Positions 1 to 64,000 of a DNA stretch of 64,000 nucleotides are shown here, one piece after another. Position numbers and translations under genes: made by a program. Source of the DNA: Symbiodinium sp. CCMP2592 (taxonomy: Eukaryota; Sar; Dinophyceae; Suessiales; Symbiodiniaceae); assembly GCA_905221615.1 (NCBI GenBank), contig CAJNDT010003223.1, positions 1,619,945 to 1,683,944 of the forward strand, given 5' to 3'. Every line of letters starts with the position of its first letter. Position 1 is the stretch's first letter. The notes beneath the pieces are model-generated. The model saw only the letters and a program-made list of their open reading frames with translations, had not been told where the DNA came from and ran no database searches.

Positions 1-2168
1 CAGCAGCTGAAGGCTTTGAAGAAGCAGACCGACATGCAGGCCAACAGAGACGTTCCTTATGCTCTCTGGGACCTGCTATTGTGCTGAAGCTTGTCCGAAA
101 CCAATGCGCGAACAAAAGATGTGCGTGAGAGGCTTCCTCCTTCCTCCCTATCCTCCCTATCTTAGCTTTGGAAGAGTGCTCGCTGCTAGGCTACAGATGC
201 CCAGCAGGCCGGCAGACGCAGCTGCCTGAGCTGGGGGTTTTGGGTTGAACGGAGTCGCATCTGGAAGGGATCAGAAGCTAGAAAGGACGATCCTCGGTTC
301 TTTGCAGGTGTTCGTTGTGCCCTATTGCTTAGGATTATCTGCATGTCTGATGGCCTTCGCAAAATTTCCTGTGGGCAGAGGACCATTAGTTTGCAAGGCT
401 CGGGAAGTCTCCGAGGGCGATGCTAGCCTCGCGAGCGTGGTGGCGGCCTGAACTGGGGGTTTTGGGTTGAGCGGAGTCGCATCTGGAAGGGGTCAGAAGC
501 TAGAAAGGACGATCCTCGGTTCTTTTCAGGTGTTCGTTGTGCCCTATTGCTTAGGATTATCTGCATGTCTGATGGCGTTCGCAAAATTTCCTGTGGGCAG
601 AGGGCCATTAGTTTGCAAGGCTCGGGGAGTCTCCACGGGATGCGTGGGGCTTTAACCCCACACAGAGGTACCTCCACCTACTTGTACATTGCATCACGAG
701 CCAAAGGTTCCGATCCTGTGGGTTGTCAAAGAGCAAGCCCTCCCCTAGGCCTGCTCCACCTGCTCCACGTCCCACTTCTCCTACTCTTCCAGTCCTGCTA
801 CTCCTCCTACCTCTGTGCTGATATGGCTTGTGAGATGCTCATTGGTGTGCTAGGCCCAAACAAAGGACAAGAAGAAGGAGAAGAAACCCAGTAGTGTGCG
901 AGGTATAGATTCGGTGAGGGCTAACTGCACTATTTCACGCGTGCCGTTGCAGTTAATCGAAGGCTGCACAACAGCCTCCTCCGGTCGTTGAAGATGTCGC
1001 CAGGTTTGCACCTCAGTGATTCCAGTATAAGAGATGCGGCAGCTGTGAGCAATGATGTTAAGTGCGAAGTTCTGAAGAAAGCATGCTTCGTCACCGTCTT
1101 GCTGCATGCACACTTAGACACAGGCAGGGTTGTGCGTGAAGGGTGTTGCTTCGGAAGGGGTTTTCTGGAAAGCTGCATAAGCTGTTGTTTGGCCAGGCAC
1201 ATTGCCGTTATCGCCAGCTCGGAGCCCAGTTCCATTTTAAGCACGAGGAAGTAGACTCTGTGCCGCTCTGCGATGCAGTACTGCGCTCGCGGGCCAACAA
1301 GGCCAGGAGGGCGGCGAAGCCGCCCTGAAGGAAATCCGAAGATTATTCGGAAGCCGCGAGGTCTTGGTCGGTTTGATTTGCTAGTATTTGCTTCTAGCGT
1401 AGTGGCGTGGTTGTCAGGCGGAGCTCGAAGCGGCCCTCGAAGCAAAGAACAACAGGCGAAGTCGCTTCCGCAGTGCACCTAGCAGCTCCGTGATTGTTTT
1501 CTGAGGGTTCTGAGCTCTGGCTCCGATTGTGGAGGCTAGAGGAGATGATGGCCGAGATGGAGCAGAAGGAGGAGATTCAGCAAGGGAAGGCCTGGAGCCG
1601 TCGTGCACTGGGCCGTTGCCATGTAGGCCCGGCTTGCGGAAGAGCTTGGCCGGGGGCTTGGCGCATTGCAAGGCATTCTTCAAGATACGGATTCGCACGA
1701 ATCCTCCGCCCAGGTGTCAGAACCGAACTGAAGGAGCGTATTGAGGCTCTTCAGGCATGCAGGGTTGTGGGAGTATGTACCGGAGGCTCAGAGATTCACC
1801 CCATTAATTGCCTGTTAAAGAATACCACCGCGTCTTTCTTCTTGGTCGCCTCCGCATCCTTCATCTTTCTAGCTTTGCAGTGTCTGCACTTGGTTTATGG
1901 TGTCGGCTGCTCTAGACTCTAGACCGTTTGTTTTGAGCTCGTCCAACACGTTTTTCGAGATGAGCGGTCGTAACTGTCATGCTGTGGCGGCCAGAGACCT
2001 TGACGAGCAAATGCAGGCAAACGACCGGTCAGTTGTCAGACTCAGCAACCTTATGCCTATGCTGTCGTAGGCAAGTGCTGCTATCAAGTGTGTGATTCTC
2101 TATGTTGCGGCCTAGACCCTATGCCGGAAGTTATGTCTTGCTGAAGCAGATCACGGCTTGTCTACAGC
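1..2168. other. Intron-like DNA with no assignable gene
   Basis: No convincing gene is visible. Short coding-like pieces occur on the + strand: 1-90 reads as a Lys/Gln-rich helix (QQLKALKKQTDMQANRD) and about 1538-1600 as EEMMAEMEQKEEIQQG. Both could be exons of the coiled-coil protein suspected at 2.2-2.9 kb. The longest open frames on the minus strand (930-1478) show no recognisable motif. A tandem repeat at 231-634 is listed separately. Confidence 0.4.
231..634. repeat. Tandem direct repeat, 182-bp unit at 222-bp spacing
   Basis: The segment 231-412 (starting CTGGGGGTTTTGGGTTGA) recurs at 453-634 with only a handful of substitutions. The unit is about 182 bp and the copies are separated by 40 unrelated bases. 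No coding function is apparent. The near identity implies a recent local duplication or an intronic repeat family. Confidence 0.85.
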
Positions 2169-2184
2169 TTAGGCCTGCACGGAC

Positions 2185-2892
2185 TTGTCAGGCTGACAAG
2201 GCCGCAGCTGAGGAGGAGGTGGGGAGTGGTAAACAGAGAGCTGCCTGTGTATAGGCTGTATAGGTTGCACGCACGGGTGGATGGCTGGCTGGCTGGCTGG
2301 ATGGATGGATGGATGGATGGATGGATGTAGGTATGTATGTAAACACAAGTACATACCTATGTACACATGCAGATGCACGCCATGGCAAGGTCGCAGGTTC
2401 TCGAGTCCTGCACATGACCAGTCGTAGGCCCGTATTGCAAAGGCCAGAAAGCATGCAGACGATGCATTCAAGGCAAAGCAGGCCGCAGAAGATGCAAAGG
2501 CGGGCTCGGGCTGTCGCGTGCGCTGTGGAGTGGGCATTGTGTTATGTTCTCCATGAAAGGGTTGGCAGCAGGGCTTCCAAGCTGTGGAGGCCGAAAAGGA
2601 TCATGCGCGTCCAGACCGAGGGCTCTAAGCGAGTGGGGCTCCTGTAATGTGAATGCCACATGGGTGCTCGCAAGAGACACTGCCGTTGTAGCCAAGGAAA
2701 GCAGCCGAGAAGGCCACACAGGAAGCCATCAGAGCTGCTGAGGTTTGGCGGGTGTGTTGATGGAGACGGTAATTCCAGCTCCTTGTTTGTCCCAGTTTCT
2801 TCGAGGCCATAGCCTCTGCGGATAAGAAGGTGAGCGAGCAGGTAGCCGCTGCCGAAGCGGCCAAAGAAGCAAAAGAGAAGGCCGAGGTCTGC
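2185..2892 (+). CDS. Possible exons of an Ala/Lys/Glu-rich coiled-coil protein
   Basis: Function unknown. Several + strand stretches read as highly charged, alanine-rich helices in the style of a long coiled coil: about 2190 (ADKAAAEEE), 2437-2510 ([19 protein letters not shown]), 2695-2742 ([16 protein letters not shown]) and 2815-2890 ([18 protein letters not shown]...). They are separated by intron-like sequence and are in different frames. This fits the many-small-exon style of the kinase and topoisomerase genes further on. No catalytic motif or family was recognised. Lys/Ala-rich frames can arise by chance in GC-rich DNA, so this is a weak call based on four consistent fragments. Confidence 0.3.
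2277..2328. repeat. (GGCT)n-(GGAT)n tetranucleotide microsatellite
   Basis: A run of GGCT units passes into GGAT units (atggatggatgg...). A similar but longer GGAT/GGAC array sits at 9.31-9.44 kb in the kinase gene. It is non-coding and most likely intronic. Confidence 0.9.
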
Positions 2893-2926
2893 CTGCCAAC
2901 TGCTTGTGGGCGCAAATGTTGCTACT

Positions 2927-3016
2927 GCTGCTACTGCCGCTACTGCTGCTGCTGCTACTGCTGCTGCTGCTACTGCTGCTACTGCTACTACTACTTCTAC
3001 TACGACGACGCCTACT
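2927..3016. repeat. (CTG/CTA)n trinucleotide repeat
   Basis: Imperfect triplet array of ctg, cta and ctt units. It would read as poly-Leu or poly-Cys/Tyr, but flanking reading gives no sensible protein, so I treat it as an intronic microsatellite. Confidence 0.85.
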
Positions 3017-3728
3017 ACTATTTCTTTCGCTCACTACTCATGAATTTCCAGCTGGGCCGGCCGTTTATTGGGCCCACAGGGTTCTCGGCGTAAAGAGGCC
3101 CGCTATTGCTGTGCGCCCGATTTTACCACCCAGTGCTCCACCATCTGTCTTCAGTGTTGTTGTGTGCTCTTCAACAGGTTCAGATGCGGGAGCTCAAGGA
3201 TCCGCCGCAGTCTGAGGGTGGAATTCAGCAAGGGGGTGTGGCAGTAGGAGACGCAAGGAGAGAAAGAAGAGGTTGGACTGCACGAAGTAGAGGTAGTTCG
3301 CACGAGAGCTGGCTCCCCGACGCCTTACTCACTCGCCCCTTTCAACCCGGAATGCCAACGTTCTCAGGCTCGCAAAAGTCGCTGGTGGACAGCGGGTTGA
3401 CACTTTTTGTGGCTGCTACGAGGGGGAGTGAGGGGTCTGGTGGAGGAGGGTGGGGCAGTGCCTGGGAATGCAAGTGTGGAGGAGTGCGCGGGATAGTGTC
3501 GGGGAGCGCAGTGGACGTCATGCCCTGAAGTGTTTCGGAAGAGACAACGAGTTATGACAAGCACACTTTACTGGGTTCCCAGCTCGATCCGCATCTGCTC
3601 ATTCGAGCGAGTATTGCATTGTTTCCATCTGAACCACCCCCAACTTGCCGTCAAAGTACACAAACTAGTAGTTAGTCAAGGTACACATTGCGCCAGCGCT
3701 AGCCCACCTGCCCCTAGAGTAACCAAAA

Positions 3729-3779
3729 CGAGAGAGAGAGAGAGAGAGGTAAAACCCCTACACCGTAGCCCTGACGAAA

Positions 3780-3835
<56 letters not shown>

Positions 3836-3958
3836 CGAGGGAGGGAGGGAGGGAAGGAGGGAGAGAAACAGAGAGAGAGAGAGAGAGACAGGGGCAAAGC
3901 AAAGAGAGAGAGAGAGAGAGATGCCCTTTCCCTCAAGCCCGGTAGAGAGAGAGAGAGA
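3729..3958. repeat. (GA)n / (GGGA)n purine-tract microsatellite cluster
   Basis: Repeated blocks of GA dinucleotides, with gagggagg units between about 3830 and 3870. One strand is almost pure purine. It produces spurious Arg/Glu and Ser/Leu frames on either strand. Confidence 0.95.
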
Positions 3959-4885
3959 GTGCGCAAGTGAGCCAGCGATCAGTGAACGCTGAGCAAGAGT
4001 AAACAACAGTGAGCCAGCAGAGACAGAAGCGGAGAAAGACAAAAGACGCAGAGAGAGGGAGGGAAACTTAGGTTCCAACCACAGTACATTCCTCTCGGAA
4101 GCCTGGCAACGCTGCAGTGAGGCCCAACTACTCAGTAAGCCAGTGCGGAACTGCCATGCTCAGAGGGCACGAGCTGTCGTCCGCATGCAGCGCTTTGCAG
4201 CATGCTTCTGAATGTGTTGGTTCTGAATGTGCTGCTCAGAATATGGCCAGGCTCAACGCATGGCATGCATTCTCGGGCCTGTGTTCCTGAGAGTGGATCT
4301 GTAGGAACTTTACAGGAGGAGCCTACCGCCTCGAAAGAGCCAGTCACCATCAATCCCAAACCCTAAACCATCGATGTCTTACTGCCTCTCATTGTTTGCG
4401 ACGTTGCTTATAAGAACTACGTGGTTTCAAGGCGGCTCAGGGCTTTCCTTCTTCAGCACGCTGGCGACAAAACACCAGCGGGGCGTATATCTGGTCTGCC
4501 AAACTAAAAGTCACATGACAAGGCGGTCTACATGATTGCGTTGAGTTTGGCTCGGAGCAACTTCAGTCCAAGCAGTTTTGCTGGAGTTTTTTCGACACCG
4601 TGTGGGGACACTGGCAATGCGAGCCCCGCGTCAACGCACAAAGTCGGACTGGCGCCTTAAGATGGCCACAGAAGCAGAGCTTGCAGTGAAGACGCGGTTC
4701 ACAGCTGCTTGCAGTAGCCTCAGTCCGTGCGCTTCGAGAAAAACATTGCCACTTTCAGCCACCCTTGTGAAAGGTCTTGCCTGACAGGGAGCTTCCGCGA
4801 AACTGATTGGTGGAACATATTTGTCGTCTGCACTGTATTTCGAGATGCAAACTACTTCTCCATCTGCACTTTTACCCTGTGAGAA

Positions 4886-5012
4886 ATGCTGTTGTTGTTG
4901 TTGTTGGCGGTGCTGTTGTCTTTGATAATGTTGTGTTTGTTAGGCTTGTTGTTGTTGTTGTTGTTGCTGCTGCTGCTGCTGCATTGTTGTTGTTGTTGTT
5001 GTTGCTGCTGTC
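4886..5012. repeat. (GTT)n / (GCT)n trinucleotide repeat
   Basis: Interrupted array of gtt and gct triplets on the + strand, giving poly-Leu/Cys on one strand and poly-Asn/Gln on the other. I treat it as a non-coding microsatellite. Confidence 0.9.
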
Positions 5013-6411
5013 GCGGCTTGCACGCTTGTAGCGACGCCCGGCTTTGGGACGCTTTGAAGTTGACTGTGCTCCATTCTCTAATACAGACAACCACGACAAA
5101 AAACATAACTTGCACGAGACCGTTCAATGCGTGGCAGACCTTCAAGCCATGTGACGGTTGCTCTCCAATTTCAGTGTTTGGCTTCGATTCGCAAAATCTC
5201 GAGTTTAGGAGGTTGGTTCGTAGCCTACCTTATCAAAGTAAATGTTGGCACTAGAGCTGCTTGCCGTTCCTAGATCTTGATACAACAGTTATTTACGATC
5301 GAGCAGCAGTAGTTTTTACGAAAGTATATCTCGCACGCTAAATTCATCCGTTATTCTCGTTGTTCAAGCTTTCAAGAACGAGTTGGAAAATAGTTGCGAT
5401 GCAGCCAACGACTCCGACAATAATTCGCACACGTAATCTTGGTGAAATCTTGATGCGTGTTTCGCAAGAGAAGCACATGTGTTGTTTGCTGCCACGAAAA
5501 CAGATGAACTTGCATGCAGGTTTTGTTGTCGTCAAACCCACTTGCCAGTGGTGCCTGAAACCGGGACACTCGTGAGTATCTGCGTGACGAGTGCGCTACT
5601 TCCACGCCTTTTGCTTGCGAATGTCCTTCATCAAAGCCGGACATCATGCTCGTGTCCATCAAAACGGATATCAATTGCCAAATACCATCGCAAGCTTCTC
5701 TGTTTGTTGCAACGGAGCAGCGGTCGACACACCGCAAAGACAGCGCTTTGGCGGACCGTGTTAATTGTCAGGATTGCTGCTCCAGGACGCGATGTGCCGC
5801 AAGTACGTGTTTTCGTTGAATGGTCCGGTTCATGGTTCAACAAGGCATAATTATACACCATGTGTACATATGTGCACAAAAACACATTGTGTGTGTGTGT
5901 GTCGTGACAAAGATCAGCTGTTGTCCCTGCAGCGACCGTGGCTAAAAGCTCCTTAGTTTGCTTCGTGTGGGCCGAGCTGGACGTTTGGAAGCAAGATGTG
6001 GCTTGGCGATATGCATGTTAAGCCCGGCTAGCCTGAGCTTAGTGATCTGTGTCTGATAAGGCTTGTAACTTACACCAAGAATCCTGCAGTCAGTCCAGAG
6101 GGTCGGCAGAAGATGGTGGGGTTTGTTGATCTCCCGAGCGAGCAATCGGCTTTCTATCGATCGATTAGGCAATCAATCAAGCAAGGAAGCAAGCAAGCAA
6201 TCAGTCTATCAATGACTCGTCCAATCAATCGCTGACACAAATGTCTGTGCTCAGAACAAGTTTCGGCAGACCATTCGTTCACCGGTCTTACATCGAATCT
6301 TCACATTCGAGTAGACTAGGTGCATGTGATCACATGCTTCCTCAGGTTGACCTTGATCCGCGATGGCTTCAACGTTTGCAAGTGATTTGCCTGAGATTGG
6401 TACGAGAGCCT

Positions 6412-6517
6412 TGGGGGGGTTTCCGAAAATAGGGGACCCAAACTTAGTACCCTAGATAGTAGGATCCTTATTACAAGGACCCCCAAATAAGGTACCCCTA
6501 GTTTTCGGAAACTCCCA
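6412..6517. mobile_element. MITE-like foldback element, TTTCCGAAAA family
   Basis: About 106 bp bounded by inverted repeats: left GGGTTTCCGAAAATAGGGG, right the complement of TTTCCGAAAACTAGGGG. The interior carries TAGTAGGATCCTTATTA. Related copies are at 45875-45952, 54313-54417 and 63412-63481, and a more distant one at 14060-14162. No coding capacity, so any mobility would need a transposase supplied elsewhere. No clear target-site duplication could be read. Confidence 0.8.
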
Positions 6518-8173
6518 TGTTGTGAACGAAGTGGAAGCCTGTAGCAGTCCGGCCTGCTCTGCAGGCCGCTCGAATGCAGAAATATTCGTCGGTTTGTTCA
6601 TCTTGGACGTGCCCAACAGGTCCATGGGATTGAAGCCCATGTTTGGCATGCAGATTCCACTGGTCTGGACCATTGCACCGGGCCAAGCTGATTTTCTGAG
6701 CATGTTTCCGAACGGCATGTCGCGCTGTTTGCTCTGGAAGACCATCCTGAGCGGTGTCTACTTCCAAAACATCAGGCAATGGCTGGAGCAACTGTCAATT
6801 TGGAGTCTTCGTTCAGTCTCAGTGAACCTATCGCGCAAGAGCTTGTTGGTCGGAAGCGTTTGCTCGAAACAGGCGCAGTGAGATCACCTATCCTTACAAC
6901 AAGATGGAGGGAAGCGCTGCTGCAGAGGAAGGTGGCCATTAAAGAGGCAGCACGGCGGAGTGCTGTGTACCGCTTTGTTGCGTTCAGCAACGGATTCAAA
7001 TGACGTTCCACACAGCAATGCAGGCTTCTTCATCTGCACATGGCCCCCCCTCCAGCAAGCTTTTGCTTCTACAACTCCTGACATCTCGTGATACTTGAAT
7101 GTGCAGGTGATATGACTTGCTTCGATGAGTTGTTTTTCACCGCGGCGCATGTAGCCTTGTAGCCCTGCCAGCATGCAGTGATCCTTGGCGGCACCGGTGT
7201 GGCGGGAGTCGAAAGCAGCCAAGACAAATTGAAAATCATGAATCACGCAGCTCGGTCTATGTTCCTCATTTCGTTGCGTCTCTCGGGTGCAGCCAGACCT
7301 AGGACATGCTCAGGTCCTGCTTTTTGGGTATGGTTGAAGATCTTGCAAGCATGGGGTCCAGGTGTTGACAGACAAATGGCATCTTTTCCAGGTCAGAGTT
7401 TCGATGAGCTTCGCGATAACAACTTGGTATGCAGCTTCGAAAAAGCTGCCGACAAGCTGCTTCTGCTGCACCCCTTCACCTATCAGTTGCTGCAGTTTGA
7501 TGACACAGTATTCCCTGCAGCATTCGAGCGGCTCAAGAGCTCTCAGGGCAAATGCCAGCACGGTCCCAATGATTATTCTCGAAGATAAATCCGGATGATG
7601 TTTGATCAGCATGTCCCTGTAGTGACAGAACATGAGCCTGGTTCTTATAATCGGAAGCCTTGGAACAACATCAGTGCAGAGCGAGCTCAGTCCTCTCAGG
7701 AGTTTCAGCAGCTGCGTACGGACACAACATGCTCTCTAAATAAGGTCCAACTCCAGAAAGCAACGTCCATTCCTGACTAAGTGAGCGCAGAACGCCCGAC
7801 GTGAAGCCGTGGGTCAGATGAGGGCTTCATCCCCAGAAGTGAGTGGCACGTCAAAGTTGTCGGGTCTGGGCCGTTGCCCTTGCCCTTCTTTGGCTCAGCT
7901 CCCTCGCTCCACTGCTAGTTCTGCTCGCTCCTGCCTGAGACCAGGTCGACTCGCCTGCGATCGCTCGAAGGGCTCAGGTCGGGGCTTGTGGGGTTTAGGT
8001 GTCTAGAGGTTCAGGGTGTAAACACGTTCGCCACTGGCCTCATCTCAAACTCGCGCTTTTGTGTACCAACCCACTCGGTCAGCATTCTCCGACAGAAACG
8101 ACGCTTTGCTCCCTGCTGTCAAGATGCAGGCGGTCTCTCCTGGGTCATTGCACTCTGCTGCTTCTCCTGCTGA

Positions 8174-11100
8174 GTCGGTGAAGGCCCGGCGGACCAACCC
8201 GGACCAGCCGTTAGCCCCTTTAGCATCCGTAGCCTGAAAGCCCTGCACTTCTCGGAGGCCTCGCCAGCGTCCAAGTACGAGCGGCTCGAATCCAACATCG
8301 GCGAAGGTACCTATGGCAAGGTGCACAAGGCTCAAGCACAACACGCCAATGGTCTGCCAGGTGATGTGCGTGTGCTGTCTGAGCTGCTGTGAGGCTCTTC
8401 ACACCAAGTCCGCCCAAGTGGTCGCTATAAAGAAAGCGAAGGCCGCATTGGGACGCATACCTACACATAAGCCATGCCCAAAGCTGGGTCTGACTTCTCT
8501 AGCTGGGTGGGCTCAGCCCTCAGCCTGCAGACTGCACACAAACACACGGACTCTGGGCCCTGAGAGGTGTCGGCTGTGGACCGGGACGTTGGTGGAGTCG
8601 GCTTTACCGCCCTCCGAGAAATCAAGGCACCTTTCTAGGGGGCTGATGGCTCCACCGGTCCAAACTGTAATCACGAGGTGCAGGCTGTGCATGCACACCA
8701 TGTCATGATTTAGGATCGTGCGACAAGTAACATCCCCATCTTGGCTACACACGCTTGTGAGGTGATGAAAGCTGTGCGCCATCCAAATGTCATGGGCTGC
8801 ACGGGGCTGACGCGTCTGCTTGCGGTTTATGACGTATGCTCGACTGTGCAATCAGCTGACAACGCAAGTGAGGCTTCATGTCGGATAGAGTAGTGCGTGC
8901 TTGCCAAACAGTAAAGGAAGCAAAAGGATCCCCAGGCTTCATATCCGAAAGCGATAACTTGGCACTGCTAGAACTGGACACGGAGCTTGTGCCTTAGGTT
9001 CGTTCAGGTCTCTGTGGCAAACTCAACCAATTTCTACTCAGGCCTGGATGTCTATGCAGAACGCGGCATCCTGTGACCTGGTCGAAAGATGTCAAAATGG
9101 GATGACACGTAAACGATTTCGACATGTCTCCTGTTTATGCAGTGCGCAGAATCAGATGCCGGCTGTTGACCAGGCATCTAGTAATGGAGTTCATGGATGG
9201 TGACCTGAAGAAGGTCATCGAGGCAGCTTGCGGCGAGTGCCGGGGGATGGAGCGAAGGCATATTTTTTGTCTTGCATTACCAGAGAGTTGTATACAGATT
9301 AGTGAATGAACTCATGCATGCATGGATGGGTGGATGGATGGACGGATGGACGGAGGGACGGAGGGGGATGGAGGGATGGAGGGATAGAGGGATGGAGGGA
9401 CGGTGGATGGATGGATGGATGGATGGATGCATGGATGGATGTAACCAGCCCATAACTGTAGGTGTGGTTGTCGACACATGTTTCATCTGCTGTCAGGACA
9501 AAGCTCTGGCACTCTCCGAGGTCCTTCCCGCCGGCTTGATTTGTGCTGGCTGTAGAGCCAGGTTACGGCTTAGACTCTCTTCGCATCATCTCGCGGGCAA
9601 CGTGGGCAAAACGCTTTGTTGTGAATTTTAGCTTATTGTGATGGCAGAACTCTTCGAGCTTAGCATACCGGTGGCTCGTTTCAATGTGTGCACTTTCTGC
9701 CTGGATCCCAAAGCCTCTCATGGCGCTTGTTTTCCGGTTTCCCGGACTTTGAACGCTTTTCATCGGGAGCTTGGGGCGAAAGGTGACGGGGAACCTTCCG
9801 GTCGTGTCAGGCGCACTGCAAGTGCCTGGCGAAGCAATTGCTGCAGGGTCCGGGCCTGTCGGAGGCGGCAGATACAGTCCGCGTCCGCGACTGAAGCTCC
9901 AGGCCTCAGTGCGCTTCACGAGCGCTTCTTCGTCCATCGAGATGTTACTCCAAACAATGCCCGTTTCCCAGCGTGGCCACCATACCCAGGCCCAGTCCTT
10001 CCAAGCCTTTACAACGCCTCTCAGGTTCTCCTTAACTTTCAGAGTGGAGTTGCCAAGCAAGACACCCGGCATCGGACCAGAGTATCTGAGGGCTGTGGAG
10101 AACTCCAGAAAAATTCCTGCAGTAACTGAGGCTGAGCGATTTCGGCTTCGCAAGGATCATCGGCCAGGACAACGACAGGCAGGCCGTGCCCCACCCTCCA
10201 CGTATCTCCGCGACAACATGTTCGGAAGCTTCGATGCCGGTGTTTCATCCGGCCAGTAGTATGGCTCCGTGCCTCGTCAATATTCGCAGCCGTTTCCCCA
10301 AGCGACTCACATTCTGACGTTGCTTTCCTGGACCAGTGTTGCCCGGAACGCCATGCCTTGACCTTATGAGGGAACCGTGGCAATGTTTTCCTGTCCCATC
10401 CTCATATGCAGGCGGGTGTTCCTGCACGTTGACCCAGGCAGAGCCCCAGCGAAGCCGCGACGGAGTTGGCGGCTTTCTCCGCAAAAAAGGCACAGGAGGA
10501 GGGACTTGGACTTTCTTGGAAAGCTCAGCGCGGTGAGGTCGGAAGGTCCTCGTCTAGTAGTCTTGCGTGACCGGCCAGCATCAAAGGCACAGGCCACATC
10601 TGTGTCTCGCACCTTCCAGCGCATCGTGGCTCGCACCAAAGGCGAGGTGCAGGGGCTTAGACGCACATAAGAGGGTTTGCTTGTCATTTGTTTTGGCTGC
10701 AGCGTTTTGACTTGCATGCCCTTGCAGGCCTTCCTGTGCCGTACACTGCCACAGGGTTTGCCGCGGCTTCAGCCTTTCAAGCAGTGTCCATCACAGATGC
10801 ATTGCAAATTGGGCCGTGTTCCTTAAAGCCAATCCATGTCATACTGAACTGCTCAAGCCCTGAAGCGGAAAAAGTTACAAGAACAACCACAATCATAAAC
10901 ACCCCTTTTTTGTTGTTACATCTCCTTATTCTCTATGTTAGAAACGCTAAACCTCGAGATTTGTCATTTCTTCTATTTCTGAATTGGCTTGAATTCTCTT
11001 GGCTCGGCAAGCGGGTGAGTGGACGACCGCACGGACAACTCGCGGGAAAAGAAATGCATTTGCGATTCTTGCGTGTCGAGGTTCAAAACTCGACGGGCCA

Positions 11101-13785
11101 GAGCTGGACTATGTTCAAGGACACCATGCATTCGTTTTAGCGTGTGTCCGGGGTGCATGTGGAAGATTCCGCAGCAGGACGTGCCCTACAGCGCTGACTC
11201 GGGGCTGATGGCCGTGGCCATTCCCGTCCCTCAACTTGTTTGGGCGAGAAGGCAGCAGTCCATTGCGGGTAGCAGTCACCGCGCACTGGGCCATGAGCGC
11301 TGGCAGAGCAGGAGAGCAGAGTGTTACATTTGTTGATGCGCTTGGACCCACTTGCGAAGCCTAAGGTGACCGTGGGCTTCGGTGCAGCTCGGATTGATTT
11401 TGCTTGTCTGTTTTTGCAAGGTCGCATGTCGTGTCCTGGGTGTGATAGCGGCCAGCATGACCGGCCATCAATCGTTGTTGCCAGCCCGTTGAAGACGCCG
11501 GAGCAAGGCCGTCATTCTGATCGCCAAGATGCTGAAGTGAGGCGGAGTCGACTTTGAAGACCCTGGGGAGCCGAGCAGGAGACAGGAGCTGAGTGCTGTT
11601 CAGTCGGACTCTTCAACGCACCTTTGAGTCTTTGAGAGTTGTTGCTCACTCTAAGACCAGAGCCTGTCTCATGTCGAAACGACCTCATCTGCTCGGGGGA
11701 GATCTAGATTCACCCTATACTTCCAGTCTCGACACAATTTGAGGCAGGCTTGATCTCTGTGCGAAAGCCCGCAATCAGTTTGCCTTTCATTCCGGCTTGC
11801 CGAATTGTGTCGATGCGGAGGAACCAACCACAAGGCAGGACGTGAGGTTTGTGATCGTTAAAGGTGGTGTGCCACCACTCTGATCCATATTTGCATCCCT
11901 TCACAACTGACTCCAGCATCAAGAGAATCGACTTTCGCAAAGCTACGGTAGAGAACCTGACTGCATTTCAAATGCGTGGTATTTCAAGTAGTCGGAAGTT
12001 CAGCGACGGTAAGTACATGCTGAAACGGGTGTCAGGTTACCACTGTGTCATATGCTTGTTTCCTTGCCGAGAGTACCACTGCGCCTGTCGTTTAGCCATT
12101 GACACGTCTATCGTCGTCAGTGTGGTTGGCGATGGCTCCTCACATTCGATTGCAGTTTCAATGCTTTCTAACTTGACGTGACATTTCCTGGGGTCTGCCT
12201 GAAGCCCACAGGAAGTGTTCTGTCCGAACCTTTCTCCGACAGCCAGGCGAGAGGTGAAAAAGCCACGGTGCTTGCATTAGGTCTCATACCCAGCCAGATG
12301 TTTGGATTCCCAGTCATTACAAGTTCATGAAAGCTCTCTCAGCGCTGCTTCCGGCTGCAGGCCGATGACTGGGTCTTGTACCACTCTCTGGCCAGAGCCT
12401 CGGGGCTCTGGTCAACATGCTCGAACAAGGTTAGACTCGATGCCCGCAAGGGTTTCTATGGCAAAGGTACCGTGCGCCGGAATTGCTGTTCGGTGCGAAA
12501 CACTATGGTCAGGCCAGAAGTGCAAGCACTTGTCCTGTCAATGACTTTGGACTACACTGCGGTACTTTTTTGAGGCTGGTGTTTCTTGTCCGGTGCTGGT
12601 TTCACAGATGTGCATGACGCCGGCATCTGCTGCTGCCACAGACAGTTGATGCAGTTTTCTTTTATGTTCTACTTCTGCCGCTGGCATGTCTTATGGCGTG
12701 ACATGGTCGATTACTAATTACTAATTACTTACTACTTGTTGCTCGACCAGCGCTTCCGCTGGTGTTGCTCGTGTTGCTGCTACTAGCTACTGCGCTGTTG
12801 CTGCTGCTGCTGCTGCTGCTGCGGCCACTGTTTCTGAGCTTTCCAAGCCGAGAGTGCAACACTGCGTTCCCCATCGAGAACGGGACACTTCCAAGCTGTT
12901 TCTTCATCGCACTCTTCGGGCTAACACATGCCACGCGACGGCGTGCAACCTTGCTTTTGGACTTACTCTGTATGTTTTTATTTTCTCGTCCGAGCCTTCT
13001 TGAGCATGCGAGTTACCAGACGGGGTTGAGCCGCAGTCGCGGGGAACAGGACAAGTCTTTCTCCGTTTTGCTCCGGAGGCTGTTGACATCTGGAGCAGCG
13101 GCTGCGTCGTTGTGGAAATGTTGATGCGGGAGGCTGTCCACGTTTCCACTCGGGCACCGATTCTCGGCAGATGCGCCATCCGTTCCTTACAGGCAATGTT
13201 CCCGGGGCGCGGCGAGTTTGAGATGCTGCAGAAGATCATTGAGCGGCGCGGGACGCCGGAGCCTAAGCTCCAAGGACTTTCAAGAGGGTTTTTGTCAGTA
13301 TGCCGGGCTCGCGGAAAGCCGAGGCCTTCGGAAGAAGTTTGGAAGGATGCCCGTCTGCATTGGAGCTCCTGTGCCTGTCCTGAGATTCGAAGAAGGCCTT
13401 GTGGGATGCCTGAGCCTCGCATCATGAGGATGTGTCTTCCCTGCCGAACTTCGTGGAGTTCACTCCCCACCCGAAGGTCCGTGTGGGTTCTCCGTAAGAC
13501 TGAAGACAATGCCCTTATATCCTGACGCACCATGGTCACCATGGCAGGCGCAGATGGATCAACTCCTCCCGAACGCGTCGTAGCTCGGTCTGATAGCTGA
13601 GGGCGAGTCTCTCTGGAGCCCAGGATACCACAGTTCACATCAGTTCACTATGTTTTGGTATATTATGATATTTTATACGATATTATTGTTATAGTATGTA
13701 AAAGCGTGGTTTTTGCCTCAGGCCGGCCTCCCAAGCTTTCGCAGACTTGCTGTTGACCTTGGATCCCAAGCAGCGCCGGAGCCTC
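8174..13785 (+). CDS. CDK-type serine/threonine protein kinase, at least 8 exons
   Basis: The kinase subdomains appear in order on the + strand. Gly-rich loop: 8270-8360, [20 protein letters not shown], followed by a GT. VAIK lysine: about 8419, VVAIKKAK. Alpha-C/beta-4: 8759-8835, [12 protein letters not shown] then LLAVYDV. Hinge: 9175-9235, [16 protein letters not shown]. Catalytic loop: 9902-9962, [18 protein letters not shown]: 10126-10165, [11 protein letters not shown]. Helix F: 13082-13130, [17 protein letters not shown] insert: 13193-13255, [23 protein letters not shown]-lobe: 13732-13782, [17 protein letters not shown]. The [12 protein letters not shown] hinge and MFPG...GTP insert are CDK-like. 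An odd point is HRDVTPNN, where most kinases have HRDLKPxN, so the usual loop lysine is missing. I could not find the APE segment. The N-terminal exon before 8222 is uncertain; 13977-14050 may be a C-terminal tail. Introns carry GGAT and CTG repeats. Confidence 0.8.
9311..9443. repeat. (GGAT/GGAC)n microsatellite inside a kinase intron
   Basis: Dense tetranucleotide array (atggatggatggacgg..., gagggatggagg...) between the hinge exon and the catalytic-loop exon of the kinase. It reads through as spurious Met/Asp/Gly-rich or Ser/Ile/His-rich frames. Confidence 0.9.
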
Positions 13786-13846
13786 GGGACTCGGGGCCTC
13801 GGTTTTCTTAATAACTGCCAATACTATTTTGGGGGTTGCTTATTAT

Positions 13847-13957
13847 GATCATAGTATTATAGTATTACAGTAATATGTACCCCGAAACCGTATTCTAATT
13901 GTGATCATAGTATTATAGTATCACAGCACTATGTACCCCGAAACCGTACTATAATTA
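13847..13957. repeat. 56-bp tandem repeat, AT-rich, two copies
   Basis: The unit begins GATCATAGTATTATAGTAT and ends near ACCCCGAAACCGTA...TAATT. The copies start at 13847 and 13903. Fragments of similar sequence occur at 31062-31120 and 35570-35612, which suggests a dispersed AT-rich family. It lies just after the last clear kinase exon. Confidence 0.8.
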
Positions 13958-14059
13958 TTGCAGAGGACGTCGGTGCTGAAATGGGAGGCCCCAGTGCTGC
14001 CGGGGCCTTGGCCCACGAAGCTCTGAAGATGGCCCAAGCCTCGGCAGAAAGGAAGAAAA

Positions 14060-14162
14060 GGAGACTCCAATATCCCTGGGTTAAGGAATGTATCTTAGAG
14101 TATAGTAGGATCCCTAACATGGTTTAAGGTATGTGCCTTAACTAAGGGATATTGGAGTCTCC
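14060..14162. mobile_element. MITE-like foldback element with GGAGACTCCAATATCCCT ends
   Basis: 103 bp with near-perfect terminal inverted repeats: left GGAGACTCCAATATCCCTGG, right its complement with two changes. The interior TAGTAGGATCCCTAA resembles the interior of the TTTCCGAAAA elements, so they may be distantly related. No coding capacity. Confidence 0.8.
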
Positions 14163-17100
14163 GGAAAAGGCTGCGAGAAGTGCTAGTGTTTTTGGAGCCT
14201 TCAGGCTCGACCCTTGCCGTGCGCGCCCAGCGAGCTCCCCTTCGTGAGAAGAAGCGGGAGAGCCCAGACATGCCATGCAGAGGGCCAGGGCAAGGAGACG
14301 GAGACGGAGACGGAGAGAGAACTTCGGATCTTCGCGTGTTTCGACCTCCGCGAACAGGTGGATAGACGAGACGAGGCTTCAGAGTTCAGCCTGAAGCGCT
14401 GCTGGGTTGCCAGGTCGTTTCAGGGGTGCCTGCTTAGATGGGTTCCACGTTTTTGGACCCCGATTCTACAAAGCCCGGTTGCAAGCATGCCCACTGCGGC
14501 AGCTGCAAACAGCAACCGGGCCTGAAAGTTTCACGCGTTAGCTGGATGGGATAGGTTGGCACAAGCTACCAAGAACGCAAGCACGACGCACAAACTTCTT
14601 CAACTTTCTCCAACCTCCACTGCATCCAGATAGGATGTGGCACAGAGCAAACGAGCTGCTCCGTGCACTGCAGTTTTTGAGTGGCATCTCTGCAAACATG
14701 CCAAGTGTTGACGGAGCTCTGACGGATTGATCCGAGTGTCGAGGGGCCCTTCATTCATTGCAGAGAGGGCAGCAAAATTCATCGTGGAATTCGTTGAGCG
14801 GTCGGGCCCATGGTTGAACCCTTGGAACAGTAGAGCATGCAGTACAGTGTCGGAGCTATGTTGGGAGAGACACTGCTGAGTTTCAAACTTGGGCTATGCA
14901 CCTTAGATGTGGGGCTTCTCCACGCGTTCGCAAAAAGAGTTGTTTTCAGAAGATGCAGCTGCAAATGGCCTGGAAGCCAGTTGGAGCAACGACTGCACGA
15001 TGCTTCTGCACATGTTTCAGCACAAGTCTTGATTCTCATGTCTGAGGATGGATCCGTAAAGGTTTGCAACAAAAACAGCTGCCTCGGATCCCACAAGATA
15101 TGAGACCTAGTCGCAACAAGGTAGGGACAGCCTTCACATTTCAGTTTACGATGCTTGGAGCAACTAAGTCACAGCCAGGCAAAGACAGCTACGTAGGTGT
15201 TTTGGGCCACAGCTCATGCAAAGCATCGGCATGCGGCCAGAGGACGTCTTGTTCTTGACATGCGCCCTTCCACAAACGTGCGTGGCCCAGATAAATCCCA
15301 GCAGCGAATCTAGCACTGTGGTATGCAGCTCTATGTTCCCGTGCAGGCATCAAGTATGGTACGGAAGAGCAAGAAGAAAGGTAAGGTTCTTACGACGTTT
15401 TTTCGCTTCAGCCACAGCCGGCAAGGTGTTTTTTTCTGGTAGTTTGCCTTCCAGATCCCGCCATGCGTGTGCTTCTGTGTGTTTCTATTTGATGCGCCCA
15501 GGTGCTGAAGCAGACTCAGCTGAGGCAACATCGATGGGACCAATTGCAGCCTGGGATGTTCTTCTCAGCAGCCAGGCACCTGCCGCCTCAAAGCCAGAGG
15601 CACTAAAAAGCACATCATCGAGGCCATGCGCTGCTTTGGTTGTCCCATCCTGGTTCTATGGCCATTGCAGGGATGACTGGCCTACCAAAGTTGCATGTTG
15701 CATGATGATGCAGGGCTTTATGTTGCAGGCGCGCAGCCTCGCCCGCATCTCGTCCGCCCACAAAGGCGACCGCATTGCTTTTTGGGCGGTGCGTGTTTGC
15801 TTGCGGCTTGCTACTGGAACTGAGCTCTTGGCGACTGATTCTGCGAGGCCGACGTTGGGCGACAAAGTAGCATGCAAGAGGTCTTGAAGCGGCAACGCCG
15901 TGTCAAGGATCAGAAGGAGGAGAGGTCTGACTGGGTTGATTTTACATCTCGGTCCGCTCCTGCGCTCGCAACCGTTTTGCTCCACTATCCTACCCTCTTT
16001 GCTTTGGGTAGAGTTCTGCCAACCTCGAACTCGACTTGCGAAGGCCACTTTAGGCAGGGAATGGAACCGCCCAAACCGCCTAATCCTCAATCCGGAATGC
16101 GGGCCGGACCCCTAAGTCGCATCCGACACCAGGACCCGGTTGTCATCGAATCTGAGGAGGAGGGCGCGGCAACGTCGTCGAGGCCATGCAGCGACAGGGA
16201 ACCCAAGGCTGTCAGAGTCTCCCCACCCTTTCGGGCTTAGCAGGCGACCGCAGCTCCTCACTACTCCAAAGGCAGGATGCCTCCAATTGCGCATGCAGAT
16301 GTGAGCCTGTGAGCCCCATGCTTGCCAGACACATTCCCGGCCGGCTTCGAAAATGGCATCTCCCATGCCCGATGCATCTTCACCAGAGGCTCTGCGTCTG
16401 GACTTCTTAAATTAGGCTTGAGGACCATCTTCTGGTAGAACCTGTGCCATATGTTCCAGACATTCATTCCAGGCAACGACACGAGGCATCAGGTACGATA
16501 TTTCCGGCCCGCCCAGACAAGGAAGGTACACGAAGGTACTATGTCCTTTACAGGAATGTCAAGGTGCAGACGATATCCGAGGGTGCCCGTGGTGTTTGCC
16601 AGGAGCCTACCCCGAAGCGCTCGCGAATCACTACGAAGACCAGCAAGAACCACTGGCATGTGTTGTGTGCGGTTGCGCTTTGTTTGCGGTTCTGGTCTGT
16701 TCCACCCTGCGAAATCACCATGCAGGTTGATACGGGCTCTTTTGAGGCTTGGACAACATCTGAACCGGGTCCGTTTACAGAATTTGTCTTTCAGGGGTGG
16801 CAGAGAACTCAATTCTGGCTCGGGTTGGACCTCAGAGTCAGAGCAGTTCTTGCGGGGAGCTCGCTCTGCAGAGCATGCCGCAAGCAGTTCCGAGGCAGGT
16901 CGTTCAGCCAAGGGTTCGAAGCCCTTTGCCCCGTAGCTTACCGATTCGAAGCAGAGTCTTGCCGTAGAGAAGAAAGACCAAAGAAGCATGCTTTTCTTGA
17001 GTCGGTTCGCGGGGTCAGAGGCCGGGCTGTGGGAAGTGTTTGGGTTTGGTGCCAGGGCATGGGGGTAAAGCGAGTCGGCCGGCAGAAACCAGGTGGGTCG

Positions 17101-17267
17101 ATTGATGTCGGGGGGCTGGGTCCCGGATGCGGTTCTGGTGGTGTCGGGTACCCGATCCTTCGACACGTGTCGGTGCACGAGAAGACCAAGCGATCCCAGT
17201 TGGAGCATCTCTAGATATGGTCTGTTTCACACAAGTAGCATGCGGAGGGTTCAATCATAATGTGCTA
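14163..17267. other. 3-kb region with unassigned open frames
   Basis: Several long + strand frames exist, such as 15216-15887, 15872-16240 and 16444-17214, and minus-strand frames overlap the last one. None shows a family motif. The stretch 16060-16240 reads as a proline/serine-rich disordered segment (PKPPNPQSGM..., DPVVIESEEEG) and could be an N-terminal exon of the topoisomerase, but that is a guess. Confidence 0.35.
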
Positions 17268-19775
17268 GGAAGACTGTCGAGCAGATCTACCAGAAGAAAA
17301 CGCAGCTGGAACACATCCTCCTCAGCCAGAAACTGAGCCCAGTTGCGTGTTACATGTCAGTCGTGTTGCCCGTCTTGGCATGCGAAGGGCCTGACAGCTA
17401 TGTTGGCCACTGCCTCGGTAATTGCTTCATGCCAAATTTTGCGGGACCTGCATGCATGCTTTTGCCAGATTATGTTGTTGAACTGTTCCTGTAATGTACA
17501 CGTGCTGTTGCCGAGAGGCAGGGCTGTGCATCCGGAAGTTGGTTGCTAGGCTCTGTCGAGCGGCAGCAGCTCGAGCTGTGGACTCTTCCTGGAGGGAGCA
17601 GCAGCGATTCCTGCATGTCTTTGCATAACTCGCATTTCCGTATGGAATGATGGGGTTCAGCCAGGCAGTGACAGTGCTCCCAGGCCTGCGGCCTGTCGGT
17701 ACGAGAGCACGCGAATCCGAAGTGCTGTGTCGAGAGTTCAGGATGCTGCGGAGGAAAGTGGACTACGTGCTTGGCACCCGGCCTTGTAAGTGTCGTGGAG
17801 CTTTACGAAGAACTGACGTGTAAAGCTGTGTCCAGGCCGGCTCTCTACAAGATTTTCGATGAGATTCTCGTGAATGCTGCGGACAGCCAATGATCCATTC
17901 TGGGCGCTTGAATTGAGACCCGAGTGCCCTTGGCAAACTGCGCCAGCAAGGACAACTTGATTCGGGATCCAACCATGAACACCATCAAGGCCACATGAGC
18001 CTTCATTCGTGCTGAGTGTTGCAAGTTGGCTACGGCTAAAGCCTCAACCGAAAAAGGCCCCAGACACACCATTCCTGAACTCCAGACGGTTTGTCGGTGC
18101 CAGGTTGAGATACACAAGAAACAGTCGCGCATCTCGGTTTGTGTCTCAGTCACTCCGTCCACTTACGGCATGTGTGGCTCTTTTCGCACAGCACATGTGC
18201 AGAGGTCTGGAACAATGGCAGGGGGCTTCCAGTTCAGGCACAGTTCGTTGTTGTCACGGACGAGTTCCCTCGCAAAGCCTGTGGTCAGCTGAAAGGTGCA
18301 CAAGGAGCACCGTTGCTATGTGCCGACATTAGCCATGTGCTTACATCTTTAGCACGTGTACACCAACATTCCAGGAGTTGCTGTTGATGTTTCTGTGCTT
18401 TTGACCACTGCTAGAAGTACATGGAAGTTTAATAAGTACCCGTCGGAGTACCCTCTTTCGGGTGCTTGGTGTAGGACGTGTAGCTTATACGTGCTTGAGG
18501 GGGGGGAGAGTCTCAGGTTTTCGGCCACCTGCTGACCAGTGACAACTACGACGACAGTGATCGGGATGCAGTATGATTGGATCAGAGATCGGGGTTGAAC
18601 AGAAAAATGTTCAGGTGTCTGCCAGCCTTAACCATGTGCCATCGACCAGGCTTTGTGGAGTCTTGCTGCAGACGGAGCGTTCCTGTGATCTGTTGTTCCC
18701 CATAGCTCCACATAGCCCGATGGTACTGAAAAGCATCCGGCCGGTTTGTAAGTCGCTAGGCAACACCAGCTGCTCGGTGCATGTGAGGTGAGAAGAAAGT
18801 CGTTGGTGGTCGGAATGGTATGAGTCTGAGACGGGGTCATCTTAGAGGAGTACAGTGTTGAGATCTTGATGCTGCTGCTGAGGCTATGGAGCCAAGCTGA
18901 CCAACATCTACTCCAAGAGGTTCATCGTAGAGACTGCTGATTCCGGAAGCGCACGACTCGGCTGCAGCTTTGACGCGTTGTGCATGCCTTTTCTACCTAA
19001 ACTCCGACCCAGGTCGCAGCAAGTTTCGGCAGCAATGGGGAAATAACATGCGCTGGTCTCAGATTCTCACGGCCCCTACGGCACCAGACACCCAATACCG
19101 AGACCCGTCTTCGCTCAAGGAGGCAGGCAGACGAGCCGGAGATCGTGCCATACAAGGGGAAGGCCACTGCTGGCAACTGGAGCACAGCTCGCAATCAAAT
19201 CAGCCAGCAGGACTTCACAGCAGTGACCTTCGAGCCGGATTTGCAGCGGTTCGGCATGACTCACCTGGAGGAAAGTACAAGACAATTTTAAACACTGCAT
19301 GGTCTTTTGTCAGAGAAGACAGGACGACATCGTGGCTTTGATGGAGCGCCGTGCCTACGATGTCGCCGCTTCCACGCGAGGACGCTGTGAGGAAGCGTCC
19401 TCAACAGAGTCTTAACTTTCCGAGCCTGTATCGGTTCCATCACTCCGGTGGACTGCATCACGTGAGTATCGGCGATGGGCAGTCAGGATAGCGATGCAAC
19501 AGACGCATGGTGTGCCCATGCGACATGACCTGTCTTGGTTAAGGTCTTCCTGAACGGGAAGTGTTTGGAGGTGGATTCCTTCGAGGAGAGATCCTGGCAA
19601 GTCAGGACGGGTGAGCAAAAGTTGCTGAAGCTGCAGGATTACGTCAGTCTCTTCCTGGACCCCGATGATTTCCGAATCAGCGAGGTCAGCGTGAAGAGTC
19701 CATTCCGAGCAACCCCACCTTGTCTACTTTGAGGTCTGCAACGATAGATGGGAGGTGGCTATCGCTTTGACAGAT
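17268..19775 (+). CDS. DNA topoisomerase II, exon block 1 (ATPase/GHKL and start of transducer)
   Basis: Type IIA topoisomerase, an ATP-driven enzyme that passes one DNA duplex through another in the nucleus. Small exons match the eukaryotic enzyme in order: 17270-17325 KTVEQIYQKKTQLEHILL; 17828-17890 RPALYKIFDEILVNAADS (GHKL helix with the metal-binding Asn); 17951-17992 DNLIRDPTMNTIK; 18202-18240 EVWNNGRGLPV (nucleotide-binding box); about 18295-18330 VHKEHRCYVPT; 18523-18562 GHLLTSDNYDDSD; 18889-18950 GAKLTNIYSKRFIVETADSG; 19018-19050 SKFRQQWGNNM; 19208-19270 QDFTAVTFEPDLQRFGMTHL; 19323-19385 DDIVALMERRAYDVAAS; 19538-19590 VKVFLNGKCLEVDSFEE; about 19633-19770 DYVSLFLD, then EVCNDRWEVAIALTDG. 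The lid GYGAK is represented by GAK only. The next exon lies beyond the retroelement, at 29037. Confidence 0.88.
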
Positions 19776-19903
19776 GGCCGCAGCCGGAGCTTTCGCAGTG
19801 CAAACATCGACGGAGTGAACAGATTCCAGCAGTTCTAGCAGTCACGCTTTTCTCTTCGAGCACACGTTTTTTTCTTTTATTTTTTTTTCCGTTTGGCTTT
19901 TGC

Positions 19904-20003
19904 CCGGAAGTGCACGTGTGCACCTTGTGACAAGTAGAGCGAAACAGCCGAACTGTGACTTGCCAGTCAGAGCTGTGTCCTCTCGAGTTTTGCCTTTTAG
20001 ACA
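19904..20003 (+). repeat. Split direct repeat A1 (5' end of retroelement)
   Basis: 100 bp starting CCGGAAGTGCACGTGTGCAC, identical to A2 at 28751-28850. It contains the palindrome GTGCACGTGTGCAC. It forms the 5' end of the element; the left flank is host intron. Confidence 0.92.
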
Positions 20004-20029
20004 AGCGACAGCTAGGTCCTCGTGCAGCC

Positions 20030-20878
20030 ATGGCCGAAGGACGCAAGAAGCTGAACCCGTCAGTGATGGCGGCCCTCAAGGTTCTGTGCGAAGCCAAGGA
20101 AGATGACCTCATGGATGCCCTTGAGGAGTTCCGGGTCGCACATAGAGCCCGCCTGTCAGCCCTGTTCGGACAAAGTGTGGCTGAGGGCTTGGATGCGTTC
20201 AAGCAGGTGGGCTTGGCATCGGCCCTGTTCGGAGAGCTCCCCGATCTACCGGAGCCCGGACAGGACCCGTCAGCCAGTGGCTCTGGTGAGGTACAGCCTG
20301 CCCACACGCGGGGACAACCTGTTGATGAAGACCCGCCCGTTAGCGGGGTCCAGGCAGTTCCTGACGACTACCTGGACGAGCTCCCCGCCGAGTTGGACTA
20401 CAGCCAGTTCGACATGGCGAGCCAGTCAGCCTGTGCAGCTGACACGGGCGGCCTGTTCGGAGGCTGCCCTGCCCAGCCAGCCCAGGGAGCAGTGTTCCCT
20501 GGCAAGGGCACGGTGCCAGGCCAAGTCTCCAAGAGCAAAAGCAAGGGCACTGGGCCGCCAAAGAAGTCCCCCCCGGTAGTGCCAGATGACTGGAAGCCGC
20601 CAGCCAGTTCGTCGAGCTCCGGGGCAGCAGCCTCCACCGACGCCGAGGCTGCCAAGAAAGCTGGGGCACCAAGTGGCAAGGGCACCGAGAAGGGCAAGGA
20701 GAAGACCCGTCAGCCCACCGAGCAGCCGCAGCCCAAGGCCACCGAGGACACCGATGCTACACCGAAGCTCCCGTCAGGACCTCCGGCGGGCTACTTCCCG
20801 GGCTACACAGGTGACCATCGTGGAGCTGCCGTGCCGGTGCACATGGAGGACAACTTGCCGGGCGCCACTCGTCGCTGA
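20030..20878 (+). CDS. Gag-like N-terminal protein of the retroelement
   Basis: 282 residues from the ATG at 20030, 27 bases after A1. The first 70 residues are helical and charged (MAEGRKKLNPSVMAALKVL, DALEEFRVAHRARLSALFG). The rest is Pro/Ser/Ala/Lys-rich and probably disordered. No zinc knuckle is present. By position it may be a gag-like or nucleic-acid-binding protein, but no family was recognised. A Pro/Gln-rich frame continues at about 20935-21040 (MQGQVPTVPEAHMYTPQPQ) after a frame change, so the protein may once have been longer. The AT-rich island starts about 500 bases downstream. Confidence 0.55.
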   Translation: MAEGRKKLNPSVMAALKVLCEAKEDDLMDALEEFRVAHRARLSALFGQSVAEGLDAFKQVGLASALFGELPDLPEPGQDPSASGSGEVQPAHTRGQPVDEDPPVSGVQAVPDDYLDELPAELDYSQFDMASQSACAADTGGLFGGCPAQPAQGAVFPGKGTVPGQVSKSKSKGTGPPKKSPPVVPDDWKPPASSSSSGAAASTDAEAAKKAGAPSGKGTEKGKEKTRQPTEQPQPKATEDTDATPKLPSGPPAGYFPGYTGDHRGAAVPVHMEDNLPGATRR

Positions 20879-21399
20879 GGACGGGCAGCCCTTTAGCACC
20901 ACACCTCCCACTTATTGGGACCTGAGGTCGGCATGCAGGGTCAGGTGCCCACGGTGCCTGAGGCACACATGTACACGCCACAACCTCAGGGGCTACCGAA
21001 GGGCCCACAGCAGGCACCGCTGCCCCGCATGTACAAAGGCTGATGCTTGGATGCCAGTTAGCCTAGAGAGAGGGGGCCTGTCAGAGCTGTTTTGTTACCT
21101 GTCAGCGACCGCATGTGGCAGGACCCCAGTACACTCAGCTAACAGCGACGCCGAGGTTCAGCCTCCTTCGCACAGACAGTTCGTGCAAAAGAGCCCGTCA
21201 GGGCAAGGCGCCGTTTTCGGTCGCCAGGGTTCCTTCTGCAGTCCACTTGTTAGCTTTTGTGCTCTAGGTAGAGAGCAGCCACTCCCGTCAGCTCCCGCCG
21301 GTGTGTGCTCTCGCTTCCTCCGCTGCTAAGGTCCTTGTAGCAGTGTGCAGGCAAGTGTGTGCCAGTCAGTGCTGCAGCCTGTTAGGGTGTCGATTTGCA

Positions 21400-22165
21400 C
21401 CAGAACCGAAGGAAAGCATATCCCAGCTTTCATAAATTTGAGTCGTTCGATTTTGAACCCCTATTTTTTACTATATATTATACTCTGATCAGCCAAAAAA
21501 ACGTGAGAAATAAGATCTGTCCAAAAAGTTTTTAAGTCTTCAGGCAAAAAATCATCCTCACTTATGATAGTGATTATATTTGCATCATCTTTTGAGTGAG
21601 AGTAGTGCAAAAATCTTGCTAGTTCAATCGCTTCCAAATGGCTCAAAGTAGAAGCAATACCTCCCGATTTATGAGTATTTTTCCAGCCCACCGGAAAGTG
21701 AGAGCTTTTTAAATTTTCATTTTGCATAGTACAAGGGCTTACCCCATACCAAAAAAAAACCTCGTGAAAAGCTGACGCAGAGAACATGCAACACCATCCA
21801 CGGCATCTAGAATTATCGGAAAGAGAGACACAGAGGAATGAGGAAGACTTTTTCGCAATTCCTAAATATAATAAATACCTTATGGGAACTCCAAAAGTGT
21901 CCAAGATTCTATTTCTCCGATCATATCTATGATAAAGGTTTATCACGATAATGTAAACATTATACATTCAACGATCTAAATTCTACTACATTCTCGAGAA
22001 AATAAGCTGATTCTTCTTTTTATGTACGGATGAAATATATGAGATCTCAACTTGCATTATATGGTGAAATGTAAGAAATTTATCATGACTTTAACTGAAG
22101 ACACAGAGTTTTTCGAAACAAGTCATTATAAATTCTTTTGACTTGAGTTTAGATTCTCCCTACGT
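21400..22165. other. AT-rich island inserted within the retroelement
   Basis: About 750 bp of strikingly AT-rich DNA (runs such as tattttttactatatatta) inside a GC-rich element, with abrupt edges near 21400 and 22165. The pentamer GTCAG/GTTAG, frequent on both sides, is absent here. It carries one minus-strand gene-like ORF (21461-21967). The composition and missing motif argue for an insertion from a low-GC source. No inverted repeats or duplication at its edges were seen. Confidence 0.7.
21461..21967 (-). CDS. Glycosyltransferase family 25-like protein (probably truncated)
   Basis: 168 residues on the minus strand, opposite to all other recognised genes. The N-terminus VYIIVINLYHRYDRRNRI resembles the GT25 opening (xxxINLxxRxDRR). 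Later GIASTLSHLEAIELA matches the family SHLE block, and IITIISEDDFLPED matches the EDD block that binds the metal and nucleotide sugar. GT25 enzymes transfer galactose or glucose and are found in bacteria (LPS synthesis), animals (collagen) and giant viruses. The usual length is 200-260 residues; here the frame ends soon after EDD, so the C-terminal part is missing. The AT-rich codon use is unlike everything around it, which suggests transfer from a low-GC bacterium or virus. That origin is inference. Confidence 0.6.
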   Translation of the reverse strand: MYNVYIIVINLYHRYDRRNRILDTFGVPIRYLLYLGIAKKSSSFLCVSLSDNSRCRGWCCMFSASAFHEVFFWYGVSPCTMQNENLKSSHFPVGWKNTHKSGGIASTLSHLEAIELARFLHYSHSKDDANIITIISEDDFLPEDLKTFWTDLISHVFLADQSIIYSKK

Positions 22166-22180
22166 GCTATACTTGGGGAT

Positions 22181-23817
22181 GTGGCGCTTGATGACTTGTT
22201 AGCTGCGCCAGCCAGACCAAGCAAGAAGTCCCGTCAGGACATACCCCAAGTACTGCCCCGGACACGGGGCTCTCTGCAACGGCTCGGTGTCGAGCCTTCC
22301 CCTCCAGGTTGTAACGAGGTTGCCCAAGTTAACCTGGAGGAAGCCGACAGGCTCTTCTTGAGAGACAGGTGGGCCGCTTCGTCTCAGGCTCCGCGAGAAA
22401 GCCGTTGGGTCACATGGACCCGCCTGTCAGAGCGCCGAGGGTACCCCAACATCCCCGTCACCAGTCAGTCCCTCTTTGCAGTTGGAGCTTTGCTGAAGGC
22501 TGGCGGCTACCGATCTGCCGCACAGTACATCTCGGTAGCAAAGCAGAAGCACAAGGAGGCGGGGTTCGTCTGGGGTCCAGACCTGGACGAGGCACGCGCC
22601 CAGGCCCTTCGCAGCATCAACCGGGGCCTTGGACCAGCTACTCCGAAGTTGGACCTCCGGTTAGAGAATGCGAAACCCCGCTTCACCCAAGAGAGGTCAA
22701 CATGGCCTTCGATGAGCTCCGTGTGCCCCAGTCAGATAGACTCAGGTTCCCTGCACAGGCATGCGTTACAGCATGCTGGTTCATGCTCCGAGGAATCGAG
22801 CTTGCCAACGTCCAGGCCAGAGACGTTACTTTCAACAGAGCGGCCCGCACTGTGAAGCTGCAGCTCCCCGTCAGTAAGACAGACACAGAGGCCAAAGGTT
22901 GTTACCGGATGCACCGCTGCATCTGTAACCCCAGGCACTCGTCAGAGTGCAAGCAGACTACCCCGCCAGAGCTGTTCGGGACTGCCTTTCAGAAGTGTCT
23001 TTGTGACGACGGCATGCACACTCTGTGCGCGCACCACTCCCTCCTCCGGGTAGTCGTCCAGTTGCGCCGCGAACAGACCTGGCAGCCAGACACACACTTG
23101 TTTACGGCCCGGTCAGCTGAGGTTGCCACGAAGGCACAGGTGGTCTTCTTGGCGCGAGCGTGTGCTTTTGTGTTGCAGCAAGAGCAGCTAGACCAGTGGG
23201 GATACGATGCAGTGACCCGCTGGTCGCAACACGTGTTCCGGGTAGCTGGCGCCCAGTTGTTTGCCAGGTCTCTCCTAGATGTCACATACATTCAATTGAT
23301 GGGCCGCTGGGGAGGCACATCAGTGCTTCGCTATGTGCAGGAGGCCGCCGTCATGCTGCCGGAAAAGGCGTCGGAAGCGGTGAGCTTACATGTTAGCAGC
23401 CCTTCCCTTTCCCGGGTACCCAGTAGCAGCACTCGAGCCCCCAGTCAGCTAGTGCAGCAAGGCCAGGTCCAGGACCTAGTTAGAGAAGCCGTCCAGTCAG
23501 CTTTGAAAGGCTCTCAGCTCGTGGTACACAACACCCGTTCGAAGTTGTGTCACCTACCCTCCCCCAGTGAGAGTCAACTTCCGAGCGAGTCGTGGGTTAC
23601 TTTGTGTGGTAAGTGGTGGTACGGCACAAGCTCCACTAGAAGGAACCTGTCAGTTCTTGAAGGCTACACCAAGTGCTCGTTGTGTTTCCCGTCAGCTGAG
23701 GACCGTGACCGCCCGGCAGCCTCCAGTGTTCAGGCTAGAGAAGTAGAGTCGGGCACTGATTCAGACTCCTCCCAGGAGCACAATGCCGCCAGCTCTAGCT
23801 CTGCCAGACCTCGATGA
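22181..23817 (+). CDS. Tyrosine recombinase of the retroelement, in two frames
   Basis: The enzyme cuts and rejoins DNA to integrate a circular cDNA. The N-terminal core-binding domain is in one frame (22181 to about 22685; WVTWTRLSERRGYPNIPV, GGYRSAAQYISVAKQKH). The catalytic domain continues in another frame from about 22695 to the stop at 23817. Catalytic residues visible: first Arg in WFMLRGIELANVQARDV; HxxR in WSQHVFRVAGAQLFARS; a Trp in place of the second His, in LMGRWGG; and the Tyr nucleophile in SVLRYVQEA. The frame change near 22685-22700 needs a one-base slip, either a lesion or a programmed shift. No in-frame ATG is obvious at the 5' end, where the AT-rich island adjoins. The C-terminal 130 residues are Ser-rich. 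It overlaps the next ORF by 35 bases. Confidence 0.82.
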
Positions 23818-24718
23818 TGTTGCTGCCAGGGCAGGTTTTGACACCGAAATTATTGCTTACCTGTCAGCTAAAGGCATCACCAACGCAGGCCTCTTCCTGC
23901 ACTACTTCACAGATCACACAAAGATTGCCCCGTTCTTTGAACCGCTGCGTGCAGGATTTGACCTGGCAGGCAGCACAGTTAAGAGGACAGACGACGAAAG
24001 GCTCATCTTGGAAGCAGCTACTTTGGTAGCGCTCGATGAGCTTTCCGTTAGGCGTACTCAGATGCCTGCAGCATCCACGCCAATTGCTCCGACCGCCCCG
24101 TCAGGATCCTCTGCGCCGGCAGCATCGGACTCTGACAAGGTTCCCAAAACCCTGCCAAAGAACTACTGGTCCGACTATGTCAAAGAGTTTGAGTCTGTGG
24201 TCCTGTTAGGTCGCAACAGAGAGTTCCCAGCACACCTGTTGTTAGGAGCTGAAGAAGTGCTAGCTAGAATGGTGCACCAGCACCAGGTCTCCAAGCAGTA
24301 CTCTCCTGTCCGGCTCGGAGAGATAATCTCCTTACGCCACTTCACACCGGGCAAGGCAGCCAACCCGTTCGCGCCCAAGGACGACAGCCGCACCAAGATG
24401 ATCCTCGACGACTCAGGTACCTTTAACAAGGCCATGCGTCACGTGCCGGAGCCCCAAAAGCTTGTTACCCTGTTAGATGCAGTGGATGCCATCAAGTGGG
24501 CCCTCATGTTCTCCCGTTGGTGTGACGAACATGACGCTAGTTCGTGGGCCGAGTTTTGGCAGAACCTTTGCAGGGACTACCCCAACAAGTATCCCCAAAT
24601 TAGGGCGTTCTTTGACAAGGCTTTCCTACATGTTAGTTTGCAGATGAGAGCCAACAAGTCCTTCCATGAGGCAGCCAGTGAGGTGATGGCGTGGCCCAAG
24701 CAGGAAAGGCAAAGGTGA
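23783..24718 (+). CDS. Second gag-like protein of the retroelement
   Basis: 311 residues from the ATG at 23783, overlapping the recombinase end by 35 bases. It is mostly helical. It begins LPDLDDVAARAGFDTEIIAYL and has a conserved-looking core (NYWSDYVKEFESVVLLGRN, FPAHLLLGAEEVLARM). No catalytic motif was seen. Its place directly before a CCCH finger suggests it is the structural (gag) part of a gag-nucleocapsid protein. It stops at 24716-24718, after which a Gly/Lys-rich stretch (GKGDQGHKGDSKG) runs on in another frame up to the finger. Confidence 0.55.
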   Translation: MPPALALPDLDDVAARAGFDTEIIAYLSAKGITNAGLFLHYFTDHTKIAPFFEPLRAGFDLAGSTVKRTDDERLILEAATLVALDELSVRRTQMPAASTPIAPTAPSGSSAPAASDSDKVPKTLPKNYWSDYVKEFESVVLLGRNREFPAHLLLGAEEVLARMVHQHQVSKQYSPVRLGEIISLRHFTPGKAANPFAPKDDSRTKMILDDSGTFNKAMRHVPEPQKLVTLLDAVDAIKWALMFSRWCDEHDASSWAEFWQNLCRDYPNKYPQIRAFFDKAFLHVSLQMRANKSFHEAASEVMAWPKQERQR

Positions 24719-24811
24719 TCAAGGTCACAAAGGCGACTCCAAGGGTGTTAAAGGTAAGTCGTTTGACAAGGGTTTCGACGGCGGTAAGGGCAAGTTTGCC
24801 GGTCAGCGCCA

Positions 24812-25621
24812 GTGGCAGTCCTCAGCCCTTTTAGCCAGCCTCGTCCCCAGTGCCGACTGTTTGCCCAGGGATTCTGCAAGTTCGGTTCCGCGTGCAAGTT
24901 CGCACATGGCCCCCAGACAGCTGCTGTTCCTCCAGGCTTGCCTCAGTTCCCACCTGTTGTGCCGCAGGCTCCGTTTCAGGTGGCACCGCGAACTTAGGGA
25001 CAGCACGGCCAGCTGGAGGGCCCGCCAGTCAGAGCCGACCCACCCTGTCAGGGCCAACAGCCAGCCCAAAGGCACCCGTCGGTGCCACAAGCTTCGACAC
25101 AACTTGCAGATACTTTCCCTAACCCGTGCGCTCCTGCACCCACCCGGTGTGCAGGCCCTAACCCTAAGTCTGTGTGTACAGCTCGCCAGGATGTTGCGCC
25201 GATCACGGCTAGCACTCCAGTCGCACCTTGCTCCAGTCAGCCAACACTCACTCCCACCGCTCCACACCCTGTTGGGCCTGGACTTGGCTTTCACACTCAA
25301 CCAGCCTTGGCAACCGTGCCATCCCAGCCTGTGCAGTGCTCCCTCACGGTTGAGCACCCGTCCGCAACCTCTCCACGCCCTCCTGCAGTGTTGTGCTCCC
25401 ACCGGGTCGAGCACTCACACAACCCTTCTAAACACTCCCCACCACAGGGGAACACAGCAAGCCTCATCCAGCCTCACCCAAAGCCTCTCTCCTTCCTCCT
25501 GCAGTGGTGTGCCGCCGACAGGGCGAGCACCCACACACACCTCTATCGCCCACTTCGACTTGGGCTACTCACCAACCTCAAACAGCACACAGACCGTCCC
25601 GTCCGTCCTCTCGCCCCGTAG
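24812..25621 (+). CDS. CCCH zinc finger plus Pro/Ser/Thr-rich linker (broken frame)
   Basis: The frame from 24812 contains CRLFAQGFCKFGSACKFAH, a C-x7-C-x5-C-x3-H zinc finger of the RNA-binding CCCH class. Here it probably does the job of a nucleocapsid finger. One in-frame TAG at 24995 interrupts it. The same frame then runs from 24998 to 25621 as a Pro/Thr/Ser/His-rich, probably disordered linker (TASTPVAPCSSQPTLTPTAP). The methyltransferase begins next in a different frame. It was likely once a single gag-linker-methyltransferase polyprotein. Confidence 0.6.
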
Positions 25622-26262
25622 CAGTCCTTTCCTTCTTTTGTGGCCTGGGCACCACCTTCTTAGCCCTCCGTGACCTTGGCGTGTCGCCCGTCATCTCCTG
25701 GTCTTGGGAGGTCAACGAGGACTGCAAGAGGGTCACCTCGAGTCACTCTCCTCACGTTAGACACTGGGGTGACGCTTTGACCTGCAACCCTCAGTCTGTC
25801 GCCGAGTTGCTGCGCTCCCAGTGCCCCTCAGACACCTTGGTGCTCGTGTGCTCGAGCCCTCCTTGCACAGACTTCAGCCAGATTCGCTCCCGTCAGCCTG
25901 GGCTTCAGGGTAGCGAAGGTTGTAAGTTCAGGTTGTGGGTGGCCTGGTTTAAGAAGTTCCGGTCAGCGTTGAAAAGACAACACGTCTTTTTAGTCGAGAA
26001 CGTGGTAACAGCGGCCGCCCTCCAGTCAGAACTGAGCAGCCTTCTGCAAACAACCGCCTTTGTGGTTGACGCGGCCTCCTTCGGTTTGACTTCGCGACCG
26101 AGACTCTGGTGGTCCAACGTGATCACACCTCCCGGTAGTGACACACCACAAAACCAAACCCCGCCAGTGCTCGCGGGTTTGGCGCGTTGGGGGAAATTTA
26201 ATAAGTCTTGGCAGCTTTTGCCTAGTTCGCTGGCATCTCCGAGTACTCCCGGTGCAAGATGA
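25504..26262 (+). CDS. Cytosine-C5 DNA methyltransferase (DNMT-like) carried by the retroelement
   Basis: Recognisable from about 25621. Motif I, SAM-binding: LSFFCGLGTTFLAL. Motif IV with the catalytic Cys: VCSSPPCTDFSQIR (PCT rather than PCQ). Motif VI: VFLVENV. Motif VIII-like: FGLTSRPRLWW. Motif X (MIGNSWHLPSARF) follows in the next frame, overlapping the stop at 26260-26262 through ATGA. A frame slip between about 26200 and 26226 would join them. No large target-recognition domain is evident between VIII and X, so the enzyme is compact. Cytosine methyltransferases captured by retrotransposons are known from Symbiodinium. Its role could be to methylate its own or host DNA. ORF residues upstream of 25621 are probably shadow. 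Confidence 0.85.
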   Translation: MVCRRQGEHPHTPLSPTSTWATHQPQTAHRPSRPSSRPVAVLSFFCGLGTTFLALRDLGVSPVISWSWEVNEDCKRVTSSHSPHVRHWGDALTCNPQSVAELLRSQCPSDTLVLVCSSPPCTDFSQIRSRQPGLQGSEGCKFRLWVAWFKKFRSALKRQHVFLVENVVTAAALQSELSSLLQTTAFVVDAASFGLTSRPRLWWSNVITPPGSDTPQNQTPPVLAGLARWGKFNKSWQLLPSSLASPSTPGAR

Positions 26263-27242
26263 TCGGAAACTCCTGGCACCTCCCGTCAGCTCGCTTCATC
26301 TTGTTCGTTTTGCTGGCCAGTTGTAACGTGATCCCAGTGACAGCGGGACCAGTACCCGAATGGTACCCACGAGTAGATGCTCTACCGTGGAGCTCTAACC
26401 TCAACCCGTTAGGGGCCCGCCCGATCGAGCGCGCAGCAAAGATCTGGCTTTCTTCAGGGCTTCAGTGGGATCCCCGAGAACCCCCTAGCTTGCACCTGTC
26501 AGGACCCACTGAGGACACTCAGCAGCACTTGCAGTGGGCGCTGTCCCTTGACTCCAACAAGCTGCATTTTTCTGTGAACAACCCGTGTGTGCAGTGGGCT
26601 CTCCAGTTCGGGCAGAGCCTAGGTCGTGACCTCAGCCGGTGGAGAGAAGAGCTTGTTCAGGACGTTCGCAGCCTGAAGGAAGACCTCCTGTTCGAGCAGG
26701 AACAGTGGCTCCTGTCAGCACCCCAGCACGTGCAGCAAGTCTACCGAGTCTACCGCCAAGGTGGAGAGTCACTGGTTCTTCAACCCCTGGTAGTGCTCCA
26801 CCTTCTTACCTTGTTCGAGTTTCCTGGTACCAACGAGGTAGCCGAAGAACTCCAGTTCGGCTTTAAGGTGTTAGGCCCCCTTACCCCGGGCACCGGATGG
26901 GACGCCCGCCAGGACTCTAAGTACAGCAGGCCTCTCTCCCGTTCGCAGTTCCAGGCGCTCAACACCGAGCACAAACGCGCCTTGTACTCCGACACCAAGG
27001 AGTCGGAACACACAGCAACGATGCTTGAAGAGATTGCTAAGGAACAGCTGAAGTCCAGGTTCCAAGCCCCGTTCGAACCGGGCACGATAACATCCGACCA
27101 GCAGTCACGCGCTGCACGCGCGTTCCCCGTAGTCCAACAAGACAAAGTGCGACGCGCCGACGACTGGCGCAGATCGCACCATAATAGCACCGTGTTTGTG
27201 CAGGACTCCCCCCACCTTACGCGCGGACACAGTCAGTTCTGA
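26259..27242 (+). CDS. Methyltransferase motif X fused to reverse transcriptase fingers
   Basis: 327 residues. It opens with MIGNSWHLPSARF, which is motif X of the upstream methyltransferase rather than a genuine start, so the ATG at 26259 is probably internal to a fusion. Residues about 40-210 are helical with no motif. The RT part starts at GFKVLGPLTPGTGWDAR and includes ARAFPVVQQDKVRRADDWRR, the fingers segment typical of DIRS-type RT. The frame ends at 27240-27242. The palm continues in another frame after a run of six Cs near 27207-27212, the likely site of an indel or slip. Confidence 0.75.
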   Translation: MIGNSWHLPSARFILFVLLASCNVIPVTAGPVPEWYPRVDALPWSSNLNPLGARPIERAAKIWLSSGLQWDPREPPSLHLSGPTEDTQQHLQWALSLDSNKLHFSVNNPCVQWALQFGQSLGRDLSRWREELVQDVRSLKEDLLFEQEQWLLSAPQHVQQVYRVYRQGGESLVLQPLVVLHLLTLFEFPGTNEVAEELQFGFKVLGPLTPGTGWDARQDSKYSRPLSRSQFQALNTEHKRALYSDTKESEHTATMLEEIAKEQLKSRFQAPFEPGTITSDQQSRAARAFPVVQQDKVRRADDWRRSHHNSTVFVQDSPHLTRGHSQF

Positions 27243-27280
27243 ACCTGGTTCAGGCGGCAGCCCAGTTCGGCGAGCCCACA

Positions 27281-28252
27281 GTGGCAGCCCTAGACCACGA
27301 CGGGGCTTACCGAGCACTTCCCGTTCGAGATTCTCAGGAGTGCTACGTTTTCGTCCCCAACCAAGCCCAACCCAGCGTGTTCCGACATTTGGTGCTCCCG
27401 TTCGGAGGCACGGGCAGTGTCTGGAGCTACCTGAGGATAGCTGACATCATTTGTTTTCTGACCATCACCATGTTGTTCATCCCGGCAGCACATTTTGTCG
27501 ACGACTACTTTTACTCCGAGCCGTCACACACCAGTGAGTCAGCCTTCACGTCTTTCTGCCTGCTGCAAGCCTTGTTAGGTTTCCAGATGAAAGAGTCCAA
27601 GGCCCAAAAGCCAACAACCCACGCCACCTTGTTAGGCGTTGTGTGGGAGATCCTTGCCGATAGCGTGAAAGCTGGACCCAGTCCTTCTAGGATTTCCAAG
27701 CTCCAGAACCTGGTAGAGAAGGCCTTGTCCGAAAACAGACTCACACCGGACGAGGCTGCACACTTGGCAGGCAAACTCAACTTCGTTTGCTCTTGGGTCT
27801 TTGCAGGTGTGGGAAAAGCCCTTTTGAAACCTCTTTACACCAGGCAGCACTGCCCTTTCCCCCAGACGTTCTTGAACGAGCCCTTGAGAGCGGCACTCAG
27901 GAGCCTGTTAGGCCGGCTCCCTTTGCTAAAGCCGAGGACCTTTCCGCTGAGAAGCTCCCTCAACCCTCACAAGCCACATCTGCTCTACGCGGATGCCTAC
28001 ATAACCCTGGCTGGATCCCGTCAGGCAGCTAGCAAGTGGCTGAAGCAGGCGACAGCTCTTTCGGTCCTGAAGGGCTCTAGCAACGGAGTCGGTGCTGTCT
28101 TCCTCTCGCCGTCAGGAGAGAAACTCGCCTTCCGAACAGAAGTACCAGTTAGACTTCTCAGCAAGGTGGCCACGACCAAGGCATTCATTTTTTGGCTGGA
28201 GGTGCTGGCCCAGATTATGAGCCTGGCAGCAGTCTCGTCCTCCCTGTCATGA
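27281..28252 (+). CDS. Reverse transcriptase palm/thumb and start of RNase H
   Basis: The coding frame really begins upstream (VLNLVQAAAQFGEPT) after the C-run slip. RT motif A: ALDHDGAYRALPV. Motif B: LPFGGTGSVWSYLR. Motif C, catalytic: HFVDDYFY. Thumb: PDEAAHLAGKLNFVCSW. RNase H begins at LLYADAYITLAGSRQAAS and NGVGAVFLSPSGEKLAF. The FVDD form and LPFG motif B fit the DIRS/Ngaro branch. The frame ends at 28250-28252 in the middle of RNase H. Confidence 0.85.
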   Translation: MAALDHDGAYRALPVRDSQECYVFVPNQAQPSVFRHLVLPFGGTGSVWSYLRIADIICFLTITMLFIPAAHFVDDYFYSEPSHTSESAFTSFCLLQALLGFQMKESKAQKPTTHATLLGVVWEILADSVKAGPSPSRISKLQNLVEKALSENRLTPDEAAHLAGKLNFVCSWVFAGVGKALLKPLYTRQHCPFPQTFLNEPLRAALRSLLGRLPLLKPRTFPLRSSLNPHKPHLLYADAYITLAGSRQAASKWLKQATALSVLKGSSNGVGAVFLSPSGEKLAFRTEVPVRLLSKVATTKAFIFWLEVLAQIMSLAAVSSSLS

Positions 28253-28575
28253 GACGTGGTGTGTTTCGTAGACAACAGTGCCAGTGAGCACGCACTTAAG
28301 AAAGGCTACTCCTGTTAGGTTGGTTCTGGAGTTGGGTTGCCTCTAGGAATCTAAACCTTTTCTTTGTGAGGGTCTCCAGCAAAGCGAACTTGTCAGACGC
28401 GGCTTCAAAAGGAGACTGGGCACCAAGCGACTCGTTAGGGTGCCGACGCTGCAGCCCCGACTTCAGCAAGACGTGGGACACCTTGCAGAAGTTGACAGAG
28501 ACCTCTGTGAAGCCCGACGCGGCCCTGTTCGAGAACCTGGTCGGCCTGTTAGCGCTGCCAACCGCCGCCCAGTGA
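28253..28575 (+). CDS. RNase H C-terminal part, frame-shifted
   Basis: Immediately after the stop at 28252 another frame reads VVCFVDNSASEHALKKGYS, the RNase H Asp-Asn block of DIRS-type elements. A further shifted frame (to 28575) gives SKANLSDAASKGDWAPS, the conserved RNase H tail. Two frame changes within 150 bases mean the domain cannot be made as read. The sequence ends 33 bases before repeat B1. Confidence 0.65.
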
Positions 28576-28608
28576 GCCGCGCGTGAGAGTGGTCGTTCCG
28601 CGCGGAGT

Positions 28609-28750
28609 GGCAGACTGCGGACCGACCTGTTCGCCTTGAAAGGGCTTGAGCAGGGGTCCATGACCCGACGCCACGACACTCCGCGGGTAGTGGAAAAGAA
28701 GAGCGAACTCCTGTTCGCAGCCGGTTAGAAGCTGTAGGAGCGAGACTTGT
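28609..28750 (+). repeat. Split direct repeat B1
   Basis: 142 bp starting GGCAGACTGCGGACCGACCT, directly abutting A2. It differs from B2 at three positions near the middle. Confidence 0.9.
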
Positions 28751-28850
28751 CCGGAAGTGCACGTGTGCACCTTGTGACAAGTAGAGCGAAACAGCCGAAC
28801 TGTGACTTGCCAGTCAGAGCTGTGTCCTCTCGAGTTTTGCCTTTTAGACA
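28751..28850 (+). repeat. Split direct repeat A2
   Basis: 100 bp identical to A1. It sits between B1 and B2 with no gap to B1 and a 19-bp spacer (28851-28869) before B2. The B1-A2 join is the expected sequence of the circular integration intermediate's junction. Confidence 0.92.
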
Positions 28851-28869
28851 CCCTCCACACCCGCCCGGA

Positions 28870-29011
28870 GGCAGACTGCGGACCGACCTGTTCGCCTTGA
28901 AAGGGCTTGAGCAGAGGTCTGTGACCCGACGCCACGACACTCCGCGGGTAGTGGAAAAGAAGAGCGAACTCCTGTTCGCAGCCGGTTAGAAGCTGTAGGA
29001 GCGAGACTTGT
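28870..29011 (+). repeat. Split direct repeat B2 (3' end of retroelement)
   Basis: 142 bp matching B1 apart from three substitutions. It ends ...GCGAGACTTGT, followed by CTGGACC of host DNA, whereas B1 is followed by CCGGAAG of A2. This places the 3' boundary at 29011. Confidence 0.9.
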
Positions 29012-29031
29012 CTGGACCTTCGTGGCCGAGG

Positions 29032-30690
29032 CAGCGGCTTTCAGCAAGTCAGCTTCGTGAACTCCATCTGCACCAGTCGAGGATGCCGCGCTGGATGTGT
29101 TTCTGGGGCCCATAAAAGTCATGGAAAATCCATAGTATAGTATGTTATATTATATTTCACTATACTATTCTTTATACCGGAGGAGGCACGCACGTGAACT
29201 GTGTGGCGGAGCAGGCAGGTCGATGGAATTTTGTCTCACGTTTCACGAGCCCCGGGAGCTGCTTCGCTTCGATCTGCCCTGCAGAACCTGAGGTCGTTGC
29301 CGCAGTCATGGAGGAGCTGGGCAAGGAGAAAGGGGCCGCAAGCTCAGAGCTCTTCATTGGATCCGTCATTTTCGGTGTAGAGTGTATGGAGTGCTCGAGG
29401 CCAAGGGAACTCTGGCTGTGAAGCCACAGCACGTGTGAGTCTGAGTGCAACCGCCATGGAGCAGCGAGAACTGAGTGTTGCGAAAGCCGATTCAATGTGT
29501 GTTGAAGTTCGAAGTTTCCGGGAAGACGAAGCGTTGGAAGGTCAAGAATCATTTGTGGGTCTTCGTAAACTGCCTCATTGAGAACCCGGCTTTTGATTCG
29601 CAGACGAAGGACCCTTCGGAATGAAGCAGCAAGCGGCAGTGGCCTCCCCGCCTTTCGCACACGCCCAGTTTGAGTTTGAAAGGAGACCTTGACCACGAAG
29701 AAGGAGCGCTTCGGCTCAGCGTGTCAGCTGCCGGATTCCCGGGCTGTCGGACTTCGTGTGGGCTTCGAAATATTGCTGCAGCTGCCACTTCCAGGCCCCG
29801 TGCAAAAGAAGTGACATGAAGTTGTTTCTGTCAATTTTCAGCATGTCTTCTCGGACTCTGTTTGTGCTTGCGATCACCTGTAAAACTCTGGGTGCCCGCA
29901 GAATCGATGCCGGAGCACTGCTACTGTCCTTCCGCTTTCGGACTTGCCTTCAAGCCGGCCCACGTTTCATGACTTTGCTACCACCCACTCTTGTTCTGTC
30001 AGTTCCGAGGTTTTCGTTCCATCCATTCCTTTCTCTTGCTGCCCCGAGGCCCAATTTTCAGATTTCAGGCACCGTCACATGTGGCGAAAAGACGAGATTG
30101 CAGTCGCGTGGAAGACATGGTAGGCCTGTGCAGAGTGTCCGCGCTTGAGCATCGAGCCGTTCGGATGTCGTCTGCTCCTGCTAGGAAGGACACTGTGGGA
30201 CAGTCATGACCCACCGCTCACCGTTTGACCCCCCGATCCGAACGCTTGGAGGTTCATGGGTAGTTATACGTAACCATATTTGCGGACCTATAACCCCACT
30301 TACAACTACCCATGAACCTCCAAGCAGAGGGCTTTCAAAGCGGATGTTCTGTTGTTTCTGCGCTCACGGATTGAGCCCGGCGAGAACAGGGGCATTTTTG
30401 CTTTCGAATAAATGTTGTTCTACTGATGAACCCGGCTGTTACGACGATTGCCTAATCTGGCCGAAGCATTGCAACTCGCCGGCGGATCGAAACGGTTCGT
30501 TCAGTGCTCGAGTTTTTCGGATCGAGTTCAGGTCTGAGAAGCTCCTCGCGGATGTGTGCAGCAGCGGCATTGCTCCACCCCCAGCATGGACTTTGTTGAA
30601 GATCGCGGTCGATGCTGGCTTAAAGCAGGTCGAGACACTGCTGGAATGGTCCAAAGCCTTGGGCAAAAGCCAGCGTCTCAACAAGTACCC
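29032..30690 (+). CDS. DNA topoisomerase II, exon block 2 (transducer domain)
   Basis: Continues block 1 after the retroelement. 29037-29075 GFQQVSFVNSICT; 29180-29218 GGGTHVNCVAEQ; about 29284-29330 AEPEVVAAVMEELGKEK; 29395-29432 AKGTLAVKPQH; 29545-29620 VKNHLWVFVNCLIENPAFDS; 29696-29738 TTKKERFGSACQLP; about 30558-30572 CSSGI, then 30630-30685 VETLLEWSKALGKSQRLNK. These follow the family order through the transducer, including the conserved QTK region (FDSQTKDP, about 29595-29620). The intron after LAVKPQH starts GTGTGAG. A foldback element lies in the intron before the last exon. The next topoisomerase exon is 8 kb away at 38.75 kb. Confidence 0.87.
29128..29178. repeat. AT-rich TATAGTATA-type palindromic tract
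   Basis: Short stretch (catagtatagtatgttatattatatttcactatac) of the AT-rich repeat style also seen at 13.65-13.96, 43.46-43.60 and 45.65-45.73 kb. It is intronic, between two topoisomerase exons. Confidence 0.6.
30244..30325. mobile_element. MITE-like foldback element, GCTTGGAGGTTCATGGG family
   Basis: 82 bp with perfect 22-bp terminal inverted repeats (GCTTGGAGGTTCATGGGTAG plus two bases). A second member is at 40320-40440. Both lie in topoisomerase II introns. No coding capacity. Confidence 0.85.
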
Positions 30691-31194
30691 AAGGACGCAA
30701 GACAGGACTCTGTTCGGCTGGCGCATGCAAGCTTGCCGTGGATCGGCAGGTGAGTTGGCACGGCATCTCAACAAGAGCGTCATGCCAGCTTTGGTCTTGG
30801 GGATGGCGGAGCGTCGTTGAAGGGCAGGTTTGTTGGTGTCCTGCAGCAAGCAATGTGACAGGTCGGGAAGTGAAGTAGCCACAACGTAGCGTTTTGGACG
30901 TCGGTTGCGTTGCATTTTCAAGCCTGGTCCCTGCTCCTGCTCCGGCTTCTCCGGCTTGGCTCACAGGAAACCGTTTGTGTAAGTAGAGAGTGCCTTGGTG
31001 CACTCGGGACGGGGCGGGCACGCCAAACTGCTAGTCTTCACCGTCGGGATCTCAGCTCCTATTTTGGGGTTCCTTATAATCATAGTATAACATAACCCAA
31101 AACCTTATTCTAATTACAAAGGTAGCCCGCAGAGAGCGCCGAAGCTGAGAGCGTCGCCAAGGTGGAGCAGCTTTGGGCTGCATCCACGAATGCA

Positions 31195-34100
31195 GGGCCC
31201 TGGCAATAATGCCAACAACATCCGGATGGGTGTACCCAACATGATGATGGGCATGGGCCAAGGCGGGACAAGTGGTCAGATGGGTTGTGACTAAAGTTGC
31301 CACCAAAATTGATGTTGAAACGAGTCTTGACGCAGCTCCTTTGCTTGGGAACCCTGTCTTGGCAGGCATGCGAATGCCCATGGGAATGCCCATGATGGGC
31401 ATGCCCATGATGGGCATGATGGGCATGCCCATGAATCCCATGATGGCCATGCCGATGAACCCCATGATGGGCATGGGCATGAACGCCGGCATGGGCATGA
31501 ACCCCGGTATGCCAGGCCAGTGCATGGCACCTATCCAAGCTGACACTGCCAGACTGCACTGCATAGCACTATCCCCGCTCTCTCTACGACTCTACAACTG
31601 ACTAAAGTATGCTCCAGTCTTATGGCGGCCGCGCATGTCTTTGCTTTGTTCCCAACCTCCCAGGCGCCCAGTCGCCGTCGCCGTCCGGACAAGGAGCCGA
31701 CCGCAGTAGCGATCTCATCTGCGGCTTTGGAGGGGGGGACCTCACTTGTTGAGCTTTCCAGCTTGGTCGGGTCGGCAGCACGTGTGATAACAGCCAGTTT
31801 TGCAGCAGGAAGAACTTCTGCTCGTCAGACGCTGTTTCCATGTGCAACTCCAGGTGCTGGGGTGAGTCCTGCAGCTAGCACGGCTGTGGTGCCGCCAAAG
31901 GTCGACACTCAGCCGTGCTCTCGGAGATTGTCAGTTCGTTTACCATTCCCTGCTTGAGTCGATTGCGCTTGAAACCGGAACGCAGCTGAGGCCCATACCA
32001 GAGTCTAAAGTGCTTCCACCGCACCTCCCGCCGGGTGTCGTGCCACCGGGTGTCGTGCCGCCGGGTGTCGTGCACCGCGAGCGAAGCCGCAGTCGAGACG
32101 CCGTGCGGGTACCAGCGAAGGCGCGGCAGGAGACCGGCCAACGACTTTTGGAAGACACCTTTTTGGGATTTCCTTGAGGCTGAGCAGGAGCCCGAGCCAG
32201 CTCGGGAGCCAACGCCTCCTCGAGAGAAGACGCGGCGGCCTAAATCTCTTTGGGAAGAGGGTCCCTCCTTGGGTCCCGACCCGTTGGCCACCTGGGACGT
32301 CCTTGAAGATCTTCAGAACTTGTCCTGCGGGAGGCCTCCCAGATGTCATCTTCACAACACAAAGAAGCCCAACACAAAATGCAAGTTCTGCCAGCCGCCC
32401 GGGCATGATTGTGCGGATGGGTTGGATTCCTTCGTGGCAGGTGCCCAGCGGCGAGTATGAAGACTTGTAAATGCTCCCTTTCCTTTGTTGCCAGGAGATG
32501 GGTGGCAAGTCAAAGCCAGGCCCAGCCCGAATCTGACAAGGCACGGTGTCGCCCTCAAGGAAGCCACTACTTGAGTCCGTGTGCAGTGCCACGGACAGGC
32601 TGACAAAGAAGGCTGGGCTCTCAGCGACACATTCCACTGGACCCAGGATGACCCACATCTCAGCACCGACCATCTTGCGGCCACACTTTTCCCGGCATTT
32701 GTGCCCGCGCTCCTTTGCTGAGGCAAGCACAAGGACGACAAGTCCAAACCCAAGGATGCAGAAAAGGCCCAGGCGCTGCCGCGCTTGGAAGTTTCGTTGC
32801 CGGCACTACACGGCTAGGGTAGCTTGTTGTCCTGACACTGTTCAGCTTGAAGTGAGCAGCTGCCACCTGTGCATTGGACAAGGAAGACGAGGAAGACTAT
32901 TCTCGTCGGACTTTCAAGTGCAGTAGCTTGCTCAAGGACAGCTCCTGTACGTCCTCTTGCATTTGGCTGGTGCAATTGCTGTTTCAGGTCATGGTGGGTG
33001 GTCAGGTCATGTCAATAACATCGGTGGATCCAGCAACACAAGATCGCTCTTATAGTTGTCAGCGACAGCAGCACTATCATGAACACACGGCTGGTGGTCC
33101 TGGGTACCTGCAGCGTAGACGTAGTGGTGGTGGAGGTGATCGTGGTGGCAGCGGTGGTGGTGCTGGATTTTGTGACATGTGTCGTCAGCGGAAAAGACAG
33201 CTGCGTCAGGACCAGATCTTTGGCTCTAGCTACTTCAAGAGCCTCTTAGACATCAGCGATCTCGACCCCTTGACGGAAGAGATCGCTAAGTACGTCGACC
33301 CCTTTGTGCTTGCAGAATTGAAATTGCCAGGGTGCTTTGTGACACGCAGTGTTAGCAGAGTTTGTGTTCCAGCATAGCAGCACCTCCCTGCAAACACCGG
33401 CATGAAATACTCAGCTCGCCCAGGCCGACACCCTCGACGTGTACAACTCGGGGAACAACGTGCATCCTTCCTGCTTCATTTGTCAGGCAGGAACGTGCAA
33501 GCTACCTGTTCCCATGGCCGTTGTCTGCGGTTGTCCTTCGTGTAGCAACACGGGTGTCGGCCTTCGTTGCATCTTGGAGTTCCATAGCTGTGTTCGTACT
33601 GTAAGGTCTATCGCCTCTTCACGCTCCCGCAGTCGGAAGACTTGGATGAGCTTTTGGCACACCTGGATGCGAACCCTTCTGCCAAGGTGCCATGAACCCC
33701 CAAGTCAGGATTTCATTTCTGGTCGCTAAAAGTTTAGAAGACCTTCGTCTATGGCATCAGGTTCGCTGTGCCGCCTTCCTGTACGTTCGCTTTGTGGTGC
33801 CCCTGCCATCTGTGACCGAGTTTCAGAGGTCCGGGCAAGCTTGCATGATCCTGAACTTACGAGGTACCTCCACACAAGCTGTGGGACAAGCTAGACGAGG
33901 CCCTCTTTGACGACCAGGAACTGAAGTATGTTGATGGCGACAAGCAGGCCTGACATGCAAGCCAACACAATTGGTGACGCTTGGCTTGTTGCCGTGATGT
34001 TTCTGTGGTAGGTTACTACCACCATTCGAGAGTATGTGGAGAATCTGCTGGTCAAGGCTTTGCGGCCTTTGTGCTGGTGTTGTTGCCTCCGCACTAGCCT

Positions 34101-37100
34101 CCCAGTTGACATGCACTTCAGGCATCTTGCTCTTGCGTTTCTTCAGACTCCGCATGTGCTTTACATCTTCTGGGCTCCAAAGGACAGATACTACAACACT
34201 CCGCTGCCGAGAATTCCAGTGAAGGCCGGTCCCGGGACCCTGTTAAGGAATTTAACTTAAGACTTAAGTTATCATTGGTTACCATCTATAAGGATTCCTT
34301 TAAGGGACTTATCAAGGTGCCGTTAAGGGTTTAGGGTTTAAGGGGTTCAAATTAAGTTACCATAGTAGGGGTCTATTGTAGATAACTTGGTTTCCTTATT
34401 ATGGTACCTTAAATTAAATCCCTTAACAAGAACCCAGCTGTCTGCTGTTGGCTCCAGGGTCCTCTCTCCCACTGCAGTCACGCAGTGGATGTCAGGTCTT
34501 TGGGTTTATCAGACTCCGAGGGGACTTCGCTTCCGTGTTGCGGTATGCAGAGTGTGCTCACCCTACACCCTTAACTTAACCCTAAACCCCACACCCTAAA
34601 CCCTACACTCTAAACCCTACACCCTAAACCCTCAACCCGACACCCTTAGCGCTAGCTGCCCCGCAGCTTTTCCGAGGTTCGGCAGCATTTGGAGAAGGAG
34701 CTTGCTCCCCTCTCACAGCCTGGGCCTTACATCAGAGAGGCCAAGACCCAAGACTTCGGTAGGATGACTTCGAAGGCAAGGAGATGTCACATACCATTTA
34801 ACTTATTCCATAATATGCATGAGATATGAGATTTGGGATGCTAGCCGCTACATTCTGTGCGTTCCATAGCATATTTTTGTATGAGATGTTGGATATCGCC
34901 TATTATCAGTCCCGGACCTTCGCAGACTTCCAGGTTTCGCAAGCGCATGGCTGCGGTCCAGAGGGAACTGCCTCCAAAGAAGGTCCGGTGGTGCGGTTTC
35001 AGGGCCCAGGAGCCTGGCGCTGCAACGACTCGACCTTGCATTTTCACGGCTCCCGAATCCCTAAAACCCTAAACCCTAAATCCTAAACCCTAAATCTTAA
35101 AACATAGATCCAAAACCCTAAATCCTAAACCCTAAGTCCGAAAACCCTAAATCCTAAGCCCTAAATCTTAAAGTCTAGGATTGAGGTCCCAGGTTCCAGG
35201 TCTGAAGAGAGTGCTGCATCGGAGGTTGCCGGCACAGCCGTGGAAGTTTACGTAGATGGCAACTGGCTGCCCGGCCACATCAAGAGCTACGTAGGCGCGG
35301 CGCGATGGGAGACGGACAGACTTCTACGGGTCTTTTAACCGAAATCTTGGAGTTCAAAGGGCCTTATCAAAGCAGAAGAAAGCAGAACTCGAAGCCTTGA
35401 TTTAAAGGTCTTCGTGGATGCAGGAAAAGTAGAGAATCCGGAGCCTTGAAGGGCTTCAACAAAGCGGACAAAATCGAAGGGTTGGTCAAGTGTAGGAAGG
35501 CCATCGGTCGGGAAGAAGTGGTCAGAGTACGAATTCCAGCACTGAGGTGCCGGGTTGGTGTAATGTAGGAGCCAAAATAAACGCTATTCTAATTGTTAAG
35601 GCCCCCACATTATTGAGTTCAGGCTTCAAGGGCGAGCCAGACTTCCCAGGCTTGAGTGATCATGCCTTCTCGGCATGACACCTGAGTTTCCTCGAGGATT
35701 GGCACTCATCCCTTCTTGCATCCTTGATTCTGGACCCGGTTCTCTTTTTGTTGTTGCGCACCCGGGTGAAATTCGGTGACACGTTCCGGGGAGGCCGCCA
35801 ATGCTAGCAAAGATCGCGTCTTCAGCAGGGTTGTTGATATCATATTTAGCACAGAGTCGACATCCGTTTCAAGGCCAGTCATTGTGAGTTTAGGGTTTCT
35901 TGCATCTCATGTCTGCATTTTTTCGGATTTGATCCATCACATTTTGGGGTTTGAGGTATTGCAGGCCACAGACTTTGTATTGTCCTGTCCCTCCCACAAT
36001 CTCTTTTTGTTCAGCCCATTGTAAGTTGGGGCCCTGCCCCTTAAAGGAGTCCAGAGAAGCTAGCCACTGGTTGGTGAGTGACAAGTTTTCTTTCGGACTG
36101 ATCAAGAAGCGAAGAAGCCAGCCAGTGACGGTGACAGCCCTTCATCCCTGGCGACGCAAAATACCGAAGCCGAATCCCAAATATGGGGAGGGTTCCTCTA
36201 CTCGTGCCGCAAGGCCAGCACAAGCGCAAAGTGAGTATTCAACTTGACGATGGCGCGATGGTACAGTCCCACTTGGGAAAGGCCGGGAATGCGACAGGTG
36301 CAGCAACCAGAAGGGTCAAATAGTGGCACGTTGAAGTGTATCATCTCACTTCATGTGGTCACGGCAGGACTAGAATGACTAGAAGCCATGACACACGTTT
36401 TTTCCAGTCCGGAGACCACAGTCAGCAGCTGGCACTATGGCCTCAGCCTGCGATCCTGATTCCAAGGAAAGGCTTTGGAACCAGATCGGAATCCAGAGCT
36501 GCAGCAATTCGTAATCTCAGATTGTTACGATGAATCAATGGCTTGGGTTTTCTCGAATATCATCGCCTCGCACCGCTCCGATGAACCGCTGATGAGATGT
36601 TGGACATCCTTCGGCAGCTTAGTCCCGCGACCCACGACTTTCCCTGGCTTCAGGTTGTGCTGAGAGATGAGGAAGTATCTGACAAAGACAAGGAGAAAGA
36701 CAAGGACGACAAAGAAGAGAAAGATGAGGCTGTGGTCGTCACATGGCACGGCACGAGGAAATGGGTCCTGGTATTTCTACTAAGCAGGGCTGCCCAGGCC
36801 TAGGCCCCATGCCACGGATCTGCAGAGCTGTTGTCGGGTCGTGTTGGTGGAGACCCTGGTGGCTGGTGGGGTCCACACCAGGGACTGCCCTGGAGGGGTT
36901 TGCAAGTCGATACTCGTACGTCGCAGCGTATGTCGTGCATCCAGATCCAGTAAGCTACACGTAGGTAGAAACTGTCACGCTTTCACGATCCGACCGATCC
37001 TTCCTGGAAGAACAAGGACGAGAAGAAGGAGGGCGATGAAGAGGAGAAGACAAAGGACGAAGCACCTTTGACCTTGAATCTTAAGGGCGAAGCAGTCTCT

Positions 37101-37520
37101 TGGGGCCGTCACGGCCCCAAGGGCACCATGCCGAGTAGAAAAGCCCACCCTGGACATTTAAAGGCGGGTTTCCTCTCACGTCTGGCGCCACAGACCTTGG
37201 ATGATTCATACGTGGTAACTCCGACAAAGGACCACGACCAGAGAAAGAAAAAGAAAGACAAGAAGGCGGCCCGCGTAGTCCGAGAAGCTGTTTCAGACTG
37301 TTCCATTGCGCTGGCAAAATAACCGATAACCTTGGCTGTCGGAAGGACGACCGGGACAGCAGTCGCAGCAGAAGTCGTAGCCGCAGCAGACATCGCCCAG
37401 TGCTCAGCATCGCGGTCTCAGCCCACTGCTGCGGAAGGTCGCTGAGGACAGAACTTTACGCCTTGCTCTGACTGTGTTCAGGTAGTCGTAGCCGCAGCCG
37501 CAGACGTGGGAAGCCCTGCG
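31195..37520 (+). CDS. PRP38-like pre-mRNA splicing factor with Met/Pro-rich N-part and RS tail
   Basis: PRP38 proteins belong to the spliceosome and help its activation in the nucleus. The PRP38 domain appears in order on the + strand: 33213-33295 QIFGSSYFKSLLDI then LTEEIAKYVD; about 33440-33485 YNSGNNVHPSCFICQ; 33601-33660 YRLFTLPQSEDLDELLAHLD; 33761-33802 VRCAAFLYVRFVVP; about 33860-33925 PHKLWDKLDEALFDDQELK; 34021-34055 TTIREYVENLL; 34187-34222 RYYNTPLPRIPV. Upstream, 31195-31535 encodes Met/Gly/Pro repeats (MGMPMMGMPMMG) and 32018-32310 a Pro/Val repeat (PPGVV three times) with RSRSR; both may be its N-terminus. Downstream, charged Lys/Asp/Glu stretches (36.66-36.73, 37.01-37.07) lead to RS repeats at 37362-37395 and 37485-37510. 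About 35226-35300 (AVEVYVDGNWLPGHIKSY) looks like a small Tudor-like exon. Exon joins were not resolved. The gene lies inside a topoisomerase II intron. Confidence 0.7.
34242..34427. mobile_element. Foldback element with GTTAAGGAATTTAACTT-type ends
   Basis: About 186 bp, AT-rich, with imperfect inverted ends: left GTTAAGGAATTTAACTTAAG, right the complement of GTTAAGGGATTTAATTTAAG. It contains AAGGGTTTAGGGTTTAAGGGG, a telomere-like motif, near 34325. It lies directly after the last PRP38-domain exon. Confidence 0.6.
34562..34651. repeat. Degenerate CCCTAAA (telomere-like) array
   Basis: About ten imperfect copies of CCCTAAA/CCCTACA. CCCTAAA is the plant- and dinoflagellate-type telomere unit. 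It is interstitial and degenerate, inside the PRP38-like gene region. Confidence 0.8.
35051..35171. repeat. Degenerate CCCTAAA/TCCTAAA array
   Basis: A second interstitial array of cctaaaccctaaatcctaaaccc units with drift to cctaaatctta. Same strand orientation as the 34.56-kb array. Confidence 0.8.
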
Positions 37521-38729
37521 GGAGCGGATTGTTGGAGAACCGGTCTGGGTCTCGGCGCAGCTTCCAAGGTCGCGGTAGCTCTCCAGATTGGGCGCGCTAC
37601 AAGGCCAGAGGAAATAGACTCAATAGATCTACGAGACAGAGCATCTGGAAAGTCACTGACAGGGCTCCATGGATCCCAGCGAGATAGAGAGGCTGCGAGA
37701 AAAAGCTAGAGAAGAGGCACGAACGGGACTGCTTCAGGGGTGTGCTTACTGGCAGCCGGCCCAAGCCAGGCAGTGGTCGGTGTGGGCAAGGCCTACTCCA
37801 AGAGACCAACCACTGTCGAGGGTGAGATGTGGCGGGGAAGCGGGCCGATCGCTGAGTGACCATCATCTTCAGTCCTCCGTTCTCTATCGTTCTCTGGCCT
37901 TAGTCACTTCCAATACCTGTTACGAGTATTTGTAATGAGGTCCGAAGGGCGCGTCTCCATGCTCGGCGGCTCTCACAGCTATAGTGGAGGCCTCAGTCAC
38001 TGCTGCACCGGGTCGATGCCCAGGCTGTTGCATGTGCAGCATGAGCAGAGCAAGATTGCTTCCCGTAGAATCCCGTAGAGCCTTGCTTGCTTTCACTGCT
38101 GACAAACAGCCTTCTTGTCTCTAGCTAGCCTGGAGGCAAATCTAACAGAAATGCTCCACATCAATAGTCCCATAGAGCAGTGCTGGTCACGCTTCATCTT
38201 GCCCTTGCCAGGCTCGACCCGATCTTCCGGCGCAAAGGGTCCCTCTGACACTGAGATCAGGAGCAGGATCTCACGTGAAGAGGAAGAGGTGCGGTTTCCA
38301 CATGCTGGTGCCCTTTCCCCAGAATTCCTCACACCAAAAACCTGCATGTCGAAGGAGCACAAGAGGCGAATGCGAGAGATCTATGAGAAGTACGGCTCTG
38401 TGTCTGCCCCTCGCGGATCTCATACGGCAGGAACCAAAGCATCAATCTCCAACTTCCAAATGCCTGAGGTCAAAAGCGACATCCGGTAACACGGGGACAC
38501 AGCGCTCCTCAGAGATTGACCAGCCAGACGTGCTCCGCTTGGGCTGACCTTGTGCCGCGTGAAAAAGATTTGATTCTTTGTTGGAAGAACCTCACCATAC
38601 CTCACCTCTGTCACGATAGTCTGTGCCGGATCAGAGACCCTGCACGGCCATGGCTTGATTTTCACGGCAAGCACGAAGGATCAGGGCCATGGGTGCTTTG
38701 CGCTCCACTCGCCACATCTTGCCAGGATC

Positions 38730-40570
38730 TGGGTCTTCAGAAGCGCCTCTTCGGAATACCGAAGCTCGAGGACGCCTGTCTGCAACTGCTTGGAGTTGCT
38801 TTGCTTTGCTCCGTTTGGCAGCAGGATGCGAACAAGGCCGGCACCAAGCAGTCTCGGGACTGCACTCTCATCATCACGGAAGGAGATTCGGCCAAGGCGG
38901 GGGTCTCTCATAGCAGAGGTGAAAGGAGTATCTGCCTCCTTCAGCGGCCAGCCAGGCTCTGGCAGTGGCCGGCTTGAGCATCGTAGGCGAGGGCTCCGCT
39001 GGATTGCTTTCATTTCGCAGAGCTGCGCTGCCCAAGCTTTCGACGCTTCTCTGCCCTCACGAGGCCGGGATCACTACGGGGTGTTCCCACTCAGAGGAAA
39101 GCTAAGGCACCTTCTGCTCACCAGATTGCTGCGCTGCTTCCTGCCGCTTTGCTGGTAGAGTCTCGCAGCTTTCTTCAGTGAGCCTGGCGGCAGGAACGTC
39201 AGGGAACTGACGGAGAAGCAGATGATGGATAACAAGGTTCTGATCTATCGTTCCTTCTCTGAGGAAGCTGCTTTGCACTTGACTCGCATGCTGAGGAGAT
39301 TGAGGCTCTGATGAAGATCATGGCCTTCGACGTATCCAAGAAGTACCAGGCCGCAGCAAAAGCCCCTTCTGCTCAAGTCGAAGGTGACAGCTACAGTTGA
39401 ATCTTAAGTCAGCTGTCATGTATTGTGCTGGGCACACCAGGATGCAAGCAGCTTGCGGTACGGCTCCTTGATGATTATGACGGACCAGGCCCCCGCCCCT
39501 TTCATCTCGCGTGCAGATGAGTCAGCCAGGAAAGGCAGTGGAAATTGCAGGACTTCGACGGATCCCACATCAAGGGCCTCGTCATCAACTTCATAGAGCA
39601 CTGGTTCCCTGGCCTGGCCTGGCCTACTCGCCTCGATGTAATTTTTCCCGTGCCCTTGATTTGACTCAGGTTTCCTGGCCTCCTGCAGTGTGAAGGCTTT
39701 CTGCGCGAGTTCGTGACACCAATCGTTAAGGCTGGGACTAGTCACAGGTCTCAAGAAGCAGTTCTTTGCAGAGTGCCTGCAGGTCAGCAGGGGTGATGAA
39801 GTGGTCACCTTCTTCACGGTGTCTTGTTTTGATATGGATGCCTTCTGAGGCTTAAGCCCTACAGTTGAATAATCACTGATGGATCGCAAGGTGGCTGAGT
39901 ACGAAGCCTGGAAACAGGCTAACAACGGTGGCACGGGGTGACTCCGGCTGGTTTGGAGTGTTTTGTATCAGCCACAGCGATTCCGTGGCCTTACAGCTCG
40001 GCCTGAAATCGAGGCTTGCAGAAGCCTTGCTTCAGGTGGGCTTGCAAGTACTACAAGGGGCTCGGAACCAGCACTTCTGCAGAGGCGGAAGCAGTTTCAT
40101 GCACCCTTTCAAAGTTCTTTCGGGTTTGAGCTCTTGCTTTTTCAGGCAGCGGTCGTGGAGTTTAGATCATAAATCATAGCAGGCTCGAGAAGAAACAGGT
40201 CTCTTTAACTTCAACGAGGCTCGGGAGTACTTCTCTGACCTGGAGCAGCACGAGCTGACCTTCCTGGCCAGTGAGAAGGCAGCTGCCTCTGAAAATCAGG
40301 GTGGCAGTCATGACGTTGCTACTTGGAGGTTCATGGGTAGTTGTTATAAGTAGGGTTATAAGTATGTAGGGTAATTATACTTATAACCCATACTAGGGGA
40401 CTTTTAAGCCCACTTAAAACTACTCATGAACCTCCAAGTACAGTCATACTGGTGAGATCTTATGACCAAGTACGCCCTTGGTGATTTCTAGCTGCTGCAG
40501 GATCACGACCTTGTTGAGATGGCCTTCCATCCCAGGAAGGCTGATGCACGCAAGGAGCCTTCCGTAACCC
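38730..40570 (+). CDS. DNA topoisomerase II, exon block 3 (TOPRIM and start of DNA-binding core)
   Basis: Carries the metal-binding TOPRIM fold that helps cleave DNA. 38750-38770 FGIPKLE, a 54-bp intron, then 38825-38905 DANKAGTKQSRDCTLIITEGDSAKA with the catalytic Glu; 38963-38985 VAGLSIVG; 39063-39108 RGRDHYGVFPLRGKL; 39198-39237 NVRELTEKQMMDNK; 39310-39350 LMKIMAFDVSKKY; 39448-39486 LRYGSLMIMTDQ; 39553-39612 DFDGSHIKGLVINFIEHWFP (the DxD metal site); 39668-39730 FPGLLQCEGFLREFVTPIVK; 39889-39930 VAEYEAWKQANNGG; 40039-40072 WACKYYKGLGT; 40215-40275 AREYFSDLEQHELTFL; 40503-40560 DLVEMAFHPRKADARKE. All family landmarks are present without frame damage inside exons, so the gene looks functional. 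The intron at 38771-38824 reads GA...AG. Confidence 0.9.
38771..38824 (+). other. Short 54-bp intron with GA-AG ends
   Basis: The conserved topoisomerase run KLE|DANKAG is split exactly at CTCGAG|GACGCC...GGCAGCAG|GATGCG, in phase 0. The donor is therefore GA, a variant known in dinoflagellates beside GT and GC. GACGC at the donor side resembles GATGC after the acceptor. Confidence 0.7.
40320..40440. mobile_element. MITE-like foldback element, GCTTGGAGGTTCATGGG family
   Basis: 121 bp with ends TACTTGGAGGTTCATGGGTAG and its complement (one mismatch), related to the 30244-30325 copy but with a different, AT-rich interior. It lies in a topoisomerase II intron. Confidence 0.85.
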
Positions 40571-40795
40571 ATCGTGACCCTGATAGGGTGTCTTTCTCTA
40601 CGACAGTGTGAGTAGGTTCCGTGCAGGTGCAGTCTCAGAAGATTGGGGAACGCTGGCAGCCCGTGGCCCACAGCCAAGAAACCCACCGAGCTTTTCCGTC
40701 CCGAGCAACTCACAGCACTCTGCGAGGAATGTACCTTTGCCAGACACTGACAAACCAACGAAACAGTCAAAGCTGACAACGCTGCCATTGTGCCC

Positions 40796-42735
40796 ATGCT
40801 TGCTGCAGATGGCCTCGGCAGTGTATTCCAGCGATTAGCACAGACGCAGCCCAAAGCTCCAGCTGTGCTGGACAGAACTGGCGTCTGGAATTACGCGCAG
40901 TTATGGGATTCTGCGGGGCGCATATCCTGCTTCTTCGCAGAGAGAGGTTTGAAAGCCTCGCCTTCGACAGAATTCGCCCCACGACCCATTGCGATTTTCC
41001 TGCGGCAGGGTCGGGAGTGGTATGCTACTTGCATTGCAGCCTGGATCTTGGGCATCCCCGTCGTTGCATTAAGCAGCGATCTTCCAAGTGGACAGGCCGA
41101 AGCTGAGCGGGCCAAGCGGGTCGCCAGCGAGCTGAAACCGCTGGCGCTGGTCTCGGACGACTCGGCGTTTGAAGTGCCATGCCTGCCGGAGGACTGCTTG
41201 CGCCTCTCGCTGGAAGAGGTGCGCAGCGCCATATCAAGCTGTAATGGGCGGAAGCCCGCAGCGTGTGCGTCTTCGGAATCTGTACTTTGCTACGTCTACA
41301 CCGGGGGTACGACACGGCACAGCAAATGTGTTGCGGTAACCCATGCAATGGCATTATGGGAGATCCAGCAGTACAAGACGGCCCTGGGTGGCCTGGCGAG
41401 CGAAGGCGACAGGATGCTGCAGTACTCGTCTGCGTACTGGGGTGCCGCCATCTTTGGCCAAGCAGACCTGGCCCTGGCTTTCGGCGCATGCAACGTAATC
41501 ATCCGAGCGAGCGCCCCGGAGGAGATTGCGGCCATTTGTGCGGAGCATCAAATTTCAGTGCTGGGCATTGTGCCATCGCAACTGCGAGGGGCATGGCCCG
41601 GTGGACCAAGCACGAGACCAAGAAGCTTGCGAGTGCTTATCGCATGGGCTGAGAAGATTCAACCCAAGCTAGCTAAAGAATGGCTTCAACACCTGCCTGT
41701 CATCGAGATACTGATTGCCTCTGAGTACTGGCTTTGCCTCTCCTCGGTTGGATGTCGGACGTGGAAGGATCCGGATGACGGCATGGAGCGTCATGTTCTG
41801 GACCCTCTACCCGACCTCGACATCAAGCTGCTGAAGGAAAATGGTTCGGAGGCAGAGGCCGGGGAGAGTGGCGAAATGTTCTTGGCAGGCCCGACGGTAT
41901 TTGCTGGCTACGTGGGGGCAGACGGCCGCATCAGCTGCCCAAACTTTCGGTACCTCGACGCCAAACGGTACTATGGAACCCGCGACCGACTCAAGCGTGT
42001 TCCTGGGGGTCGTGGTCTTGTATATCTCGGACGAACCGACTCTTTGGCAAAGGCTGGCGGTGCATGGCAAGATCTTGAAGCAGTCGAGGCTGCAGCCACA
42101 GAAGTGTCTCAGCAAGCACTGGCAGCCATGAAGGCACTGAATCAGGTGGCAGGTTCAGATGAGTCTTACCAGTTTTGTGTATGGTAGACAACCACGGACA
42201 AAGTTAGGGAACCCCCTCATTTCAGTCTTGCCATCTGGCCCAACATTCCTTCTCAGGTTACATGTTGAATGCAGACTTCAACACGGGGCTTCAAGTCAAT
42301 ACACTAGTCACCCAGGTTCCAGGCGTGTCAGCGGCTGCGCTTGTTGCCTGTGATGGCAGTACCGATGCCTACCTGGTCCTGGAAGACATGCGTGATGGAG
42401 CTGGAAGAGCTCGGGAAGGTCCACCACTTACCGCTGTGCTGGACAACGTAATGCAAAAACTGAAGCCTGCTGCCGGCAACTCGAGACCTCACATTTGGGC
42501 ACGGCTGCCCCTGCACCCAGCTACGAGCAAAGTGAATCGGCAAGTGCTCCTTGCGCAGCGGAGTGAAGCCACTGCGCGGGAGACGAACTGGCACGAGAGG
42601 CTCCACAGCCTCCAGCGCCGAATGCTAAGGGGCTACGCAGCATGGCACGTTTTATTCGGCATCTTGATGCTCCTCAGAGCTTCTGTGGAGACACCGGCTC
42701 CGACGCCGACTCTTTTGCAAGGGCCTTGGCCGTAA
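40796..42735 (+). CDS. AMP-binding adenylation enzyme (NRPS-like A domain)
   Basis: Activates a carboxylic or amino acid as an acyl adenylate. From the ATG at 40796 one long exon runs to 42152. A 104-bp GT-AG intron (42153-42256) follows, then an exon to the TAA at 42735; the join NQVA|GYMLNADF keeps the frame. Visible core motifs: A3 VLCYVYTGGTTRHSK (usual YTSGTTGxPK, here with a changed P-loop); A4/A5-like region LQYSSAYWGAAIFGQ and EILIASEYW; A7 RYYGTRDRLKRV; A8 LVYLGRTDSLAK; A10 LPLHPATSKVNRQVLL, with the catalytic Lys. The C-terminal 60 residues (RMLRGYAAWHVLFGILMLL) are partly hydrophobic. Substrate unknown. It lies between topoisomerase blocks 3 and 4 and upstream of NRPS-like carrier and condensation exons, so it may be the first part of one NRPS gene. 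Confidence 0.8.
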
Positions 42736-44712
42736 ATCGTGGTGAGGGCGTGTTTCAGGGTCCTGTTGCACCGAGGCTCGACATTCTGGGCCGAGCCATG
42801 CTGCTGCCCTACGTTTGGGGGGCCGCCTCGGCCCGACTTACAGCAAGTCAAAGCAGTCGCTTGTAGTCAGACTTGCCAGGTGCTGCTCTATCTCTGGCAT
42901 GGAACAAGCAAGCAGGCCCGATGGACCGATGGAAAAGCCGGCAGCACTGTTGATGTTTTTTGTTGAAACCGCAGAAACGCAACTGGGTGAATATGACGAT
43001 GCCGCTGGGACCGCCGGATGCGCTCGCGGTCCTTGTCCTGGCTTGAGCCCCGGATGTTGGTCAAGTCGTTTTCAGGCATTGATGCTGGGTCTCCAGCCTG
43101 GCTGGAGCCTACTCTGGTCAACATGAGCAGGCAAAGGCTGAGGGAGACAGCAAGACAGCTTTGCTGCGCAGCAAGAAGCAACTAGATGGCTGGAAACGAA
43201 GCTGATTGGACACTGTGGTGACGACGTGATAGGATGCCCAGACAGAGCGTCTCTAAGATGTTTAGACACAATAATTGATCTACAACAGTCATGGGGTGGA
43301 AAGCCACAAATCTTGTCGTGACGATCCCAAACGAAAGGAAAGCAGTAGACGTACATGCTTCTGCATCGAGTAACGCACCCGATGCGCGACAGCTGAGCTT
43401 CCATGAGCTAGGGACCATTGTCAAACGAATGGGCACTTGTGGGCTTGGTTTTCAGTGTTGATCGTCATACTATAGTACTGTTGTATCATAGTGTTCAAAT
43501 ACTCTAATGGTACTATAGTACTGTACTACTATAATGATTCTATAGTACTAAAATACTATAATAATATTATAGTACTAAAACTATAACAATAGTTTCGGAA
43601 TCGAGGCTCCGCCGACTTGGATTCTTTGGCCGTGCATCCTCCTGGCCTCGGCTGTGTCCGGCTCCCGGCCATCTTTCAAGTGAATCCTTAGCTTTGTCAT
43701 AGTTGGGTAACATTTTACCTTCTTGTGGGTACTTATACCCAAGAAGGAATCAGCAACTAAATTCTTAATACCATCCCAACCATGAACTAGTTGGAGTGGT
43801 CAGAGGTGCTCTGATTGCTCCGGTTGACACTAAACTTGCACTTGTGATATCTGCTGCTGCCTCCGCAGTTGCGGCTTGAGCTCAACCAGCAGAGCTGCAG
43901 GGTCAAGACCTCACGGGTATTTCATGGTCCATAGTATGACTGTTTGTAAATTCCCAGCTGTCTAAAGGCATCATTGACAGTTTACATGGTGTGTATCGAA
44001 TTTTAAGCATGTCCAAGACTCGACTGGAACGTGACATCAAAAGTGTTCAGTGCGGTGCGATGTCCGTAGAAGACCGGGCGTTCGGTCCAACTTACGGCAA
44101 TGCGCCACGTACGGAGTGGCCTTTGTCGATTCCTAGCTGGAGTTCTTTGGGGCATCTGCGTGCCTTGGACATGCAAATCTTCCGTCTCTGCTTTGGCGAT
44201 GGTTCATGGATCCCTGATTCGCTCCACCGCCATGTCAGGTCGCTGCTCCGTTCCCGCAGATGCTGTCCTTCCTCCGTCCATGCGCAACAGTGCTTGAGCG
44301 AAGATCCCCTGTTCTGGGACGGCCCGGATGCGTGGCTGCAACGCAGACCAGTACGTTTTGTTTTGAGGTTTAAGTTAAGGAGAGGAGGGCAGACTGCGCA
44401 CGGCAGCGCACTGGTACACCTGGTACTGTCTGACTCTAGGCTTCGATAGTTGGAAGCACCATGCGAGGACGCTAGGAGGGAGCGCATCTCGAGAATCTGC
44501 GCAATGGAATTGTCAGGTTCGTTGCGCCCACGCAGTGCCGCTTACTGCAACTGCATCTGGCAAACCGGTAGTGCTGGACCGGCTCTGCCGTGGCTGGCCT
44601 CTCGGCCGCGACACAGGACTACAATCCGTTGATCGGTTGGTAGCTCGGGCGAAGTGTTCATGAATCTCAACTCGAAGCATGCATCGCGTGGGTCTTCTTT
44701 GCGAATGCAAGG
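42736..44712. other. Non-coding or unassigned stretch, partly AT-rich repeat
   Basis: No family motif seen. 43462-43600 is a tract of TACTATAGTACT-type palindromes. 43690-43790 contains a partial inverted repeat (GTTGGGTAACATTTTACC...). Frames at 43991-44449 and 42815-43126 are open but unrecognised. About 42690-42735 in another frame reads TGSDADSFARALAV, which might continue the adenylation protein. Confidence 0.35.
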
Positions 44713-45470
44713 TCGATACATCAGATTCGGGGTGGCTACCGCTTCAATGGTGATGATATCCTCCTTGCACGGGAAGCCTGGCGTGCGGCGCCCGCTGCAC
44801 GAAACCTGCTCGATCTGGGCGTGGCCCGGCAGCAAAAGGCCCAAAGGGCACCCCTCCAGCGCTGCAAAAGCGCTGCAAGAGAGCAGAGACTTGCGGGCGA
44901 TTTCTGAGGCTGGGACCGGATCGGTTGGCTTCTTCTGGCTCGCCCAACAGCCGGGCCAGTCGCGACTGACGGCTCTGGAGGTCGGGTCCAACGTGTCGCT
45001 TTGCAGGTCGGCCGAACTCCTGTGCAGGCGCAGGAAGAGAGCTCCGAGCTTCTCAACCGGAGCGTTCGGCTTCTGGGCTTGGAGCCTCGAGTGCGCGTTA
45101 TCCACGGTGATCTGCGGGATGAAGGCACCAAGCCCAAGCATGCACGGAGCGGCTGCCTCTCCCGTGAGTGGCTGTTGGCGCAGGCATAGTGCAGGGCCTC
45201 CAGGCCAAGTATGATTTGGTTACCGCCAACCCGCCGTACATCCTTCCTGGTGACAGGCCGGACTTTGTGCCTCTTTCCTTCGTCCAACATTGGTCGTGTA
45301 CCGTTGCCAGGAAGCTACCATCCCACAGCCAGCGCCGTTACTGCTACTACGAGCTGCGGGGTGGACCGCGTGAATTTGCCCAGACTGCATCGAGATCACT
45401 GTCCGAGGAGGGCAAGTTCTGCATTGTCCACGCCCCTTCCTTGCATCCTTCGTGCTGGTGCATGCCATGC
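44713..45470 (+). CDS. SAM-dependent NPPY-type (N6-adenine/HemK-like) methyltransferase
   Basis: Class I methyltransferase with the amino-methylating NPPY signature. Exon 1 to 44820: HQIRGGYRFNGDDILLAREA, ending LLDLG. Intron 44821-44908 (88 bp, GT-AG). Exon 2, 44909-44980: AGTGSVGFFWLAQQPGQSRL...TALE, which completes the SAM loop LDLGAGTGSVG and the acidic residue binding the ribose. Intron 44981-45027 (47 bp, GT-AG). Exon 3 from 45028: AQEESSELLNRSVRLLGLEP then RVRVIHGDLRD. The last exon from about 45193: KYDLVTANPPYILPGDRP, RRYCYYELRGG, LSEEGKFCIVHA. The opening GYRFNGDDILLA resembles the YfiC/TrmN6 family that methylates tRNA. It could be a free enzyme or part of the surrounding NRPS-like gene. 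Both small introns join conserved motifs exactly. Confidence 0.78.
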
Positions 45471-45874
45471 GTGGGCTCAGGAGGGCGAACGATGAAGAAA
45501 CAGCCAGGCCTCTAAAAGACAGCCTTTCCAGGTTGCAAGCCGCAGCGCTGACGTGGACCGCGCGCTGGCGGACGTGGGCCTGAAGACCGTCCGGCGCCTC
45601 ACTGCATCCTCCAGAGGAGAGCCGAACCTTGGCAGGAACCAGATTATATTATAGTAGAATGCATGCATATCATAATAGGAAAGAGTAAGGTATACCATAT
45701 CAGCATAGTCTATAGATTCTATAGTATGATAATGGCAATGACCTTCAAGGAAGTGGCAAGTGCTGGTTTGCAGCCGATCGCCATCGGATCTTGCAGTTGA
45801 CGAAGAGGAGCTTATCGTCTCTGGGTAGCAAGGAGCTTCTTTACGTCCTGAAACCTCTTGGTGCATAAGCAATG

Positions 45875-45952
45875 TGGGAGTTTCCGAAAATTAGGGGTAC
45901 TGTAAAATGACATATATTTGTTTTAAGGGTCCCCTATTTTCGGAAACTCCCA
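45875..45952. mobile_element. MITE-like foldback element, TTTCCGAAAA family
   Basis: 78 bp with terminal inverted repeats TGGGAGTTTCCGAAAATTAGG and the complement of TGGGAGTTTCCGAAAATAGG. The interior is short and AT-rich. It is the smallest and cleanest member of the family in this window. Confidence 0.88.
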
Positions 45953-47440
45953 TGCAACAGCCAGAAACAATGAGGTCCGAGACGAGTCTGGGCGCTGGAC
46001 AAAGGAGTGGGATGCGATTTGCCTTGAGATGGGCGCCTTCCAGAAGCCCTTGTACGACAAAAGCGAAAAAGAGCATCGTGCGAAGCGATCAAAAGAGGGA
46101 ACTTCAGGCGTGTTCTCTGAGCCTTGGAAGCAGTCACGATGTCTACACTGAGGTTGTCCTGGATTCGAGATCGCGATGCTGTTGCCGTCGCGACTGCTCT
46201 GGCTCTGCACTCACACGAAAGTCAATGTGCTGTCGCGGCGCCGGACGACGCTCAAATCTGCGCTTAGTTGGTAAGTTTTGTGCATGAGGTCCTGTCTGTG
46301 GGCATGTTTCGCATCGATCTTCTCATCCTTGGGATGGTAGGCCTGCTCCCTTTCAGAGATTCGAAGCTCAACGGTGCCACTTGTGATTCACTTGCAAGGC
46401 CTGTATCTGCAGAGGCCCAGCAGGACCCGGAGACAGTGAAGAGGTCTCAGCCACTGTTCTGCGGAGACTTGGGCAGCCGTATCTCAGGATATGCTTTCTG
46501 CTCAGCTTGCCGTCTGCTTATGTGCCGATCTCGGAGTGGTCAAGCGTCCTCTGCTGTGTCGCCATCGAACAGACTTAAGTCTTAAGTAGCCTTGCAAGTG
46601 CTGATCAGGTCCTGTCCTTCCCCAAGTGGTGCAGAGATGTGCTGGCCTCGGAATGCCCGGCGCGAAGCTGCCGCCACGGAAAGCCGGCACACCCAGGAGT
46701 TCATCTACAGATCCATGTGGCGGAGCTCCTACTTGCGTCCAGGGCTCCAGCTTTCGCCAGGAAGCGTTTGGGAGCTTTCGCGAATCCACTGGTCATGTCA
46801 GGTCGCTTCATTCTCCGTTGGGTGCCCATTCTCCAGAAGCCGGAATTCGACGGGAGTATCTCCTTCCAGCCCAAGTCGGTTGCATACGACTGGGGCTCTG
46901 ACGAGAGGTGCGCCGGCTTTCTGAGAGACTTTGCTGCTTTTCAATCCAGCAGAGCTCGCTTCGCTGGAGGTGGGTGAACGTTTATCTGGAGCGAACCCAG
47001 AAAGACGACAAGTCCACCGTTGGTTTCTGGGAGCCGGTACGTCCAGCTGTCCTCCCACGGTTGGAACCAGAGGTGTCTTTGCCAAGCTTGGTGCACAACG
47101 GCTCGGTCTTGCATAGAACTTCTTGGCACTCACCGCTGCAACATCGAAGGCGGACGCCCATGTCAGCAACGGCGTAGCAGCCAGTTCAGGCACGCTTTTC
47201 TCCACGAGCTCCGAGTCCGAGTCAGTCTAGTCTAGTGTGGACAGGGCGCTCCTCCTCGCCCGGAGTGGCTTCGGCTTCGAGGGCCGAGTCGTCGAGTCTC
47301 GAAGCAACCTTGGCGATCCTCGTGGGGCGCGTTGGCGGACGGCCACCAAGCCTGGCCTCCTTAGACTCCCTGCTGCTCGGTTTCAGGTGTGCACTTCTTT
47401 CCAGATCTCTCCATCTCTGCGTCTTTACTTTTGCAGCTTC
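45953..47440. other. Unassigned stretch between methyltransferase and carrier-domain exons
   Basis: Open + strand frames at 46592-46977 (for example SGRFILRWVPILQKPEFDG) look coding-like but match no family I recognise. They might be further exons of the NRPS-like gene. Confidence 0.3.
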
Positions 47441-48334
47441 CGAGTTCCGAGGCAGAGCATCCGCTTAGTGGAGCTGGTGCGACGGGAATTGGGTTTCGTC
47501 GCCACCTCCGCCATGGTACTGCGCTCCGCAGACGTCCACGCTTTGGCCGAAGCCATCCAGCGCGAGGGTTCGCAGGCCCACCAATGCTCCCGCCAGGACG
47601 GGCAGAGAGTTTGGATGCCACCTTTGGTGTGTTCCGTCTTCATCTTGGAAGGAGGAGGGCACCCAGCCGGACGAAGAGGGCGCCTATAGATTGTACATCA
47701 TGGAGTTTGGGAAGTCTCCCGTGGATTGGTGCCCATCTTAGTCTGGCAGCATGTCGTGGAGCTTCCCAAGCCCCAAAACCTCTGGGGTGCCGAGGTGCGT
47801 CCGCTACGGGGGCCCAGGTCACCTGGACGTGGACGCCTTGCAGAGAGCGTCGGATCGTGCCTGTGCCCGCCACTCCGCGCTGCGCACCATGGAGCTTAGA
47901 GATGAGGGCATGCGAGAGGCCATGGACCGTGCAGCGGCCATGTGGCAGCGACTCGGAGAAGAGAGAGGGAAAAGTGGGGGAAGTCTAGAGTCTAGGGTCT
48001 ACTTGTAGTTTCTTCGGTTCTCAGATGCTCTCACGTGTTCTCACACTCTCTGTATCTCTAAGCGGTGTGCGATTGCCTTTCAACACGCCTGCACTTCTCC
48101 GAGGCTCGTCTGCTCGGCCCACGGCACCACGAGCTGGAGGTGGTCGGCAGCTCGCAGGGCGATGCGCGCACTGCTCTTCGCGGCCTGGCCGCGGACATTC
48201 CTGAAGTCGGCGCACGACGCTCGGGTCCAGGCCGCAGAGAGCGCTCCCTTGCCGTTGACATTTCTTGCTGTGCAAGAGTCATGCATTGGGTGCTTGGCAA
48301 TAGATTGATGCTTTTTGCAATCTCCGGCAAGAAC

Positions 48335-48387
<53 letters not shown>

Positions 48388-51093
48388 GAGACACGGAGAG
48401 GCTTAACGTCTCCGATGGTTGCTCTCTTGCGGACTGCAGACTTACCAGTATGCGACTCCATGCCGGGGGGGAGGAGAAGCACTGGCCTGCTCTTCTAGTC
48501 TGCGTTGAAGCAGTCCCGTCCCAAATTTTGAGAAGTTGTTTCTGTGACAGTGTACTGAGACTGGGGGAGTCCAGAGCATAATGGCAAGATAAACACGAAA
48601 TGTTGGAAGATGTCCGCATGTGACCACCATTGACTCAACGACATGGAAGCAATTTGTGTTGTGCAGGGCGGCGAGAAAGTGCTTTCAGTCTGCTCTCTTG
48701 TTTATTCGGGCGCAAATTTTGCCGCTTGTTTTTTGAAGGTGCGGCTTCCAGATCGAGAGCTTGTTGTCCGAGATCCGGCTTTTGCCGAACTCAGTGACTT
48801 GCTTCACTCTTTTGACGTTTCTTCCGCAGAAGCAGCCTTTTTTCGTTGATGCCGGAAACGGAAAGGCGATGCAGACTACATGTTCTGGATCGTGACGCCA
48901 CTTCGCAATGATCACTACTGGCCCTATCAGATCTGCGCCATCCCAGTCGTCCGGAAAGGCAGCCTAGCACCACTTGTGGTTGAGAGTGTCCGTTTCATGA
49001 GCTTTCCTCGACCCATCATTGATTTTCCAACAGCCTGGAAACAGGTGGGTTTTCGGGCAGTCCAAGTCATGAACTATCTAAAGTGCATCTTTCTCCGCTC
49101 TTTCTTGCCACGCGGACCGTTCGCTGGCCAGGCACGCTGCCTCCAGGTGTGCCTCTAGTACAGGCTGTCCGCACCTTGCCGCCGGAAGATGTCACCTGGT
49201 ACATCTATGCTGGAATCACCCATGCGCACCTTGCCTGCAAGGAATCTTTCGAGCCCCGAGCAGGAAGCAGTGATGGTTGCTTTGCAGGTACTCAGATGGG
49301 GCCTCAGGCAACGCGCTTCTGACGGACCTCTTGCGCATCTACGCCGAGGACATAAGAGAAGATCTCCCAGCCTTGTTGCAGTTTGAAAATGCAGAGGAGG
49401 CGAATCTCGACCTTTCGCCAAGCACGGAGGTGCACTCTCCGCCTGAGCATCTAGCTGCGGGGCTGCATTTCATTGCTTGTGGTTGAAGGGCCACTTTCGT
49501 TTGCATTGAGGCCCTGCTCCAACACCGTTTGCGGAGATCCTTGTTTGGGAGACTGCGAGGAGAGGACAATGCCAATGACGATGTGTATCACGAGAACCTC
49601 GGCAGGACAGTGTAGCATACTACGGCAAAGACAGGCACCTGGATGATGATGATGACGACGATGTGTGTGTGTGTGGGAGAGAGGAAGCAGCGATGGCCTC
49701 AACAGCTGCAGTTGTCTTAATGCGCATGCGTACCACGCCGTGGGCGCATGCGCAACGCCGGACGGAGGCGCGCGAGTAGAGCTTGTTCGAGAACGACATG
49801 CGCGTACACGACGAAGCGCCGCAACGTAGATTTTTTCGACTTGCTTGAACACTCGAGCAAGTTGTCTTCACAGCAAAAATTTGGAGGTTCTCGTGTGCTG
49901 TTTGGGTGCGCAGCTAGGTCATGCCAAGTGGTATGGAGGCGCGCTTTCTGCCATGATAGCATGCATCCAAGGATCGTTTGCGAAGACTGGGGCCGACGGT
50001 TTGGTTTCTCCAAGCCGCTGACCCGGCACACGCTGCTCGCTGATGCCGCGCTGCAGCTTTCTCAGCCCCGAGGAGAATAAAGCTGGAGCCCATTGTCGTG
50101 AACACTTTGCGCCAGGCGCCTCAGGTTGGAGCTTAGATGTCATGGAGGGCTTGCCAAGCTGTACTTGAACTAAGACCTGGCGGCCTCCAATGTCATTGGC
50201 TGCAGCATTGATGTTGCCGAGATCTCAGAATATCTTGAATCCAGAGCTCCTCCAGAACATCCGACAGCGGGGAGTCAAAGCTGCAGATCTTTGAGGCGTG
50301 GCTGACAGCCGTGGTTGGCAGGCGTGACCTCATGTCCAAGTTCTGGGATGGGAGTGTTCGTGCTGCCCCGAATCTGCGAGTCTTCTGCGGCTTTTCCCGG
50401 ACCAGCATCGTTTCCAGTTGATTCTCAAGTGTGCATGCTGGTAACTCAGTTGGTTTTGGACGTGAACAGACCGGTGTGTGCCACTGTTGTTTACTGCTGC
50501 CAAAGAGGTCGGGATGGGCCAGGACAGAATGAGATGGTAGGCTTTCTGTCAGAGCCGCCGGCCCAGCAGCAGTGGCTGGCAGATTGGCAGAAATTTCTTT
50601 GTTTGCGCTGAGGCAGCGGGTCTTTCCGATTGATGTTGGCGACTCCCGTCATGTCGCGTTCCAAACGGCTTCTTGCCAAGCAGGGCTACAAGAGCGATGC
50701 TACCAAGGCGACATTGATGGACGTGTACTGCGCCATCGAGAGTGTGCCCGGCTCAGCTACCGACGGCTCGAGCACCTTCCCACTAAACCCCAAACCTCAA
50801 ACCCGCAATCCCAAACCCTAAACCCTAAACGCCAAGCCCTAAATCCATCCCGAAACCCTAAACCTGAGTTGCCTTCTCTGTCAGTGCTCGGAGGTGCGGC
50901 GTTCTCGGACCTGGCGAGCTCCGGTCCCTTTCGAGGTGCCTCCGGGCTGACTTCGGCCTTGCATGTGGCATGCCTGGATGATATCTCCTTCTCTCTATCT
51001 GTCTGCATATCTATCTATATACATCATATAGTTATGTAGATACAAGTGGCATGGATAGGTGTTGCTATATTCCTTTCTTTTCTTTTCTATTTT

Positions 51094-51135
<42 letters not shown>

Positions 51136-52116
51136 TATGTTGTTCTTTTTAAGAGAAATACAGTATTACATTGCATTAAACTAAAAACAGTTAAATTTAA
51201 CCAAGCAGTTCTAGTCAGGTTTTATTATACCATATCATATTACCACATTCTATCGCAGTATGCTAGATATCACACTGTATTCTATTCTGTCGTATGCCAA
51301 TAGACATAGAATGTCGCAGATACGTTTATACTGTTTGAACAATGAGTCACTGCATACATTTTGCATTTCTATACATATTTATCTTCATCTGTATACTTGT
51401 GTTTGGATTGATATCTATACTTCTTTATCTGTTTGTTTATTGGATCATGTATCTGTTGATGTTACTGAACATACAGTTTTAAAAAAGTGCAGTAAACAGT
51501 AAACAGCATGTGTCAATACATCATGTAATGTTCAACGATATAACATATTATAATGTCGTTAATGCAATATGGTATATGAGATGATATAGCTTAAGGCATA
51601 CTCGTCTAAGAAACCTATAAGCGAACAGGAGAGAGCTGACTAAAAAAGAGCGGAATATGATACAATGTAACAAACTTTTGAGCATGTTAACATTGCACCG
51701 CATTGCATGGTATGGTATAATACAGCCTAACATTACAAACAGTATCAGACAAGGTATCGTGATATCAAGCAGGCATTCATTCAAGAGCAGCAGTTGAGAG
51801 AAAGTTCTGCAGCAGCATGCGACAAGAACACTTTAGCAAGGTACCAGTGCCACTCCGTGAGAACAGAGATGGCGCTGGAAACGCACTAGGGCTCTACACC
51901 CCTGTGATGTTCGCTGTTGGACGCCAGGCTGGGATTTGTGCCGCTCGGAGCTATTGGAGTGACCAGCGTCCGAAGTTTTCGAAAAAAAGCCCTAAGTCCT
52001 ATCCGAGGTCTACGATTCTACCGACCTTAGCTGCTAGGTGGAAAACTGTGTGCTCCAAAAAAACCGAGGTCTACGTCAACATCGTGGGATCCATGACGGA
52101 GGGGCTACCGCTGCAG
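47441..52116 (+). CDS. NRPS-like carrier (PCP) and condensation-domain exons
   Basis: 47464-47550 reads SIRLVELVRRELGFVATSAM, the part of a peptidyl carrier domain beginning at the phosphopantetheine Ser. Condensation-domain pieces follow. 47660-47745: AYRLYIMEFGKSPVDWC. 47803-47950: GHLDVDALQRASDRACARHSALRT, the classic domain opening. 48100-48258: WPRTFLKSAHDARVQAAESA. 49085-49225: LPPEDVTWYIYAGITHA, joined over a 62-bp GC-AG intron (49226-49287) to YSDGASGNALLTDLLRIYAE from 49288. The join gives THAYSDG, the HHxxxDG active-site motif with the first His replaced by Thr. Then about 49508-49600 EALLQHRLRRSLFG, 50475-50550 VVYCCQRGRDGPGQNEMVGF, and 52069-52115 EVYVNIVGSMTEGLP. No thioesterase or second adenylation domain is seen. 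Exon limits are approximate. Confidence 0.65.
48337..48390. repeat. (GA)n microsatellite
   Basis: Perfect GA run of about 24 units, in an intron of the NRPS-like gene. Confidence 0.95.
49226..49287 (+). other. 62-bp intron with GC-AG ends
   Basis: Removing GCACCTTGCC...TTTGCAG joins ACCCATGC to GTACTCAGATGG and restores the THAYSDG condensation motif in frame. The GC donor is one of the alternative donors used by dinoflagellates. Confidence 0.7.
50781..50870. repeat. Degenerate CCCTAAA (telomere-like) array
   Basis: Units such as ccaaaccctaaaccctaaacgcc, same orientation as the arrays at 34.6 and 35.1 kb. It lies in an apparent intron of the NRPS-like gene. Confidence 0.8.
51000..51790. other. 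AT-rich non-coding tract with (CT)n
   Basis: Markedly AT-rich DNA with a (CT)n run at 51095-51130 and many short palindromes. No open frame of note with protein character. It is probably intronic. Confidence 0.6.
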
Positions 52117-52227
52117 TGCTCTCAGGCCGCTCTAGAAAGGGCGGGGGGGCGTTTGGACTGATTTCCGATGCATGTATATGAAGATATACATGCATAGAAA
52201 GAAACAAATACATAACATGAAAAAACA

Positions 52228-52229
<2 letters not shown>

Positions 52230-52264
<35 letters not shown>
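52230..52264. repeat. (AT)n microsatellite
   Basis: Uninterrupted AT dinucleotides, about 17 units, just after the last condensation-domain exon. Confidence 0.97.
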
Positions 52265-52266
<2 letters not shown>

Positions 52267-53984
52267 CGATACATATTTATACAAAAAGTAGATGGTCTCG
52301 CGATGGCAGGTGGCCTACCCTGCGGCGGGGTCGTCTAGTCAAGCATGCGTCTCAGTGCCTACGAGCTCGGTGCCTGTTCTGCGTTGCGGATCTTTCCGAG
52401 GTCCAAGCATATGCCCATCTGAATCTTCGGCTTGGACCCCGAAGAAAAGAGCGATGGACAGGGTTTGGAGCGGCGGTCTGTTCGGAGGATTGACCAGATC
52501 TCCCAACAACAGTGGGACTTCCGGATCTTCCACTGGGACAAAGCCTGGGGCCTGCTCCCCGGTTCCTGGGTCCGGCCCAGCTCTTTTCCTTAGCCAAAAA
52601 GTGGCATTTTTCCGAGGTTGGGGCTGGGGCTCGGAGTTTGCCCCGGTGCTGGGAGCCGTGATCGCAGACATGGCAGAGCCCTCCTCGCCGTCTGCTGTCA
52701 GGCTGCAGTGGGGGAAGGGGTGGCCCATGGTCGTGCCAGGTGCCCACTGGAAGCATTGGTGCCTGCGCCGGTACTGCCTGGGCCTTTTACCACCAAAAAC
52801 AGATGCATTCCTTTGGGAGATAGATAGACGTGTCTAGAGTTCAAAGCCATAGCTCAGGCCCTGGCGGAGGCTGCAGATGCAGCCGGACCCTGCGTCCTCG
52901 AAGCGCAAGGATCCACCCAGTCCTCCGGAACTGTCGGCGACTGCAGAGCCTACGCCTGACATTGAGCATCGCCCTCTGCTACTGATTACGTGGGTAGTCA
53001 GAAACCGGCAGTGTCTCAAGCCTCCAGGCAGCTTGCGCGCAGTCCATCGACGCCCCCACCCAAGGCTGGGACCATGTTTTTTTTTTTCGTTGGGCAGAGT
53101 TGGTCGGCTGAATGGAGATGCTTCTTTCATTCTCCTCCACCGGCCCCCCAGGCTCTTACCGTGTTCAGCATACTCACCCACCACCTGGGAGGTGATGCGT
53201 GTAGAAGACGGCTGACGGCGTGACAGCAGCAGAAGCCTTAAACCGACGGCATGATGTCCAGATTTGTCTATCAGTCTACTGGTATTGTTCAGTGTTGCTT
53301 CTGCGATTCAGATATTCTTTTCGTGTTTCTTATCACGTATTTGCATGCCTCCATATTCGCGCGCTCTGTCTGCCTACCTCCATGCGCACCTGTGTTTCCA
53401 TCTGTATCGTTGAACTTGTCGTAAGCATTCTTAGAGAGGATGAGATTGAATGATTGCTCGTGGCCCTTGGCGGTGAGGTGCAGACTCCCGTGTGTGCTGA
53501 CGATCTGGCTGTGAGCTGGGGCACCACTTTCTCACACTGAGAGCAGAATGATCGGAATGACAGGGAGCTCATTATGTAGAGACAGGGAGCACGCTTTCCA
53601 AACCCAGATCATTGGCTCTCGCCTATATTCATTCTTGCAATCGGGTGCGTCCTATACATTGCGGAAAAAATTGGCGTCGCGTGGATGCCCGGTAGTGCAG
53701 GCTAGGGGGATGGAGCTGCTGATGCGTCGAGGAGTGGATTGGCGGCTGCTCTTCCGAAGTGTACGTCGACCACGTCGTGTTCTTAGTGGAGGGTGTTGAG
53801 ACTTAAGCAACCTCCAAGGGTAATCAGTGCGCTTGCTTTCTCCGAGTCCCAGCCGACTCTCTCCTACGATGACTTCGTCAACAAGGCTTCTAACTGCTCC
53901 GCACGGCTTTTGGCTCCTTTTCCTACAGATCCGGGCCCCGACCGTTTCTAGATGGAGGTGTGAGGCCATGCACGAACCAACGTT
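52265..53984. other. Unassigned 1.7 kb before topoisomerase block 4
   Basis: Open frames on both strands (52292-52837 +, 52834-53184 -, 53652-54185 -) show no family motif. The topoisomerase segment between RKADARKE (40.56 kb) and EELVHWAKYDV (53.98 kb), about 20-30 residues in the family, has not been located. Confidence 0.35.
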
Positions 53985-54498
53985 GCTCTGGGAGGAGTTG
54001 GTCCATTGGGCCAAGTACGACGTGGAGAGGGCCATCCCAAGCCTGGTGGACGGGCTTAAGCCCGGCCAGCGCAAGGCCGGTGGACTGCAAGCAGCCACAA
54101 GCCACGTCCGAGACGGCACACGCCAGGTCCTCTTCGGAACCTTCTTGAAAAAGCTCACGCATGAGATGAAGGCGCATTTACTCAATTCATGCAGACCGCA
54201 TCCTGGGCGCCACGCCCTGCCATGCCCCCAAGCAGAGCGGAGGTGGCCCAGCTCTCCGGCTTCGTGGCCGAGAAGAGCGCGTGCGCTCCTGTCACCGGAA
54301 GCGAGTCCGAAATGGGAGAGTTTCCGAGAATGGTGGACCCTAATATAGGACCCTAAATAGTAGCATCCTTGTTATAAGGACCTCAAAAAAGGTAGCCCCA
54401 CTTTTCGGAAACTCCCAAATCCAGGGTTTCATTGTGGTATCCTTAGGTACCACCATGGCGAGACGTCCCTTCAGGGGACGATCATCGCAATGGCATTT
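53985..54498 (+). CDS. DNA topoisomerase II, exon block 4 (winged-helix DNA-binding region)
   Basis: 53985-54074 EELVHWAKYDVERAIPSLVD then GLKPGQRK; intron; 54127-54172 VLFGTFLKKLTHEMK; intron; 54240-54278 EVAQLSGFVAEKSA; intron holding a foldback element; 54448-54495 YHHGETSLQGTIIAMA. These match, in order, the winged-helix region of eukaryotic topoisomerase II just before the active-site tyrosine exon, which is not seen. The remainder would lie beyond the LINE copies or outside the window. The exons are undamaged. Confidence 0.88.
54313..54417. mobile_element. MITE-like foldback element, TTTCCGAAAA family
   Basis: 105 bp with ends TGGGAGAGTTTCCGAGAATG and the complement of TGGGAGTTTCCGAAAAGTGG. 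The interior ACCCTAAATAGTAGCATCCTTGTTATAAGG aligns with the 6412-6517 copy. It sits between two adjacent topoisomerase II exons. Confidence 0.85.
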
Positions 54499-55018
54499 TC
54501 CCCAGGTTCCGGTCGGAGGTTCCTGAGACTGCCAGCCTGGAAGACTAGTCCTTCCGTCCTCCTTTTTTCCGGAGGGTCCGACAGATTTGTTCTTGTTTGA
54601 AGGGGTTTCGGTAACAGGTCTCTAGAAGGGTCCCGGTCAAGACCTCGGATGTTTTGGGAGGGTGCAGATGCTTATCCGTGGCACCTTGGCTCAAGTGGCT
54701 CTCCAGCTGAAGTCGGCGAATTCGATCTATCCCTCCTGTCGAGGTCTCAAGGAGCCTACCACTTTTCCGAAAGAAGTCCTTGAAAGGAGTCGAGGGCAGA
54801 TGACGCTCGAAAGCTTCGAGGGCTCCCCGCAGTGTTGCAGGCATGTTGCCGACAGGTCATGGAAGTTTCTGTGTGTCTGGAACCACATGCCCTGTGGTCA
54901 AACAAGCTGTGTAAGAGAAGTGCCAGGTATGTGAGCCCCATGATGCAGAAACCTGGCAAAGTGGCTCTCCGACTCGCCCCGCGACTCCAAGGCTTGGCCG
55001 TAAAACACCCTAAACCCT
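54499..55018. other. Non-coding gap before the LINE copies
   Basis: No gene motif. It is presumably the start of a topoisomerase II intron. It ends in ACACCCTAAACCCTATT, a telomere-like motif, at the boundary with the truncated LINE. Confidence 0.4.
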
Positions 55019-55368
55019 ATTGACCTCCCGCAGATGTCGGAAGGGCCAGTACAGGGGTCGCAGTGGGGGCAACTCCAAGTGGCGGACGGGGTGCTGGAGC
55101 TCAGCGAGTCGGGGCAGTCAGTGGAGTTGGTCAGTGGCGAGCAGTCGGAAGGGGCACAGGACACCTTGGCTACATCAGGCTGGGAGGACGAACAGGGAAC
55201 TGAGCCGGACACTGCTGTACCTCGTCGTGTACCACCACATGTGGCAAGTGAAGAACGTGATCAAGTGGGCAGCTAGGTTTTCTACTGAGGGGTCAAAGCC
55301 GCGTTCCCAACCGGGATTCCATTCTTGCAGACTCTGCTGGACGGAAAAAGGCGTTCAAAAAAAAAAAA
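55019..55368 (+). mobile_element. 5'-truncated LINE copy (3' end only) with poly(A)
   Basis: 350 bp matching the last 350 bp of the downstream full LINE (62943-63294) with one substitution (G at 55303, T at 63227) and a slightly shorter A tail (12 versus 14). It holds the end of ORF3 (MSEGPVQGSQWGQLQ) and the 3' UTR. Such 5' truncation is typical of target-primed reverse transcription. CCCTAAA-like sequence lies on both sides. Confidence 0.92.
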
Positions 55369-55552
55369 CCCTGAAACCTAAACCCGGTTGTTTTCCCCCC
55401 GGTGTGTGTCCCCTGTGTAGTGCTTGGCGAGCGGGGCTGAGTTTCGCGACTGGCGCGAGTTCTACCTGATTCTGCCGGCTCACGAGAAGCTCGGCGGGTT
55501 CTCGGGGCCCTGTTCGCCGCCCTTTACCTGTTTCTGTTGAAGATCGGGGCAC

Positions 55553-56506
55553 ATGTCGCGTGGAAGGAAGCGTGACGAACCCATGCCGGCAGAGGACGTC
55601 TCGGTTCCAAGCAGTTCTGGAGATGAAGGGGATCGTAGTCCTAAGCGTCCTGCACCTGTTGCTGATGCCCCGGTGACGCTGCGTGAGCTTCGCAGCATTC
55701 TGTCGGAGCAAACCAAGCAACTCACTGTTCTCCAGGCGGGGGCGGTTGACAAGGCAGTGCATCGTTTGGAAAAGACTCTGGAGACGCGCCTGGCCGAGGT
55801 GGACTCTCGAGCAGAACAGATGGACGCCAGGGTTGGCGCTTTGGAGAAACAGATCGAAGAGTTGTTGCAGCAGGGCGCGGCTGTGCCAAAGTTCCACGGT
55901 TTAGGGAGTGACGACTCGGCGAGAAGGGCAAGGACATTGGTTTATGGTGGCTGGCCGCGTGAGAGCCGGAGGAAGGTGATTCTTGCGGAGCTCCAGGAAC
56001 ACCTCACTGCTCTGGGGGTCGCCTCGCTCCTCGACCATGATCCTTTTACCACGGGGGCTAGACGGAGTATGGCTCTCTCAGGCTTCCAGCAACGGGCTGG
56101 TGAAAGTTTCCAGGACATGCGATCTCGCATGCACAAAATTGTGATCGCTTTCAGCTCGGGCAATCTGACTAACAAGCAGGGGGGTCGGATTTGGGCCAGT
56201 TATTCGAAGAGCAAAGCCGAGCGTGAGAAAGGATCGCATGCAGGGTGGGTGAAACGAGCATCGGCGAGCCTCCTGGACGTCTCCGAGGTCAATATGGATA
56301 TTGAGTGGCAGACTGGATCGGTGTGGTGCGAGGACACATTGGTGGCGTCCTCTGATCTCCCGGTGCCGCCTGGCACTGATATGCGAGGGGTCCTTGTTCG
56401 TGATGATCAGGATGCTAAACCATGGGTCTCCTTCAAATTGCTCGCGGCAGGGTTGAAGCAAAAAGAGAAGGAGGTCAAACAGGCCCTTGAGGATTGCAAG
56501 CGCTGA
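55553..56506 (+). CDS. LINE ORF1 protein
   Basis: 317 residues from the ATG at 55553. The N-terminus is basic and Ser-rich (RGRKRDEP, SPKRPAPV). Residues about 43-105 form a coiled coil (VTLRELRSILSEQTKQL to RVGALEKQIEELLQQ), probably for multimer formation. It is followed by an RRM-like fold (RTLVYGGWPRESRRKVILAE, SMALSGFQQRAG, KIVIAFSSGN). This coiled coil-RRM order is that of L1-type ORF1 RNA chaperones. It ends at TGA 56504-56506, and ORF2 continues in the same frame with no further stop. Confidence 0.75.
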   Translation: MSRGRKRDEPMPAEDVSVPSSSGDEGDRSPKRPAPVADAPVTLRELRSILSEQTKQLTVLQAGAVDKAVHRLEKTLETRLAEVDSRAEQMDARVGALEKQIEELLQQGAAVPKFHGLGSDDSARRARTLVYGGWPRESRRKVILAELQEHLTALGVASLLDHDPFTTGARRSMALSGFQQRAGESFQDMRSRMHKIVIAFSSGNLTNKQGGRIWASYSKSKAEREKGSHAGWVKRASASLLDVSEVNMDIEWQTGSVWCEDTLVASSDLPVPPGTDMRGVLVRDDQDAKPWVSFKLLAAGLKQKEKEVKQALEDCKR

Positions 56507-59344
56507 CTCGCCAGTTCTGATGCTGACAACTGTGACAGTGAGCTCAGGGTTCTCGGCTGGAATCTTGGTGGTGCGGAGGTCCAAGACCTGCCGCGCACAC
56601 TTGCGGATGCTACTCCTTTGCAGATGGAAAAGGACTCCATTCTCCTCCTGCAGGAATACCCGAGGGGTGCACAGGGATGGGCCGTTGAGAAGCAAGGGCA
56701 GTGGACGGTTGTCACTCATAGGCATGGAGAAGCGTGGCGAGGGTCAGGGTTGATGTACTGTACTGACGCGTGGTGCCTGACGAGACGGGTTTGCACAGCT
56801 AAGGGCACTTGGTTTCGGCTCCGTTCCATCTCGGTTGCTGAGGACATCCTGTGGGTTGGTACTGCACATTTCACACCTGGGTCCACGGTGGCGGTGTATG
56901 AGAATGAGGTCGAGGACCATTTTCAAGCTTTGCCCTCTAGTGCCAAAAGGGTTGTTTTCCAAGGTGATGTGAATACGCCGTTCCTTTGGGTGAAGGATGG
57001 GGCTGCAGTTACTGCGGTTGCTCGTGAAGGCAAAGGTGGCTTGTTGCAGAAGGCCTTTCATGACAAGGGTTTGGTTATGATTGCTCCAGTGGATGGTCAA
57101 CACTCAACGCCGACTTGCCGTCCACGGCAGGCGGGCCGAACAGGACAGCATATCGATGTCTTTGCGAGCAAGGGATTACACGCAGGGGGCACGCACATCC
57201 ATATTGATTCGCACCTTGCTGGGGGCACCGATCATGAACTCATGCATGGTTGCTTTCGATCTACATGGTGTCGCAGAACCTCTCGGCGTTCGACCAGGGC
57301 CAGGGTTGTGTGTGGTACATTTGGGGTTATCACGCATGTCGACCAGCCTACCCTGGCAGCTTTGGCTATCACTCACACTAAGCCTGCACCGGGCCGTGCT
57401 TACAGGGACCCATCGGATGTTCGCGACCTGTTCAAACGTGCCAAGCAACGAGGCACCCCCGCCTTGTGGAAGGCGGCTCTCAAGGCGCGGAAAGTGGCGA
57501 GGAAGGCGTGGGAGGCCGAGAGACTTCAGAGGGCTGCAGGTGGTGATTGGGATGCCATCCGGGAAATCAAGGGAGTGAGAAATGAAGGTTGGGACGTCGA
57601 GTTTGCGCTCCATCAACAGGGTGACCCTCACGAGGCAATTCATCGGCACTTCCAAGGGGTTTACTCGAGCCGTCGCAGGGATCCAGTCGTACCAAAGTCT
57701 GATGAGGAGGTCCGGGGCTTCACGATCGAAGAATTGTGGACAGGGATTAAGCAGCTCAAAGGGCGGAAGGCAGTTGGCAAGGATTTGACATCGAGGGAGC
57801 TCTTGGAAGGGATCTGCCATGCGGAAGGTGGGGCGGAGCACGTTGTTGAATTCTTCAACCGCGTGTTGGTGGCACAGGAGGTGCCCACCGAATGGAATGA
57901 ACCGTTGCTGGTGATGCTCCCTAAGGTTTCGCATCCACATTGCCCTCGTGAACTTCGACCCATCGCACTTGGTTCATCGGTAGGAAAGCTCTTCAGCCGT
58001 CTCTTGCTTAATCGTTGTCTCGAGAAAATCCGACTCCAATACCCACCTCAATGCGCTGGAGTTCATCGTCAAACCAACGACTTCACTTACTCATTGATTC
58101 GCCTCTTTGAGTTGGAACGTGAATGGCAGGGGGGCATGGCGGCTTTGAAGGTGGATATCAGTCGTGCGTTTGATGATGTCGACAGGGATGTGTTGGTAGC
58201 AAAGCTGGAACAGAAACTTGGACCTGGGCCAGAACTCCAATGTTGGAAAAGTCTCCTTGCCAACAATGCTGCGACCCTCTCCACCCCTTTTGGGGAATCT
58301 ACTATTGAGGTTGGGAAAGGGATAAAGCAGGGAGGGATCGAATCGCCGGCTTTCTTCTCGATGCTCATGGAGCTCGCAGTTCGTGAAGCTGAGGTCGAGT
58401 ACGATTGGATGCACAGGCAGCGACTTTACCCAGACCTCCAATGCCCGGATGCTGCCCTCTTTATGGATGATGGTGTTCTGTGGACCTTGGGGACTAAGGC
58501 TTTGCAGCAACGAGTCTCTGAATTGTCTCGGGTACTTTTTCGGTACGGCCTGAAGGTGAACCTCGCTAAATGCCAATTGTATTGTGCTCCTTGTTGCCCC
58601 GGGCCGCCTCTTTTGCGGATGGAGGGTCAGGTTCTTCATGCGAGTGATCATCTGTCGGTGATGGGGCTCAGGCTCCAGGTTGGGCAGTCTATCTGCGCTC
58701 TGGTGTCCCCTCTTGCCACAAGGTGCCGTGCGAAGTTCTGGGAAATTCGACACATCCTACGTGCACAAGGGCAACTGTTTTCGAGGGTTAGGGTCATGCA
58801 ACGCATTGTTGGGGCATCGGCATTGTGGTGCATTGCTTCGATACCACCTGATAAGGCTGCCATGTCTATGTTGAACAGTGTGCAGTTGCAACTTCTCGTG
58901 TGGTTACTACGGCTTGGTCGTCGCAAAGATGAAACGTGGACGGGTTTTCGACAACGTGCCTTCAGGTCTGCCCGCGCTGTTCTTCACAATGCCAAGTGTG
59001 AACGTTGGTCGACTATATGGCTTAGAAGATATTGGCAGTTCGCTGGGCATCGTGCAAGGGCTGCTGATCACCCGTGTCCATGCATCAGCACAGTGCTCGA
59101 AGGGTTCCGGTCCTTGGGATGGTGGAGGGTCGAAAAGCATCGAAAGGATGGGATCAAACACAACGGAAAACACTATGCACGTCTCACGCTCCTTGAACAA
59201 TGCCTCGACGAAGCTGCGCGTGGGGAATGGCGAATGGTTGCAAGGGATAGGGTTGCATGGAGGCAGGGCGAACAACGCTGGGTGGAGCACATGGATCTTC
59301 CGTGGTCGTCGGGGCGTCAACTGAGCATTGCTAATGATTTTTAG
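56507..59344 (+). CDS. LINE ORF2: APE endonuclease and reverse transcriptase
   Basis: 945-codon open frame directly after the ORF1 stop; the first ATG is at 56624. The endonuclease fold starts before that ATG (LRVLGWNLGG, about 56543-56573), so translation probably begins upstream or by readthrough. Endonuclease marks: WN, LLLQEYPRG (Glu), GTAHFTP, FQGDVNTPF (DxN), and GGTDHELMH in place of SDH. RT from about 57900: LPKVSHPHCPRELRPIAL; motif A KVDISRAFDDVDR at 58150; motif B GIKQGGIESPAFFS; motif C ALFMDDGVLW at 58456, with the catalytic DD. The C-terminal 250 residues have no clear zinc knuckle. Nicks target DNA and primes reverse transcription from the nick. Confidence 0.9.
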   Translation, partial: LASSDADNCDSELRVLGWNLGGAEVQDLPRTLADATPLQMEKDSILLLQEYPRGAQGWAVEKQGQWTVVTHRHGEAWRGSGLMYCTDAWCLTRRVCTAKGTWFRLRSISVAEDILWVGTAHFTPGSTVAVYENEVEDHFQALPSSAKRVVFQGDVNTPFLWVKDGAAVTAVAREGKGGLLQKAFHDKGLVMIAPVDGQHSTPTCRPRQAGRTGQHIDVFASKGLHAGGTHIHIDSHLAGGTDHELMHGCFRSTWCRRTSRRSTRARVVCGTFGVITHVDQPTLAALAITHTKPAPGRAYRDPSDVRDLFKRAKQRGTPALWKAALKARKVARKAWEAERLQRAAGGDWDAIREIKGVRNEGWDVEFALHQQGDPHEAIHRHFQGVYSSRRRDPVVPKSDEEVRGFTIEELWTGIKQLKGRKAVGKDLTSRELLEGICHAEGGAEHVVEFFNRVLVAQEVPTEWNEPLLVMLPKVSHPHCPRELRPIALGSSVGKLFSRLLLNRCLEKIRLQYPPQCAGVHRQTNDFTYSLIRLFELEREWQGGMAALKVDISRAFDDVDRDVLVAKLEQKLGPGPELQCWKSLLANNAATLSTPFGESTIEVGKGIKQGGIESPAFFSMLMELAVREAEVEYDWMHRQRLYPDLQCPDAALFMDDGVLWTLGTKALQQRVSELSRVLFRYGLKVNLAKCQLYCAPCCPGPPLLRMEGQVLHASDHLSVMGLRLQVGQSICALVSPLATRCRAKFWEIRHILRAQGQLFSRVRVMQRIVGASALWCIASIPPDKAAMSMLNSVQLQLLVWLLRLGRRKDETWTGFRQRAFRSARAVLHNAKCERWSTIWLRRYWQFAGHRARAADHPCPCISTVLEGFRSLGWWRVEKHRKDGIKHNGKHYARLTLLEQCLDEAARGEWRMVARDRVAWRQGEQRWVEHMDLPWSSGRQLSIANDF

Positions 59345-59493
59345 GGCTTCGCTGTGTCTACTTGCTTCTGAGTGTGCTGGCTGTACAGTTTCTCATGAGG
59401 GCCATGTCCGAGTGCTGTTGTGAAGGCTGAACCCCTGATGTTTAGCGCTCGAGACTGTTGGCAACTCTTGCAGCTCCAGCCACTCCTGCCAGC

Positions 59494-62457
59494 ATGGGCA
59501 GCTTCTTCCTTTCATGGTTTTGCCTCTTGGCAGTGCCGACTCCTCAAGGGATTGGCAGTGGTGTTCCCCGTGAAGGGCAACACTTTGAGGACTCGTTGAG
59601 TTTTGGGGAGGCCCTCTCCCCGGCGCCTTGGTATGATGGTTTGGTTGCACTTCCGCATGGAGTCGGCGATCCGGAAAAGGATGATCGCGGTCGGCGGGAG
59701 CTGTACCCATTGAAGTCTCACGAGGGCAAGGTTTCAGGACTATCACACGGTCATGTTTCTTCACAAATGGAAGGGAGTGTGCCTGATCGCTTAAAGGATG
59801 GCTTGGTGGGAGATCAAGGAACCCCTGGGGCTGATCATGCTGAAGGAAGCCCCGGTCGGCGGAAGAGGTACCCAGTGGAGTCTCACCAGGGCAGGTTTCG
59901 TGGACCTCGGCATGGTAAAGGACAGGGTGTTGGGATTTCCTCTTGGGGCAAGCCGGCTTTGCAGGCGGGTGACTCTGACGAGGTCCTCTTCATGCAGGAA
60001 GTGAGCCTCTCGTCGACCGAGTCGGAGACTCCTCTTTGGTTGCAAGAGGCAAGAAAAACCTTCAGGGCTTTTCGCGAGCGGGGCCTTCATAAATGTGCCG
60101 CCCTCGCTTTGAGGGATCTTCTTCGGTCAGCTACCTCGGGTGGGCACCGACTGGCAAAGGTTGCGGTCCCGTACATCCTTGAGGACTCAGGTCGTGCTGG
60201 TGCTCGCGAACCTACGACCGTGGAAGCTGGGGAATGCTTCCAGTGGGCTCAGCAGGTCTTCGCTGAACTTCATGCGGAAGGAGGGCCGAGTGCCTCCTCT
60301 GGATGTCCGCCAGCCACCCCTGCAGCGACGGAGGGCACCTCAGGTTTCCCGTATGGGCTCTTTCATGCAGTACAAGTCCTGCCTGACGGTCGCTATGTTG
60401 CGAGGTCGATGACTGGAGGGTCTGTTTCAGGGCCTGGGCATGCTGGGGCTGATCCGGACCGCCATGGTAGTGACGAGGCAGAGGGTGAAAATGGCGATGA
60501 GGATGCGATGTCAGTTCTCACGGTTGGATGGGTGATGGTCGCCCCTGTCCTGGTCGCGAGCTTCGAGGAACCCTTCCCAAATGGACCAGTGCCTGAGTGG
60601 TGGTGGGAAATGGTTGATGACGTCAGGGGACTGATGGATCGTGGAATGGATGGCCCGGACCTTTCGCGCCGACTCCATCGTCGGCTTCGGCAGGACGAGG
60701 ATACCAGGTTCGTGGAGGAGACCTTGCTCTATGTCAATGGGTTAAGCCGGGCACTACACCTACATCGGCCGCTTCCTGCGAGTGCTGAGCCTGGTGGGAC
60801 CCCCCCTACGGATGAGGAGTGCCAGAACACGATTGGAAGGGTCATCAGGAGACTGAAGCGAAAGTGGTTGTGGACTATCTGCCCAATCGCTATGCAGAAT
60901 CAGCAGGAAGAGGACCGGCTCATGGATGCGGGGCTCACGCACTTCGAGCTCTCTCCTGCATTGAGGCATGCAGAGGCGGAGGAAAGGAGGGGTCTATCTC
61001 GGTCCCGCTCTCCGCATCGCCGTGACCGTGAACCTTGGCTGGTGACGGCCGAAGACGTGCCGGAAGTCGGGGAAGTGGAGGATGAGGACGCTTCCAGCCT
61101 CATGGATGTCCGGGGAGGGCGTGGTCGAGATGGAAGATCACGATCCACTGGTTGTGGAGGCAGCGGTGGGGCTCCCAGGCGACACAGGGATGGCCCTGCA
61201 AACAGGCGCAGGGTACTGGAGCGCAGGCCACTGCGTATCCGGCCAGCTCCCTCGGATGCTCACGGAGGTGGAAGGCGAAGGGACCCGAGCAGGAATCCAC
61301 GTATGGGACCTTCGGCACGGACGACGCCGCGGGTCCGCTACCCTGGATTGACTCGCCCGACATCGTCCATGACGCCTCCTTCGTCGTCTCTGGCTACTCC
61401 CTCGGGGGCCTCGGGGTCCGCTGGCCCTGTGACCAGCAGTGGACCCAGCATCGATGTTATTGATGCGATGGACTTCTGGCGGAGGCACATCCTAGTTCCG
61501 GAGGGCAACGACGGGCTCCCAGTTTCCCATGGAGGACCCATCATTGAGAATGCCCGGTACAGACATGTTCTGATGCTGCTCAGGGACAGGACCGAGGCTG
61601 ATAGGGCGATCCTCAGCATCGGGGTCGTCAGTTTCATCAGGGCAATCATGGTGGAGTTGGGCGAACTTTGCCATGAAGCATGCCTACAGTTGGAGGACCT
61701 AGCGGAGCAGGAGCCCGAGCCGGAAGACGACACGGTCGAAGTGACAGTGGAAGGTGATGAAGCGGGGCTCATGCAAACCACCATGGACGATGTGAGGAGG
61801 GACACCGCGGGTGAAAAGTGGCAACGGTTACTTGCGAGGCTGCAGAGTGAGCTGGCAGGGCAGGAGGAGATCACTAGGGGGCACCACGTTAACTGCCTGC
61901 TGGGACACGTCCGGCGCATGGGGCCTATCCCTGAGGATGGGATGGTCACTGAATTGCAGGCCCTTCTGCTTGCAATGGCGGAACCGCATGTGGCCGCTGG
62001 CAGCTCTGGCAACGATGGTTGTGACTGCTGGGTTACCACCTGGATGGGCTTGCTGGCTGTTCACCTCCCTGGCCTGCGGCTGGAGCCTGAGAATCTCCTG
62101 GAGGACTCCATTGATGAAGGTGCTCTTTTGGAGGCAGTTGAGGAAGCTGAAACTAAGCTTCGTGTGCAACCGACTCTGGCCAAGCCCGACTCCAACACGA
62201 CCGCTGAGTATTACTTCATGAAAGCCCAGGAGCAAGCAGTCTTACAGCACCAGGCTGCCAACTACCGTGACTGGGAGCAATGGGAGTTGGACCAGGCCTT
62301 GTCGAGGCATGTGGAAGCTGACCAAGGGCTCGTCAAGTGGTGGTTCAGGTCTCGGCAAAATTGTCCAACACGGGCAGTGATGCTGGGCCCAGCTTGGGCA
62401 GGGAGTGGCATATGGAGGTGCCAGCCACCGGGAGCCTGGACTTGGCCATCAGGGTGA
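59494..62457 (+). CDS. LINE ORF3, large protein of unknown function
   Basis: 987 residues from the first ATG at 59494. The start MGSFFLSWFCLLAVPTPQG is hydrophobic, like a signal peptide or membrane anchor. An internal duplication follows: GRRELYPLKSHEGKVSGL and GRRKRYPVESHQGRFRGP, about 55 residues apart. The middle is acidic and helical. An RS-like motif LSRSRSPHRRDREP lies at about 60991-61033. Pro/Ser-rich and acidic (EPEPEDDTVEVTVEG) segments come after. No enzyme motif was recognised. The frame ends at 62457, but sense continues in another frame (62337-63200), so a one-base slip near 62340 is likely. A third ORF this long is not usual for APE-type LINEs. Confidence 0.7.
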   Translation: MGSFFLSWFCLLAVPTPQGIGSGVPREGQHFEDSLSFGEALSPAPWYDGLVALPHGVGDPEKDDRGRRELYPLKSHEGKVSGLSHGHVSSQMEGSVPDRLKDGLVGDQGTPGADHAEGSPGRRKRYPVESHQGRFRGPRHGKGQGVGISSWGKPALQAGDSDEVLFMQEVSLSSTESETPLWLQEARKTFRAFRERGLHKCAALALRDLLRSATSGGHRLAKVAVPYILEDSGRAGAREPTTVEAGECFQWAQQVFAELHAEGGPSASSGCPPATPAATEGTSGFPYGLFHAVQVLPDGRYVARSMTGGSVSGPGHAGADPDRHGSDEAEGENGDEDAMSVLTVGWVMVAPVLVASFEEPFPNGPVPEWWWEMVDDVRGLMDRGMDGPDLSRRLHRRLRQDEDTRFVEETLLYVNGLSRALHLHRPLPASAEPGGTPPTDEECQNTIGRVIRRLKRKWLWTICPIAMQNQQEEDRLMDAGLTHFELSPALRHAEAEERRGLSRSRSPHRRDREPWLVTAEDVPEVGEVEDEDASSLMDVRGGRGRDGRSRSTGCGGSGGAPRRHRDGPANRRRVLERRPLRIRPAPSDAHGGGRRRDPSRNPRMGPSARTTPRVRYPGLTRPTSSMTPPSSSLATPSGASGSAGPVTSSGPSIDVIDAMDFWRRHILVPEGNDGLPVSHGGPIIENARYRHVLMLLRDRTEADRAILSIGVVSFIRAIMVELGELCHEACLQLEDLAEQEPEPEDDTVEVTVEGDEAGLMQTTMDDVRRDTAGEKWQRLLARLQSELAGQEEITRGHHVNCLLGHVRRMGPIPEDGMVTELQALLLAMAEPHVAAGSSGNDGCDCWVTTWMGLLAVHLPGLRLEPENLLEDSIDEGALLEAVEEAETKLRVQPTLAKPDSNTTAEYYFMKAQEQAVLQHQAANYRDWEQWELDQALSRHVEADQGLVKWWFRSRQNCPTRAVMLGPAWAGSGIWRCQPPGAWTWPSG

Positions 62458-63200
62458 GTACGGCATCTGGGCCGGACCCGGCCGAAGTTGACACGGTGCT
62501 GACACCAGACACCAAGCGCCGTCGTCGTGATCTCCAAGTTCGGGCCAAACATGAAGCGGAAATGGCACCTCACCTGGACTATGGCCAGTATGCACAACTG
62601 TACGACCACTGGCTTCGAGGGCTCCTCAGCGACACCCAGGTCTTGAACTTGTATGGCAAAGAAATCTTGGGGTATTTCGAGGCTCAGTTCGCTACGACAG
62701 AGGGGATCGCAGCCCGTCCTCTACCTGGCTCTCAAGAAGATCTTCGGGACGACGATGAACTACAGGCGGGGCCCCTTGGGTATGGTGAGTACGAGCGTGC
62801 CTATGGTCTTTGGAAAGATGGGTGGCTGAAGGAGACTCGGATCATGAACAAGTACGGGCTCCGGGTCCTCAACCTAATGACCGCTCAGCGGGTGAACGGT
62901 GACCTGCCTCCTACACGTCCAGGGCCAAATGGAGGGACGGTGATTGACCTCCCGCAGATGTCGGAAGGGCCAGTACAGGGGTCGCAGTGGGGGCAACTCC
63001 AAGTGGCGGACGGGGTGCTGGAGCTCAGCGAGTCGGGGCAGTCAGTGGAGTTGGTCAGTGGCGAGCAGTCGGAAGGGGCACAGGACACCTTGGCTACATC
63101 AGGCTGGGAGGACGAACAGGGAACTGAGCCGGACACTGCTGTACCTCGTCGTGTACCACCACATGTGGCAAGTGAAGAACGTGATCAAGTGGGCAGCTAG
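62337..63200 (+). CDS. C-terminal part of LINE ORF3 in a shifted frame
   Basis: The frame from about 62340 (VQVSAKLSNTGSDAGPSLG) to the TAG at 63200 reads as a natural continuation of ORF3. It contains two copies of a roughly 37-residue unit: YGQYAQLYDHWLRGLLSDTQ and YGEYERAYGLWKDGWLKETR, each followed by NxYGxxxL and ending near AQ. The tail is acidic and Gln/Ser-rich (LELSESGQSVELVSGEQ). The tail is also present in the truncated copy at 55.0 kb, unaltered, which suggests constraint or recent origin. Confidence 0.7.
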   Translation: MVVQVSAKLSNTGSDAGPSLGREWHMEVPATGSLDLAIRVSTASGPDPAEVDTVLTPDTKRRRRDLQVRAKHEAEMAPHLDYGQYAQLYDHWLRGLLSDTQVLNLYGKEILGYFEAQFATTEGIAARPLPGSQEDLRDDDELQAGPLGYGEYERAYGLWKDGWLKETRIMNKYGLRVLNLMTAQRVNGDLPPTRPGPNGGTVIDLPQMSEGPVQGSQWGQLQVADGVLELSESGQSVELVSGEQSEGAQDTLATSGWEDEQGTEPDTAVPRRVPPHVASEERDQVGS

Positions 63201-63294
63201 GTTTTCTACTGAGGGGTCAAAGCCGCTTTCCCAACCGGGATTCCATTCTTGCAGACTCTGCTGGACGGAAAAAGGCGTTCAAAAAAAAAAAAAA
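62943..63294 (+). repeat. LINE 3' end duplicated at 55019-55368
   Basis: Direct repeat partner of the truncated upstream copy at an offset of 7924 bp. One mismatch plus two extra As. Confidence 0.95.
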
Positions 63295-63411
63295 CCCTAA
63301 ACCGGCCCTTGTTCTCAGTGCGGCGGAGGCGAAGCAGCGAGCGGCGGCCAGCGGCCGCTGATGCCGGCGATCGACATGCCGGGACTTGGATCCTCAGCTC
63401 ATTACTTTTGG

Positions 63412-63481
63412 GGGGTTCTTATAATGAGGATCCTACTATTTAGGGTACTATATTAGGGTCCCCTATTTTCGGAAACTCCCA
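63412..63481. mobile_element. Truncated foldback element, TTTCCGAAAA family, one end only
   Basis: Reads GGATCCTACTATTTAGGG...CCCCTATTTTCGGAAACTCCCA. It aligns with the reverse complement of the 6412-6517 copy, but the left terminal repeat is missing. Confidence 0.75.
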
Positions 63482-63862
63482 GATTTCGGCGAGCTATATG
63501 CGCTTCTGTCTCGCTTTGGTGCTCGCTGGGGGCCCAGGCTGCATTGGGCCGCCGCCGGGCCTGGATTGCGGAGGCCGCTACGCTACGTCCGGTTTTGGTA
63601 TCCGAGAGACGTCGGGGGCCCTCTTGTGGCTTCTCGAAGGCCCTGGCCCTTGCACGAGTGTGCTACAACCCGGAGCACTCTGGACGAGCACTCTGTCTCT
63701 ATCCATGTCGGCTTCCAAGCTTCACATCTCATGTTTGGGCCCCCGGGCCCCCCAAAAACCCCCCCTAAAACCCGAGGCTTCGAGGCAACCATCCGAAGTG
63801 TCCGTCGCTGCCCTTCAACTTTGCGGCCGAGTATTTGTCCAGAGCAAACTCCCAGGATCCAG

Positions 63863-63891
63863 TGTTAGGGTTTAGGGTTTAGGGTTCAGGG
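63863..63891. repeat. Short TTTAGGG telomere-like array
   Basis: Reads gttagggtttagggtttag then ggttcagggt. Opposite strand orientation to the arrays at 34.6, 35.1 and 50.8 kb. Confidence 0.8.
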
Positions 63892-64000
63892 TCTGGGCTG
63901 GCGGCCTGTCAGGATACTGGCAAGGATTCGCCCTCACCGAGTACTTCGTCCGGGGATGTTGAGCCCTCAGGGGAGAAGTGGAGGCACCGCTGCTCCAGTT

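Follow-up and report, generated by a model that had tools for sequence, protein, structure and literature searches.

The analysed stretch of 64,000 nucleotides (the window) contains a retroelement that raises two questions: what kind of element places its tyrosine recombinase (YR) gene ahead of gag, methyltransferase and reverse transcriptase (RT), and what is the meaning of a short word that is repeated along its sense strand? In PAT, Kangaroo and Ngaro elements, the YR normally follows the RT. The preliminary description had presented the locus as a YR retroelement of the DIRS order that encodes a cytosine methyltransferase and is enclosed by split direct repeats of the form A1-genes-B1A2B2. 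The element type and the repeats (A pair 99%, B pair 97% identity) were both borne out, and the RT was found to contain the FVDD motif in the form FVDDY. The copy in the window is almost certainly a broken YR retrotransposon of the SymbioDIRS-Dnmt3 kind, the RT and RNase H being identified by motif. Its likeness to SymbioDIRS, together with the genome size of 1.1 Gb, makes a dinoflagellate the probable host. By inspection, no obvious target-site duplication was seen at the element junctions. The features are compiled in the table; L013 is a relative from the same genome, and the family of the window element is designated family A.

Features of the retroelement (positions are those of the window)
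Feature	Position	Strand	Remarks
Whole element	19904-29016	+	A1-genes-B1A2B2; order ORF1 - YR - gag - Dnmt3-type methyltransferase/RT/RNase H
Repeat A1, 5' end of element	19904-20003	+	99% identical to A2 over 104 nt (19900-20003 and 28747-28850)
ORF1	20030-21047	+	Two pieces; open to 20878, homology with ORF1 of L013 to 21047
AT-rich block	21389-22155		GC 0.35, about 765 nt, foreign to the family
YR remnant	22151-23811	+	Residues 49-601 of L013 YR in two frames; R, K, HxxR, W, Y at 22789, 22876, 23230-23241, 23308, 23332
gag	23783-24994	+	Premature stop 24716-24718; CCCH zinc finger 24848-24907
UAG, gag/pol boundary	24995-24997	+	Relatives have it in the same frame; GGACAGCACGG follows; kept in families A, B and C
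pol (Dnmt3-type methyltransferase, RT, RNase H)	24998-28572	+	Five matched pieces in the window copy
Dnmt3-type cytosine methyltransferase	25606-26300	+	Motif I 25627, PPC 25852, ENV 25990, motif X 26265
RT and RNase H region	27242-28572	+	FVDDY 27494-27508; assignment at the level of motifs
Repeat B1	28609-28755	+	97% identical to B2 over 147 nt
Repeat A2	28751-28850	+	Pairs with A1
Repeat B2, 3' end of element	28870-29016	+	Pairs with B1
Dispersed word CCNGTYMG	19963-28989	+	72 sites (2 antisense), spread over the whole element but with 0 sites inside the AT-rich block

The YR had been credited with a complete set of catalytic residues. These are indeed present, and they are invariant in all 13 aligned YRs (three from family A, nine from B, one from C), but the gene itself is broken; next to the AT-rich block it lacks what corresponds to residues 1-48 in L013, and one frame change has occurred. 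In the other six copies, the stretch that encloses this block measures 355-456 nt with a GC content of 0.55-0.57. All 17 PDB matches of the YR profile (E up to 1; best 3.7e-4) are Cre/Tre recombinases, and they span at most profile positions 89-288, thus reaching from the N-terminal domain to the first catalytic R and stopping short of HxxR-Y. The YR matched no Pfam family, and phmmer with the window YR frame gave no useful PDB match; the AlphaFold model was poor (pLDDT 49.5), and no conclusion draws on it. ORF1, whose product has a C-terminal CxxC...CxxC stretch, also matched no Pfam family, and a PHROGs search with YR and ORF1 returned a sole match of unknown function (E 0.29). The ORF, which begins near position 20030, and the dispersed sense-strand word were absent from the preliminary description.

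The methyltransferase is of the cytosine type; all 29 PDB matches (E up to 1; best 1.5e-10) are DNMT3A/B/C. Its compactness, which had been regarded as a property of the enzyme, is the result of a deletion of approximately 316 nt specific to the window copy: near positions 26228-26234 it has 60 nt, compared to 376-378 nt in the six other copies. A naturally compact form was therefore rejected. In L013, pol is a single open frame of 1300 codons, so that the methyltransferase shares its ORF with the RT identified by motif, whereas the YR of family A is encoded by a separate ORF. RT and RNase H were assigned from position, short motifs and conservation; neither matched Pfam or PDB sequences, the PDB search for the RT yielding chance repeats only, and a second search found no RT. 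The gag of L013 was matched by Pfam. In families A, B and C, gag and pol are joined by UAG-GGACAGC(A/T)CGG, and we infer from this conserved junction that readthrough of the UAG would yield Gag-Pol. A significant RNA structure 3' of the UAG was predicted in family C only (z -3.45; the other four values lie between -0.89 and +0.92).

Given the foreign block and the deletion, the recombinase-first order might reflect a rearranged composite peculiar to the window copy. However, the YR precedes gag, methyltransferase and RT in all six other copies found in the source genome, none of which has it downstream of RNase H, and it also precedes gag and pol in one element of family B and in family C. Within the source genome, the composite was consequently rejected, and its probability is negligible. 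The complete A1...B1A2B2 arrangement is found in four of the six copies; L009 ends after one B without A2B2, and L013 is cut by the end of its contig. The placement of the YR ahead of gag, UAG and Dnmt3/RT/RNase H is common to three families of this genome and hence old.

This order had been thought to be undescribed in combination with split repeats, a view that the literature does not support. According to the main text of de Mendoza et al. 2018 (PMC5890265), SymbioDIRS-Dnmt3 elements possess A-coding-B-A-B repeats and occur in two structures with shuffled integrase/Pol order. As in the window element, a Dnmt3-type methyltransferase and an RT too divergent for Pfam share one Pol ORF, and the YR has its own ORF. 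The gene order of the window element thus probably adds one more case to a kind of arrangement already in print. A term search of the same main text, in which gag is not mentioned, found no dispersed word, gag-pol readthrough, zinc finger or extra ORF1 for these elements. For VIPER/TATE elements, text and figure legend point to the order gag-like, YR, RT/RH (PMC6681497). The YR thus also precedes RT/RH, and A1...B1A2B2 repeats occur in some VIPER copies; in contrast to the window element, the gag-like ORF comes first, and the three named ORFs (gag-like, YR, RT/RH) include no methyltransferase. PAT, Kangaroo and Ngaro likewise belong to the YR retrotransposons and have split direct repeats, among them the form A1-[ORFs]-B1A2B2 (PMC4157794, PMC8547959); in Kangaroo, however, the YR is inverted, and Ngaro lacks a methyltransferase. 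The methyltransferase of DIRS-class elements is described as Dam-like, an adenine type without relationship to the cytosine DNMTs.

The new part of the finding, as far as the literature searches reach, is that dispersed sense-strand words occur which are the families' own. All seven copies of family A show 64-78 sense and 0-2 antisense occurrences of the word CCNGT(C/T)(A/C)G, compared to 0-1 per strand in their flanks. Strand bias alone is non-specific, as simple repeats of a host stretch score equally (AGAGA, 64/8), and an EM motif search in family C returned codon periodicity and no motif. Strand bias was therefore rejected as sole proof of a motif, and codon shuffles were adopted. In the coding parts of the window copy, 48 sites were observed, while shuffling of synonymous codons gave a mean of 7.5 and a maximum of 15; for the whole copy without the AT-rich block, the 72 sites compare with a mean of 4.5 and a maximum of 12 in dinucleotide shuffles. 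A functionless bias in context-dependent mutation or codon pairs, for which one could cite that 34 of the 48 coding sites begin in one codon phase, is very improbable: codon- or dinucleotide-keeping shuffles do not reproduce the word, which uses every frame and extends to noncoding parts, where its density is as high as in coding ones (in L013, 10.3/kb and 8.3/kb, respectively), and synonymous sites inside the word are more, not less, conserved.

This conservation was assessed at fourfold sites of YR, gag and pol by comparing L013 with the window copy, L009 and L010 (dS 0.63-0.98, dN/dS 0.06-0.11). Identical cells number 232 of 280 inside the word; elsewhere the figure is 1641 of 2910 (Fisher p=2e-19). 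Across ten chosen copy pairs, 503 of 661 sites (0.761) are shared, and identity is 0.922 inside the word and 0.797 beside it. The 193 permuted control patterns with at least 20 sites, out of 300 tried, share 0.353 on average; one of them is level with the word (0.762), and two frequent ones that differ little from the word reach 0.75 and 0.73. Furthermore, the sites are evenly spaced: in six copies the CV is 0.65-0.72, whereas simulation gives 0.90-0.91. In predicted folds, the openness of word sites (0.44-0.46) only slightly exceeds that of 8-mers of equal composition (0.38-0.40) and is near the overall mean (0.43-0.44). We are highly confident that the family A word is real and under selection.

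It is very likely that other families of the Gag type possess similar words. The sister-family words are GKTCGC in family B and ACNNCGA in family C. In the respective own family, the sense/antisense counts are 73/2 (A), 73/8 (B) and 81/6 (C), whereas the words reach 0-22 sense copies in one another's families; the C word is mildly sense-biased in family A too (14/6, 22/4). The words occur about once per 60-130 nt of sense strand, and those of families A and B have a GTYMG-like core in common. GKTCGC is sense-biased in all 19 family B loci examined, many of them closely related, and is evenly spaced (CV 0.71; simulated 0.93). It is shared at 164 of 325 sites (0.50) compared to a control mean of 0.17, with the overlapping control GTKCGC at 0.58; its strength is modest (z 6.3 in one element, 4.7 in 2.3 kb). 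For family C, the evidence is weaker and comes from two elements that are 97.8% alike. There, the spacing, taken for the looser pattern AC N1-2 CGA, is random (CV 0.88; simulated 0.90), and the word is not apparent in a 3-kb subset (top z 4.3). Outside the YR elements, one Copia family contains ACTTT 58 times in sense and 3 times in antisense direction (frames 22/21/15, z 8.5), also in noncoding parts; its conservation test is uninformative because the copies are 95-99% alike. A second Copia element lies at the margin, its z of 5.4 comparing with null values of up to 5.2. Two LINE-like loci contain no strong word (z 4.8 and 4.2). As pieces of families B and C of similar length also score only 4.7 and 4.3, this comparison detects words of family A (8.3) or Copia (8.5) strength only.

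What might read these words? In the reading that we favour, with a probability of roughly 0.38, each family's Gag is a putative reader that would recognise its own RNA by means of the family word. Our confidence was lowered by the small power of the LINE control. Rather doubtful is the wider picture, in which the three YR families and one or more Copia families would mark the full length of their RNA with private, selected and Gag-read words, while LINE-like elements, whose RNA is not packaged in Gag particles, would have none. A CCCH finger is present in the Gag of families A and B but absent from that of family C; it is therefore not a universal reader.

CAR-E is a repeated export element of intronless mRNAs, and by analogy the words could be read by a host RNA-binding factor that acts in export, stability or translation of the long intronless element RNA, or in splicing avoidance. 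The location of the word on the sense strand, independent of frame and in coding as well as noncoding parts, agrees with this explanation, as does the presence of words in elements of two orders. However, four families of one genome use four different words, which is not what a single host factor would require; the missing strong word in the two LINE-like loci points in the same direction, although the test is weak. We regard a host factor as unlikely. Still less probable is an action in DNA, where the word would be a polar cDNA site for RT, YR or Dnmt3 and, for example, steer self-methylation or integration. In its favour, YR and Dnmt3 are encoded in each of the three YR families, and CG is part of the family B and family C words. 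Nevertheless, the main A word CCNGTYAG has no CG, the Copia family with ACTTT needs a separate explanation, and RNA accounts more simply for the strict strand bias.

With Gag as the reader, a life cycle modelled on known DIRS-order elements can be proposed. A sense RNA would be transcribed from the element and translated into Gag and, via UAG readthrough, Gag-Pol; the element RNA would then be packaged and copied. The split repeats would permit the cDNA to circularise through a B-A junction, and the YR could integrate this circle without target-site duplication; either the cDNA or the inserted copy may become methylated by Dnmt3. The word would serve as an RNA address and the zinc finger or basic tail of the element's own Gag as its reader, such that many weak sites along the RNA allow a family to coat and package its own transcript amid competing families. 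This would be akin to dispersed viral packaging signals, with family dialects. In RNA viruses, a shared recognition motif is likewise present in many copies along the genomic RNA; according to the account consulted, these signals are sequence-structure motifs, whereas the retrotransposon words are linear, have little structural context and differ from family to family (PMC6281560). Many selected motif copies on the genomic strand, by which a dispersed signal is recognised, were found in family A. DNA uptake sequences of Neisseriaceae, as described in the literature, are also repeated self-recognition words with lineage dialects around a shared core, but they are bacterial and function in DNA uptake (PMC3630211).

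For the largely open question of how retrotransposon proteins choose the RNA of their own element, a word that is dense, specific to the family and selected offers a direct handle. If the proposal is true, a dialect code would let many families share one cell without cross-packaging of RNA. If it is general, such words could quickly show, in genomes rich in repeats, where elements begin and end, how they are oriented and which families are compatible.

Several further observations concern other sequences. Against the favoured reading, the gypsy-like LTR element in the window contains no coherent word (top z 5.2-5.3), although TGGGG and GGGAT occur in it with counts of 20/0 and 21/1, respectively. 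In the window, the spliced-leader sequence has no match at two mismatches, with 0.19 expected. Scans of viral contigs with the RT, the YR and the ORF of the AT-rich block found no relative; with the methyltransferase, one short match was obtained (53% over 30 residues) on a 6.6-kb contig (L001). In one of the LINE-like loci (L057), CTTCG occurs 18 times in sense and 0 times in antisense orientation.

The window element contains the split direct repeats and the genes claimed in the preliminary description: A1 and A2 share 99% identity (104 nt), and B1 and B2 97% (147 nt). The catalytic residues of its tyrosine recombinase (YR) all lie in one frame; together with the lysine, they do not vary in the 13 of 13 aligned recombinases from three families. 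In PDB searches, the YR profile matched Cre-type recombinases only (all 17 hits with E no greater than 1; lowest E 3.7e-4), over the part preceding HxxR, and the methyltransferase matched DNMT3 enzymes only (29/29 at E up to 1). Pfam and PDB searches gave no match for RT or RNase H, whose putative assignment rests on motifs (FVDDY), position and conservation. The YR lacks its first 48 residues and is split over two frames, gag has a premature stop, pol was matched in five pieces, and the methyltransferase is shorter by about 316 nt (60 nt versus 376-378 nt in other copies). An AT-rich stretch (AT block) of ~765 nt, 785 nt over the compared stretch, corresponds to 355-456 nt of GC 0.55-0.57 in other copies. 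It sits in a GC-rich host and a GC-rich element. A 168-aa open frame on its minus strand looks by eye like a glycosyltransferase-25-type fragment and had no match in Pfam or viral contigs.

Features of the window
Feature	Position	Remarks
YR element of family A	19904-29016	
AT block	21389-22155	GC 0.35
AMP-binding enzyme	40751-42187	single open frame; Pfam E 1.6e-39
Gypsy-like LTR element (control)	55019-63303	362-bp direct repeats, 98.9% identity; two ORFs, one of 945 aa with an RVT_1 match (E 9e-16), the other of 1003 aa
DUF6822 match in the LTR element	62322-63200	

The source assembly (1.098 Gb in 5383 contigs) yielded at least seven DNA matches, window included, which constitute family A. 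All six others were retrieved for comparison; they are 80-91% identical among themselves and 82-86% to the window copy. The gene order ORF1, YR, gag, pol is found in all six, with an additional stray ORF1 match near the 3' end of copy L012. Four possess the complete A1...B1A2B2 arrangement; L009 stops after a single B, and L013 is truncated at a contig end. The four frames of L013 are all open (ORF1 373, YR 601, gag 435, pol 1300 codons), with a CCCH zinc finger in gag (E 5e-7) and a Dnmt3 domain inside pol, whose motif X match is faint. Comparison of L013 with the window copy, L009 and L010 gave dN/dS values of 0.06-0.11 at dS 0.63-0.98 for YR, gag and pol; for its near relative L012, the pol value is 0.26 at dS 0.08. 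The low dN/dS between copies indicates that family A lineages diverged while functional.

A YR protein search of the assembly produced at least 113 matching pieces. Relative to the family A query, the YR of family B is 43-44% and that of family C 32% identical; 38 places among the matches, at 34-35%, are family C-like. Family B has homology to the ORF1 C end, YR, CCCH gag and Dnmt3/RT/RNase H. Its element on contig C165 carries a 164-nt direct repeat (100%) at the 3' end, the 5' end being outside the retrieved stretch. Family C comprises different upstream ORFs, YR, a gag without CCCH finger, and Dnmt3/RT/RNase H; one pair of copies shows 97.8% identity across 9.5 kb, and no terminal repeats were found within the stretches examined. 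It carries extra ORFs of ~400 and 733 aa upstream of YR, and the family (loci L046-L050) seems high-copy and recent. Since YR precedes gag and pol in all three families, this order is old in this genome.

The order had initially been regarded as undescribed. This claim does not hold in that general form, because the text of de Mendoza et al. 2018 (PMC5890265) reports DIRS elements of Symbiodinium whose Pol includes Dnmt3 and whose tyrosine recombinase has an ORF of its own; their repeats are arranged A-coding-B-A-B, and integrase and Pol are shuffled between two structures, one of which may equal the order seen here. In VIPER/TATE, YR seems to lie ahead of RT/RH, and some copies of VIPER carry split direct repeats (PMC6681497). 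The window element is a further member of a published kind of element.

At the gag-pol boundary, UAG is followed by GGACAGC[A/T]CGG in five of seven family A copies (those keeping the region), in six of 19 family B loci (those matching the search pattern) and in both family C elements. In L009, L011, L012 and L013, pol is open directly after UAG in the same frame. It is therefore likely, judging from sequence, that UAG readthrough joins gag to pol. A stable hairpin follows in family C (z -3.45); folds were unremarkable in two family A and two family B sequences.

The part deserving specialist attention is a dispersed, family-specific word, of which we found no description in the literature searched. 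On reading the sequence, GTYAG appeared abundant: the window element has 67, of which 60 have C at position -3 and 52 have it at -2. CCNGTYMG occurs there 72 times in sense and twice on the other strand, compared to a mean of 4.5 (maximum 12) in dinucleotide shuffles of the element without AT block, and 4 and 14 times on the two strands of the remaining window. The seven copies contain 64-78 sense and 0-2 antisense words, their flanks 0-1 per strand. The window coding pieces hold 48 (synonymous shuffles: mean 7.5, maximum 15), and in L013 the noncoding density (10.3/kb, 7 sites) is similar to the coding one (8.3/kb, 66 sites). In six copies the sites are spaced more evenly than expected at random (CV 0.65-0.72 versus simulated 0.90-0.91; 0.001 to 0.025 of simulations at or below the observed value); the CV of the window copy, where the AT block forms the longest gap, is 0.99.

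The word is also under selection. Across ten chosen copy pairs, 503 of the 661 aligned sites occur in both copies, and identity is 0.922 within versus 0.797 beside the word. Permuted patterns (the 193 of 300 with at least 20 sites) gave a mean sharing of 0.353 (SD 0.188), with a maximum of 0.762; the two most frequent patterns, which reach 0.75 and 0.73, closely resemble the word itself. Fourfold sites are identical in 232/280 cases inside and 1641/2910 outside (p=2e-19 for three non-independent pairs with L013; each alone p below 5e-6).

In family B, CCNGTYAG is not common; GKTCGC takes its place, with sense exceeding antisense in 19 of 19 loci examined, many closely related or overlapping. 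It is shared at 164/325 aligned sites versus 0.17 for 85 permuted controls, the highest of which (0.58) is an overlapping pattern. A single element yields a codon-shuffle z of 6.3; pooling five YRs yields 9.2 for GNTCGC. A GTYMG-like core is common to the A and B words. The family C word, ACNNCGA, occurs 81/6 and 90/5 times (sense/antisense; z 8.3 and 8.7) in two near-identical elements. Each word has 0-22 sense copies in the other families, at most 22/4 for the C word in L010.

Among the controls, the highest z was 4.0 for codon-shuffled family A, 3.6-5.2 for a Copia ORF shuffled eight times, and 5.2-5.3 for the gypsy-like element, which had no coherent word. Two LINE-like loci (endonuclease domain in both, RVT_1 in one) gave 4.8 and 4.2 and no strong word; two further loci scored 4.2 and 4.1. 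At about 3 kb, family A retains z 8.3, and B and C pieces drop to 4.7 and 4.3; the LINE result thus rules out a strong word only. Dispersed words are not confined to YR elements, since a Copia family carries ACTTT (z 8.2-8.5 in three copies, 95-99% alike). L052-L054 (contigs C3535, C4445, C4756) have 57-61 sense and 3 antisense copies in 3.7 kb; the 58 sense sites of L052 (3 antisense) fall in all frames, 21 outside the ORF, at a mean spacing of 63 nt (CV 0.68). A second Copia was borderline (z 5.4).

Words that are sense-only, frame-free, dense, selected and family-specific would fit an element's own protein reading the RNA many times; a reader acting on DNA is improbable. Gag would be the natural candidate, and we give a probability of about 0.38 to the family's Gag reading the word, although the zinc finger is absent from the Gag of family C and the contrast with LINEs is weak. 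Recognition by a host factor is rather unlikely; owing to the limited power of the LINE control, the odds for Gag and for a host factor shifted by a few hundredths.

Open frames on contig C5051 (L055, L056) look bacterial by eye, and this contig may be of bacterial origin. CpG observed/expected differs between the families: at 0.67-0.72, family A resembles the host (0.76) and the window LTR element (0.73), but the value is 0.95 in the C165 element of family B and 1.14 in the C170 element of family C, although all three families encode a cytosine methyltransferase.
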